Shown: positions 1 through 64,000 of the stretch, one piece after another
Layout of the letters: every line of letters begins with the position of its first letter
How positions within the stretch are numbered: position 1 is the stretch's first letter
NCBI GenBank assembly: GCA_026874595.1
Contig: CM049319.1
Coordinates: 41,767,973 to 41,831,972, forward strand
Source of the DNA: Sipunculus nudus
Taxonomy: Eukaryota; Annelida; Sipuncula; Golfingiida; Sipunculidae
Length of the DNA: 64,000 bases
Reading direction: 5' to 3'
Program-made: the position numbers and the translations under genes
Notes under the pieces: generated by a model
Database searches by the model: none
Told to the model about the DNA's origin: nothing
What the model saw: the letters and a program-made list of their open reading frames with translations, nothing else

Positions 1-14
1 TAATACCGCTAACT

Positions 15-620
15 ATGAATATTTTTGGCTATTGTCCTCTTCTGTGTGAGGCAGTAAGATTTATTGGATCTTGTAATTACTGTCAAACAAAGGATTTAGT
101 TTACCGAGACCGATATGTATGGGGAGTCAAACAGCCATTTAAGTATGGGAGCGAGCTAATACGCTGTGAGGCCTTCCGGAAAGCCGTTGAGCCGATACAG
201 TGCCTGAACTGTTAAAAGTTTGGACGCACGGCCAGAGCATGCGCTGAGGCTGGCAAGTGTAGGCACTGTGGCGAGGCAGGCAACTATGCCAAAGATTGTC
301 GGAGGGCGTCCGACAAGAGCAAGCCGAAGTGCGCAAATTGTGGTGGCGACCACAGGGCTATGTACAAGGGCTGTAAAGCCTTCAAAGGTGCCCGCCAGAG
401 GCCGACATCGGCAAAACACGACAAGGACGGAGAGTCGGCCAGCAGCAAGGCGAAAGGCCAGGAAAGTCGAACCCATAAGCCTGGCTTAACGTACGCCAGG
501 ATTATCGGTGGCTCCCGGGGATCCGCGGAGGCTGATAGGACCCAGAAGGGTCTCGCTCCCGAAAGGGGGCAGGTCCTGGCTAGCGGTGGCACGTCCACTA
601 TATTCACAGGCACTCCGTAG
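15..620 (+). pseudogene. LINE ORF1: gag-like zinc-knuckle protein (C-terminal part, broken)
   Basis: ORF1 proteins of Jockey-type LINEs bind the element RNA through CCHC knuckles. One frame runs from 15 to the stop at 618-620, interrupted only by TAA at 213-215 inside the first knuckle. Three knuckles follow one another at about 201-410: CLNC...C, CRHCGEAGNYAKDC and CANCGGDHRAMYKGC. In the first, the position where the family has His reads Arg. In the second it reads Asn. The third keeps C, C, H and C. The remainder to 620 is basic and Ser/Gly-rich, like the tails of these proteins. The N-terminal part is not recognisable and lies partly before the window. The lost ligands and the stop indicate an inactive copy. 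Confidence 0.75.
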
Positions 621-1190
621 ATATCATGGCTATCAGTGAGACTAAGCTGACCAGAAACCTATCCTTCACCGGCTATAACCTGCTACACAGGGGACGGCCA
701 GACGGTAATATGGAAGGCGGAGTGGCTCTCTTAATCAAAGAGAACCTAGTATACCGTCAAACAAACTGGCTTGGAAGGCTCGACATAGAGGCTCTAATGG
801 TTAGAGTCGAACCTGTCAGCAGCGATGACCCGGCAATTGATGTAATAGTGTATTACAATCCACCACAGTTGCGCCCAGGGCTCAGCTCTTTAACAGGATT
901 AAGAGGAACAGCAGTCACTACTTAGTGTTAGGGGACCTAAACGAACCACACACCTCGTACGGCAGCAGAACCTCTAATCTGAACGGAAAAGCACTGATGG
1001 ATTGCATAGACCGGAACGGTATCTTGATCAGGGATGATGGGAGCCCAACCAGGGTCAACCCCCGACTGGTGGAACGAACATACTCGATTTGGCAATAGTC
1101 TCACCAGAAGTAGGTCTGGTCAGCGATTTCCATGTAGGGGAAGATGTGGGCAGCGATCATATGCCAATTCATTTAGAGCTCGACTCGAGA
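602..1190 (+). pseudogene. LINE ORF2 endonuclease domain (EEP/APE-like), frameshifted
   Basis: This domain nicks target DNA to prime reverse transcription in APE-type LINEs. It begins in frame 2 at 602 with a DIMAISETKL motif; the Glu of SETKL (codon 638-640) is the expected metal ligand. A frameshift near 885 moves it to frame 1, where GDLNEPH (931-951) is the family's GDLN/H motif. A second shift near 1055-1070 moves it to frame 3, where NILDLAIVS and GSDHMP (the SDH codons at 1152-1160) give the terminal catalytic His motif. All three diagnostic motifs survive but in three frames, so the protein is dead. It leads directly into the reverse transcriptase region. Confidence 0.85.
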
Positions 1191-3307
1191 GCAAACAGAA
1201 AGCCACCAAGAATGGTTAGGCCTTGGAGAAAGGCAAACTGGAGGCTTTATCAAAATGAATTGGCAGACAGGCTCCGAGATATCGCTGAACCATCGACCCC
1301 GGAGGAAATCGACAATCTGGTCGACAAGCTGACCTCTGAGATGCGAGACTGCCAAGACCGAGCCTGTCCGATGGTGGAACGGAAAAACCGTAACTGGTGG
1401 TCATTCACTCCTACGATTAAAGCACTTCTAAGGGAAAGAAGGCGGATCAGAAGGCTCCACATCCAACTCCGAACAGAGGAGTTAAAATCCCAATACAATG
1501 CTATTATTCGGAAGGTGAAACATGCAATCAAACCCAAGAAAAAGGCAGAATGGTACGAGTTCACGAGTAGTATAGACCACAGAATATCCCTGGGCGAAAG
1601 GTCCACCAGTATACTGGCTCGCCGAACAAGCCATTGGTCGGAACCACAGATCTAACAGGCCCGATGGAATCGGTGGCTAGTACGGAAAAGGACAAGGCCA
1701 ACATGTTCGCGGAGACGCTCCGGGACATACACCACGTCCCGACGGGACCCCAGTTCGATGACCAAACACAGGAGGAGGTTGTTCAGTACGTAAGGCAAAG
1801 TGAAAAAGAGTTTTACTCGCCTCTGGCAAAGGTGGAGAGCTGTTATGCTCAAATAGCAGAGGACGAGCCGCTACTGAGAGCGATCTCAAAAGCGGAAGTC
1901 AGCAGGAAGCTGAAAAAAACTCAAGAGCAGGAAAGCCCCGGTGGAGAACGGCCTCACCAGGAATGTACTGGTCAACCTGCCGGAGGAAGGGCTAGAAGCG
2001 CTCACATCCGTGTTCAACGCATGTCTAAAACTGGGGTTCTTCCCGAGGGCATGAAAAAGAGCCAACGTGATTATGATCCCGAAGCCGGGAAAAGATCACT
2101 CGCTACCGAAAAGCTACCAACCCATCAGCCTACTGCCAATCCTAGGGAAAGTGCTAGAGCGGGTACTGGCTGGCAGGATCAGTGGACACTTAGAGAAAGT
2201 GAAGTTCTTTGATCCGAATCAGAGCGGGTTCCGTAAAGGCAGGTCAACGAATGGCCAACTGTTCAGGCTGACACAGTCAGAGGGACCTTGCTTGCAGCCA
2301 TCTCATGACACGTTAGGAGTATTCCTAGACGTCGAGAAAGCCTTCGACACAGTATAGCGGGATGGACTAAGGTATAACATCGCAACGCAGGCTAAACTGC
2401 AGGCTCGGATTGAGAGGCTCCTCTCATCCTTCCTAAGTGATAGGGAGTTATGGGTCAGAGTAGGTGACGCGAAGTCGCATGAGATCGAACCCGCCGCCGG
2501 CATACCACAGGGCTCAGCTCAGCCCGCTGCTCTAGAGTCATATACGTCAATGACATGCCTAGCCTGTCAGAGAAAGGGGGAGTCCGCACGAGGGCGACGA
2601 GCCAATTTGCGGACGACACTGCGCTATGGACACATAGCAAACGAGCAGTACCCAAGCTACAGGCCGGTCTAGACGAAGTGACAAAGTAGTGTGCCAAATA
2701 ACGAGTAAAAGTCAATGCGACGAAAACGCAGGCTTGCATGTTCGGAAGGCATCTGAAAGGCAGTAAGGCCGGCAGAGCGGCAGAACTGAAATTGACCGGG
2801 TAACTAATTCATTTCACAGACCATATAAAATTTCTGGGACTGACGGTTGAAAAGAGACTCACATGGGTGGCTCACATAAAGGATATCGAACAGAGGGTCA
2901 AAGCGAGACTAAACTGCTTAAGAGTGCTAAAAGCAGCGACAGGTGGCATGTCTACCCAAAGTTTGATATATCTTTATAAAGCCTGGGTCAGACCGGTCAT
3001 GACGTACGGCTGCATAGCCCTGATCTCAGTCAAAGAGCATCACATTAAAAACCTTCAACGGCTTCAAAACAAAGCCTTAAGGACGGCCATGAGACTCCCG
3101 CCTCGAACCCGAGTGTCTGTGCTTCACGAGAAGGCAGACATAGAATACGTGAGCGATGACATTCTAAGGTTGAGCAAAGGCTATGTCGAAAAGGTGAAGC
3201 AAGAGAAGTTTTATACCGACCTCAAAATGTGGCTCTACTGGCAAAAGATCAGCGGCAAGCGGAAACCCGGCACTATCACCCCACTAGAGAAAGTGGGGGA
3301 GGGGTAG
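1191..3307 (+). pseudogene. LINE ORF2 reverse transcriptase and C-terminal region, multiply broken
   Basis: This is the RNA-dependent DNA polymerase of the element. The segment 1191-1655 is the basic linker. Frame 2 (1634-1925) and then frame 3 (about 1935-2357) hold the RT fingers: IPKPGKD, SYQPISLLPILGKVLERV, NQSGFRKGRST and FLDVEKAFDTV, where the Asp codon 2328-2330 is the motif A catalytic residue. After a further shift, frame 2 has QFADDTALW with FADD at 2606-2617 (motif C), then the C-terminal part 2867-3307 with YKAWVRPVMTYG. In-frame stops are TGA 2052-2054, TAG 2355-2357, TAG 2687-2689, TAA 2699-2701 and TAA 2801-2803. Most sit where a Trp would be expected, as G-to-A decay produces. 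The end at 3307 may be the true stop. Confidence 0.88.
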
Positions 3308-3613
3308 AAAGGCTCCGGAGCACAGCAGCGTCCGACTGCAAATGTAATAAACGGGCCGTCCATCGGATGAGGACGCTTAATGGCGGTCCCGTGTCCAGAA
3401 GGGGATGGGCACGAAAAAGACCCCATACTGTTTTTCGATAGAAGAGTAGGCCAGCCTGTTGCCGGCAGTATGGAACCCGGCACTCAAGAGTGAGCCGTTT
3501 GGTGGATAAAAGATATGGTGATCCCGGAAGGATCAGGGACAATGCTCCAAGACGTAAAAACCGGGGGTCCGGTTAGGACCAGCAGGGTTTTACCTTTCTG
3601 GTTTTACCTTTCT
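3308..3613 (+). other. LINE 3' untranslated region with doubled 14-mer at its end
   Basis: Non-coding GC-rich sequence continues to about 3585. It ends in two direct copies of GGTTTTACCTTTCT (3586-3599 and 3600-3613). Short 3'-terminal repeats are common at LINE ends and may be what the element's reverse transcriptase recognises. That role is an inference. Confidence 0.5.
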
Positions 3614-4508
3614 AAGTTATTATTTTTATACAATTATTATAAAAAATAAATACTGTTTAATCATCATTTAATTATTGGCCGTTTGTGAATTACTGGGATA
3701 AGTAATATTATTAGATATAAAATAGTTCATAATCATAAAATATACTCGAGCAACATCAATGATATAGATTTGGCGAATGGTCATGAAAATAACTCAATGT
3801 TTATCTCTTTTTTTTACCCTAAGACATCAGCGATATAAAAAAGACAGCAGTGATGACAAGTGTCAATTATTTCATGGTATAAACTATTATTCCCTAATGA
3901 ATGATATTATGATTATCAAGCAACATGCTTTAAACGGACATATTTTTGTAATTCTATACAAAATTTTGATAAACGAAGTTCTTTAAAATGTGACTAGATA
4001 TTCTGTTTGTTAGCTGAGCGTCATAAACCATGGGACACTTTTTGTAATACTTTAAGTCAGAAGTAAGAAAATAATAAATTATCACTTTATAAAATATATA
4101 AAAATTCGTCGACCAGAGAAATGCAGTGTCGCTCCTTTTTTTACATAATTATCCCTGACAAAATGTACAAATTGTTGAAAATCGGGAAATTTCACTGTTT
4201 CCCCTAGTTCTTGCTTTAACATTAGATTAAACTTCATATTTGTTAGGAATTTTCGACTTTTTTAAACTCAAACATTTGATATTATAAATCTGAATTATAA
4301 AATAAGATATATGGTGACATATTTTTTACTTAAACTTTTTAAGGGTATGTTCACATCATCCAACCACTCTCATTCTGCATACCCACATACATCTTTTAGC
4401 AATATATTTTAGAAAGATATGAGAAAGAGATTGTGATACAAAATTAATAATGGCTTTATTTTATTTTTTCAGACAATTCTTGGCGTCAAGGCGTCAAGCT
4501 AAAGATCA
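3614..4508. other. AT-rich intergenic spacer, no feature recognised
   Basis: The stretch is strongly AT-rich with short open frames only. The longest (3777-3986, 69 codons) starts and stops in low-complexity sequence and resembles nothing I recognise. A short direct repeat, GGCGTCAAGGCGTCAAG, sits at about 4482-4498 just before the minisatellite. Confidence 0.6.
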
Positions 4509-4795
4509 GTTTGCCCGAATCTGGGTCAGTTTGCCCGAATCTGGGTTTGAGTTTGCCCGAATCTGGGTCAGTTTGCCCGAATCTGGGTGTGAGTTTGCCC
4601 GAATCTGGGTGTGAGTATGCCCGAATCTGGGTACGAGTTTGCCCGAATCTGGGTGCGAGTTTGCTTGAATCTGGGTGTGAGTTTGCCCGAATCTGGGACT
4701 AGTTGCCGAATCTGTGCTAAGTTGCTCGAGATGGGTCTAGTTGCCGAATCTGTGCCGAGTTGCCCGATTTGGGTCTAGTTGCCGAATCTGTGCGT
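4509..4795 (+). repeat. Minisatellite, about 14 units of 19-22 bp
   Basis: The core GTTTGCCCGAATCTGGGT repeats with spacers such as CA, TTGA and GTGA for nine units. It then changes to a two-unit alternation (GTTGCCGAATCTGTGC then GTTGCCCGATTTGGGTCTA) in the last five units. It lies immediately upstream of the Helentron coding region, so it may belong to that element's 5' end. Tandem repeats are frequent inside Helentron relatives, but the link here is an inference. Confidence 0.9.
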
Positions 4796-4835
4796 GAATT
4801 TGAAACCCCTATAAAAAACAAACAAGGCTTTCTTA

Positions 4836-5262
4836 CCAAAGGAAGCGTCAAAATAAATCGCGTCAGTCTGAAACAATTGACGAAAAAAGAGAAAGACTTG
4901 ATCTAGATTCGAGACGTAAAAACGAATTAAGAGCGAAAAAACGGAACAAGAAACCCAACAAAGATTGAGCGAAGCAGCATGTTACAAAAGAAAGCACCGA
5001 CACGAATGCCGTAATATTGTTCCTGAAAATGAAACTGTTATTTCAGAATTCTTAGAAAAAGTACGTAATTCTGCAAATTACGTGTGCTGTAGTTGTCATC
5101 GCTTGATGTTTAGGATGTCGGTTTTGCATCTGAAAGAAGAGAAGTATAACAATGTGTCACAGTCTCTCTTGCAAAATGTACTGGCATTTCGTCAAACCTC
5201 TTACAATAATGAAGAATGGATATGTAGAACATGCCACTTGACCAAAAAAAAAAAAAAAATGG
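4836..5262 (+). pseudogene. Helentron Rep-Hel N-terminus: basic repeats and CxxC zinc finger
   Basis: From about 4860 the sequence encodes Arg/Lys/Glu-rich peptides of the SETIDEKRERL type, repeated as TEQETQQRLSEAA after a frameshift near 4935. Such basic repeats open many Helentron and OTU-Helitron proteins. The frame from 4965 then carries CCSC (about 5090) and CRTC (about 5226) spaced as a zinc-binding domain. It runs into a run of 16 A residues (5244-5259), after which the frame changes. The homopolymer is the likely site of a slippage indel, either a real mutation or a sequencing error. Confidence 0.65.
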
Positions 5263-5620
5263 AAATTGCCCTCACAGTCAAAAGCAAATAATTTGTCTTT
5301 AGCAGACATACCAAAAGTTCTTGCAGATCTGAATACGCTTGAATACAACATGGAATTCATGGACCAGCAGTTAATGTCCCAGCAAAGCTTGATGCGGTAT
5401 GCGAGGTACTTCCGAGACTACCCTTTGAGTCGCAAGTTGTTGGAATGAAATTAAAGGGAAGTTTGAAACACTCTTCTTACTACATGTATGATTCTGTTAG
5501 GCCTGATGTGGTGATGAATGCGCTCAGATGGCTTAAGAAAGAAAATCTACATTATGCAAATATTGAAATTAATGAAAATTGGCTAGAAGATTCGACAAAA
5601 GATGATTCTAAGCTTTGGGA
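5263..5620 (+). pseudogene. Helentron DUF6570-like region
   Basis: The frame from 5266 gives ADIPKVLADLNTLEYN. After a shift near 5350 the next frame continues with VNVPAKLDAVCEVLPRLP, VVGMKLKGSL, YYMYDSVRPDVVMNALRWL and INENW. This string of motifs is what I know as DUF6570, a region of unknown function found between the zinc finger and the Rep domain in OTU-type Helitrons. The function is not established. The domain assignment is from memory of the family and not from a search. Confidence 0.7.
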
Positions 5621-6295
5621 CGCTGTTTCTTCAACAGACAAAAATGACTATTCTACTGAAAAACACAATGAAACTGAAGAAAAAATAAACATTAGAAAAG
5701 GAAAGTTCATTGAGAAAAAACGACACCATACTGAAGTTGTTTCTGTGACTAATGTGAGTGCTGGTCAAAATGACTATGAAAAATGGATGACCATGGCCAG
5801 ACAGAGTAGGATGCATATGATGGATGTTCCAGGAGATGGAAATTGTATGTTTTATGCATTTTGGTACCATCTTGGGAGGGTAGGTATAACAGATACGAAC
5901 GTCATTCTTTTACGTAACCAAGTGGCTGGCTATATGGTTGAGAACAAGGAAAATTACAATGAATTTGTTGCTACTAGAATGGAAAGTGAAGACCATGCAA
6001 ATGCTGATACCGAACAGCCGACTGCTGAAGATTTGTTCGTTAATCAAATGACAGAAAGGGACACCCAAAGAGAAATCCAGTGGATAAGATACATAGATGA
6101 CTTAAGAAATCAAAGTTGGGGTGATTATCTTTTTCTCCAGGCTTAAGCAAACATGTATTCACTGAAAGTGAAGGTTCACTCAACAAGTGCTCTTATGGTT
6201 CACACAAAACATCCAAGGCTTGCTAGTAGTGAAACACAGGAAATTGATCTCGGACTTCTGGGGCAGTCGCATTATATGATATTTGAGCCATTCAC
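5621..6295 (+). pseudogene. Helentron OTU-like cysteine protease domain
   Basis: OTU domains are cysteine proteases, usually deubiquitinases. Their role in transposition is unknown. A linker rich in Asp, Lys and Glu (about 5621-5800) leads to DVPGDGNCMFYAFWYHL, where DGNC holds the catalytic Asp and Cys (about 5833-5844). The domain continues through LRNQVAGYM and SWGDYLFLQA, meets a single TAA (6144-6146) and resumes in the same frame with GQSHYMIFEP. The His-Tyr pair there (about 6268-6273) is the expected catalytic His motif. Catalytic residues are therefore present and one stop is the main lesion of this domain. Confidence 0.85.
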
Positions 6296-6389
6296 CGAAA
6301 CTGCTGTAGAAATGAATGAACATGATGTTTGCCAGGCCGATAGTAAAAGCATTCAAAGCATACAAACTGCTTATGACAAAGTTGTACTA

Positions 6390-7386
6390 GAAACATTTCA
6401 TGTTCTGAAGACGACGAAGATCTTAGAGAACAGGATGACTATGCATTTGAAGAAGCATCTAAAGTACGAGGGCTGCCATATGAAACAAGTATGATGAATG
6501 AAGATCCTGAATTACTGAACAAAATAATGTGTTGCACCGCTGATGGAGCAAAACCAATGCCACTTCTAAGTGTTCCTAACTTTGAGGAATTATCAAATCC
6601 TGACAAGTATCCTGATGAAACAAATGCACTGACAGCTGAACGACCTGTGCACCTGAATCCCCGGAAATATTTCAATCAAAGATTGCTTGATGTTGGTGGC
6701 AGATTTTCAAGATCGATTGAGTACATATTCAGTGCACAATATGAAACGGAATGTGACCAAGTTACAAGTGACATAAATCACTACATTTTCAGACGGGCTA
6801 GTGGAAGACACTTTCAGGGAAAACGGCTGACTACAGGCATGGTAAAAGTATAGAACAGATGAAAAGTTTTGTAAAATCAGATAAAGCCTACAGAAACGTC
6901 AGGGAAACTACAGCCTATTTCCAAACTGTATTTTATGACGTTTTAGGCATGGTTCGACAGCTGGGAATACCAACGTGGTTTTTCACAGTTTCTGCTGCTG
7001 ATATGCAAAACCTGACGTGATTCAAACAATAGCGAGACAGTATGGGACAATATTGACTGATGATGATATGAAACAATTATCATTACTGAGAGATCACAAT
7101 AACTGAAACCCAGTAACTGCTGCACGCCAGTTACAGTACAGATTAGAATTGTTGTTCAGAGATGTCCTGAAATCAAAAGCTCAACCATTAGGGGAAATAG
7201 TTGACTACGTTATTCGAATAGAATTTCAGGCTCGTTGTTCTCCTCATGCAGATACATTCTTATGGGTGAAAGATGCACAAAATATTGACTCCGATGCAGA
7301 TGAAACAGTCGCATCATTTGTTGACAATTTAAATACATTACATGTGCAATACCTGGTGATGAAGAAGAAACACTGGAAAAACTAAT
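6390..7386 (+). pseudogene. Helitron-like Rep N-terminal domain with altered HUH motif
   Basis: The Rep domain nicks and rejoins single strands during rolling-circle transposition. Frame 2 (to 6853) has RGLPYETSMMNEDPE, SNPDKYPDE and HLNPRKYFNQRLLDVGGRF, the usual approach to the Rep core. Frame 1 (6841-7017) has AYFQTVFYDVLGMVRQLGIP then TWFFTVSAADM. Frame 3 (from 7011) has PDVIQTIARQYG, a TGA at 7104-7106, NPVTAARQ and FQARCSPHADTFLWVKDA. The metal-binding HUH motif reads His-Ala-Asp (His 7245-7247, Asp 7251-7253), so the second His is lost by what would be a single C-to-G change. Three frames and a missing ligand make it inactive. Confidence 0.88.
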
Positions 7387-8515
7387 CAAGGAATTGCAAA
7401 CTCACACTCAATTAAGTTATTGCAAGAAGAAAGGACCGTGCAGATTCAGCTTTCCTAGCCCCGTAACACTAATTGCAAAAGAACCAGATGATGAAATGGC
7501 AAAATTGAAGAAAGATTGTGCACCCGGTGTACTTTGAAGAGTGAAAGATGTAATGTCTGATTAGGATACGTCAAAAGACGCCAAACTGGAACATATTTTA
7601 GACAAAGCCTGTGTTTCCCTGCATGACTACATTCAAAAGTTATTGGTTTCACAAAGAGGCAAAACCATAGTTTTAAAGAGGTCACCAACAGAAAGTTTTA
7701 TCAATCCATACAACCCAGTCATACTGAAAGCCTGGCAGGCAAACATGGACATAAAGTACATCATAGATGCGTACGCATGTGTAATGAACATTGCTGCCTA
7801 TATGACCAAAAATGAAAAAGGCATTGGGGAGCTGCTAAAACAAGTATGTAAAGAGTATAAAGATCAAGAGATCAAATGCATGCTTCGACGTGTAGGCTCA
7901 GTTTTCCTAAATCATCGTGAAGTCAGTGCTCAAGTAGTTTACCGAATATTATCGATGCCCATGAAACAATTCAGCAGAGAAGTCATATTTGTTAATACAG
8001 ATGCAAAAGATGTGCGAGCAGCGGTTCTGAAACCACAGAAAGAACTAGACGATTTAGGAGATCAAGAGGAAAACATTTTCCAGAACAATGTCATTGAACG
8101 ATATTCTTTGAGACCCAATTGCATCGAAAATATGTGTCTAGCAGAATTTGCAGCCAACTATAGAGTGAGATATCGAAACATGAATGACGAGGAAAATGAC
8201 TCTGTACCAGTTGTATTAGATACCGACAATGTACAAGAGGATGTTCCAGCACAACTGCCAAAAGAGATCAAACTGAATAATAATGCCGGTATGATGTACA
8301 AACGTAGACGTCCAGCAGTAATACGATTTCACAAGTTGAGTGTTGACCCAAGTGACTTCTATCGAGCAAAGCTGATGCTATATCTACCATGGCGTAATGA
8401 AGATGTTGATCTGTTGGATGGTTTTTCTGATTTTGCGTCCCATTACTTTAACATACAGGACTTGAAAGCTGAAAATGAAGCAAAATACACAGAAAATTCA
8501 GAACTCTTGGAATAA
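7340..8515 (+). pseudogene. Helitron Rep C-terminal part with degenerate Y2 motif
   Basis: Frame 2 continues with GDEEETLEKLIKELQTHTQ, CKKKGPCRFSFPSP (the Cys/His-rich CRFxFP stretch of Reps), stops at 7535-7537 (TGA) and 7562-7564 (TAG), then an uninterrupted stretch from 7574. YACVMNIAAYMTKNEKG (7772-7822) is the catalytic Tyr region. The family normally has Tyr-x-x-x-Tyr there; here the first position is Asn (7787-7789) and the second Tyr (7799-7801) is kept. The sequence then runs through LRRVGSVFLNHREVSAQ and SLRPNCIENMCLAEFA to a TAA at 8513-8515, normal linker sequence for this family. Reading the Asn as a lost Tyr assumes the usual Helentron spacing. Confidence 0.85.
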
Positions 8516-8840
8516 GCAATCCAAAATATTGCTGAGTTTGAACCGCCTGAACATGCGCGGGCAAATGTTGAACCTAGTGCTGAACATAAGAATTGCAAGA
8601 TGAAAATGAAGGTGTAGAGGTAGAAAGAGACATTGATCAGCAAGATCTTGACGCAAATGCAGAACTTCTTGAAAACCCTAGGTCCGATCATACTTCAGAA
8701 ATTATTGAGCAATACGAAACTGAGGCCGAGAGACAAATTTTACCTGATGATGAATACCGTAAGATGGTAAGCAGTTTGAATAAGAAATAAACAGAAATAA
8801 GATCCTTCAACAGGAAATGGTGTAAGCAAGCTGTTTTTGC
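8516..8840 (+). pseudogene. Helentron acidic linker between Rep and helicase
   Basis: The translation past the 8513-8515 stop is acidic (NIAEFEPPEHARANVEPSAE), shifts frame near 8590 and continues with QDENEGVEVERDIDQQDLD to LPDDEYRKMVSSLNKK and a TAA at 8788-8790. LNKK followed by the stop corresponds to the start of the helicase domain, where PIF1-type proteins usually have LNxxQ. The stop sits at the Gln position, as CAA-to-TAA decay would give. Confidence 0.65.
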
Positions 8841-10233
8841 TTTGAAACAAAAGAAAGTTATGAAACCTTATCATGTGTTCTTGAGTGGACCAGGTGGTGT
8901 TGAAAAATCACGTCATCAGACTTGTACATTCTGATGTAAGAAAACTATTTCGCATGTCAAAAGCAATAAGCATGTCAGACATTACTGTGCTTTTAACTGC
9001 GCCCACTGGAGTCGCTGCTTTTAATATTGGTGGTATGACAATACATTCTGCTTTATCGCTGCAGACTAGAAAGTATGGTGGTAATCATATTTCTTTTGAC
9101 AAATTGAACACACTGAGGTCAAAACTAGAAAATTTGCAGTTGTTAATTATTGACGAGATATCTATGGTTGGGTCTGATATGTTACTGGACATTCATAAAC
9201 GTCTGCTGAAAATAAAGGGACTCTCAAATGATTCAGTTTTGTTCGGAAATGTTTCAATCTTGGCAGTTGGAGACATGTATCAACTCCCACCAGTATCACA
9301 GTCACAGATCTATCAACCGGTGAAAGATCCTGTCGAAAGATTACAAGGTAACCTTTGGAAAGACAAATTCCATCTACATGTATTGCATGAGGTGATGCGT
9401 CAAAAAGACGACTGTTTCTTTGCTGAAATGCTTTGCCGCATTAGAACGGGAAACCATGTTGATATTTCATTATTACAATCACGACAGACAGCGGAAGATG
9501 ATCCAAATTAACCACATGACGCTTTGCACGTTTTTGCATACAACTGTGACGTTGATGAAAGGAATTTGATAAAATTGAAAGAACTGGAGCCAAATGAAGA
9601 CAATCTGGTATACATCCATGCATCAGATGATAAGACTGACAGCACTGGGCAGGTTAATTTAGAAAGGTTGAACACTATAGAGAAGTGATCTGAAACTGCG
9701 GGTTTACATACGATTCTTGTGTTGACAATTGGTGCCAGAGTCATGCTTACATACAACATCGATACAACTGATTGTCTTGTCAATGGTGTTATAGGAACAG
9801 TACAAAAGATAGTAAAAATTCCAGTGGAACAGTTCAATTGTATTTGGTGAAGTTTGACGATCAGTCTGTTGGAAAGGGTGCATTATCTGCTAGTTAGTGG
9901 AAACGGGAATATCCCTATGGAGTGCCTATTAAGAGACATGAAGCAAGATACGAAAAACGAAACAGAAAGGGAGCTCAGACAGCAAGACGACAATATCCAT
10001 TAACATTAGCATGGGCAGTAACCATCCACAAGTGCCAGGGACTCACAGTAGACAAAATTGTTGTGAACATGAAAAAGGCAAAGCGTTTTGGGAAAGGACA
10101 GGCTTATGTTGCATTTAGTCGTTTTAAGACATTGGAAGGTTTATATATCGTAGACTTTGAATTAAGGTTAACAAGAAAATCGAAGATGAAATTGAAGAAA
10201 TGCGACAAAATACAATACCAACTGAAGACCTGA
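8841..10233 (+). pseudogene. Helentron PIF1-family superfamily 1B DNA helicase domain, broken
   Basis: The helicase unwinds DNA 5'-3' during rolling-circle transposition. Walker A is at 8887-8910 and reads GPGGVEKS, with Glu (8902-8904) where GKS-type loops need Gly. The frame shifts immediately after it, consistent with a small deletion. Frame 2 (8885-9860) then holds LLTAPTGVAAFNIGGMTIHS (motif Ia region), LLIIDEISMVG (Walker B), AVGDMYQLPPV (motif III) and LHEVMRQKD. A TAA at 9509-9511 and a TGA near 9686 interrupt it before TIGARVMLTYN. Frame 1 (9922-10233) has [18 protein letters not shown] and [16 protein letters not shown], the PIF1 motifs V and VI. All signature motifs survive, but ATP binding is disabled. 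Confidence 0.92.
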
Positions 10234-10893
10234 ATCTGATGGAACGAAACCCTGAGTGGACAATCATTGGTCATTTGAATGTACGTTATTTGCTCCCCTA
10301 AATTCCGGACCTCTTAACTACTAGACAAACCCGCATTTTCAATCGCACAGATGTGATGTGTTTCACCGAAACATATTTGACGGATGAACACAATTTGGAT
10401 ATTTTTTTCGGAAAAGTACAAGTATCGCATATTCCGGTACAATGTACTATCGAAACAGAACCACGGTGGATTGCACGGTATTATGTTATGTGTAAAGCCG
10501 AAATTAAAATAAGAGGAGTTAACTGTCGAGAGTGAGGCACTGGAATGTAAAATTGTACAGGTCAAAGTTCAGGAATCTAAAATGATTGTTGTTGTAGTAT
10601 ACAGAAAACCGTTTTACCCTCTTGAGTACTTTGCCGAAGATTTCGTTCTTTTGATACCTTTGGACTTGCCAGTGTTTTTTAGGGGGCGACTTTAATGATG
10701 ACTTGAATGAAAAGCAAGAAAGCAAATTAGCTGTATTAATGAAGGAATTTGGGTTTGAACAATTTGTAAGAATCCCTACAACTGACAGAGGGACGCTGAT
10801 AGACCATATATACCACAACAATGTTGGTACACTGGGAGTTAGTTCAGAAATACAAGACACATACTTCTCCGATCATGACAACATTTTGTAGCT
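10200..10893 (+). pseudogene. Helentron C-terminal EEP (AP endonuclease-like) domain, broken
   Basis: Helentrons carry an endonuclease related to those of CR1/L2-type LINEs at the C-terminus. After a frameshift near 10205 the frame reads IIGHLNVRYLLP, TAA, IPDLL, then TDVMCFTETYLTDEHN with the metal-binding Glu in FTET. A second piece has MIVVVVYRKPFYP. A third frame from about 10680 gives GGDFNDDLNEKQESK, TLIDHIYHNNVG and YFSDHDNIL, so the GDFN and SDH motifs of the fold are both present. The ORF stops at 10889-10891. This part is fused in series to the helicase, not an independent LINE: no reverse transcriptase follows. Confidence 0.88.
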
Positions 10894-10935
10894 TTAAGAA
10901 CAAATGAATTATTTTACATTGTATTCATATGGTAT

Positions 10936-11512
10936 CCATTTTTATTATACTATCCTGTTATTAGTATTATAATATATTTTTTTTAACATTCACACTTTAA
11001 TTATTATTTTTTTTTGTATTTTTATTATTTATTAATATAAATGAGATTTTAAATATTTTAATAAATAAAGACGATGAAATAATATGATCTAAATATTTTA
11101 CCTAATACTTTTCAAAAATAAATTGTTTCTTTATCTCTGTACTGTTATTACTTTACTGTTGTCATATTATTATTATTATTATGGTTTTACAAGATTATGA
11201 TTAAAATGTTTTGTTGTCAATTCATTTTTATTATACTGTCCTGTTATTAGTATTATAATATATTTTTACATTCACACTTTAATATTTTTTGTATTTTTAT
11301 TATTTATATATTAAATATTAATATTAATGAGATTTTAAATATTTTAATAAATAAAGACGATGAAATAAGATGATCTAAATATTTTACCTAACACTTCAAA
11401 TTTTATAAAATAAAATGTTACATTATTTCTGTGCTGTTATTACTTTACTATTGTATGATTATTACTATTATGGTTATATAAGATTATGATTGATATGTTT
11501 TGTTGTCAATTC
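10936..11512. repeat. Tandem duplication, two copies offset by 286 bp
   Basis: An AT-rich block starting CATTTTTATTATAC at about 10937 recurs at 11223. The copies share TAGTATTATAATATATTTTT, GAGATTTTAAATATTTTAAT, AAAGACGATGAAATAA and TTTTGTTGTCAATTC in the same order. They differ by point changes and small indels. It begins about 40 bp after the last Helentron codon, so it may be the 3' non-coding end of that element or a duplicated target flank. AATAAA motifs occur in it but no transcript end can be assigned. Confidence 0.85.
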
Positions 11513-12199
11513 TTTATTTGTATTCATTATTTAAAAAAAAGTTGATTGAATAATGAAAAGTAGTAATTTCTTATATATTGTCTCTACCAAACGTTTTCTG
11601 CAAAAAGAAAATCGGTCAGAGAGATGATTCTTGGTGCTCAAATACCGTTCCATACCAAAATGACATGCAGAAGTGTATATTGTTTCATATGAGGTACTGC
11701 CATGTGTAAATTAAAGTAGAACAATGATGAAGAAATGGTTGCTCTTTATCTGCACGAAACCATCGTACCTTCTTTAAACAATGTACCATAAAATTTTGTT
11801 ATTACACAGATCTGGAATTACAGTTACTGATGTGTAAATTCATGACATTAAATAAGACTAGATTAATTAAGATTATCTAGATTAATTAAAAAATTCACAA
11901 GACTGGACAAGGGTGCGGTATTAAGGAATAACTATATTTCCTAGTTTCTGAATTTTACCAGTCTCATTTGGATGGATAAGTCACTTGGGGACAGGAGGTG
12001 GCAGGCTGTGTGACAAGCACGGTCCGTCTCTCCGAGAACCGCCAGTATGGCGTACCAGTATATCAAAACCAGTGCTGGCTGGGCCAAATTACCTTATGGG
12101 ATACAAGTCTCATTGGAGATAAGATGGTTACATCATTTGGTCACAGTAGGTGGCAGGCTGCATGATGAGCAGCCTGTAGCAATGTCACAATAATTGAAT
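11513..12199. repeat. AT-rich spacer ending in an imperfect 145-bp duplication
   Basis: The part 11513-11950 shows nothing recognisable. From 11960 the motif AGTCTCATTTGGA...AGGTGGCAGGCTGTGTGA is followed about 145 bp later (12105) by AGTCTCATTGGA...AGGTGGCAGGCTGCATGA. This is a diverged two-copy direct repeat. Its moderate GC content contrasts with the flanks. It could be a SINE-like or MITE-like fragment; I do not recognise a family. Confidence 0.5.
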
Positions 12200-12290
12200 T
12201 AAGCTAATAGATTCATGTATATGTCAACCGCATATACCACAAAAACGTTGGTACCGAAGAACTTGCATCACGCAGATGCAGATGTAAGTG
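12200..12290 (+). pseudogene. Scrap resembling the Helentron EEP domain (tentative)
   Basis: At 12229-12254 the sequence matches 10805-10830 of the Helentron endonuclease in about 22 of 26 positions (shared stretch ATATACCACAA, then GTTGGTAC). Translated, it gives RIYHKNVGTEE against HIYHNNVGTLG. It may be a remnant of a second EEP-bearing element or a duplicated Helentron 3' part. The match is short and could be chance. Confidence 0.3.
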
Positions 12291-12339
12291 ATAAAAACTA
12301 TTAATTATTAAATGTTGCAATGTGACAATAAAATCTGTA

Positions 12340-12344
12340 GATAT

Positions 12345-12376
<32 letters not shown>

Positions 12377-12392
12377 GTGTGTGTGTATGTGT
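12340..12392. repeat. AT/GT dinucleotide microsatellite
   Basis: The tract is (AT)n with one AAAT interruption, turning into (GT)n and ending in GTATGTG. It is a simple repeat with no coding meaning. Confidence 0.95.
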
Positions 12393-12689
12393 ACTTCATA
12401 TTTGTATTCTATGTAATAAAATATATTGTTTGAATTCATCTTATGTTATTCATGATGTAGTGCAAGAAGTGACGACAAGTCTGGAACGAATGTCTTCTTA
12501 TTTATAAGCGGTATACACAACGTGAAGAAAATTAAATAGGCCTACTCTCAGACGTGGTCCATAAATAAGAACTACCGGACGAACAAACAGATATAAATAC
12601 CAAGTTCATGACTTGCTTAATGGTCCATCTTATTCCTGAATATATAGAAATGACATTGCAGCCCCCAGAAATACCTGTTATGTATAAGT
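12393..12689. other. Unassigned AT-rich sequence
   Basis: No repeat unit, domain or RNA gene is visible. The stretch leads into the first degenerate copy of the satellite of about 330 bp. Confidence 0.5.
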
Positions 12690-13720
12690 TACAAAGTGAT
12701 TGTTGCAATACTGTGGCCTGTATAATGTTATAAGTAAGAAGCAAAAACCACATAAAGGCAAAATTGAGGACAACTGAAAAACAGACAGACAAACATACAA
12801 AATGTGACAGGGTGTAGGGCAATTCAGTAGACAATGTCATGGTAAATTCAGGAGGGAGAAAATAAGGCATAGTTTGTGAAGATGTGAAGAATGACCTTTG
12901 ATCTATATAAATAATATACTTAATTATTTTCAGCAATCGTTCCGATATTCAATATGTGTTAGTTACAAAGTCATTGCTGCAAAACTGTGGCATTTAGAAT
13001 ACTATACGTAAGACGCAAGAACCAGCAAGCAGACGAAATTTTGGACAACTGACAACAAACGGACATACTGACAAAGTGACAAAAATTTGAGACAAGATGA
13101 CTTAACCCGAAAGTGGAGAAGATTTGGAGAAAGAAAATAAGTTATATAGTTTATGTAATTGAGGATAATAGTTTTGAAGACATATCCAAAAGATAATATG
13201 GTTGGAGGCTCGACTGCAGCGCCGCCTCGCGGCCATATCCGGGAAATGAAAATTCGGTTTCGAGATAATAGTTAAAGAAATACCATGAATCAGTTTCATA
13301 ACAATTCCTGTAAAACTCTGGCCTGTAGAATGCTACAAGTAAGACGCATGAACCAGAAAGCAAGTGATATTGCGGACAACTGACAAAGAGACAGACATAC
13401 TGACAAAGTGATGCAAGATTGAGATCAGATGACTTAAACATGTTACTAAAAATCAGAGGAAGAAAATAAGTTATTATTTATGTAAGTAAAGCTTATAGTT
13501 TTGGAGATACGGCAAAATAATTATATTTTGAACTGTTTCAAGTACAGCGCCCCCACCTAGAGGCTATTTTCCGAAAATGAAAAATTTGTTTCGGGATATT
13601 GGTGTAAGACATACGATGTACCAGTTTCTAAAGGATTCTGGCAAAACTGTGGCCTCTAGGTTATCACTAAGAGTTTTATCGTTTGACGAGATTATGTGCG
13701 AGATATTGCAAGACTTTTCC
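12690..13720 (+). repeat. Degenerate satellite of about 330 bp, block A (about 3 to 4 units)
   Basis: Landmark CTGTGGCCTGTAGAAT and relatives recur at about 12711, 12985, 13316 and 13648, giving a period of about 275-332 bp. Each unit runs through AAGACGCAAGAACCAGCAAG, ACTGACAAAGTGAC, GATGACTTAACC, GAAGAAAATAAG, TTATAGTTTTGGAGATA and then a GC-rich CAGCGCCxCCTAGCGGCC motif followed by GAAAATGAAAA. Units are diverged by many substitutions and indels, unlike the 129-bp array. The block ends in a tail TCGTTTGACGAGA...GAGATATTGCAAGACTT (about 13678-13720), which recurs at the end of block B. Confidence 0.8.
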
Positions 13721-13839
13721 CAAAATCTCAAAGTACTTTTTGAATGCTACCTATTGCAAAAATACTAGACTTCCCTAGGGTTAAAACTGACAAAGTTAGC
13801 ATAATTAGTCCTTTATTTTTCGATTTTTCTTACCAACCT

Positions 13840-14010
13840 GCTTGCCGAAATCGGAGATTTCCGGCAAGCAACAAACAGACAAACATACAGAACTGATCAA
13901 CATGCTTGCAGAAATCGAAGATTTCCGGCAAGCAATAAACATGCATTCGCGACAGATCGATCTGCCCTGCCTGCAGAAATCGAAGAAACAATTCGGGTCC
14001 TCTCCTGAAG
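13840..14010. repeat. 64-bp direct repeats with hairpin heads
   Basis: The first unit (13840-13903) starts with GCTTGCCGAAATC, a short loop and GATTTCCGGCAAGC (13840-13869), an inverted repeat with about a 13-bp stem. The second unit starts at 13904 with the same arrangement (13904-13933). A third, at about 13969, keeps only the left arm. Spacing is 64-65 bp. The repeats fall between the two blocks of the 330-bp satellite. No family is recognised. Confidence 0.75.
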
Positions 14011-14388
14011 GACACACCGACTGAAAATTTGGGCAGCAATCACCTGTATGCGCACATTGTGCAGGCACGCGTTTTAGGTCTGACCAGGTACGAGGGCACA
14101 CTGGTATTGTGACGTTCATATGGCCCTGAGAAAATGGTCATACCGTACGGTATATTTATTCACAAGTTTCACCCGGAAATGGCCGTGGCCGCCGCTACGC
14201 CTATAAATTCATGTCGTCGGCTGCCGGCATGAATTGACATTTGGCCCGATGGACCTACACAAAATTGGCAAACTGCTCTGATTGTCGGTCACGCCTACAC
14301 GTGTCTTTGCCTTAATAAAACGCGTGTCCTCGTGCATTCCTGCATGACCCTGTGCATTCAGTTTTCCTCCGTTTATAAGGTTTATAAG
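14011..14388. other. Unassigned GC-moderate insert between satellite blocks
   Basis: The stretch separates satellite blocks A and B. It holds a palindromic TACCGTACGGTA (about 14142-14153) and a doubled GTTTATAAGG just before block B. I see no coding frame with recognisable content. It may be part of an inserted element together with the 64-bp repeats. Confidence 0.4.
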
Positions 14389-15384
14389 GACATACTGACA
14401 AAGTGACACAAGACCGAGACCAGATGACTTTACCAGGTTATTGAGAAGGCTCAGAGGAAGTAAATGAGCTATAGTTTATGCATGTAATTGAGGCTTTGGG
14501 TTTTAGAGATATGGCCAATATAATGATATGTGTGTGAGGGTCAGGTGAAACGCCACCTAGCGGCCATATCCGAAAAAGGAAAATAATGCTTTTCGAGATA
14601 TTAGTGCAAGACATAAGATGTACTAGTTTTAAAAAGGATTCCTTTTAAACTGTGACCTGTAGAATTATATATGTGAGAACCAGCAAGCAGGTGTATTTAT
14701 GGACAGACAGACACACTGACAAAGTGACACAAGATTGAAACCAGACGACTTTACCAGGTTATGGAGAAGTCCAAGAGGAAGAAAATAAGCATAAGCTATA
14801 GTTTCTGTAACTGAGGTTTATAGTTATGCAGATATGGCCCAAAAAAATGATATATGAGGGAGGTTAAAATTCAGCGCCCTCTAGTGGCCACATCCAAAAA
14901 ATAATTTTTTTTTTCGAGATTTCAGTGTAAGACATCAGATGTACTAGATCAAAAAGGGTTCCTCTAACTGTGGCCCATAGGATGTTGTATGTGAGACGCA
15001 AGAACCAGCAAGCAGGCGCATTTGAGCACAACTGACAAACAGACAGACTCACTGACAAAGTAACATAAGATTGAAACCAGATGACTTTACAAGGTTATGG
15101 AGAAGACCCTGTGAAAGAAAATAAGGTATCATTTCTGAAATTTATGTTTATAGTTTTGGTGATATGGCCAAAAAATGATATGTTGGGGAGGTTTGCATCC
15201 AGCGCCCCCTAGCGGCCCCATTCGAAAATTGAAAAAAAAAACGATATCGAGATATCAGTGTACGACTTATGATATATCAGTTTCAAAAAGATTCCTGCAA
15301 AATTGTGGCTTCCAGGGCAAGATGAATGAAACTCGAAATATCTCGTTTGACGAGAAATATTACGAGATATTGCGAGACTTGTAA
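14389..15384 (+). repeat. Degenerate satellite of about 330 bp, block B (about 3 units)
   Basis: The block begins mid-unit at GGACATACTGACAAAGTGAC (14389). The CTGTGxCCTGTAGAAT landmark recurs at about 14650, 14967 and 15303. The GC-rich motif appears as CGCCACCTAGCGGCC, CAGCGCCCTCTAGTGGCC and CAGCGCCCCCTAGCGGCC. It finishes with the same tail as block A, CTCGTTTGACGAGA...GAGATATTGCGAGACTT (about 15344-15382). The shared tail suggests both blocks derive from one composite repeat that was duplicated or mobilised. Confidence 0.8.
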
Positions 15385-15739
15385 TATAATCACAGAGAAT
15401 ACACAGTAAACACGCGTTACAGGAATCATCAAGAAAAACATCGCTGTGTCCCGACATACTAGGGTCCACATGTGAGCTCGCCACGGCTCGACGAGGCGAG
15501 AAAGCCCCAAGCTAACACGACAACGAGAGTTCAACCAGTACGGATTAAACCGAGAGTGCAACACGCGGCCTGGCAAGAGCGCTACAACACGAGTTAAGCC
15601 CGTGTCACACAATAAAAAGGGCACCTGTAACACTATGTATATGCATAATATAAAAGAATTCTGTTCACTAGTTTTTTACTTATAATGCTCACAGTACTGT
15701 TAAATGGCAATGATGGGTGTATTAAACGCCACGAAAACA
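15385..15739. other. Unassigned sequence after satellite block B
   Basis: 15385-15625 is GC-richer and 15626-15739 AT-rich. No domain, RNA gene or repeat is recognised. The sharp change at about 15630 could mark an element edge. Confidence 0.4.
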
Positions 15740-16070
15740 AAAAAAAGATAACAGGTGGCGCCACCAGTTTCCGGTATGTGACAACACTATCCAAAATCTA
15801 TGGTCAAGTTGGTTTTTGGATCAACCCATGCATGATTTCTTGAGATATTTAAGAATTTGTGTGATTTTCCAAATAAAAGGCCCTATTCAAGGTCATGGTC
15901 ACCCTCCTATTAAAGGTCATGACCCCATTTAAAAAATCTTCGTCCTCTCACCCATATCTATGCACATGTCAAGTTTGGTAAAGATCCGTAAAATATTTCT
16001 GAGTTATCGCGTCCAAACAAAACCCCCCTCGGCGGCGGCGGCGGCGCGACCGTGCTTAAACTATAATATC
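15740..16070. repeat. Probable dispersed repeat with a CGG tract
   Basis: The text AAGGTCATGGTCACC...AAAGGTCATGACCCC, TCAAGTTTGGTAAAGATC and GAGTTATCGCG followed by CGG repeats is a style I associate with dispersed non-coding repeats of mollusc and other marine invertebrate genomes. That recognition is from general familiarity and is not secure. The CGG tract itself is at 16030-16046. The AAGGTCATG motif is doubled in direct orientation. Confidence 0.45.
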
Positions 16071-16270
16071 CCGACTTTGTCTGGGGATACAATTAATAGT
16101 CCCATGACCTAGTTTCACAAGTAAAACAAAGTTACATTTAGCCTGTGTGATTAAGAATGAAAATGTTAAACATCTGGCCCTGAATTATTTTGAGACCTTG
16201 ATTTATGAGACCTAACATTGACGGACATAATTCACATAATACCTCGCTTCCATCACTTATAAACTCGTGT

Positions 16271-16438
16271 GTAATAAGTTGTGCGCACAAAATAATAAGT
16301 CGTGCGCACAAAATAATATGTCGTGCGCACGAAATAATAAGTCGTGCGCACAGAATAATATGTCGTGCGCACGAAATAATAAGTTGTGCGCACAAAATAA
16401 TAAGTTGTGCGCACGAAATAATAAGTTGTGCGCACGAG
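16271..16438. repeat. Eight 21-bp units with palindromic GTGCGCAC core
   Basis: Exactly 168 bp equals eight units of the form ATAATAAGTTGTGCGCACAAA, with T/C and A/G variation. Each unit centres on GTGCGCAC, usually extended to TGTGCGCACA or CGTGCGCACG, which is self-complementary. The period of 21 bp is two helical turns, so all palindromes face the same side of the DNA. It is divisible by three, so frames stay open on both strands, but no gene is implied. Some units pair a T on the left with an A on the right (TGTGCGCACA) and others C with G (CGTGCGCACG), which looks like palindrome-preserving change. Confidence 0.92.
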
Positions 16439-16478
16439 ATAAATATTTTTTGACTCCTGTCCCCAACGGGGCTCCGTA

Positions 16479-16632
16479 GATAACATCTCGAGATCAGGAC
16501 ATAAATTTCGTAAAAGTAAATTTAAGAAGCAAAAAAAAAATTTAGGGAGCAAAAAAAATTTAGGAAGCAAAAAAAAAATTTAGGAAGCAAAAATATATAT
16601 ATATCTCGCAAAAAATATAGGAAACAAAAAAA
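16479..16632 (+). repeat. Left inverted-repeat arm
   Basis: After a roughly 30-bp head (CATCTCGAGATCAGGACATA) come about five subrepeats of 18-21 bp with core TTTAGGAAGCAAAAA, the later ones drifting to ATATAGGAAACAAAAA. Confidence 0.75.
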
Positions 16633-17195
16633 TATATTTATATATTGAGATCTCCAGATAAAATTTCACACTTGTACGAACCATTCGAAGCTGAATTGAC
16701 ATAAAGCAAAGCAACGTTAAACGGACAGTATACATTAAGAGTGCTAACTATTGCAATTACAAAACAAAGACCATGTATACTGAACGGTAAAACAATATAA
16801 TTAATTGAAAATCAATCAAGTTTGTATATCCCCTAAGATAAGGTGAGTTGAAGAAAATTTCAATATAAATTCAATATTTAATTATTCACATCCGTAAGGA
16901 AGATGTCAAAGCCTAAAGAAACTGAAACATTGTACCTGAACGGCGGATTCGGAGCCATGGCTGTAAAATCACTCAAATAGAAATGTTTACGTCTTGCATG
17001 CATGCATTGTGGGTACCTTATTTTTTAATAAAAAACAAACAAATATGAGCTATAGAACTACGCTTTTTGTACAATTTCTTTCAGCTTTTGTTTTAATTGA
17101 AATGGTATATATATGTTGTTTTATGGAACATGTAATAGACCATCATAAATGTAAATATGCTAAAAATGATAACTGTATTTTCGGGTAGGAACGCT

Positions 17196-17215
17196 GGGGG
17201 GGGGGGGGGGGGGGG
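17196..17215 (+). repeat. Homopolymer of 20 G
   Basis: A run of 20 consecutive G residues. True length is uncertain because such runs are poorly called by most sequencing chemistries. It could form G-quadruplex structures. Confidence 0.9.
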
Positions 17216-17543
17216 TGCTTCAGCCCCTTAAGCCCAAGTCTTGATCCACTATAGCTATAACTATAGCTCAGATTACCTTTAAATGTTTTATGTTCATATA
17301 TAAACGGTTTAAATATTTCGATCATCTCTCATCATGATTTTTCTTAAGCAAAATGCTCTGCTTTGGTCTTAAAGTCGCTATTCACCTGCCTCATTTATAG
17401 AATCTTTGTAATACCGGCTAATTCTAATAATCATAAACATAATCTAGGTAAACATAATCTATTGAACCTTTCATAAAATGAGCCAATCCCATGGATAAAG
17501 GCGGTGTCTCTGTCTATATCCACGTGTTTTTATAACATGGGTC

Positions 17544-17555
17544 GGGGGGGGGGGG
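17544..17555 (+). repeat. Homopolymer of 12 G
   Basis: A second G run on the same strand, 330 bp downstream of the first, inside the same element. Confidence 0.9.
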
Positions 17556-17835
17556 ATGCAAAAATTGCCACCGTTCGTAATAGAAAGTCGTCTGGCAGAA
17601 ACATCTGGTTTCAATTAAGAGAGTACAGAGTTCTGTAAATGACAAATACTGCATTGCTTCACATACTCTAACGAATATCAACTAGTGATCTTTCAATACC
17701 TTTCAATACCTTTCGGTTACATGTTTTTATCTGTATGTTAACACTTGCTCAATACCTTGGGTACAAGTAGCCTGTAGGTAAATGTTTATACGTCAAAGTG
17801 GCCTGACAGGACCCATTCCCAGCTAGGGTTACCTT

Positions 17836-18050
17836 TATTATTTTTTTTTTGCTTCCTACATTTTTTTTTGCTTTCTAAATTTTTATTTTCTTCCTAAAAC
17901 TTTTATTTGCTTCCTAATATTTCTTTTATTTTTGCTTCCTAAAATTTTTTTTTTGGCTTCCTAAGATTTTTTTTTTGTTTACTTGAAATTTTTTATTTTT
18001 GTTTCCTAAATTTTGTTTTCGCAAAATTCTATGTCGAGATCTTGAGATAA
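17836..18050 (-). repeat. Right inverted-repeat arm
   Basis: About eight subrepeats with core TTTTTGCTTCCTAAA (reverse complement of the left-arm core), ending in the head sequence CGAGATCTTGAGATA. The satellite array starts within two bases of the arm's end. Confidence 0.75.
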
Positions 18051-18051
18051 A

Positions 18052-19448
18052 TAAATCGGCCATTTTTGCAGAAAACACGATCGTGTATAACGCGAAAACC
18101 GAGCTGATTTCGGCGAAAACGACGTTTGTAACAGGTTCTAAATGGCTTAATGAAGCTTCTAAAACGCTTCTTTCGCAAGTTAAATCGGCCGTTTTTGCAA
18201 AAACCATGATCTTGTATTACGCGAAAACCGGCCAAAACGACGTTTGTAACAGGTTCTTAATGGCGTAATAGAGCTTCTTAAACACTTCTTTCGCAATTTA
18301 AATCGGCCATTTTTGCAGAAAACGCGATCTTGTATTACGCAAAAACCGAGCTGATTTCGGCGAAAACGACGTCTGTGAAAGGTTCTAAATGGCCTAATGA
18401 AGCTTCTAAAACGCTTCTTTCGCAATTTAAATCGACCATTTTTGCAGAAAACACGATCTTGTATTACGCGAAAACCGAGCTGATTTCGGCGAAAACGACG
18501 TTTGTAACAGCTTCTAAATGGCCTAATGAAGCTTGTAAAACGCTTCTTTCGCAATTTAAATCGGCCATTTTTGCAGAAAACACGATCTTGTATTACGCGA
18601 AAACCGAGCTGATTTCGGCGAAAACGACTTTTGTAACAGCTTCTAAATGGCCTAATGAAGCTTGTAAAACGCTTCTTTCGCAATTTAAATCGGCCATTTT
18701 TGCAGAAAACACGATCTTGTATTACGCGAAAACCGAGCTGATTTCGGCCAAAACGACGTTTGTAACAGCTTCTAAATGGCCTAATGAAGCTTCTAAAACG
18801 CTTCTTTCGCAAGTTAAATCGGCCGTTTTTGCAAAAACCATGATCTTGTATTACGCGAAAACCGGCCAAAACGACGTTTGTAACAGGTTCTTAATGGCGT
18901 AATAGAGCTTCTTAAACACTTCTTTCGCAATTTAAATCGGCCATTTTTGCAGAAAACGCGATCTTGTATTACGCAAAAACCGAGCTGATTTCGGCGAAAA
19001 CGACGTCTGTGAAAGGTTCTAAATGGCCTAATGAAGCTTCTAAAACGCTTCTTTCGCAATTTAAATCGACCATTTTTGCAGAAAACACGATCTTGTATTA
19101 CGCGAAAACCGAGCTGATTTCGGCGAAAACGACGTTTGTAACAGCTTCTAAATGGCCTAATGAAGCTTGTAAAACGCTTCTTTCGCAATTTAAATCGGCC
19201 ATTTTTGCAGAAAACACGATCTTGTATTACGCGAAAACCGAGCTGATTTCGGCGAAAACGACTTTTGTAACAGCTTCTAAATGGCCTAATGAAGCTTGTA
19301 AAACGCTTCTTTCGCAATTTAAATCGGCCATTTTTGCAGAAAACACGATCTTGTATTACGCGAAAACCGAGCTGATTTCGGCCAAAACGACGTTTGTAAC
19401 AGCTTCTAAATGGCCTAATGAAGCTTGTAAAACGCTTCTTTCGCAATT
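18052..19448 (+). repeat. Diverged left edge of the satellite with a duplicated 634-bp block
   Basis: The first monomers differ from consensus more than any later ones. Examples are AGGTTCTTAATGGCGTAATA, an 11-bp deletion in one monomer (ACCGGCCAAAA), and AAATCGACC in another. The block 18181-18814 recurs from 18815 with an offset of 634 bp, which equals five monomers minus the 11-bp deletion. Divergent margins and better homogenised centres are the usual result of unequal crossing-over in satellites. Confidence 0.85.
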
Positions 19449-19449
19449 T
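19321..19449 (+). repeat. Representative satellite monomer
   Basis: Numbered from AAATCGG as position 1, the monomer has GGCCATTT at 6-13, a TTCGGC(G/C)AAAACGAC motif at 57-71 (partial CENP-B box), AAATGGCC at 88-95 (the inverse of 6-13), the HindIII site at 101-106 and TTTCGC near the end. Positions that vary repeatedly between monomers are: G/C in TTCGGC(G/C)A, G/T in AACGAC(G/T), G/C in AAAAC(G/C)CTTC, C/G in AAAA(C/G)CGAG, C/T in ATGG(C/T)CTAA and G/T in ACA(G/T)CTTC. Confidence 0.95.
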
Positions 19450-21189
19450 AAATCGGCCATTTTTGCAGAAAACACGATCTTGTATTACGCGAAAACCGAG
19501 CTGATTTCGGCCAAAACGACGTTTGTAACAGCTTCTAAATGGCCTAATGAAGCTTGTAAAACGCTTCTTTCGCAATTTAAATCGGCCATTTTTGCAGAAA
19601 ACACGATCTTATATTACGCGAAAACCGAGCTGATTTCGGCCAAAACGACGTTTGTAACAGCTTCTAAATGGCCTAATGAAGCTTGTAAAACGCTTCTTTC
19701 GCAATTTAAATCGGCCATTTTTGCAGAAAACACGATCTTGTATTACGCGAAAACCGAGCTGATTTCGGCGAAAACGACGTTTGTAACAGCTTCTAAATGG
19801 CCTAATGAAGCTTGTAAAACGCTTCTTTCGCAATTTAAATCGGCCATTTTTGCAGAAAACACGATCTTGTATTACGCGAAAACCGAGCTGATTTCGGCGA
19901 AAACGACGTTTGTAACAGCTTCTAAATGGCCTAATGAAGCTTGTAAAACGCTTCTTTCGCAATTTAAATCGGCCATTTTTGCAGAAAACACGATCTTGTA
20001 TTACGCGAAAACCGAGCTGATTTCGGCCAAAACGACGTTTGTAACAGCTTCTAAATGGCCTAATGAAGCTTGTAAAACGCTTCTTTCGCAATTTAAATCG
20101 GCCATTTTTGCAGAAAACACGATCTTGTATTACGCGAAAACCGAGCTGATTTCGGCCAAAACGACGTTTGTAACAGCTTCTGAATGGCCTAATGAAGCTT
20201 GTAAAACGCTTCTTTCGCAATTTAAATCGGCCATTTTTGCAGAAAACACGATCTTGTATTACGCGAAAACCGAGCTGATTTCGGCCAAAACGACGTTTGT
20301 AACAGCTTCTGAATGGCCTAATGAAGCTTGTAAAACGCTTCTTTCGCAATTTAAATCGGCCATTTTTGCAGAAAACACGATCTTGTATTACGCGAAAACC
20401 GAGCTGATTTCGGCGAAAACGACGTTTGTAACAGCTTATAAATGGCCTAATGAAGCTTGTAAAACGCTTCTTTCGCAATTTAAATCAGTCATTTTTGCAG
20501 AAAACACGATCTTGTATTACGCGAAAACCGAGCTGATTTCGGCCAAAACGACGTTTGTAACAGCTTCTGAATGGCCTAATGAAGCTTGTAAAACGCTTCT
20601 TTCGCAATTTAAATCGGCCATTTTTGCAGAAAACACGATCTTGTATTACGCGAAAACCGAGCTGATTTCGGCGAAAACGACGTTTGTAACAGCTTCTAAA
20701 TGGCCTAATGAAGCTTGTAAAACGCTTCTTTCGCAATTTAAATCGGCCATTTTTGCAGAAAACACGATCTTGTTTTACGCGAAAACCGAGCTGATTTCGG
20801 CGAAAACGACTTTTGTAACAGCTTCTAAATGGCCTAATGAAGCTTGTAAAACGCTTCTTTCGCAATTTAAATCGGCCATTTTTGCAGAAAACACGATCTT
20901 GTATTACGCGAAAACCGAGCTGATTTCGGCCAAAACGACGTTTGTAACAGCTTCTAAATGGCCTAATGAAGCTTGTAAAACGCTTCTTTCGCAATTTAAA
21001 TCGGCCATTTTTGCAGAAAACACGATCTTGTATTACGCGAAAACCGAGCTGATTTCGGCGAAAACGACGTTTGTAACAGCTTCTAAATGGCCTAATGAAG
21101 CTTGTAAAACCCTTCTTTCGCAATTTAAATCGGCCATTTTTGCAGAAAACACGATCTTGTATTACGCGAAAACCGAGCTGATTTCGGCC

Positions 21190-21275
21190 AAAACGACGTT
21201 TGTAACAGCTTCTAAGTCGGGTAATGATGATCCTTAAAAGCTTCTTTCGCATCAGATAACGCCCATTTTTGCAGA
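21190..21275 (+). repeat. Chimeric divergent monomer segment, copy 1
   Basis: The normal sequence after AACAGCTTCTAA is replaced by GTCGGGTAATGATGATCC, then TTAAAAGCTTCTTTCGCATC and AGATAACGCCC before rejoining consensus at CATTTTTGCAG. The same replacement occurs once more at about 28185. It differs from consensus too much for simple drift and probably reflects a related but distinct monomer type. Confidence 0.8.
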
Positions 21276-21387
21276 AAACACGATCTTGTATTACGCGAAA
21301 ACCGAGCTGATTTCGGCCAAAACGACGTTTGTAACAGCTTCTAAATGGCCTAATGAAGCTTGTAAAACGCTTCTTTCGCAATTTAAA

Positions 21388-23440
21388 TGGGCCATTTTTG
21401 CAGAAAACACGATCTTGTATTACGCGAAAACCGAGCTGATTTCGGCCAAAACGACGTTTGTAACAGCTTCTAAATGGCCTAATGAAGCTTGTAAAACGCT
21501 TCTTTCGCAATTTAAATGGGCCATTTTTGCAGAAAACACGATCTTGTATTACGCGAAAACCGAGCTGATTTCGGCCAAAACGACGTTTGTAACAGCTTCT
21601 AAATGGCCTAATGAAGCTTGTAAAATGCTTCTTTCGCAATTTAAATCGGCCATTTTTGCAGAAAACACGATCTTGTATTACGCGAAAACCGAGCTGATTT
21701 CGGCCAAAACGACGTTTGTAACAGCTTCTAAATGGCCTAATGAAGCTTGTAAAACGCTTCTTTCGCAATTTAAATCGGCCATTTTTGCAGAAAACACGAT
21801 CTTGTATTACGCGAAAACCGAGCTGATTTCGGCCAAAACGACGTTTGTAACATCTTCTAAATGGCCTAATGAAGCTTGTAAAACGCTTCTTTCGCAATTT
21901 AAATCGGCCATTTTTGCAGAAAACACGATCTTGTATTACGCGAAAACCGAGCTGATTTCGGCGAAAACGACGTTTGTAACAGCTTCTAAATGGCCTAATG
22001 AAGCTTGTAAAACGCTTCTTTCGCAATTTAAATCGGCCATTTTTGCAGAAAACACGATCTTGTATTACGCGAAAACCGAGCTGATTTCGGCCAAAACGAC
22101 GTTTGTAACAGCTTCTAAATGGCCTAATGAAGCTTGTAAAACGCTTCTTTCGCAATTTAAATCGGCCATTTTTGCAGAAAACACGATCTTGTATTACGCG
22201 AAAACCGAGCTGATTTCGGCGAAAACGACGTTTGTAACAGCTTCTAAATGGCCTAATGAAGCTTGTAAAACGCTTCTTTCGCAATTTAAATCGGCCATTT
22301 TTGCAGAAAACACGATCTTGTATTACGCGAAAACCGAGCTGATTTCGGCCAAAACGACGTTTGTAACAGCTTCTAAATGGCCTAATGAAGCTTGTAAAAC
22401 GCTTCTTTCGCAATTTAAATCGGCCATTTTTGCAGAAAACACGATCTTGTATTACGCGAAAACCGAGCTGATTTCGGCGAAAACGACTTTTGTAACAGCT
22501 TCTAAATGGCCTAATGAAGCTTGTAAAACGCTTCTTTCGCAATTTAAATCGGCCATTTTTGCAGAAAACACGATCTTGTATTACGCGAAAACCGAGCTGA
22601 TTTCGGCCAAAACGACGTTTGTAACAGCTTCTAAATGGCCTAATGAAGCTTGTAAAACGCTTCTTTCGCAATTTAAATCGGCCATTTTTGCAGAAAACAC
22701 GATCTTGTATTACGCGAAAACCGAGCTGATTTCGGCGAAAACGACGTTTGTAACAGCTTCTAAATGGCCTAATGAAGCTTGTAAAACCCTTCTTTCGCAA
22801 TTTAAATCGGCCATTTTTGCAGAAAACACGATCTTGTATTACGCGAAAACCGAGCTGATTTCGGCCAAAACGACGTTTGTAACAGCTTCTAAATGGCCTA
22901 ATGAAGCTTGTAAAACGCTTCTTTCGCAATTTAAATCGGCCATTTTTGCAGAAAACACGATCTTGTATTACGCGAAAACCGAGCTGATTTCGGCGAAAAC
23001 GACGTTTGTAACAGCTTCTAAATGGCCTAATGAAGCTTGTAAAACGCTTCTTTCGCAATTTAAATCGGCCATTTTTGCAGAAAACACGATCTTGTATTAC
23101 GCGAAAACCGAGCTGATTTCGGCCAAAGCGACGTTTGTAAAGGCTTCTAAATGGCCTAATGAAGCTTGTAAAACGCTTCTTTCGCAATTTAAATGGGCCA
23201 TTTTTGCAGAAAACACGATCTTGTATTACGCGAAAACCGAGCTGATTTCGGCCAAAACGACGTTTGTAACAGCTTCTAAATGGCCTAATGAAGCTTGTAA
23301 AACGCTTCTTTCGCAATTTAAATGGGCCATTTTTGCAGAAAACACGATCTTGTATTACGCGAAAACCGAGCTGATTTCGGCGAAAACGACGTTTGTAACA
23401 GCTTCTAAATGGCCTAATGAAGCTTGTAAAATGCTTCTTT
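21388..23440 (+). repeat. 14-monomer block duplicated within the array
   Basis: The rare variant AAATGGGCCATT occurs at about 21388 and 21517 and again at 23194 and 23323, each pair 1,806 bp apart (14 x 129). A rare AAAATGCTTC monomer repeats with the same offset. This defines a 14-monomer higher-order unit local to this part of the array. Confidence 0.85.
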
Positions 23441-23639
23441 CGCAATTTAAATCGGCCATTTTTGCAGAAAACACGATCTTGTATTACGCGAAAACCGAGC
23501 TGATTTCGGCCAAAACGACGTTTGTAACAGCTTCTAAATGGCCTAATGAAGCTTGTAAAACGCTTCTTTCGCAATTTAAATCGGCCATTTTTGCAGAAAA
23601 CACGATCTTGTATTACGCGAAAACCGAGCTGATTTCGGC

Positions 23640-26600
23640 CCAAAACGACGTTTGTAACATCTTCTAAATGGCCTAATGAAGCTTGTAAAACGCTTCTTTC
23701 GCAATTTAAATCGGCCATTTTTGCAGAAAACACGATCTTGTATTACGCGAAAACCGAGCTGATTTCGGCGAAAACGACGTTGTAACAGCTTCTAAATGGC
23801 CTAATGAAGCTTGTAAAACGCTTCTTTCGCAATTTAAATCGGCCATTTTTGCAGAAACACGATCTTGTATTACGCGAAAACCGAGCTGATTTCGGCCAAA
23901 ACGACGTTTGTAACAGCTTCTAAATGGCCTAATGAAGCTTGTAAAACGCTTCTTTCGCAATTTAAATCGGCCCATTTTTGCAGAAAACACGATCTTGTAT
24001 TACGCGAAAACCGAGCTGATTTCGGCCAAAACGACGTTTGTAACAGCTTCTAAATGGCCTAATGGAAGCTTGTAAAACGCTTCTTTCGCAATTTAAATCG
24101 GCCATTTTTGCAGAAAACACGATCTTGTATTACGCGAAAACCGAGCTGATTTCGGCGGAAAACGACTTTTGTAACAGCTTCTAAATGGCCTAATGAAGCT
24201 TGTAAAACGCTTCTTTCGCAATTTAAATCGGCCATTTTTGCAGAAAACACGATCTTGTATTACGCGAAAACCGAGCTGATTTCGGCCAAAGACGACGTTT
24301 GTAACAGCTTCTAAATGGCCTAATGAAGCTTGTAAAACGCTTCTTTCGGCAATTTAAATCGGCCATTTTTGCAGAAAACACGATCTTGTATTACGCGAAA
24401 ACCGAGCTGATTTCGGCGAAAACGACGTTTGTAACAGCTTCTAAATGGCCTAATGAAGCTTGTAAAACCCTTCTTTCGCAATTTAAATCGGCCATTTTTG
24501 CAGGAAAACACGATCTTGTATTACGCGAAAACCGAGCTGATTTCGGCCAAAACGACGTTTGTAACAGCTTCTAAATGGCCTAATGAAGCTTGTAAAACGC
24601 TTCTTTCGCAATTTAAATCGGCCATTTTTGCAGAAAACACGATCTTGTATTACGCGAAAACCGAGCTGATTTCGGCGAAAACGACGTTTGTAACAGCTTC
24701 TAAATGGCCTAATGAAGCTTGTAAAACGCTTCTTTCGCAATTTAAATCGGCCATTTTTGCAGAAAACACGATCTTGTATTACGCGAAAACCGAGCTGATT
24801 TCGGCCAAAGCGACGTTTGTAAAGGCTTCTAAATGGCCTAATGAAGCTTGTAAAACGCTTCTTTCGCAATTTAACTCGGCCAATTTTGCAGAAAACACGA
24901 TCTTGTATTACGCGAAAACCGAGCTGATTTCGGCCAAAACGACTTTTGTAACAGCTTCTAAATGGCCTAATGAAGCTTGTAAAACCCATCTTTCGCAATT
25001 TAAATCGGCCATTTTTGCAGAAAAAACGATCTTGTATTTCGCGAAAACCGAGCTGATTTCGGCCAAAACGACGTTTGTAACAGCTTCTAAATGGCCTAAT
25101 GAAGCTTGTAAAACGCTTCTTTCGCAATTTAAATCGGCCATTTTTGCAGAAAACACGATCTTGTATACGCGAAAACCGAGCTGATTTCGGCCAAAACGAC
25201 GTTTGTAACAGCTTCTAAATGGCCTAATGAAGCTTGTAAAACGCTTCTTTCGCAATTTAAATCGGCCATTTTTGCAGAAAACACGATCTTGTATTACGCG
25301 AAAACCGAGCTGATTTCGGCGAAAACGACGTTTGTAACAGCTTCTAAATGGTCTAATGAAGCTTGTAAAACGCTTCTTTCGCAATTTAAATCGGCCATTT
25401 TTGCAGAAAACACGATCTTGTATTACGCGAAACCGAGCTGATTTCGGCCAAAACGACGTTTGTAACAGCTTCTAAATGCCTAATGAAGCTTGTAAAACCC
25501 TTCTTTCGCAATTTAAATCGGCCATTTTTGCAGAAAACACGATCTTGTATTACGCGAAAACCGAGCTGATTTCGGCCAAAACGACGTTTGTAACAGCTTC
25601 TAAATGGCCTAATGAAGCTTGTAAAACGCTTCTTTCGCAATTTAAATCGGCCATTTTTGCAGAAAACACGATCTTGTATTACGCGAAAGCGAGCTGATTT
25701 CGGCGAAAACGACGTTTGTAACATCTTCTAAATGGCCTAATGAAGGTTGTAAAACGCTTCTTTCGCAATTTAAATCGGTCATTTTTGCAGAAAACACGAT
25801 CTTTTATTACGCGAAAACCGAGCTGATTTCGGCCAAAACGACGTTTGTAACAGCTTCTAAATGGCCTAATGAAGCTTGTAAAACCCTTCTTTCGCAATTT
25901 AAATCGGCCATTTTTGCAGAAAACACGATCTTGTATTACGCGAAAAACCGAGTTGATTTCGGCGAAAACGACGTTTGTAACAGCTTCTAAATGGCCTAAT
26001 GAAGCTTGTAAAACGCTTCTTTCGCAATTTAAATCGGCCATTTTTGCAGAAAACACATCTTGTATTACGCGAAAACCGAGCTGATTTCGGCGAAAACGAC
26101 GTTTGTAACAGCTTCTAAATGGCCTAATGAAGCTTGTAAAACGCTTCTTTCGCAATTTAAATCGGCCATTTTTTGCAGAAAACACGATCTTGTATTACGC
26201 GAAAACCGAGCTGATTTCGGCCAAAACGACGTTTGTAACAGCTTCTAAATGGCCTAATGAAGCTTGTAAAACGCTTCTTTCGCAATTTAAATCGGCCATT
26301 TTTGCAGAAAACACGATCTTGTATTACGCGAAAAGCGAGCTGATTTCGGCCAAAACGACGTTTGTAACAGCTTTCTAAATGGCCTAATGAAGCTTGTAAA
26401 ACGCTTCTTTCGCAATTTAAATCGGCCATTTTTGCAGAAAACACGATCTTGTATTACGCGAAAACCGAGCTGATTTCGGCCAAAACGACGTTTGTAACAG
26501 CTTCTAAATGGCCTAATGAAGCTTGTAAAACGCTTCTTTCGCAATTTAAATCGGCCATTTTTGCAGAAAACACGATCTTGTATTACGCGAAAACCGAGCT

Positions 26601-28715
26601 GATTTCGGCCAAAACGACGTTTGTAACAGCTTCTAAATGGCCTAATGAAGCTTGTAAAACGCTTCTTTCGCAATTTAAATCGGGCCATTTTTGCAGAAAA
26701 CACGATCTTGTATTACGCGAAAACCGAGCTGATTTCGGCGAAAACGACGTTTGTAACAGCTTCTAAATGGCCTAATGAAGCTTGTAAAACCCTTCTTTCG
26801 CAATTTAAATCGGCCATTTTTGCAGAAAACACGATCTTGTATTACGCGAAAACCGAGCTGATTTCGGCCAAAACGACGTTAGTAACAGCTTCTAAATGGC
26901 CTAATGAAGCTTGTAAAACGCTTCTTTCGCAATTTAAATCGGCAATTTTTGCAGAAAACACGATCTTGTATTACGCGAAAAGCGAGCTGATTTCGGCCAA
27001 AACGACGTTTGTAACAGCTTCTAAATGGCCTAATGAAGCTTGTAAAACGCTTCTTTCGCAATTTAAATCGGCCATTTTGCAGAAAACACGATCTTGTAAT
27101 TACGCGAAAACCGAGCTGATTTCGGCCAAAACGACGTTTGGTAACAGCTTCTAAATGGCCTAATGAAGCTTGTAAAACCCTTCTTTCGCAATTTAAATCG
27201 GCCATTTTTGCAGGAAAACACGATCTTGTATTACGCGAAAACCGAGCTGATTTCGGCGAAAACGACGTTTGTAACAGCTTCTAAATGGCCTAATGAAGCT
27301 TGTAAAACGCTTCTTTCGCAATTTAAATCGGCCATTTTTGCAGAAAACACGATCTTGTATTACGCGAAAACCGAGCTGATTTTGGCGAAAACGACGTTTG
27401 TAACAGCTTCTAAATGGTCTAATGAAGCTTGTAAAACGCTTCTTTCGCAATTTAAATCGGCCATTTTTGCAGAAAACACGATCTTGTATTACGCGAAAAC
27501 CGAGCTGATTTCGGCCAAAACGACGTTTGTAACAGCTTCTAAATGGCCTAATGAAGCTTGTAAAACCCTTCTTTCGCAATTTAAATCGGCCATTTTTGCA
27601 GAAAATACGATCTTGTATTACGCGAAAACCGAGCTGATTTCGGCGAAAACGACGTTTGTAACAGCTTCTAAATGGCCTAATGAAGCTTGTTAAAACGCTT
27701 CTTTCGCAATTTAAATCGCCATTTTTGCAGAAAACACGATCTTGTATTACGCGAAAACCGAGCTGATTTCGGCCAAAGCGACGTTTGTAACAGCTTCTAA
27801 ATGCCTAATGAAGCTTGTAAAACGCTTCTTTCGCAATTTAAATCGGCCAATTTTGCAGAAAACACGATCTTGTATTACGCGAAAACCGAGCTGATTTCGG
27901 CCAAAACGACTTTTGTAACAGCTTCTAAATGACCTAATGAAGCTTGTAAAACCTTCTTTCGCAATTTAAATCGGCCATTTTTGCAGAAAAAACGATCTTG
28001 TATTACGCGAAAACCGAGCTGATTTCGGCCAAAACGACGTTTGGTAACAGCTTCTAAATGGCCTAATGAAGCTTGTAAAACGCTTCTTTCGCAATTTAAA
28101 TCGGCCATTTTTGCAGAAAACACGATCTTGTATTACGCGAAAACCGAGCTGATTTCGGCCAAAACGACGTTTGTAACAGCTTCTAAGTCGGGTAATGGAT
28201 GATCCTTAAAAGCTTCTTTCGCATCAGATAACGCCCATTTTTGCAGAAAACACGATCTTGTATTACGCGAAAACCGAGCTGATTTCGGCCAAGACGACGT
28301 TTGTAACAGCTTCTAAATGGCCTAATGAAGCTTGTTAAACGCTTCTTTCGCAATTTAAATCGGCCATTTTTGCAGAAAACACGTTCTTGTATTACGCGAA
28401 AACCGAGCTGATTTCGGCGAAAACGACTTTTGTAACAGCTTCTAAAAGGCCTAATGAAGCTTGTAAAACGCTTCTTTCGCAATTTAAATCGGCCATTTTT
28501 GCAGAAAACACGATCTTGTATTACGCGAAAACCGAGCTGATTTCGGCCAAAACGACGTTTGTAACAGCTTCTAAATGGCCTAATGAAGCTTGTAAACGCT
28601 TCTTTCGCAATTTAAATCGGCCATTTTTGCAGAAAACACGATCTTGTATTACGCGAAAACCGAGCTGATTTCGGCCAAAACGACGTTTGTAACAGCTTCT
28701 AAATGGCCTAATGAA
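23640..28715 (+). other. Indel-dense segment of the satellite next to the gap
   Basis: By eye there are about 28 single-base insertions or deletions relative to the 129-bp monomer. Examples are GGCCCAAAACG at 23640, ACGTTGTAACAG at 23778, TAATGGAAGC at 24061 and TTTGGTAACAG at 27138 and 28041. Most change the length of homopolymer runs by one. The 15,093 bp at 48869-63961 contain no net frame change at all. Confidence 0.85.
28160..28245 (+). repeat. Chimeric divergent monomer segment, copy 2
   Basis: This is the same variant as at 21190-21275 with one extra G (GTAATGGATGATCC). The two lie 6,971 bp apart, which is 54 monomers plus 5 bases of net insertion. Confidence 0.8.
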
Positions 28716-29215
28716 NNNNNNNNNNNNNNNNNNNNNNNNNNNNNNNNNNNNNNNNNNNNNNNNNNNNNNNNNNNNNNNNNNNNNNNNNNNNNNNNNNNNN
28801 NNNNNNNNNNNNNNNNNNNNNNNNNNNNNNNNNNNNNNNNNNNNNNNNNNNNNNNNNNNNNNNNNNNNNNNNNNNNNNNNNNNNNNNNNNNNNNNNNNNN
28901 NNNNNNNNNNNNNNNNNNNNNNNNNNNNNNNNNNNNNNNNNNNNNNNNNNNNNNNNNNNNNNNNNNNNNNNNNNNNNNNNNNNNNNNNNNNNNNNNNNNN
29001 NNNNNNNNNNNNNNNNNNNNNNNNNNNNNNNNNNNNNNNNNNNNNNNNNNNNNNNNNNNNNNNNNNNNNNNNNNNNNNNNNNNNNNNNNNNNNNNNNNNN
29101 NNNNNNNNNNNNNNNNNNNNNNNNNNNNNNNNNNNNNNNNNNNNNNNNNNNNNNNNNNNNNNNNNNNNNNNNNNNNNNNNNNNNNNNNNNNNNNNNNNNN
29201 NNNNNNNNNNNNNNN
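28716..29215. other. Assembly gap of 500 N
   Basis: Exactly 500 N, a conventional placeholder size. Both flanks are satellite: the left ends in AAATGGCCTAATGAA and the right starts at the same AAATGGCC position of the monomer. The real amount of missing satellite is unknown and could be large. Confidence 0.99.
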
Positions 29216-32200
29216 AAATGGCCTAATGAAGCTTGTAAAACGCTTCTTTCGCAATTTAAATCGGCCATTTTTGCAGAAAACACGATCTTGTATTACGCGA
29301 AAACCGAGCTGATTTCGGCGAAAACGACGTTTGTAACAGTTTCTAAATGGCCTAATGAAGCTTGTAAAACGCTTCTTTCGCAATTTAAATCGGCCATTTT
29401 TGCAGAAAACACGATCTTGTATTACGCGAAAACCGAGCTGATTTCGGCCAAAACGACGTTTGTAACAGCTTCTAAATGGCCTAATGAAGCTTGTAAAACG
29501 CTTCTTTCGCAATTTAAATCGGCCATTTTTGCAGAAAACACGATCTTGTATTACGCGAAAACCGAGCTGATTTCGGCGAAAACGACGTTTGTAACAGCTT
29601 CTAAATGGCCTAATGAAGCTTGTAAAACCCTTCTTTCGCAATTTAAATCGGCCATTTTTGCAGAAAACACGATCTTGTATTACGCGAAAACCGAGCTGAT
29701 TTCGGCGAAAACGACGTTTGTAACAGCTTCTAAATGGCCTAATGAAGCTTGTAAAAACGCTTCTTTCGCAATTTAAATCGGCCATTTTTGCAGAAAACAC
29801 GATCTTGTAATACGCGAAAACCGAGCTGATTTCGGGCAAAACGACGTTTGTAACAGCTTCTAAATGGCCTAATGAAGCTTGTAAAACGCTTCTTTCGCAA
29901 TTTAAATCGGCCATTTTTGCAGAAAACACGATCTTGTATTACGCGAAAACCGAGCTGATTTCGGCCAAAACGACGTTTGTAACAGCTTCTAAATGGCCTA
30001 ATAAAGCTTCTAAAACGCTTCTTTCGCAATTTAAATCGGCCATTTTTGCAGAAAACACGATCTTGTATTACGCGAAAACCGAGCTGATTTCGGCGAAAAC
30101 GACGTTTGTAACAGCTTCTAAATGGCCTAATGAAGCTTGTAAAACCCTTCTTTCGCAATTTAAATCGGCCATTTTTGCAGAAAACACGATCTTGTATTAC
30201 GCGAAAACCGAGCTGATTTCGGCGAAAACGACGTTTGTAACAGCTTCTAAATGGCCTAATGAAGCTTGTAAAACGCTTCTTTCGCAATTTAAATCGGCCA
30301 TTTTTGCAGAAAACACGATCTTGTATTACGCGAAAACCGAGCTGATTTCGGCGAAAACGACGTTTGTAACAGCTTCTAAATGGCCTAATGAAGCTTGTAA
30401 AACGCTTCTTTCGCAATTTAAATCGGCCATTTTTGCAGAAAACACGATCTTGTATTACGCGAAAACCGAGCTGATTTCGGCGAAAACGACGTTTGTAACA
30501 GCTTCTAAATGGCCTAATGAAGCTTGTAAAACGCTTCTTTCGCAATTTAAATCGGCCATTTTTGCAGAAAACACGATCTTGTATTACGCGAAAACCGAGC
30601 TGATTTCGGCCAAAACGACGTTTGTAACAGCTTCTAAATGGCCTAATGAAGCTTGTAAAACCCTTCTTTCGCAATTTAAATCGGCCATTTTTGCAGAAAA
30701 CACGATCTTGTATTACGCGAAAACCGAGCTGATTTCGGCCAAAACGACGTTTGTAACAGCTTCTAAATGGCCTAATGAAGCTTGTAAAACGCTTCTTTCG
30801 CAATTTAAATCGGCCATTTTTGCAGAAAACACGATCTTGTATTACGCGAAAACCGAGCTGATTTCGGCCAAAACGACGTTTGTAACAGCTTCTAAATGGT
30901 CTAATGAAGCTTGTAAAACGCTTCTTTCGCAATTTAAATCGGCCATTTTTGCAGAAAACACGATCTTGTATTACGCGAAAACCGAGCTGATTTCGGCGAA
31001 AACGACGTTTGTAACAGCTTCTAAATGGCCTAATGAAGCTTGTAAAACGCTTCTTTCGCAATTTAAATCGGCCATTTTTGCAGAAAACACGATCTTGTAT
31101 TACGCGAAAACCGAGCTGATTTCGGCGAAAACGACTTTTGTAACAGCTTCTAAATGGCCTAATGAAGCTTGTAAAACGCTTCTTTCGCAATTTAAATCGG
31201 CCATTTTTGCAGAAAACACGATCTTGTATTACGCGAAAACCGAGCTGATTTCGGCCAAAACGACGTTTGTAACAGCTTCTAAATGGCCTAATGAAGCTTG
31301 TAAAACGCTTCTTTCGCAATTTAAATCGGCCATTTTTGCAGAAAACACGATCTTGTATTACGCGAAAACCGAGCTGATTTCGGCGAAAACGACTTTTGTA
31401 ACAGCTTCTAAATGGCCTAATGAAGCTTGTAAAACGCTTCTTTCGCAATTTAAATCGGCCATTTTTGCAGAAAACACGATCTTGTATTACGCGAAAACCG
31501 AGCTGATTTCGGCCAAAACGACGTTTGTAACAGCTTCTAAATGGCCTAATGAAGCTTGTAAAACGCTTCTTTCGCAATTTAAATCGGCCATTTTTGCAGA
31601 AAACACGATCTTGTATTACGCGAAAACCGAGCTGATTTCGGCGAAAACGACGTTTGTAACAGCTTCTAAATGGTCTAATGAAGCTTGTAAAACGCTTCTT
31701 TCGCAATTTAAATCGGCCATTTTTGCAGAAAACACGATCTTGTATTACGCGAAAACCGAGCTGATTTCGGCCAAAACGACGTTTGTAACAGCTTCTAAAT
31801 GGCCTAATGAAGCTTGTAAAACCCTTCTTTCGCAATTTAAATCGGCCATTTTTTGCAGAAAACACGATCTTGTATTACGCGAAAACCGAGCTGATTTCGG
31901 CGAAAACGACTTTTGTAACAGCTTCTAAATGGCCTAATGAAGCTTGTAAAACGCTTCTTTCGCAATTTAAATCGGCCATTTTTGCAGAAAACACGATCTT
32001 GTATTACGCGAAAACCGAGCTGATTTCGGCCAAAACGACGTTTGTAACAGCTTCTAAATGGCCTAATGAAGCTTGTAAAACGCTTCTTTCGCAATTTAAA
32101 TCGGCCATTTTTGCAGAAAACACGATCTTGTATTACGCGAAAACCGAGCTGATTTCGGCCAAAACGACGTTTGTAACAGCTTCTAAATGGCCTAATGAAG

Positions 32201-33293
32201 CTTGTAAAACGCTTCTTTCGCAATTTAAATCGGCCATTTTTGCAGAAAACACGATCTTGTATTACGCGAAAACCGAGCTGATTTCGGCGAAAACGACGTT
32301 TGTAACAGCTTCTAAATGGCCTAATGAAGCTTGTAAAACGCTTCTTTCGCAATTTAAATCGGCCATTTTTGCAGAAAACACGATCTTGTATTACGCGAAA
32401 ACCGAGCTGATTTTGGCCAAAACGACGTTTGTAACAGCTTCTAAATGGCCTAATGAAGCTTGTAAAACGCTTCTTTCGCAATTTAAATCGGCCATTTTTG
32501 CAGAAAACACGATCTTGTATTACGCGAAAACCGAGCTGATTTCGGCGAAAACGACGTTTGTAACAGCTTCTAAATGGCCTAATGAAGCTTGTAAAACGCT
32601 TCTTTCGCAATTTAAATCGGCCATTTTTGCAGAAAACACGATCTTGTATTACGCGAAAACCGAGCTGATTTCGGCCAAAACGACGTTTGTAACAGCTTCT
32701 AAATGGCCTAATGAAGCTTGTAAAACGCTTCTTTCGCAATTTAAATCGGCCATTTTTGCAGAAAACACGATCTTGTATTACGCGAAAACCGAGCTGATTT
32801 CGGCGAAAACGACGTTTGTAACAGCTTCTAAATGGTCTAATGAAGCTTGTAAAACGCTTCTTTCGCAATTTAAATCGGCCATTTTTGCAGAAAACACGAT
32901 CTTGTATTACGCGAAAAGCGAGCTGATTTCGGCGAAAACGACGTTTGTAACAGCTTCTAAATGGCCTAATGAAGCTTGTAAAACGCTTCTTTCGCAATTT
33001 AAATCGGCCATTTTTGCAGAAAACACGATCTTGTATTACGCGAAAACCGAGCTGATTTCGGCGAAAACGACTTTTGTAACAGCTTCTAAATGGCCTAATG
33101 AAGCTTGTAAAACGCTTCTTTCGCAATTTAAATCGGCCATTTTTGCAGAAAACACGATCTTGTATTACGCGAAAACCGAGCTGATTTCGGCCAAAACGAC
33201 GTTTGTAACAGCTTCTAAATGGCCTAATGAAGCTTGTAAAACGCTTCTTTCGCAATTTAAATCGGCCATTTTTGCAGAAAACACGATCTTGTA

Positions 33294-35220
33294 TTACGCG
33301 AAAACCGAGCTGATTTCGGCCAAAACGACGTTTGTAACAGCTTCTAAATGGCCTAATGAAGCTTGTAAAACGCTTCTTTCGCAATTTAAATCGGCCATTT
33401 TTGCAGAAAACACGATCTTGTAATACGCGAAAACCGAGCTGATTTCGGGCAAAACGACGTTTGTAACAGCTTCTAAATGGCCTAATGAAGCTTGTAAAAC
33501 GCTTCTTTCGCAATTTAAATCGGCCATTTTTGCAGAAAACACGATCTTGTATTACGCGAAAACCGAGCTGATTTCGGCGAAAACGACGTTTGTAACAGCT
33601 TCTAAATGGCCTAATGAAGCTTGTAAAACGCTTCTTTCGCAATTTAAATCGGCCATTTTTGCAGAAAACACGATCTTGTAATACGCGAAAACCGAGCTGA
33701 TTTCGGGCAAAACGACGTTTGTAACAGCTTCTAAATGGCCTAATGAAGCTTGTAAAACGCTTCTTTCGCAATTTAAATCGGCCATTTTTGCAGAAAACAC
33801 GATCTTGTATTACGCGAAAACCAAGCTGATTTCGGCGAAAACGACGTTTGTAACAGCTTCTAAATGGCCTAATGAAGCTTGTAAAACGCTTCTTTCGCAA
33901 TTTAAATCGGCCATTTTTGCAGAAAACACGATCTTGTATTACGCGAAAACCGAGCTGATTTCGGCGAAAACGACGTTTGTAACAGCTTCTAAATGGCCTA
34001 ATGAAGCTTGTAAAACGCTTCTTTCGCAATTTAAATCGGCCATTTTTGCAGAAAACACGATCTTGTATTACGCGAAAACCGAGCTGATTTCGGCGAAAAC
34101 GACGTTTGTAACAGCTTCTAAATGGCCTAATGAAGCTTGTAAAACCCTTCTTTCGCAATTTAAATCGGCCATTTTTGCAGAAAACACGATCTTGTATTAC
34201 GCGAAAACCGAGCTGATTTCGGCCAAAACGACGTTTGTAACAGCTTCTAAATGGCCTAATGAAGCTTGTAAAACGCTTCTTTCGCAATTTAAATCGGCCA
34301 TTTTTGCAGAAAACACGATCTTGTATTACGCGAAAACCGAGCTGATTTCAACGAAAACGACTTTTGTAACAGCTTCTAAATGGCCTAATGAAGCTTGTAA
34401 AACGCTTCTTTCGCAATTTAAATCGGCCATTTTTGCAGAAAACACGATCTTGTATTACGCGAAAACCGAGCTGATTTCGGCCAAAACGACGTTTGTAACA
34501 GCTTCTAAATGGCCTAATGAAGCTTGTAAAACGCTTCTTTCGCAATTTAAATCGGCCATTTTTGCAGAAAACACGATCTTGTATTACGCGAAAACCGAGC
34601 TGATTTCGGCGAAAACGACGTTTGTAACAGCTTCTAAATGGCCTAATGAAGCTTGTAAAACGCTTCTTTCGCAATTTAAATCGGCCATTTTTGCAGAAAA
34701 CACGATCTTGTATTACGCGAAAACCGAGCTGATTTCGGCGAAAACGACGTTTGTAACAGCTTCTAAATGGCCTAATGAAGCTTGTAAAACGCTTCTTTCG
34801 CAATTTAAATCGGCCATTTTTGCAGAAAACACGATCTTGTAATACGCGAAAACCGAGCTGATTTCGGGCAAAACGACGTTTGTAACAGCTTCTAAATGGC
34901 CTAATGAAGCTTGTAAAACGCTTCTTTCGCAATTTAAATCGGCCATTTTTGCAGAAAACACGATCTTGTATTACGCGAAAACCGAGCTGATTTCGGCGAA
35001 AACGACGTTTGTAACAGCTTCTAAATGGCCTAATGAAGCTTGTAAAACGCTTCTTTCGCAATTTAAATCGGCCATTTTTGCAGAAAACACGATCTTGTAA
35101 TACGCGAAAACCGAGCTGATTTCGGGCAAAACGACGTTTGTAACAGCTTCTAAATGGCCTAATGAAGCTTGTAAAACGCTTCTTTCGCAATTTAAATCGG
35201 CCATTTTTGCAGAAAACACG
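33294..35220 (+). repeat. 11-monomer block duplicated within the array
   Basis: The linked variant TTGTAATACGC plus TTCGGGCAAA appears at about 33421 and 33679 and again at 34840 and 35098, each 1,419 bp (11 x 129) apart. The variant TTTCAACGAAAA repeats at 34350 and 35640 (10 x 129) within the same region. The one-monomer mismatch shows a later small gain or loss. Confidence 0.8.
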
Positions 35221-38200
35221 ATCTTGTATTACGCGAAAACCGAGCTGATTTCGGCGAAAACGACGTTTGTAACAGCTTCTAAATGGCCTAATGAAGCTTG
35301 TAAAACGCTTCTTTCGCAATTTAAATCGGCCATTTTTGCAGAAAACACGATCTTGTATTACGCGAAAACCGAGCTGATTTCGGCCAAAACGACGTTTGTA
35401 ACAGCTTCTAAATGGCCTAATGAAGCTTGTAAAACCCTTCTTTCGCAATTTAAATCGGCCATTTTTGCAGAAAACACGATCTTGTATTACGCGAAAACCG
35501 AGCTGATTTCGGCCAAAACGACGTTTGTAACAGCTTCTAAATGGCCTAATGAAGCTTGTAAAACGCTTCTTTCGCAATTTAAATCGGCCATTTTTGCAGA
35601 AAACACGATCTTGTATTACGCGAAAACCGAGCTGATTTCAACGAAAACGACTTTTGTAACAGCTTCTAAATGGCCTAATGAAGCTTGTAAAACGCTTCTT
35701 TCGCAATTTAAATCGGCCATTTTTGCAGAAAACACGATCTTGTATTACGCGAAAACCGAGCTGATTTCGGCCAAAACGACGTTTGTAACAGCTTCTAATG
35801 GCCTAATGAAGCTTGTAAAACGCTTCTTACGCAATTTAAATCGGCCATTTTTGCAGAAAACACGATCTTGTATTACGCGAAAACCGAGCTGATTTCGGCG
35901 AAAACGACGTTTGTAACATCTTCTAAATGGCCTAATGAAGCTTGTAAAACGCTTCTTTCGCAATTTAAATCGGCCATTTTTGCAGAAAACACGATCTTGT
36001 ATTACGCGAAAACCGAGCTGATTTCGGCCAAAACGACGTTTGTAACAGCTTCTAAATGGCCTAATGAAGCTTGTAAAACGCTTCTTTCGCAATTTAAATC
36101 GGCCATTTTTGCAGAAAACACGATCTTGTATTACGCGAAAACCGAGCTGATTTCGGCGAAAACGACGTTTGTAACAGCTTCTAAATGGTCTAATGAAGCT
36201 TGTAAAACGCTTCTTTCGCAATTTAAATCGGCCATTTTTGCAGAAAACACGATCTTGTATTACGCGAAAAGCGAGCTGATTTCGGCGAAAACGACGTTTG
36301 TAACAGCTTCTAAATGGCCTAATGAAGCTTGTAAAACCCTTCTTTCGCAATTTAAATCGGCCATTTTTGCAGAAAACACGATCTTGTATTACGCGAAAAC
36401 CGAGCTGATTTCGGCGAAAACGACTTTTGTAACAGCTTCTAAATGGCCTAATGAAGCTTGTAAAACGCTTCTTTCGCAATTTAAATCGGCCATTTTTGCA
36501 GAAAACACGATCTTGTATTACGCGAAAACCGAGCTGATTTCGGCCAAAACGACGTTTGTAACAGCTTCTAAATGGCCTAATGAAGCTTGTAAAACGCTTC
36601 TTTCGCAATTTAAATCGGCCATTTTTGCAGAAAACACGATCTTGTATTACGCGAAAACCGAGCTGATTTCGGCCAAAACGACGTTTGTAACAGCTTCTAA
36701 ATGGCCTAATGAAGCTTGTAAAACGCTTCTTTCGCAATTTAAATCGGCCATTTTTGCAGAAAACACGATCTTGTATTACGCGAAAACCGAGCTGATTTCG
36801 GCGAAAACGACGTTTGTAACAGCTTCTAAATGGCCTAATGAAGCTTGTAAAACGCTTCTTTCGCAATTTAAATCGGCCATTTTTGCAGAAAACACGATCT
36901 TGTATTACGCGAAAACCGAGCTGATTTCGGCCAAAACGACGTTTGTAACAGCTTCTAAATGGCCTAATGAAGCTTGTAAAACGCTTCTTTCGCAATTTAA
37001 ATCGGCCATTTTTGCAGAAAACACGATCTTGTATTACGCGAAAACCGAGCTGATTTCGGCGAAAACGACGTTTGTAACAGTTTCTAAATGGCCTAATGAA
37101 GCTTGTAAAACGCTTCTTTCGCAATTTAAATCGGCCATTTTTGCAGAAAACACGATCTTGTATTACGCGAAAACCGAGCTGATTTCGGCCAAAACGACGT
37201 TTGTAACAGCTTCTAAATGGCCTAATGAAGCTTGTAAAACGCTTCTTTCGCAATTTAAATCGGCCATTTTTGCAGAAAACACGATCTTGTATTACGCGAA
37301 AACCGAGCTGATTTCGGCGAAAACGACGTTTGTAACAGCTTCTAAATGGCCTAATGAAGCTTGTAAAACCCTTCTTTCGCAATTTAAATCGGCCATTTTT
37401 GCAGAAAACACGATCTTGTATTACGCGAAAACCGAGCTGATTTCGGCGAAAACGACGTTTGTAACAGCTTCTAAATGGCCTAATGAAGCTTGTAAAACGC
37501 TTCTTTCGCAATTTAAATCGGCCATTTTTGCAGAAAACACGATCTTGTAATACGCGAAAACCGAGCTGATTTCGGGCAAAACGACGTTTGTAACAGCTTC
37601 TAAATGGCCTAATGAAGCTTGTAAAACGCTTCTTTCGCAATTTAAATCGGCCATTTTTGCAGAAAACACGATCTTGTATTACGCGAAAACCGAGCTGATT
37701 TCGGCCAAAACGACGTTTGTAACAGCTTCTAAATGGCCTAATAAAGCTTCTAAAACGCTTCTTTCGCAATTTAAATCGGCCATTTTTGCAGAAAACACGA
37801 TCTTGTATTACGCGAAAACCGAGCTGATTTCGGCGAAAACGACGTTTGTAACAGCTTCTAAATGGCCTAATGAAGCTTGTAAAACCCTTCTTTCGCAATT
37901 TAAATCGGCCATTTTTGCAGAAAACACGATCTTGTATTACGCGAAAACCGAGCTGATTTCGGCGAAAACGACGTTTGTAACAGCTTCTAAATGGCCTAAT
38001 GAAGCTTGTAAAACGCTTCTTTCGCAATTTAAATCGGCCATTTTTGCAGAAAACACGATCTTGTATTACGCGAAAACCGAGCTGATTTCGGCGAAAACGA
38101 CGTTTGTAACAGCTTCTAAATGGCCTAATGAAGCTTGTAAAACGCTTCTTTCGCAATTTAAATCGGCCATTTTTGCAGAAAACACGATCTTGTATTACGC

Positions 38201-41200
38201 GAAAACCGAGCTGATTTCGGCGAAAACGACGTTTGTAACAGCTTCTAAATGGCCTAATGAAGCTTGTAAAACCCTTCTTTCGCAATTTAAATCGGCCATT
38301 TTTGCAGAAAACACGATCTTGTATTACGCGAAAACCGAGCTGATTTCGGCGAAAACGACGTTTGTAACAGCTTCTAAATGGCCTAATGAAGCTTGTAAAA
38401 CGCTTCTTTCGCAATTTAAATCGGCCATTTTTGCAGAAAACACGATCTTGTATTACGCGAAAACCGAGCTGATTTCGGCGAAAACGACGTTTGTAACAGC
38501 TTCTAAATGGCCTAATGAAGCTTGTAAAACGCTTCTTTCGCAATTTAAATCGGCCATTTTTGCAGAAAACACGATCTTGTATTACGCGAAAACCGAGCTG
38601 ATTTCGGCGAAAACGACTTTTGTAACAGCTTCTAAATGGCCTAATGAAGCTTGTAAAACGCTTCTTTCGCAATTTAAATCGGCCATTTTTGCAGAAAACA
38701 CGATCTTGTATTACGCGAAAACCGAGCTGATTTCGGCCAAAACGACGTTTGTAACAGCTTCTAAATGGCCTAATGAAGCTTGTAAAACGCTTCTTACGCA
38801 ATTTAAATCGGCCATTTTTGCAGAAAACACGATCTTGTATTACGCGAAAACCGAGCTGATTTCGGCGAAAACGACGTTTGTAACATCTTCTAAATGGCCT
38901 AATGAAGCTTGTAAAACGCTTCTTTCGCAATTTAAATCGGCCATTTTTGCAGAAAACACGATCTTGTATTACGCGAAAAGCGAGCTGATTTCGGCCAAAA
39001 CGACGTTTGTAACAGCTTCTAAATGGCCTAATGAAGCTTGTAAAACGCTTCTTTCGCAATTTAAATCGGCCATTTTTGCAGAAAACACGATCTTGTATTA
39101 CGCGAAAACCGAGCTGATTTCGGCGAAAACGACGTTTGTAACAGCTTCTAAATGGCCTAATGAAGCTTGTAAAACCCTTCTTTCGCAATTTAAATCGGCC
39201 ATTTTTGCAGAAAACACGATCTTGTATTACGCGAAAACCGAGCTGATTTCGGCCAAAACGACGTTTGTAACAGCTTCTAAATGGCCTAATGAAGCTTGTA
39301 AAACGCTTCTTTCGCAATTTAAATCGGCCATTTTTGCAGAAAACACGATCTTGTATTACGCGAAAACCGAGCTGATTTCGGCGAAAACGACGTTTGTAAC
39401 AGCTTCTAAATGGTCTAATGAAGCTTGTAAAACGCTTCTTTCGCAATTTAAATCGGCCATTTTTGCAGAAAACACGATCTTGTATTACGCGAAAAGCGAG
39501 CTGATTTCGGCGAAAACGACGTTTGTAACAGCTTCTAAATGGCCTAATGAAGCTTGTAAAACCCTTCTTTCGCAATTTAAATCGGCCATTTTTGCAGAAA
39601 ACACGATCTTGTATTACGCGAAAACCGAGCTGATTTCGGCGAAAACGACTTTTGTAACAGCTTCTAAATGGCCTAATGAAGCTTGTAAAACGCTTCTTTC
39701 GCAATTTAAATCGGCCATTTTTGCAGAAAACACGATCTTGTATTACGCGAAAACCGAGCTGATTTCGGCCAAAACGACGTTTGTAACAGCTTCTAAATGG
39801 CCTAATGAAGCTTGTAAAACGCTTCTTTCGCAATTTAAATCGGCCATTTTTGCAGAAAACACGATCTTGTATTACGCGAAAACCGAGCTGATTTCGGCCA
39901 AAACGACGTTTGTAACAGCTTCTAAATGGCCTAATGAAGCTTGTAAAACGCTTCTTTCGCAATTTAAATCGGCCATTTTTGCAGAAAACACGATCTTGTA
40001 TTACGCGAAAACCGAGCTGATTTCGGCGAAAACGACGTTTGTAACAGCTTCTAAATGGCCTAATGAAGCTTGTAAAACGCTTCTTTCGCAATTTAAATCG
40101 GCCATTTTTGCAGAAAACACGATCTTGTATTACGCGAAAACCGAGCTGATTTCGGCCAAAACGACGTTTGTAACAGCTTCTAAATGGCCTAATGAAGCTT
40201 GTAAAACGCTTCTTTCGCAATTTAAATCGGCCATTTTTGCAGAAAACACGATCTTGTATTACGCGAAAACCGAGCTGATTTCGGCGAAAACGACGTTTGT
40301 AACAGTTTCTAAATGGCCTAATGAAGCTTGTAAAACGCTTCTTTCGCAATTTAAATCGGCCATTTTTGCAGAAAACACGATCTTGTATTACGCGAAAACC
40401 GAGCTGATTTCGGCCAAAACGACGTTTGTAACAGCTTCTAAATGGCCTAATGAAGCTTGTAAAACGCTTCTTTCGCAATTTAAATCGGCCATTTTTGCAG
40501 AAAACACGATCTTGTATTACGCGAAAACCGAGCTGATTTCGGCGAAAACGACGTTTGTAACAGCTTCTAAATGGCCTAATGAAGCTTGTAAAACCCTTCT
40601 TTCGCAATTTAAATCGGCCATTTTTGCAGAAAAACACGATCTTGTATTACGCGAAAACCGAGCTGATTTCGGCCAAAACGACGTTTGTAACAGCTTCTAA
40701 ATGGCCTAATAAAGCTTCTAAAACGCTTCTCTTCGCAATTAAATCGGCCATTTTTGCAGAAAACACGATCTTGTATTACGCGAAAACCGAGCTGATTTCG
40801 GCGAAAACGACGTTTGTAACAGCTTCTAAATGGCCTAATGAAGCTTGTAAAACCCTTCTTTCGCAATTTAAATCGGCCATTTTTGCAGAAAACACGATCT
40901 TGTATTACGCGAAAACCGAGCTGATTTCGGCGAAAACGACGTTTGTAACAGCTTCTAAATGGCCTAATGAAGCTTGTAAAACGCTTCTTTCGCAATTTAA
41001 ATCGGCCATTTTTGCAGAAAACACGATCTTGTATTACGCGAAAACCGAGCTGATTTCGGCGAAAACGACGTTTGTAACAGCTTCTAAATGGCCTAATGAA
41101 GCTTGTAAAACGCTTCTTTCGCAATTTAAATCGGCCATTTTTGCAGAAAACACGATCTTGTATTACGCGAAAACCGAGCTGATTTCGGCGAAAACGACTT

Positions 41201-44200
41201 TTGTAACAGCTTCTAAATGGCCTAATGAAGCTTGTAAAACGCTTCTTTCGCAATTTAAATCGGCCATTTTTGCAGAAAACACGATCTTGTATTACGCGAA
41301 AACCGAGCTGATTTCGGCCAAAACGACGTTTGTAACAGCTTCTAAATGCCTAATGAAGCTTGTAAAACGCTTCTTACGCAATTTAAATCGGCCATTTTTG
41401 CAGAAAACACGATCTTGTATTACGCGAAAACCGAGCTGATTTCGGCGAAAACGACGTTTGTAACATCTTCTAAATGGCCTAATGAAGCTTGTAAAACGCT
41501 TCTTTCGCAATTTAAATCGGCCATTTTTGCAGAAAACACGATCTTGTATTACGCGAAAAGCGAGCTGATTTCGGCCAAAACGACGTTTGTAACAGCTTCT
41601 AAATGGCCTAATGAAGCTTGTAAAACGCTTCTTTCGCAATTTAAATCGGCCATTTTTGCAGAAAACACGATCTTGTATTACGCGAAAACCGAGCTGATTT
41701 CGGCGAAAACGACGTTTGTAACAGCTTCTAAATGGCCTAATGAAGCTTGTAAAACCCTTCTTTCGCAATTTAAATCGGCCATTTTTGCAGAAAACACGAT
41801 CTTGTATTACGCGAAAACCGAGCTGATTTCGGCCAAAACGACGTTTGTAACAGCTTCTAAATGGCCTAATGAAGCTTGTAAAACGCTTCTTTCGCAATTT
41901 AAATCGGCCATTTTTGCAGAAAACACGATCTTGTATTACGCGAAAACCGAGCTGATTTCGGCGAAAACGACGTTTGTAACAGCTTCTAAATGGTCTAATG
42001 AAGCTTGTAAAACGCTTCTTTCGCAATTTAAATCGGCCATTTTTGCAGAAAACACGATCTTGTATTACGCGAAAAGCGAGCTGATTTCGGCGAAAACGAC
42101 GTTTGTAACAGCTTCTAAATGGCCTAATGAAGCTTGTAAAACCCTTCTTTCGCAATTTAAATCGGCCATTTTTGCAGAAAACACGATCTTGTATTACGCG
42201 AAAACCGAGCTGATTTCGGCGAAAACGACTTTTGTAACAGCTTCTAAATGGCCTAATGAAGCTTGTAAAACGCTTCTTTCGCAATTTAAATCGGCCATTT
42301 TTGCAGAAAACACGATCTTGTATTACGCGAAAACCGAGCTGATTTCGGCCAAAACGACGTTTGTAACAGCTTCTAAATGGCCTAATGAAGCTTGTAAAAC
42401 GCTTCTTTCGCAATTTAAATCGGCCATTTTTGCAGAAAACACGATCTTGTATTACGCGAAAACCGAGCTGATTTCGGCCAAAACGACGTTTGTAACAGCT
42501 TCTAAATGGCCTAATGAAGCTTGTAAAACGCTTCTTTCGCAATTTAAATCGGCCATTTTTGCAGAAAACACGATCTTGTATTACGCGAAAACCGAGCTGA
42601 TTTCGGCGAAAACGACGTTTGTAACAGCTTCTAAATGGCCTAATGAAGCTTGTAAAACGCTTCTTTCGCAATTTAAATCGGCCATTTTTGCAGAAAACAC
42701 GATCTTGTATTACGCGAAAACCGAGCTGATTTCGGCCAAAACGACGTTTGTAACAGCTTCTAAATGGCCTAATGAAGCTTGTAGAAACGCTTCTTTCGCA
42801 ATTTAAATCGGCCATTTTTGCAGAAAACACGATCTTGTATTACGCGAAAACCGAGCTGATTTCGGCGAAAACGACGTTTGTAACAGTTTCTAAATGGCCT
42901 AATGAAGCTTGTAAAACGCTTCTTTCGCAATTTAAATCGGCCATTTTTGCAGAAAACACGATCTTGTATTACGCGAAAACCGAGCTGATTTCGGCCAAAA
43001 CGACGTTTGTAACAGCTTCTAAATGGCCTAATGAAGCTTGTAAAACGCTTCTTTCGCAATTTAAATCGGCCATTTTTGCAGAAAACACGATCTTGTATTA
43101 CGCGAAAACCGAGCTGATTTCGGCGAAAACGACGTTTGTAACAGCTTCTAAATGGCCTAATGAAGCTTGTAAAACCCTTCTTTCGCAATTTAAATCGGCC
43201 ATTTTTGCAGAAAACACGATCTTGTATTACGCGAAAACCGAGCTGATTTCGGCCAAAACGACGTTTGTAACAGCTTCTAAATGGCCTAATAAAGCTTCTA
43301 AAACGCTTCTTTCGCAATTTAAATCGGCCATTTTTGCAGAAAACACGATCTTGTATTACGCGAAAACCGAGCTGATTTCGGCGAAAACGACGTTTGTAAC
43401 AGCTTCTAAATGGCCTAATGAAGCTTGTAAAACCCTTCTTTCGCAATTTAAATCGGCCATTTTTGCAGAAAACACGATCTTGTATTACGCGAAAACCGAG
43501 CTGATTTCGGCGAAAACGACGTTTGTAACAGCTTCTAAATGGCCTAATGAAGCTTGTAAAACGCTCTTTCGCAATTTAAATCGGCCATTTTTGCAGAAAA
43601 CACGATCTTGTATTACGCGAAACCGAGCTGATTTCGGCGAAAACGACGTTTGTAACAGCTTCTAAATGGCCTAATGAAGCTTGTAAAACGCTTCTTTCGC
43701 AATTTAAATCGGCCATTTTTGCAGAAAACACGATCTTGTATTACGCGAAAACCGAGCTGATTTCGGCCAAAACGACGTTTGTAACAGCTTCTAAATGGCC
43801 TAATGAAGCTTGTAAAACCCTTCTTTCGCAATTTAAATCGGCCATTTTTGCAGAAAACACGATCTTGTATTACGCGAAAACCGAGCTGATTTCGGCCAAA
43901 ACGACGTTTGTAACAGCTTCTAAATGGCCTAATGAAGCTTGTAAAACGCTTCTTTCGCAATTTAAATCGGCCATTTTTTGCAGAAAACACGATCTTGTAT
44001 TACGCGAAAACCGAGCTGATTTCGGCCAAAACGACGTTTGTAACAGCTTCTAAATGGTCTAATGAAGCTTGTAAAACGCTTCTTTCGCAATTTAAATCGG
44101 CCATTTTTGCAGAAAACACGATCTTGTATTACGCGAAAACCGAGCTGATTTCGGCGAAAACGACGTTTGTAACAGCTTTTAAATGGCCTAATGAAGCTTG

Positions 44201-47200
44201 TAAAACCCTTCTTTCGCAATTTAAATCGGCCATTTTTGCAGAAAACACGATCTTGTATTACGCGAAAACCGAGCTGATTTCGGCGAAAACGACGTTTGTA
44301 ACAGCTTCTAAATGGCCTAATGAAGCTTGTAAAACGCTTCTTTCGCAATTTAAATCGGCCATTTTTGCAGAAAACACGATCTTGTATTACGCGAAAACCG
44401 AGCTGATTTCGGCGAAAACGACGTTTGTAACAGCTTCTAAATGGCCTAATGAAGCTTGTAAAACGCTTCTTTCGCAATTTAAATCGGCCATTTTTGCAGA
44501 AAACACGATCTTGTATTACGCGAAAACCGAGCTGATTTCGGCCAAAACGACGTTTGTAACAGCTTCTAAATGGCCTAATGAAGCTTGTAAAACCCTTCTT
44601 TCGCAATTTAAATCGGCCATTTTTGCAGAAAACACGATCTTGTATTACGCGAAAACCGAGCTGATTTCTGCGAAAACGACTTTTGTAACAGCTTCTAAAT
44701 GGCCTAATGAAGCTTGTAAAACGCTTCTTTCGCAATTTAAATCGGCCATTTTTGCAGAAAACACGATCTTGTATTACGCGAAAACCGAGCTGATTTCGGC
44801 CAAAACGACGTTTGTAACAGCTTCTAAATGGCCTAATGAAGCTTGTAAAACGCTTCTTTCGCAATTTAAATCGGCCATTTTTGCAGAAAACACGATCTTG
44901 TATTACGCGAAAACCGAGCTGATTTCGGCGAAAACGACGTTTGTAACATCTTCTAAATGGCCTAATGAAGCTTGTAAAACGCTTCTTTCGCAATTTAAAT
45001 CGGCCATTTTTGCAGAAAACACGATCTTGTATTACGCGAAAAGCGAGCTGATTTCGGCCAAAACGACGTTTGTAACAGCTTCTAAATGGCCTAATGAAGC
45101 TTGTAAAACGCTTCTTTCGCAATTTAAATCGGCCATTTTTGCAGAAAACACGATCTTGTATTACGCGAAAACCGAGCTGATTTCGGCGAAAACGACGTTT
45201 GTAACAGCTTCTAAATGGCCTAATGAAGCTTGTAAAACGCTTCTTTCGCAATTTAAATCGGCCATTTTTGCAGAAAACACGATCTTGTATTACGCGAAAA
45301 CCGAGCTGATTTCGGCCAAAACGACGTTTGTAACAGCTTCTAAATGGCCTAATGAAGCTTGTAAAACGCTTCTTTCGCAATTTAAATCGGCCATTTTTGC
45401 AGAAAAACACGATCTTGTATTACGCGAAAACCGAGCTGATTTCGGCGAAAACGACGTTTGTAACAGCTTCTAAATGGTCTAATGAAGCTTGTAAAACGCT
45501 TCTTTCGCAATTTAAATCGGCCATTTTTGCAGAAAACACGATCTTGTATTACGCGAAAAGCGAGCTGATTTCGGCGAAAACGACGTTTGTAACAGCTTCT
45601 AAATGGCCTAATGAAGCTTGTAAAACGCTTCTTTCGCAATTTAAATCGGCCATTTTTGCAAAAAACACGATCTTGTATTACGCGAAAACCGAGCTGATTT
45701 CGGCGAAAACGACTTTTGTAACAGCTTCTAAATGGCCTAATGAAGCTTGTAAAACGCTTCTTTCGCAATTTAAATCGGCCATTTTTGCAGAAAACACGAT
45801 CTTGTATTACGCGAAAACCGAGCTGATTTCGGCGAAAACGACGTTTGTAACAGCTTCTAAATGGCCTAATGAAGCTTGTAAAACGCTTCTTTCGCAATTT
45901 AAATCGGCCATTTTTGCAGAAAACACGATCTTGTATTACGCGAAAACCGAGCTGATTTCGGCCAAAAACGACGTTTGTAACAGCTTCTAAATGGCCTAAT
46001 GAAGCTTGTAAAACGCTTCTTTCGCAATTTAAATCGGCCATTTTTGCAGAAAACACGATCTTGTATTACGCGAAAACCGAGCTGATTTCGGCGAAAACGA
46101 CGTTTGTAACATCTTCTAAATGGCCTAATGAAGCTTGTAAAACGCTTCTTTCGCAATTTAAATCGGCCATTTTTGCAGAAAACACGATCTTGTATTACGC
46201 GAAAAGCGAGCTGATTTCGGCCAAAACGACGTTTGTAACAGCTTCTAAATGGCCTAATGAAGCTTGTAAAACGCTTCTTTCGCAATTTAAATCGGCCATT
46301 TTTGCAGAAAACACGATCTTGTATTACGCGAAAACCGAGCTGATTTCGGCGAAAACGACGTTTGTAACAGTTTCTAAATGGCCTAATGAAGCTTGTAAAA
46401 CGCTTCTTTCGCAATTTTAAATCGGCCATTTTTGCAGAAAACACGATCTTGTATTACGCGAAAACCGAGCTGATTTCGGCCAAAACGACGTTTGTAACAG
46501 CTTCTAAATGGCCTAATGAAGCTTGTAAAACGCTTCTTTCGCAATTTAAATCGGCCATTTTTGCAGAAAACACGATCTTGTATTACGCGAAAACCGAGCT
46601 GATTTCGGCGAAAACGACGTTTGTAACAGCTTCTAAATGGCCTAATGAAGCTTGTAAAACCCTTCTTTCGCAATTTAAATCGGCCATTTTTGCAGAAAAC
46701 ACGATCTTGTATTACGCGAAAACCGAGCTGATTTCGGCGAAAACGACGTTTGTAACAGCTTCTAAATGGCCTAATGAAGCTTGTAAAACGCTTCTTTCGC
46801 AATTTAAATCGGCCATTTTTGCAGAAAACACGATCTTGTAATACGCGAAAACCGAGCTGATTTCGGTCAAAACGACGTTTGTAACAGCTTCTAAATGGCC
46901 TAATGAAGCTTGTAAAACGCTTCTTTCGCAATTTAAATCGGCCATTTTTGCAGAAAACACGATCTTGTATTACGCGAAAACCGAGCTGATTTCGGCCAAA
47001 ACGACGTTTGTAACAGCTTCTAAATGGCCTAATGAAGCTTGTAAAACGCTTCTTTCGCAATTTAAATCGGCCATTTTTGCAGAAAACACGATCTTGTATT
47101 ACGCGAAAACCGAGCTGATTTCGGCGAAAACGACGTTTGTAACAGCTTCTAAATGGCCTAATGAAGCTTGTAAAACGCTTCTTTCGCAATTTAAATCGGC

Positions 47201-49159
47201 CATTTTTGCAGAAAACACGATCTTGTATTACGCGAAAACCGAGCTGATTTCGGCGAAAACGACGTTTGTAACAGCTTCTAAATGGCCTAATGAAGCTTGT
47301 AAAACGCTTCTTTCGCAATTTAAATCGGCCATTTTTGCAGAAAACACGATCTTGTATTACGCGAAAACCGAGCTGATTTCGGCCAAAACGACGTTTGTAA
47401 CAGCTTCTAAATGGCCTAATGAAGCTTGTAAAACCCTTCTTTCGCAATTTAAATCGGCCATTTTTGCAGAAAACACGATCTTGTATTACGCGAAAACCGA
47501 GCTGATTTCGGCCAAAACGACGTTTGTAACAGCTTCTAAATGGCCTAATGAAGCTTGTAAAACGCTTCTTTCGCAATTTAAATCGGCCATTTTTGCAGAA
47601 AACACGATCTTGTATTACGCGAAAACCGAGCTGATTTCAACGAAAACGACTTTTGTAACAGCTTCTAAATGGCCTAATGAAGCTTGTAAAACGCTTCTTT
47701 CGCAATTTAAATCGGCCATTTTTGCAGAAAACACGATCTTGTATTACGCGAAAACCGAGCTGATTTCGGCCAAAACGACGTTTGTAACAGCTTCTAAATG
47801 GCCTAATGAAGCTTGTAAAACGCTTCTTTCGCAATTTAAATCGGCCATTTTTGCAGAAAACACGATCTTGTAATACGCGAAAACCGAGCTGATTTCGGGC
47901 AAAACGACGTTTGTAACAGCTTCTAAATGGCCTAATGAAGCTTGTAAAACGCTTCTTTCGCAATTTAAATCGGCCATTTTTGCAGAAAACACGATCTTGT
48001 ATTACGCGAAAACCCAGCTGATTTCGGCCAAAACGACGTTTGTAACAGCTTCTAAATGGCCTAATGAAGCTTGTAAAACGCTTCTTTCGCAATTTAAATC
48101 GGCCATTTTTGCAGAAAACACGATCTTGTATTACGCGAAAACCGAGCTGATTTCGGCGAAAACGACGTTTGTAACAGCTTCTAAATGGCCTAATGAAGCT
48201 TGTAAAACGCTTCTTTCGCAATTTAATCGGCCATTTTTGCAGAAAACACGATCTTGTATTACGCGAAAAACCGAGCTGATTTCGGCGAAAACGACGTTTG
48301 TAACAGCTTCTAAATGGCCTAATGAAGCTTGTAAAACGCTTCTTTCGCAATTTAAATCGGCCATTTTTGCAGAAAACACGATCTTGTATTACGCGAAAAC
48401 CGAGCTGATTTCGGCCAAAACGACGTTTGTAACAGCTTCTAAATGGCCTAATGAAGCTTGTAAAACCCTTCTTTCGCAATTTAAATCGGCCATTTTTGCA
48501 GAAAACACGATCTTGTATTACGCGAAAACCGAGCTGATTTCGGCCAAAACGACGTTTGTAACAGCTTCTAAATGGCCTAATGAAGCTTGTAAAACGCTTC
48601 TTTCGCAATTTAAATCGGCCATTTTTGCAGAAAACACGATCTTGTATTACGCGAAAACCGAGCTGATTTCAACGAAAACGACTTTTGTAACAGCTTCTAA
48701 ATGGCCTAATGAAGCTTGTAAAACGCTTCTTTCGCAATTTAAATCGGCCATTTTTGCAGAAAACACGATCTTGTATTACGCGAAAACCGAGCTGATTTCG
48801 GCCAAAACGACGTTTGTAACAGCTTCTAAATGGCCTAATGAAGCTCTGTAAAACGCTTCTTACGCAATTTAAATCGGCCATTTTTGCAGAAAAACACGAT
48901 CTTGTATTACGCGAAAACCGAGCTGATTTCGGCGAAAACGACGTTTGTAACATCTTCTAAATGGCCTAATGAAGCTTGTAAAACGCTTCTTTCGCAATTT
49001 AAATCGGCCATTTTTGCAGAAAACACGATCTTGTATTACGCGAAAAGCGAGCTGATTTCGGCCAAAACGACGTTTGTAACAGCTTCTAAATGGCCTAATG
49101 AAGCTTGTAAAACGCTTCTTTCGCAATTTAAATCGGCCATTTTTGCAGAAAACACGATC

Positions 49160-52100
49160 TTGTATTACGCGAAAACCGAGCTGATTTCGGCGAAAACGAC
49201 GTTTGTAACAGCTTCTAAATGGCCTAATGAAGCTTGTAAAACCCTTCTTTCGCAATTTAAATCGGCCATTTTTGCAGAAAACACGATCTTGTATTACGCG
49301 AAAACCGAGCTGATTTCGGCCAAAACGACGTTTGTAACAGCTTCTAAATGGCCTAATGAAGCTTGTAAAACGCTTCTTTCGCAATTTAAATCGGCCATTT
49401 TTGCAGAAAACACGATCTTGTATTACGCGAAAACCGAGCTGATTTCGGCGAAAACGACGTTTGTAACAGCTTCTAAATGGTCTAATGAAGCTTGTAAAAC
49501 GCTTCTTTCGCAATTTAAATCGGCCATTTTTGCAGAAAACACGATCTTGTATTACGCGAAAAGCGAGCTGATTTCGGCGAAAACGACGTTTGTAACAGCT
49601 TCTAAATGGCCTAATGAAGCTTGTAAAACCCTTCTTTCGCAATTTAAATCGGCCATTTTTGCAGAAAACACGATCTTGTATTACGCGAAAACCGAGCTGA
49701 TTTCGGCGAAAACGACTTTTGTAACAGCTTCTAAATGGCCTAATGAAGCTTGTAAAACGCTTCTTTCGCAATTTAAATCGGCCATTTTTGCAGAAAACAC
49801 GATCTTGTATTACGCGAAAACCGAGCTGATTTCGGCCAAAACGACGTTTGTAACAGCTTCTAAATGGCCTAATGAAGCTTGTAAAACGCTTCTTTCGCAA
49901 TTTAAATCGGCCATTTTTGCAGAAAACACGATCTTGTATTACGCGAAAACCGAGCTGATTTCGGCCAAAACGACGTTTGTAACAGCTTCTAAATGGCCTA
50001 ATGAAGCTTGTAAAACGCTTCTTTCGCAATTTAAATCGGCCATTTTTGCAGAAAACACGATCTTGTATTACGCGAAAACCGAGCTGATTTCGGCGAAAAC
50101 GACGTTTGTAACAGCTTCTAAATGGCCTAATGAAGCTTGTAAAACGCTTCTTTCGCAATTTAAATCGGCCATTTTTGCAGAAAACACGATCTTGTATTAC
50201 GCGAAAACCGAGCTGATTTCGGCCAAAACGACGTTTGTAACAGCTTCTAAATGGCCTAATGAAGCTTGTAAAACGCTTCTTTCGCAATTTAAATCGGCCA
50301 TTTTTGCAGAAAACACGATCTTGTATTACGCGAAAACCGAGCTGATTTCGGCGAAAACGACGTTTGTAACAGTTTCTAAATGGCCTAATGAAGCTTGTAA
50401 AACGCTTCTTTCGCAATTTAAATCGGCCATTTTTGCAGAAAACACGATCTTGTATTACGCGAAAACCGAGCTGATTTCGGCCAAAACGACGTTTGTAACA
50501 GCTTCTAAATGGCCTAATGAAGCTTGTAAAACGCTTCTTTCGCAATTTAAATCGGCCATTTTTGCAGAAAACACGATCTTGTATTACGCGAAAACCGAGC
50601 TGATTTCGGCGAAAACGACGTTTGTAACAGCTTCTAAATGGCCTAATGAAGCTTGTAAAACCCTTCTTTCGCAATTTAAATCGGCCATTTTTGCAGAAAA
50701 CACGATCTTGTATTACGCGAAAACCGAGCTGATTTCGGCGAAAACGACGTTTGTAACAGCTTCTAAATGGCCTAATGAAGCTTGTAAAACGCTTCTTTCG
50801 CAATTTAAATCGGCCATTTTTGCAGAAAACACGATCTTGTAATACGCGAAAACCGAGCTGATTTCGGGCAAAACGACGTTTGTAACAGCTTCTAAATGGC
50901 CTAATGAAGCTTGTAAAACGCTTCTTTCGCAATTTAAATCGGCCATTTTTGCAGAAAACACGATCTTGTATTACGCGAAAACCGAGCTGATTTCGGCCAA
51001 AACGACGTTTGTAACAGCTTCTAAATGGCCTAATAAAGCTTCTAAAACGCTTCTTTCGCAATTTAAATCGGCCATTTTTGCAGAAAACACGATCTTGTAT
51101 TACGCGAAAACCGAGCTGATTTCGGCGAAAACGACGTTTGTAACAGCTTCTAAATGGCCTAATGAAGCTTGTAAAACCCTTCTTTCGCAATTTAAATCGG
51201 CCATTTTTGCAGAAAACACGATCTTGTATTACGCGAAAACCGAGCTGATTTCGGCGAAAACGACGTTTGTAACAGCTTCTAAATGGCCTAATGAAGCTTG
51301 TAAAACGCTTCTTTCGCAATTTAAATCGGCCATTTTTGCAGAAAACACGATCTTGTATTACGCGAAAACCGAGCTGATTTCGGCGAAAACGACGTTTGTA
51401 ACAGCTTCTAAATGGCCTAATGAAGCTTGTAAAACGCTTCTTTCGCAATTTAAATCGGCCATTTTTGCAGAAAACACGATCTTGTATTACGCGAAAACCG
51501 AGCTGATTTCGGCGAAAACGACGTTTGTAACAGCTTCTAAATGGCCTAATGAAGCTTGTAAAACGCTTCTTTCGCAATTTAAATCGGCCATTTTTGCAGA
51601 AAACACGATCTTGTATTACGCGAAAACCGAGCTGATTTCGGCCAAAACGACGTTTGTAACAGCTTCTAAATGGCCTAATGAAGCTTGTAAAACCCTTCTT
51701 TCGCAATTTAAATCGGCCATTTTTGCAGAAAACACGATCTTGTATTACGCGAAAACCGAGCTGATTTCGGCGAAAACGACGTTTGTAACAGCTTCTAAAT
51801 GGCCTAATGAAGCTTGTAAAACCCTTCTTTCGCAATTTAAATCGGCCATTTTTGCAGAAAACACGATCTTGTATTACGCGAAAACCGAGCTGATTTCGGC
51901 GAAAACGACTTTTGTAACAGCTTCTAAATGGCCTAATGAAGCTTGTAAAACGCTTCTTTCGCAATTTAAATCGGCCATTTTTGCAGAAAACACGATCTTG
52001 TATTACGCGAAAACCGAGCTGATTTCGGCCAAAACGACGTTTGTAACAGCTTCTAAATGGCCTAATGAAGCTTGTAAAACGCTTCTTTCGCAATTTAAAT

Positions 52101-55100
52101 CGGCCATTTTTGCAGAAAACACGATCTTGTATTACGCGAAAACCGAGCTGATTTCGGCGAAAACGACGTTTGTAACATCTTCTAAATGGCCTAATGAAGC
52201 TTGTAAAACGCTTCTTTCGCAATTTAAATCGGCCATTTTTGCAGAAAACACGATCTTGTATTACGCGAAAAGCGAGCTGATTTCGGCCAAAACGACGTTT
52301 GTAACAGCTTCTAAATGGCCTAATGAAGCTTGTAAAACGCTTCTTTCGCAATTTAAATCGGCCATTTTTGCAGAAAACACGATCTTGTATTACGCGAAAA
52401 CCGAGCTGATTTCGGCGAAAACGACGTTTGTAACAGCTTCTAAATGGCCTAATGAAGCTTGTAAAACCCTTCTTTCGCAATTTAAATCGGCCATTTTTGC
52501 AGAAAACACGATCTTGTATTACGCGAAAACCGAGCTGATTTCGGCCAAAACGACGTTTGTAACAGCTTCTAAATGGCCTAATGAAGCTTGTAAAACGCTT
52601 CTTTCGCAATTTAAATCGGCCATTTTTGCAGAAAACACGATCTTGTATTACGCGAAAACCGAGCTGATTTCGGCCAAAACGACGTTTGTAACAGCTTCTA
52701 AATGGCCTAATGAAGCTTGTAAAACGCTTCTTTCGCAATTTAAATCGGCCATTTTTGCAGAAAACACGATCTTGTATTACGCGAAAACCGAGCTGATTTC
52801 GGCCAAAACGACGTTTGTAACAGTTTCTAAATGGCCTAATGAAGCTTGTAAAACGCTTCTTTCGCAATTTAAATCGGCCATTTTTGCAGAAAACACGATC
52901 TTGTATTACGCGAAAACCGAGCTGATTTCGGCCAAAACGACGTTTGTAACAGCTTCTAAATGGCCTAATGAAGCTTGTAAAACGCTTCTTTCGCAATTTA
53001 AATCGGCCATTTTTGCAGAAAACACGATCTTGTATTACGCGAAAACCGAGCTGATTTCGGCGAAAACGACGTTTGTAACAGCTTCTAAATGGCCTAATGA
53101 AGCTTGTAAAACCCTTCTTTCGCAATTTAAATCGGCCATTTTTGCAGAAAACACGATCTTGTATTACGCGAAAACCGAGCTGATTTCGGCCAAAACGACG
53201 TTTGTAACAGCTTCTAAATCGCCTAATGAAGCTTGTAAAACGCTTCTTTCGCAATTTAAATCGGCCATTTTTGCAGAAAACACGATCTTGTAATACGCGA
53301 AAACCGAGCTGATTTCGGGCAAAACGACGTTTGTAACAGCTTCTAAATGGCCTAATGAAGCTTGTAAAACGCTTCTTTCGCAATTTAAATCGGCCATTTT
53401 TGCAGAAAACACGATCTTGTATTACGCGAAAACCGAGCTGATTTCGGCCAAAACGACGTTTGTAACAGCTTCTAAATGGCCTAATGAAGCTTGTAAAACG
53501 CTTCTTTCGCAATTTAAATCGGCCATTTTTGCAGAAAACACGATCTTGTAATACGCGAAAACCGAGCTGATTTCGGGCAAAACGACGTTTGTAACAGCTT
53601 CTAAATGGCCTAATGAAGCTTGTAAAACGCTTCTTTCGCAATTTAAATCGGCCATTTTTGCAGAAAACACGATCTTGTATTACGCGAAAACCGAGCTGAT
53701 TTCGGCCAAAACGACGTTTGTAACAGCTTCTAAATGGCCTAATAAAGCTTCTAAAACGCTTCTTTCGCAATTTAAATCGGCCATTTTTGCAGAAAACACG
53801 ATCTTGTATTACGCGAAAACCGAGCTGATTTCGGCGAAAACGACGTTTGTAACAGCTTCTAAATGGCCTAATGAAGCTTGTAAAACCCTTCTTTCGCAAT
53901 TTAAATCGGCCATTTTTGCAGAAAACACGATCTTGTATTACGCGAAAACCGAGCTGATTTCGGCGAAAACGACGTTTGTAACAGCTTCTAAATGGCCTAA
54001 TGAAGCTTGTAAAACGCTTCTTTCGCAATTTAAATCGGCCATTTTTGCAGAAAACACGATCTTGTATTACGCGAAAACCGAGCTGATTTCGGCGAAAACG
54101 ACGTTTGTAACAGCTTCTAAATGGCCTAATGAAGCTTGTAAAACGCTTCTTTCGCAATTTAAATCGGCCATTTTTGCAGAAAACACGATCTTGTATTACG
54201 CGAAAACCGAGCTGATTTCGGCGAAAACGACGTTTGTAACAGCTTCTAAATGGCCTAATGAAGCTTGTAAAACGCTTCTTTCGCAATTTAAATCGGCCAT
54301 TTTTGCAGAAAACACGATCTTGTATTACGCGAAAACCGAGCTGATTTCGGCCAAAACGACGTTTGTAACAGCTTCTAAATGGCCTAATGAAGCTTGTAAA
54401 ACCCTTCTTTCGCAATTTAAATCGGCCATTTTTGCAGAAAACACGATCTTGTATTACGCGAAAACCGAGCTGATTTCTGCGAAAACGACTTTTGTAACAG
54501 CTTCTAAATGGCCTAATGAAGCTTGTAAAACGCTTCTTTCGCAATTTAAATCGGCCATTTTTGCAGAAAACACGATCTTGTATTACGCGAAAACCGAGCT
54601 GATTTCGGCCAAAACGACGTTTGTAACAGCTTCTAAATGGCCTAATGAAGCTTGTAAAACGCTTCTTTCGCAATTTAAATCGGCCATTTTTGCAGAAAAC
54701 ACGATCTTGTATTACGCGAAAACCGAGCTGATTTCGGCGAAAACGACGTTTGTAACATCTTCTAAATGGCCTAATGAAGCTTGTAAAACGCTTCTTTCGC
54801 AATTTAAATCGGCCATTTTTGCAGAAAACACGATCTTGTATTACGCGAAAAGCGAGCTGATTTCGGCCAAAACGACGTTTGTAACAGCTTCTAAATGGCC
54901 TAATGAAGCTTGTAAAACGCTTCTTTCGCAATTTAAATCGGCCATTTTTGCAGAAAACACGATCTTGTATTACGCGAAAACCGAGCTGATTTCGGCGAAA
55001 ACGACGTTTGTAACAGCTTCTAAATGGCCTAATGAAGCTTGTAAAACGCTTCTTTCGCAATTTAAATCGGCCATTTTTGCAGAAAACACGATCTTGTATT

Positions 55101-56641
55101 ACGCGAAAACCGAGCTGATTTCGGCCAAAACGACGTTTGTAACAGCTTCTAAATGGCCTAATGAAGCTTGTAAAACGCTTCTTTCGCAATTTAAATCGGC
55201 CATTTTTGCAGAAAACACGATCTTGTATTACGCGAAAACCGAGCTGATTTCGGCGAAAACGACGTTTGTAACAGCTTCTAAATGGTCTAATGAAGCTTGT
55301 AAAACGCTTCTTTCGCAATTTAAATCGGCCATTTTTGCAGAAAACACGATCTTGTATTACGCGAAAAGCGAGCTGATTTCGGCGAAAACGACGTTTGTAA
55401 CAGCTTCTAAATGGCCTAATGAAGCTTGTAAAACGCTTCTTTCGCAATTTAAATCGGCCATTTTTGCAGAAAACACGATCTTGTATTACGCGAAAACCGA
55501 GCTGATTTCGGCGAAAACGACGTTTGTAACAGCTTCTAAATGGTCTAATGAAGCTTGTAAAACGCTTCTTTCGCAATTTAAATCGGCCATTTTTGCAGAA
55601 AACACGATCTTGTATTACGCGAAAAGCGAGCTGATTTCGGCGAAAACGACGTTTGTAACAGCTTCTAAATGGCCTAATGAAGCTTGTAAAACGCTTCTTT
55701 CGCAATTTAAATCGGCCATTTTTGCAGAAAACACGATCTTGTATTACGCGAAAACCGAGCTGATTTCGGCGAAAACGACTTTTGTAACAGCTTCTAAATG
55801 GCCTAATGAAGCTTGTAAAACGCTTCTTTCGCAATTTAAATCGGCCATTTTTGCAGAAAACACGATCTTGTATTACGCGAAAACCGAGCTGATTTCGGCG
55901 AAAACGACTTTTGTAACAGCTTCTAAATGGCCTAATGAAGCTTGTAAAACGCTTCTTTCGCAATTTAAATCGGCCATTTTTGCAGAAAACACGATCTTGT
56001 ATTACGCGAAAACCGAGCTGATTTCGGCGAAAACGACGTTTGTAACAGCTTCTAAATGGCCTAATGAAGCTTGTAAAACGCTTCTTTCGCAATTTAAATC
56101 GGCCATTTTTGCAGAAAACACGATCTTGTATTACGCGAAAACCGAGCTGATTTCGGCCAAAACGACGTTTGTAACAGCTTCTAAATGGCCTAATGAAGCT
56201 TGTAAAACGCTTCTTTCGCAATTTAAATCGGCCATTTTTGCAGAAAACACGATCTTGTATTACGCGAAAACCGAGCTGATTTCGGGCAAAACGACGTTTG
56301 TAACAGCTTCTAAATGGCCTAATGAAGCTTGTAAAACCCTTCTTTCGCAATTTAAATCGGCCATTTTTGCAGAAAACACGATCTTGTATTACGCGAAAAC
56401 CGAGCTGATTTCGGCGAAAACGACGTTTGTAACAGCTTCTAAATGGCCTAATGAAGCTTGTAAAACGCTTCTTTCGCAATTTAAATCGGCCATTTTTGCA
56501 GAAAACACGATCTTGTAATACGCGAAAACCGAGCTGATTTCGGGCAAAACGACGTTTGTAACAGCTTCTAAATGGCCTAATGAAGCTTGTAAAACGCTTC
56601 TTTCGCAATTTAAATCGGCCATTTTTGCAGAAAACACGATC
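49160..56641 (+). repeat. 58-monomer higher-order repeat, copy 1 (7,482 bp)
   Basis: Marker monomers at 50842 and 53293 (the TTGTAATACGC variant) and at 51033 and 53742 (the CTAATAAAGCTTCT variant) all recur exactly 7,482 bp downstream. The order of other variants between them matches too. This copy has three monomers more than the next: a 258-bp (two-monomer) step repeated at 55281 and 55539, and one extra AACGACTTTT monomer. Confidence 0.85.
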
Positions 56642-59600
56642 TTGTATTACGCGAAAACCGAGCTGATTTCGGCCAAAACGACGTTTGTAACAGCTTCTAA
56701 ATGGCCTAATGAAGCTTGTAAAACGCTTCTTTCGCAATTTAAATCGGCCATTTTTGCAGAAAACACGATCTTGTATTACGCGAAAACCGAGCTGATTTCG
56801 GCCAAAACGACGTTTGTAACAGCTTCTAAATGGCCTAATGAAGCTTGTAAAACGCTTCTTTCGCAATTTAAATCGGCCATTTTTGCAGAAAACACGATCT
56901 TGTATTACGCGAAAACCGAGCTGATTTCGGCGAAAACGACGTTTGTAACAGCTTCTAAATGGTCTAATGAAGCTTGTAAAACGCTTCTTTCGCAATTTAA
57001 ATCGGCCATTTTTGCAGAAAACACGATCTTGTATTACGCGAAAAGCGAGCTGATTTCGGCGAAAACGACGTTTGTAACAGCTTCTAAATGGCCTAATGAA
57101 GCTTGTAAAACCCTTCTTTCGCAATTTAAATCGGCCATTTTTGCAGAAAACACGATCTTGTATTACGCGAAAACCGAGCTGATTTCGGCGAAAACGACTT
57201 TTGTAACAGCTTCTAAATGGCCTAATGAAGCTTGTAAAACGCTTCTTTCGCAATTTAAATCGGCCATTTTTGCAGAAAACACGATCTTGTATTACGCGAA
57301 AACCGAGCTGATTTCGGCCAAAACGACGTTTGTAACAGCTTCTAAATGGCCTAATGAAGCTTGTAAAACGCTTCTTTCGCAATTTAAATCGGCCATTTTT
57401 GCAGAAAACACGATCTTGTATTACGCGAAAACCGAGCTGATTTCGGCCAAAACGACGTTTGTAACAGCTTCTAAATGGCCTAATGAAGCTTGTAAAACGC
57501 TTCTTTCGCAATTTAAATCGGCCATTTTTGCAGAAAACACGATCTTGTATTACGCGAAAACCGAGCTGATTTCGGCGAAAACGACGTTTGTAACAGCTTC
57601 TAAATGGCCTAATGAAGCTTGTAAAACGCTTCTTTCGCAATTTAAATCGGCCATTTTTGCAGAAAACACGATCTTGTATTACGCGAAAACCGAGCTGATT
57701 TCGGCCAAAACGACGTTTGTAACAGCTTCTAAATGGCCTAATGAAGCTTGTAAAACGCTTCTTTCGCAATTTAAATCGGCCATTTTTGCAGAAAACACGA
57801 TCTTGTATTACGCGAAAACCGAGCTGATTTCGGCGAAAACGACGTTTGTAACAGTTTCTAAATGGCCTAATGAAGCTTGTAAAACGCTTCTTTCGCAATT
57901 TAAATCGGCCATTTTTGCAGAAAACACGATCTTGTATTACGCGAAAACCGAGCTGATTTCGGCCAAAACGACGTTTGTAACAGCTTCTAAATGGCCTAAT
58001 GAAGCTTGTAAAACGCTTCTTTCGCAATTTAAATCGGCCATTTTTGCAGAAAACACGATCTTGTATTACGCGAAAACCGAGCTGATTTCGGCGAAAACGA
58101 CGTTTGTAACAGCTTCTAAATGGCCTAATGAAGCTTGTAAAACCCTTCTTTCGCAATTTAAATCGGCCATTTTTGCAGAAAACACGATCTTGTATTACGC
58201 GAAAACCGAGCTGATTTCGGCGAAAACGACGTTTGTAACAGCTTCTAAATGGCCTAATGAAGCTTGTAAAACGCTTCTTTCGCAATTTAAATCGGCCATT
58301 TTTGCAGAAAACACGATCTTGTAATACGCGAAAACCGAGCTGATTTCGGGCAAAACGACGTTTGTAACAGCTTCTAAATGGCCTAATGAAGCTTGTAAAA
58401 CGCTTCTTTCGCAATTTAAATCGGCCATTTTTGCAGAAAACACGATCTTGTATTACGCGAAAACCGAGCTGATTTCGGCCAAAACGACGTTTGTAACAGC
58501 TTCTAAATGGCCTAATAAAGCTTCTAAAACGCTTCTTTCGCAATTTAAATCGGCCATTTTTGCAGAAAACACGATCTTGTATTACGCGAAAACCGAGCTG
58601 ATTTCGGCGAAAACGACGTTTGTAACAGCTTCTAAATGGCCTAATGAAGCTTGTAAAACCCTTCTTTCGCAATTTAAATCGGCCATTTTTGCAGAAAACA
58701 CGATCTTGTATTACGCGAAAACCGAGCTGATTTCGGCGAAAACGACGTTTGTAACAGCTTCTAAATGGCCTAATGAAGCTTGTAAAACGCTTCTTTCGCA
58801 ATTTAAATCGGCCATTTTTGCAGAAAACACGATCTTGTATTACGCGAAAACCGAGCTGATTTCGGCGAAAACGACGTTTGTAACAGCTTCTAAATGGCCT
58901 AATGAAGCTTGTAAAACGCTTCTTTCGCAATTTAAATCGGCCATTTTTGCAGAAAACACGATCTTGTATTACGCGAAAACCGAGCTGATTTCGGCGAAAA
59001 CGACGTTTGTAACAGCTTCTAAATGGCCTAATGAAGCTTGTAAAACGCTTCTTTCGCAATTTAAATCGGCCATTTTTGCAGAAAACACGATCTTGTATTA
59101 CGCGAAAACCGAGCTGATTTCGGCCAAAACGACGTTTGTAACAGCTTCTAAATGGCCTAATGAAGCTTGTAAAACCCTTCTTTCGCAATTTAAATCGGCC
59201 ATTTTTGCAGAAAACACGATCTTGTATTACGCGAAAACCGAGCTGATTTCGGCGAAAACGACGTTTGTAACAGCTTCTAAATGGCCTAATGAAGCTTGTA
59301 AAACCCTTCTTTCGCAATTTAAATCGGCCATTTTTGCAGAAAACACGATCTTGTATTACGCGAAAACCGAGCTGATTTCGGCGAAAACGACTTTTGTAAC
59401 AGCTTCTAAATGGCCTAATGAAGCTTGTAAAACGCTTCTTTCGCAATTTAAATCGGCCATTTTTGCAGAAAACACGATCTTGTATTACGCGAAAACCGAG
59501 CTGATTTCGGCCAAAACGACGTTTGTAACAGCTTCTAAATGGCCTAATGAAGCTTGTAAAACGCTTCTTTCGCAATTTAAATCGGCCATTTTTGCAGAAA

Positions 59601-62600
59601 ACACGATCTTGTATTACGCGAAAACCGAGCTGATTTCGGCGAAAACGACGTTTGTAACATCTTCTAAATGGCCTAATGAAGCTTGTAAAACGCTTCTTTC
59701 GCAATTTAAATCGGCCATTTTTGCAGAAAACACGATCTTGTATTACGCGAAAAGCGAGCTGATTTCGGCCAAAACGACGTTTGTAACAGCTTCTAAATGG
59801 CCTAATGAAGCTTGTAAAACGCTTCTTTCGCAATTTAAATCGGCCATTTTTGCAGAAAACACGATCTTGTATTACGCGAAAACCGAGCTGATTTCGGCGA
59901 AAACGACGTTTGTAACAGCTTCTAAATGGCCTAATGAAGCTTGTAAAACCCTTCTTTCGCAATTTAAATCGGCCATTTTTGCAGAAAACACGATCTTGTA
60001 TTACGCGAAAACCGAGCTGATTTCGGCCAAAACGACGTTTGTAACAGCTTCTAAATGGCCTAATGAAGCTTGTAAAACGCTTCTTTCGCAATTTAAATCG
60101 GCCATTTTTGCAGAAAACACGATCTTGTATTACGCGAAAACCGAGCTGATTTCGGCCAAAACGACGTTTGTAACAGCTTCTAAATGGCCTAATGAAGCTT
60201 GTAAAACGCTTCTTTCGCAATTTAAATCGGCCATTTTTGCAGAAAACACGATCTTGTATTACGCGAAAACCGAGCTGATTTCGGCCAAAACGACGTTTGT
60301 AACAGTTTCTAAATGGCCTAATGAAGCTTGTAAAACGCTTCTTTCGCAATTTAAATCGGCCATTTTTGCAGAAAACACGATCTTGTATTACGCGAAAACC
60401 GAGCTGATTTCGGCCAAAACGACGTTTGTAACAGCTTCTAAATGGCCTAATGAAGCTTGTAAAACGCTTCTTTCGCAATTTAAATCGGCCATTTTTGCAG
60501 AAAACACGATCTTGTATTACGCGAAAACCGAGCTGATTTCGGCGAAAACGACGTTTGTAACAGCTTCTAAATGGCCTAATGAAGCTTGTAAAACCCTTCT
60601 TTCGCAATTTAAATCGGCCATTTTTGCAGAAAACACGATCTTGTATTACGCGAAAACCGAGCTGATTTCGGCCAAAACGACGTTTGTAACAGCTTCTAAA
60701 TGGCCTAATGAAGCTTGTAAAACGCTTCTTTCGCAATTTAAATCGGCCATTTTTGCAGAAAACACGATCTTGTAATACGCGAAAACCGAGCTGATTTCGG
60801 GCAAAACGACGTTTGTAACAGCTTCTAAATGGCCTAATGAAGCTTGTAAAACGCTTCTTTCGCAATTTAAATCGGCCATTTTTGCAGAAAACACGATCTT
60901 GTATTACGCGAAAACCGAGCTGATTTCGGCCAAAACGACGTTTGTAACAGCTTCTAAATGGCCTAATGAAGCTTGTAAAACGCTTCTTTCGCAATTTAAA
61001 TCGGCCATTTTTGCAGAAAACACGATCTTGTAATACGCGAAAACCGAGCTGATTTCGGGCAAAACGACGTTTGTAACAGCTTCTAAATGGCCTAATGAAG
61101 CTTGTAAAACGCTTCTTTCGCAATTTAAATCGGCCATTTTTGCAGAAAACACGATCTTGTATTACGCGAAAACCGAGCTGATTTCGGCCAAAACGACGTT
61201 TGTAACAGCTTCTAAATGGCCTAATAAAGCTTCTAAAACGCTTCTTTCGCAATTTAAATCGGCCATTTTTGCAGAAAACACGATCTTGTATTACGCGAAA
61301 ACCGAGCTGATTTCGGCGAAAACGACGTTTGTAACAGCTTCTAAATGGCCTAATGAAGCTTGTAAAACCCTTCTTTCGCAATTTAAATCGGCCATTTTTG
61401 CAGAAAACACGATCTTGTATTACGCGAAAACCGAGCTGATTTCGGCGAAAACGACGTTTGTAACAGCTTCTAAATGGCCTAATGAAGCTTGTAAAACGCT
61501 TCTTTCGCAATTTAAATCGGCCATTTTTGCAGAAAACACGATCTTGTATTACGCGAAAACCGAGCTGATTTCGGCGAAAACGACGTTTGTAACAGCTTCT
61601 AAATGGCCTAATGAAGCTTGTAAAACGCTTCTTTCGCAATTTAAATCGGCCATTTTTGCAGAAAACACGATCTTGTATTACGCGAAAACCGAGCTGATTT
61701 CGGCGAAAACGACGTTTGTAACAGCTTCTAAATGGCCTAATGAAGCTTGTAAAACGCTTCTTTCGCAATTTAAATCGGCCATTTTTGCAGAAAACACGAT
61801 CTTGTATTACGCGAAAACCGAGCTGATTTCGGCCAAAACGACGTTTGTAACAGCTTCTAAATGGCCTAATGAAGCTTGTAAAACCCTTCTTTCGCAATTT
61901 AAATCGGCCATTTTTGCAGAAAACACGATCTTGTATTACGCGAAAACCGAGCTGATTTCTGCGAAAACGACTTTTGTAACAGCTTCTAAATGGCCTAATG
62001 AAGCTTGTAAAACGCTTCTTTCGCAATTTAAATCGGCCATTTTTGCAGAAAACACGATCTTGTATTACGCGAAAACCGAGCTGATTTCGGCCAAAACGAC
62101 GTTTGTAACAGCTTCTAAATGGCCTAATGAAGCTTGTAAAACGCTTCTTTCGCAATTTAAATCGGCCATTTTTGCAGAAAACACGATCTTGTATTACGCG
62201 AAAACCGAGCTGATTTCGGCGAAAACGACGTTTGTAACATCTTCTAAATGGCCTAATGAAGCTTGTAAAACGCTTCTTTCGCAATTTAAATCGGCCATTT
62301 TTGCAGAAAACACGATCTTGTATTACGCGAAAAGCGAGCTGATTTCGGCCAAAACGACGTTTGTAACAGCTTCTAAATGGCCTAATGAAGCTTGTAAAAC
62401 GCTTCTTTCGCAATTTAAATCGGCCATTTTTGCAGAAAACACGATCTTGTATTACGCGAAAACCGAGCTGATTTCGGCGAAAACGACGTTTGTAACAGCT
62501 TCTAAATGGCCTAATGAAGCTTGTAAAACGCTTCTTTCGCAATTTAAATCGGCCATTTTTGCAGAAAACACGATCTTGTATTACGCGAAAACCGAGCTGA

Positions 62601-64000
62601 TTTCGGCCAAAACGACGTTTGTAACAGCTTCTAAATGGCCTAATGAAGCTTGTAAAACGCTTCTTTCGCAATTTAAATCGGCCATTTTTGCAGAAAACAC
62701 GATCTTGTATTACGCGAAAACCGAGCTGATTTCGGCGAAAACGACGTTTGTAACAGCTTCTAAATGGTCTAATGAAGCTTGTAAAACGCTTCTTTCGCAA
62801 TTTAAATCGGCCATTTTTGCAGAAAACACGATCTTGTATTACGCGAAAAGCGAGCTGATTTCGGCGAAAACGACGTTTGTAACAGCTTCTAAATGGCCTA
62901 ATGAAGCTTGTAAAACGCTTCTTTCGCAATTTAAATCGGCCATTTTTGCAGAAAACACGATCTTGTATTACGCGAAAACCGAGCTGATTTCGGCGAAAAC
63001 GACTTTTGTAACAGCTTCTAAATGGCCTAATGAAGCTTGTAAAACGCTTCTTTCGCAATTTAAATCGGCCATTTTTGCAGAAAACACGATCTTGTATTAC
63101 GCGAAAACCGAGCTGATTTCGGCGAAAACGACGTTTGTAACAGCTTCTAAATGGCCTAATGAAGCTTGTAAAACGCTTCTTTCGCAATTTAAATCGGCCA
63201 TTTTTGCAGAAAACACGATCTTGTATTACGCGAAAACCGAGCTGATTTCGGCCAAAACGACGTTTGTAACAGCTTCTAAATGGCCTAATGAAGCTTGTAA
63301 AACGCTTCTTTCGCAATTTAAATCGGCCATTTTTGCAGAAAACACGATCTTGTATTACGCGAAAACCGAGCTGATTTCGGGCAAAACGACGTTTGTAACA
63401 GCTTCTAAATGGCCTAATGAAGCTTGTAAAACCCTTCTTTCGCAATTTAAATCGGCCATTTTTGCAGAAAACACGATCTTGTATTACGCGAAAACCGAGC
63501 TGATTTCGGCGAAAACGACGTTTGTAACAGCTTCTAAATGGCCTAATGAAGCTTGTAAAACGCTTCTTTCGCAATTTAAATCGGCCATTTTTGCAGAAAA
63601 CACGATCTTGTAATACGCGAAAACCGAGCTGATTTCGGGCAAAACGACGTTTGTAACAGCTTCTAAATGGCCTAATGAAGCTTGTAAAACGCTTCTTTCG
63701 CAATTTAAATCGGCCATTTTTGCAGAAAACACGATCTTGTATTACGCGAAAACCGAGCTGATTTCGGCCAAAACGACGTTTGTAACAGCTTCTAAATGGC
63801 CTAATGAAGCTTGTAAAACGCTTCTTTCGCAATTTAAATCGGCCATTTTTGCAGAAAACACGATCTTGTATTACGCGAAAACCGAGCTGATTTCGGCGAA
63901 AACGACGTTTGTAACAGCTTCTAAATGGCCTAATGAAGCTTGTAAAACGCTTCTTTCGCAATTTAAATCGGCCATTTTTGCAGAAAACACGATCTTGTAT
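56642..64000 (+). repeat. 58-monomer higher-order repeat, copy 2 (three monomers shorter, cut by window end)
   Basis: Markers at 58324, 60775, 58515 and 61224 match copy 1 at exactly 7,482 bp. One noticed difference is ATCGCCTAAT at about 53218 in copy 1 against ATGGCCTAAT here. After about 62.8 kb the offset falls to 7,095 bp because three monomers are absent. Identity is otherwise close to complete by eye, implying a recent duplication. Confidence 0.85.

Follow-up and report, generated by a model that had tools for sequence, protein, structure and literature searches.

The recurrence of sequence markers at exactly 58 × 129 bp in a satellite array of Sipunculus nudus raises the question of whether the array is built from a very long higher-order repeat (HOR), resembling human alpha satellite, as a preliminary description of the locus had proposed, or whether the recurrence has another origin. 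The window (the whole stretch of 64,000 nucleotides that was analysed) is part of contig C14 (68.3 Mb) in an assembly of 1.43 Gb with 17 chromosome-size contigs. A further 100 kb beyond the window was added to the analysis, and the array extends to about window-relative 153 kb.

The array is made up of five contigs (A to E) separated by four 500-N gaps (at window-relative 28716, 68014, 103947 and 128372). It was cut into monomers by wraparound alignment to the consensus, and each lag was scored by its best run of matching monomer types. Contig A (18052-28715, plus strand), which forms the left array edge, contains about 83 monomers according to TRF and wraparound monomer decomposition. A 500-N gap of nominal size (28716-29215) separates it from contig B, which starts at 29216 (plus strand), fills the window to 64000 and runs on to window-relative 68013, with 301 monomers in all.

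A 58-monomer block in contig B (copy 1, 49244-56725, 7,482 bp) is directly abutted by a second copy (copy 2, 56726-63820, 7,095 bp, 55 monomers), both on the plus strand. Global alignment of the two revealed one substitution in 7,095 aligned bases (C at 53220, G at 60702, plus strand) and one 387-bp gap. At a lag of 7,482 bp, the offset at which a match had been predicted, 49244-55521 pairs with 56726-63003 with a single mismatch, at 53220, and the region originally proposed (49160-64000) is correct to within 0.2 kb. When monomers were compared as type symbols, 58 was the best lag in contig B, with 46 of 47 consecutive monomers matching (log-odds score 99.3, compared with ≤ 15.7 in 100 monomer shuffles); thus, far more recurs at this spacing than the four marker variants from which it was first recognized. 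The match between copy 1 and copy 2 is far above the background identity of in-register 1.5-kb stretches of the array, which averages 98.61% (sd 0.22) and reaches 99.33% at most.

The length difference between the copies is due to three monomers (387 bp, 55394-55780, plus strand) extra in copy 1 and absent from copy 2, as placed by the gap position and the monomer list (B201-B206 against B259-B261), a site that is ambiguous within a few monomers. The three-monomer order in copy 1 suggests two local duplications, one of 2 monomers and one of 1 monomer. The single order is seen in older copies of the core, the excess in copy 1 apparently being derived and the change apparently postdating the block duplication. 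One-base indels were absent from both copies and from monomers about 156-280, making the duplicated stretch one of the cleanest in contig B.

No third 58-monomer copy was found in contig B, whose array runs past the window. The sequence after 63820 shows 98.8% identity to the starts of the copies, which is background, and a 14-monomer core reappears once more, at lag 64, past the window end. With two copies and no third, this is a single block duplication and not an array of repeated units. The 58 monomers of the block comprise 16 types, with a mean difference of 1.43% between monomers and at most 7 differing bases out of 129. As variants common to both copies occur in the same order and at constant spacing, beyond chance, the structure is an HOR in the broad sense and can be classed loosely as a higher-order block duplication within a satellite. 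The inference of recent block-wise amplification is supported.

The block is one of several in a mosaic. Tandem-like block duplications in contigs A to E have lags of 5, 11, 20, 31 and 58 monomers, and there are many displaced blocks besides. At the array edge, five monomers are tandemly duplicated (18140-19407, plus strand; 634 bp per copy, with one 118-bp monomer in each), and a tandem duplication of a block of about 20 monomers is found at 38247-43665 (plus strand), where monomers B70-B91 match B90-B111 at 22 of 22 positions. Lag 20 also gives the strongest autocorrelation (z 7.1) in contig B outside, and before, the 58-monomer block. Successive occurrences of a G13A+G20C marker are spaced 60, 23, 20, 60, 21, 37, 21 and 43 monomers apart which, together with the lag-20 peak, indicates a basic step of about 20 monomers and shows that neither 58 nor 60 is the period of the array. 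The 58-monomer block itself holds two marker cores 21 monomers apart, the next core following 37 further on; its origin is nested, with the marker core spaced in steps of about 20 monomers.

Two links of 60 monomers had also been put forward. The markers on which they were based exist, but exact matching is confined to 779 bp for the first (29754-30532 with 37494-38272, plus strand), a short common core, and to 389 bp for the second (43177-43565 with 50921-51309, plus strand). Such short matches provide no evidence of a 60-monomer unit, and a constant unit of that size was rejected.

Long block duplications also occur elsewhere. In contig E, past the window, a 31-monomer block is duplicated exactly over 4,013 bp (window-relative 130490-134502), with its indels shared. 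The monomers of this unit diverge by about 8%, far more than elsewhere, placing contig E nearer to classical HOR structure. C16, which has its own monomer variants, carries an independent 59-monomer duplication (C16:31672335-31677913) whose partner lies 7,609 bp downstream, with two mismatches in 5,579 bp at that lag. The C14 array is therefore not alone in having long block duplications. A preferred length of about 7.5 kb for exchange or looping is a very improbable explanation of the similar sizes on C14 (58 monomers) and C16 (59), compared with random draws.

Since so few monomer types are present (29 in contig B, two of which make up over half of it), it might be asked whether a few common variants simply recur by chance at 58 monomers. 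The probability of this is negligible: no shuffle approached the observed score (99.3 against 15.7), 46 of 47 monomers match, and one mismatch over 7.1 kb contrasts with a background identity of 98.6%, so that shuffles and base-level identity already refute it.

A more serious concern is that a single 7.5-kb stretch was entered twice during assembly, or that reads of two alleles were joined. The contigs of this array are just 24-39 kb long between 500-N gaps. Orientation is plus in contigs A, B and E but minus in contigs C and D, and the flips coincide exactly with 500-N gaps (window-relative 68014-68513 and 128372-128871, both past the window, and also C150:119094-119593). Real inversions within the array were rejected, as the orientation switches checked all fall on such gaps; scaffolding inside the satellite is accordingly unreliable, and contigs C and D may be misoriented in the scaffold. 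Within the block pairs of contigs B, C and D, no one-base indel occurs in both partners (0 shared, 82 unshared), which makes these indels probable consensus errors, many of them near the duplication, whereas in contig E all are shared (23 shared, 0 unshared). The exact 4,013-bp duplication in contig E might itself be taken as a sign of an artefact. Against this, neither copy of the 58-monomer block contains a gap, the copies are distinguishable by a substitution and an indel of three monomers, and a block of similar length was found independently on C16. The extra monomers of copy 1 look derived through small local duplications. The lack of one-base indels in the block, the single-base difference and the three-monomer change, which looks derived, together argue against a simple assembler repeat, and an assembly error behind the 58-monomer duplication is unlikely.

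Less likely still is that the two copies are the visible part of a true multi-copy 58-monomer HOR array, most of which lies within unassembled gaps. The contig is flanked by gaps of nominal size, contig D also contains the marker core, and 58mer HOR arrays are known from the orangutan Y chromosome (PMC12428378). However, the sequence immediately after copy 2 is already at the background level of identity to the copy starts, the 156 upstream monomers step by 20 without a 58-monomer block, and contig D has lags of 72, 79, 78 and 20 with no 58-monomer block.

We therefore consider it probable that the locus records one tandem duplication, of recent date, in which a 58-monomer (7,482-bp) block was copied within a chromosome-specific subarray of a probably centromeric 129-bp satellite. 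Pairing 58 monomers out of register, with a sister chromatid or at a restarted replication fork, would have given rise to the block, probably through unequal exchange or break-induced replication (BIR), two routes that these data do not separate. Models of both processes predict nested block duplications of variable size in near-homogeneous arrays (PMC8997354). With monomers about 98.6% alike, pairing is possible at any in-register offset, so that block sizes vary; 58 would then be one draw from a spectrum of block sizes and not a fixed unit. Any role of this DNA may be as a putative satellite platform for the centromere, and the 58-monomer duplication itself would need no function.

The genomic distribution of the satellite bears on that role. 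Searching the assembly with a 36-mer of the monomer (≤ 3 mismatches) gave 16,853 matches, compared with none for a reversed-pattern control, which corresponds to at least about 2.2 Mb of 129-bp satellite. When positions were sampled with rare-variant patterns, the satellite was found on 15 of the 17 chromosome-size contigs, mostly at a single interior site each, and on several unplaced contigs. The sites (in Mb) are C1 65.2-65.8, C2 68.3-68.8, C3 43.6-45.0, C4 28.2 and 35.0, C5 64.8, C6 43.2, C7 47.7, C9 50.0-50.3, C10 62.5, C11 0.05, C12 40.8-41.0, C13 44.9-45.2, C14 41.8-41.9, C16 31.7 and C17 26.2; pattern sampling gave no satellite match on C8 or C15. The two sites on C4, about 7 Mb apart, fit the single-site pattern poorly. 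On C11 the satellite (C11:43001-53000) is about 45 kb from the contig end, unlike the interior sites elsewhere, which would fit an acrocentric chromosome or, alternatively, a contig placed wrongly.

Most sampled arrays carry G20C, G61C and C125G relative to the C14 consensus, to which C16 adds G118C and T126C; these variants are chromosome-specific and diagnostic. The presence of one main interior site on most chromosomes makes the 129-bp repeat a candidate centromeric satellite, and by position and distribution it is probably one. The 129-bp monomer has no match to the CENP-B box core (best 7 of 9 positions, with ≥ 7 reached in 390 of 2,000 shuffles). A TTAGGG array was absent from the nine contig-end pieces examined, one of which (the C14 start) begins with Ns.

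The monomer forms no stable hairpin (single-strand structure z -1.09 and -0.55). A 236-aa open frame crosses the array on the minus strand (18180-18890); it is likely to be a chance product, arising because 129 is divisible by 3, and no viral relative was found for the open frame of the repeat. Several elements flank the array. A broken LINE-type retrotransposon with endonuclease and reverse transcriptase fragments is located at 216-3307, and a Helitron-like element at 5343-10233 has DUF6570 and PIF1-type helicase fragments and a weak OTU match below the cut-off. Just ahead of the array edge, AAATTTAGGAAGCAAAA-type short repeats are present in opposite orientations (16518-16593 and 17840-18019).

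No description of a 129-bp satellite was found in the papers searched. In alpha-satellite HORs, monomers within a unit are ~20-40% divergent and copies of the unit are < 5% apart (PMC12385485). The C14 copies, one substitution in 7,095 bases and a 387-bp gap apart, are well inside the second limit, but the monomers within the unit (mean difference 1.43%, maximum 7 of 129 bases) are far from the first and, by the 5% rule of the alpha-satellite field, nearly all 58 would count as one type. The monomer itself also differs (129 bp compared with ~171 bp, and no exact CENP-B core). The likeness to human alpha satellite first suggested is thus partial. It holds for the copying of blocks of variant monomers jointly at near identity, for the repeated types inside the block (the 'cascading' type), for the chromosome-specific sequences and for the centromere-like position on C14. 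It does not hold for copy number, which is only two, or for monomer divergence.

A close parallel is the 52mer HOR of human chromosome 21 alpha satellite, which has two copies, 0.2% apart, beside shorter HORs (PMC12385485). Both it and the C14 block are very long, occur in exactly two tandem copies, lie beside shorter HORs and are described at the assembly level; the C14 copies are about 0.014% apart. In contrast, monomers of the human unit are 17.7% apart on average, compared with 1.43% on C14, and its 171-bp sequence is unrelated. The 58mer 'cascading' superHOR of the orangutan Y (PMC12428378) has an equal number of monomers and repeated monomer types within its unit, but it is present in 310 copies (67 according to the abstract) rather than two, has 44 types rather than 16 and is built from an unrelated monomer. 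A 59mer HOR is also known from orangutan 13 (PMC11276891). In the satellite macro-dyads of Tribolium madens (PMC13081366), as on C14, subarrays in both orientations lie inside one region, although the C14 switches checked fall on 500-N gaps and may be scaffolding choices.

Agreement is also close with the unequal-exchange and BIR models (PMC8997354), with which the array shares blocks of variable length, nested duplications and a homogenised core with a more divergent array edge; only species and monomer differ, and no difference of consequence was found. The type of structure is already known, and the C14 block is a well-preserved example of satellite-array growth. It shows block amplification clearly in a satellite that has no relationship to primate alpha satellite, and the analysis puts forward the 129-bp repeat, with its chromosome-specific variants, as a candidate centromeric satellite. 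The case also shows that, where an array is nearly homogeneous, a very long 'HOR unit' can be the product of a one-off duplication; therefore, unit length alone does not indicate alpha-satellite-like organisation.
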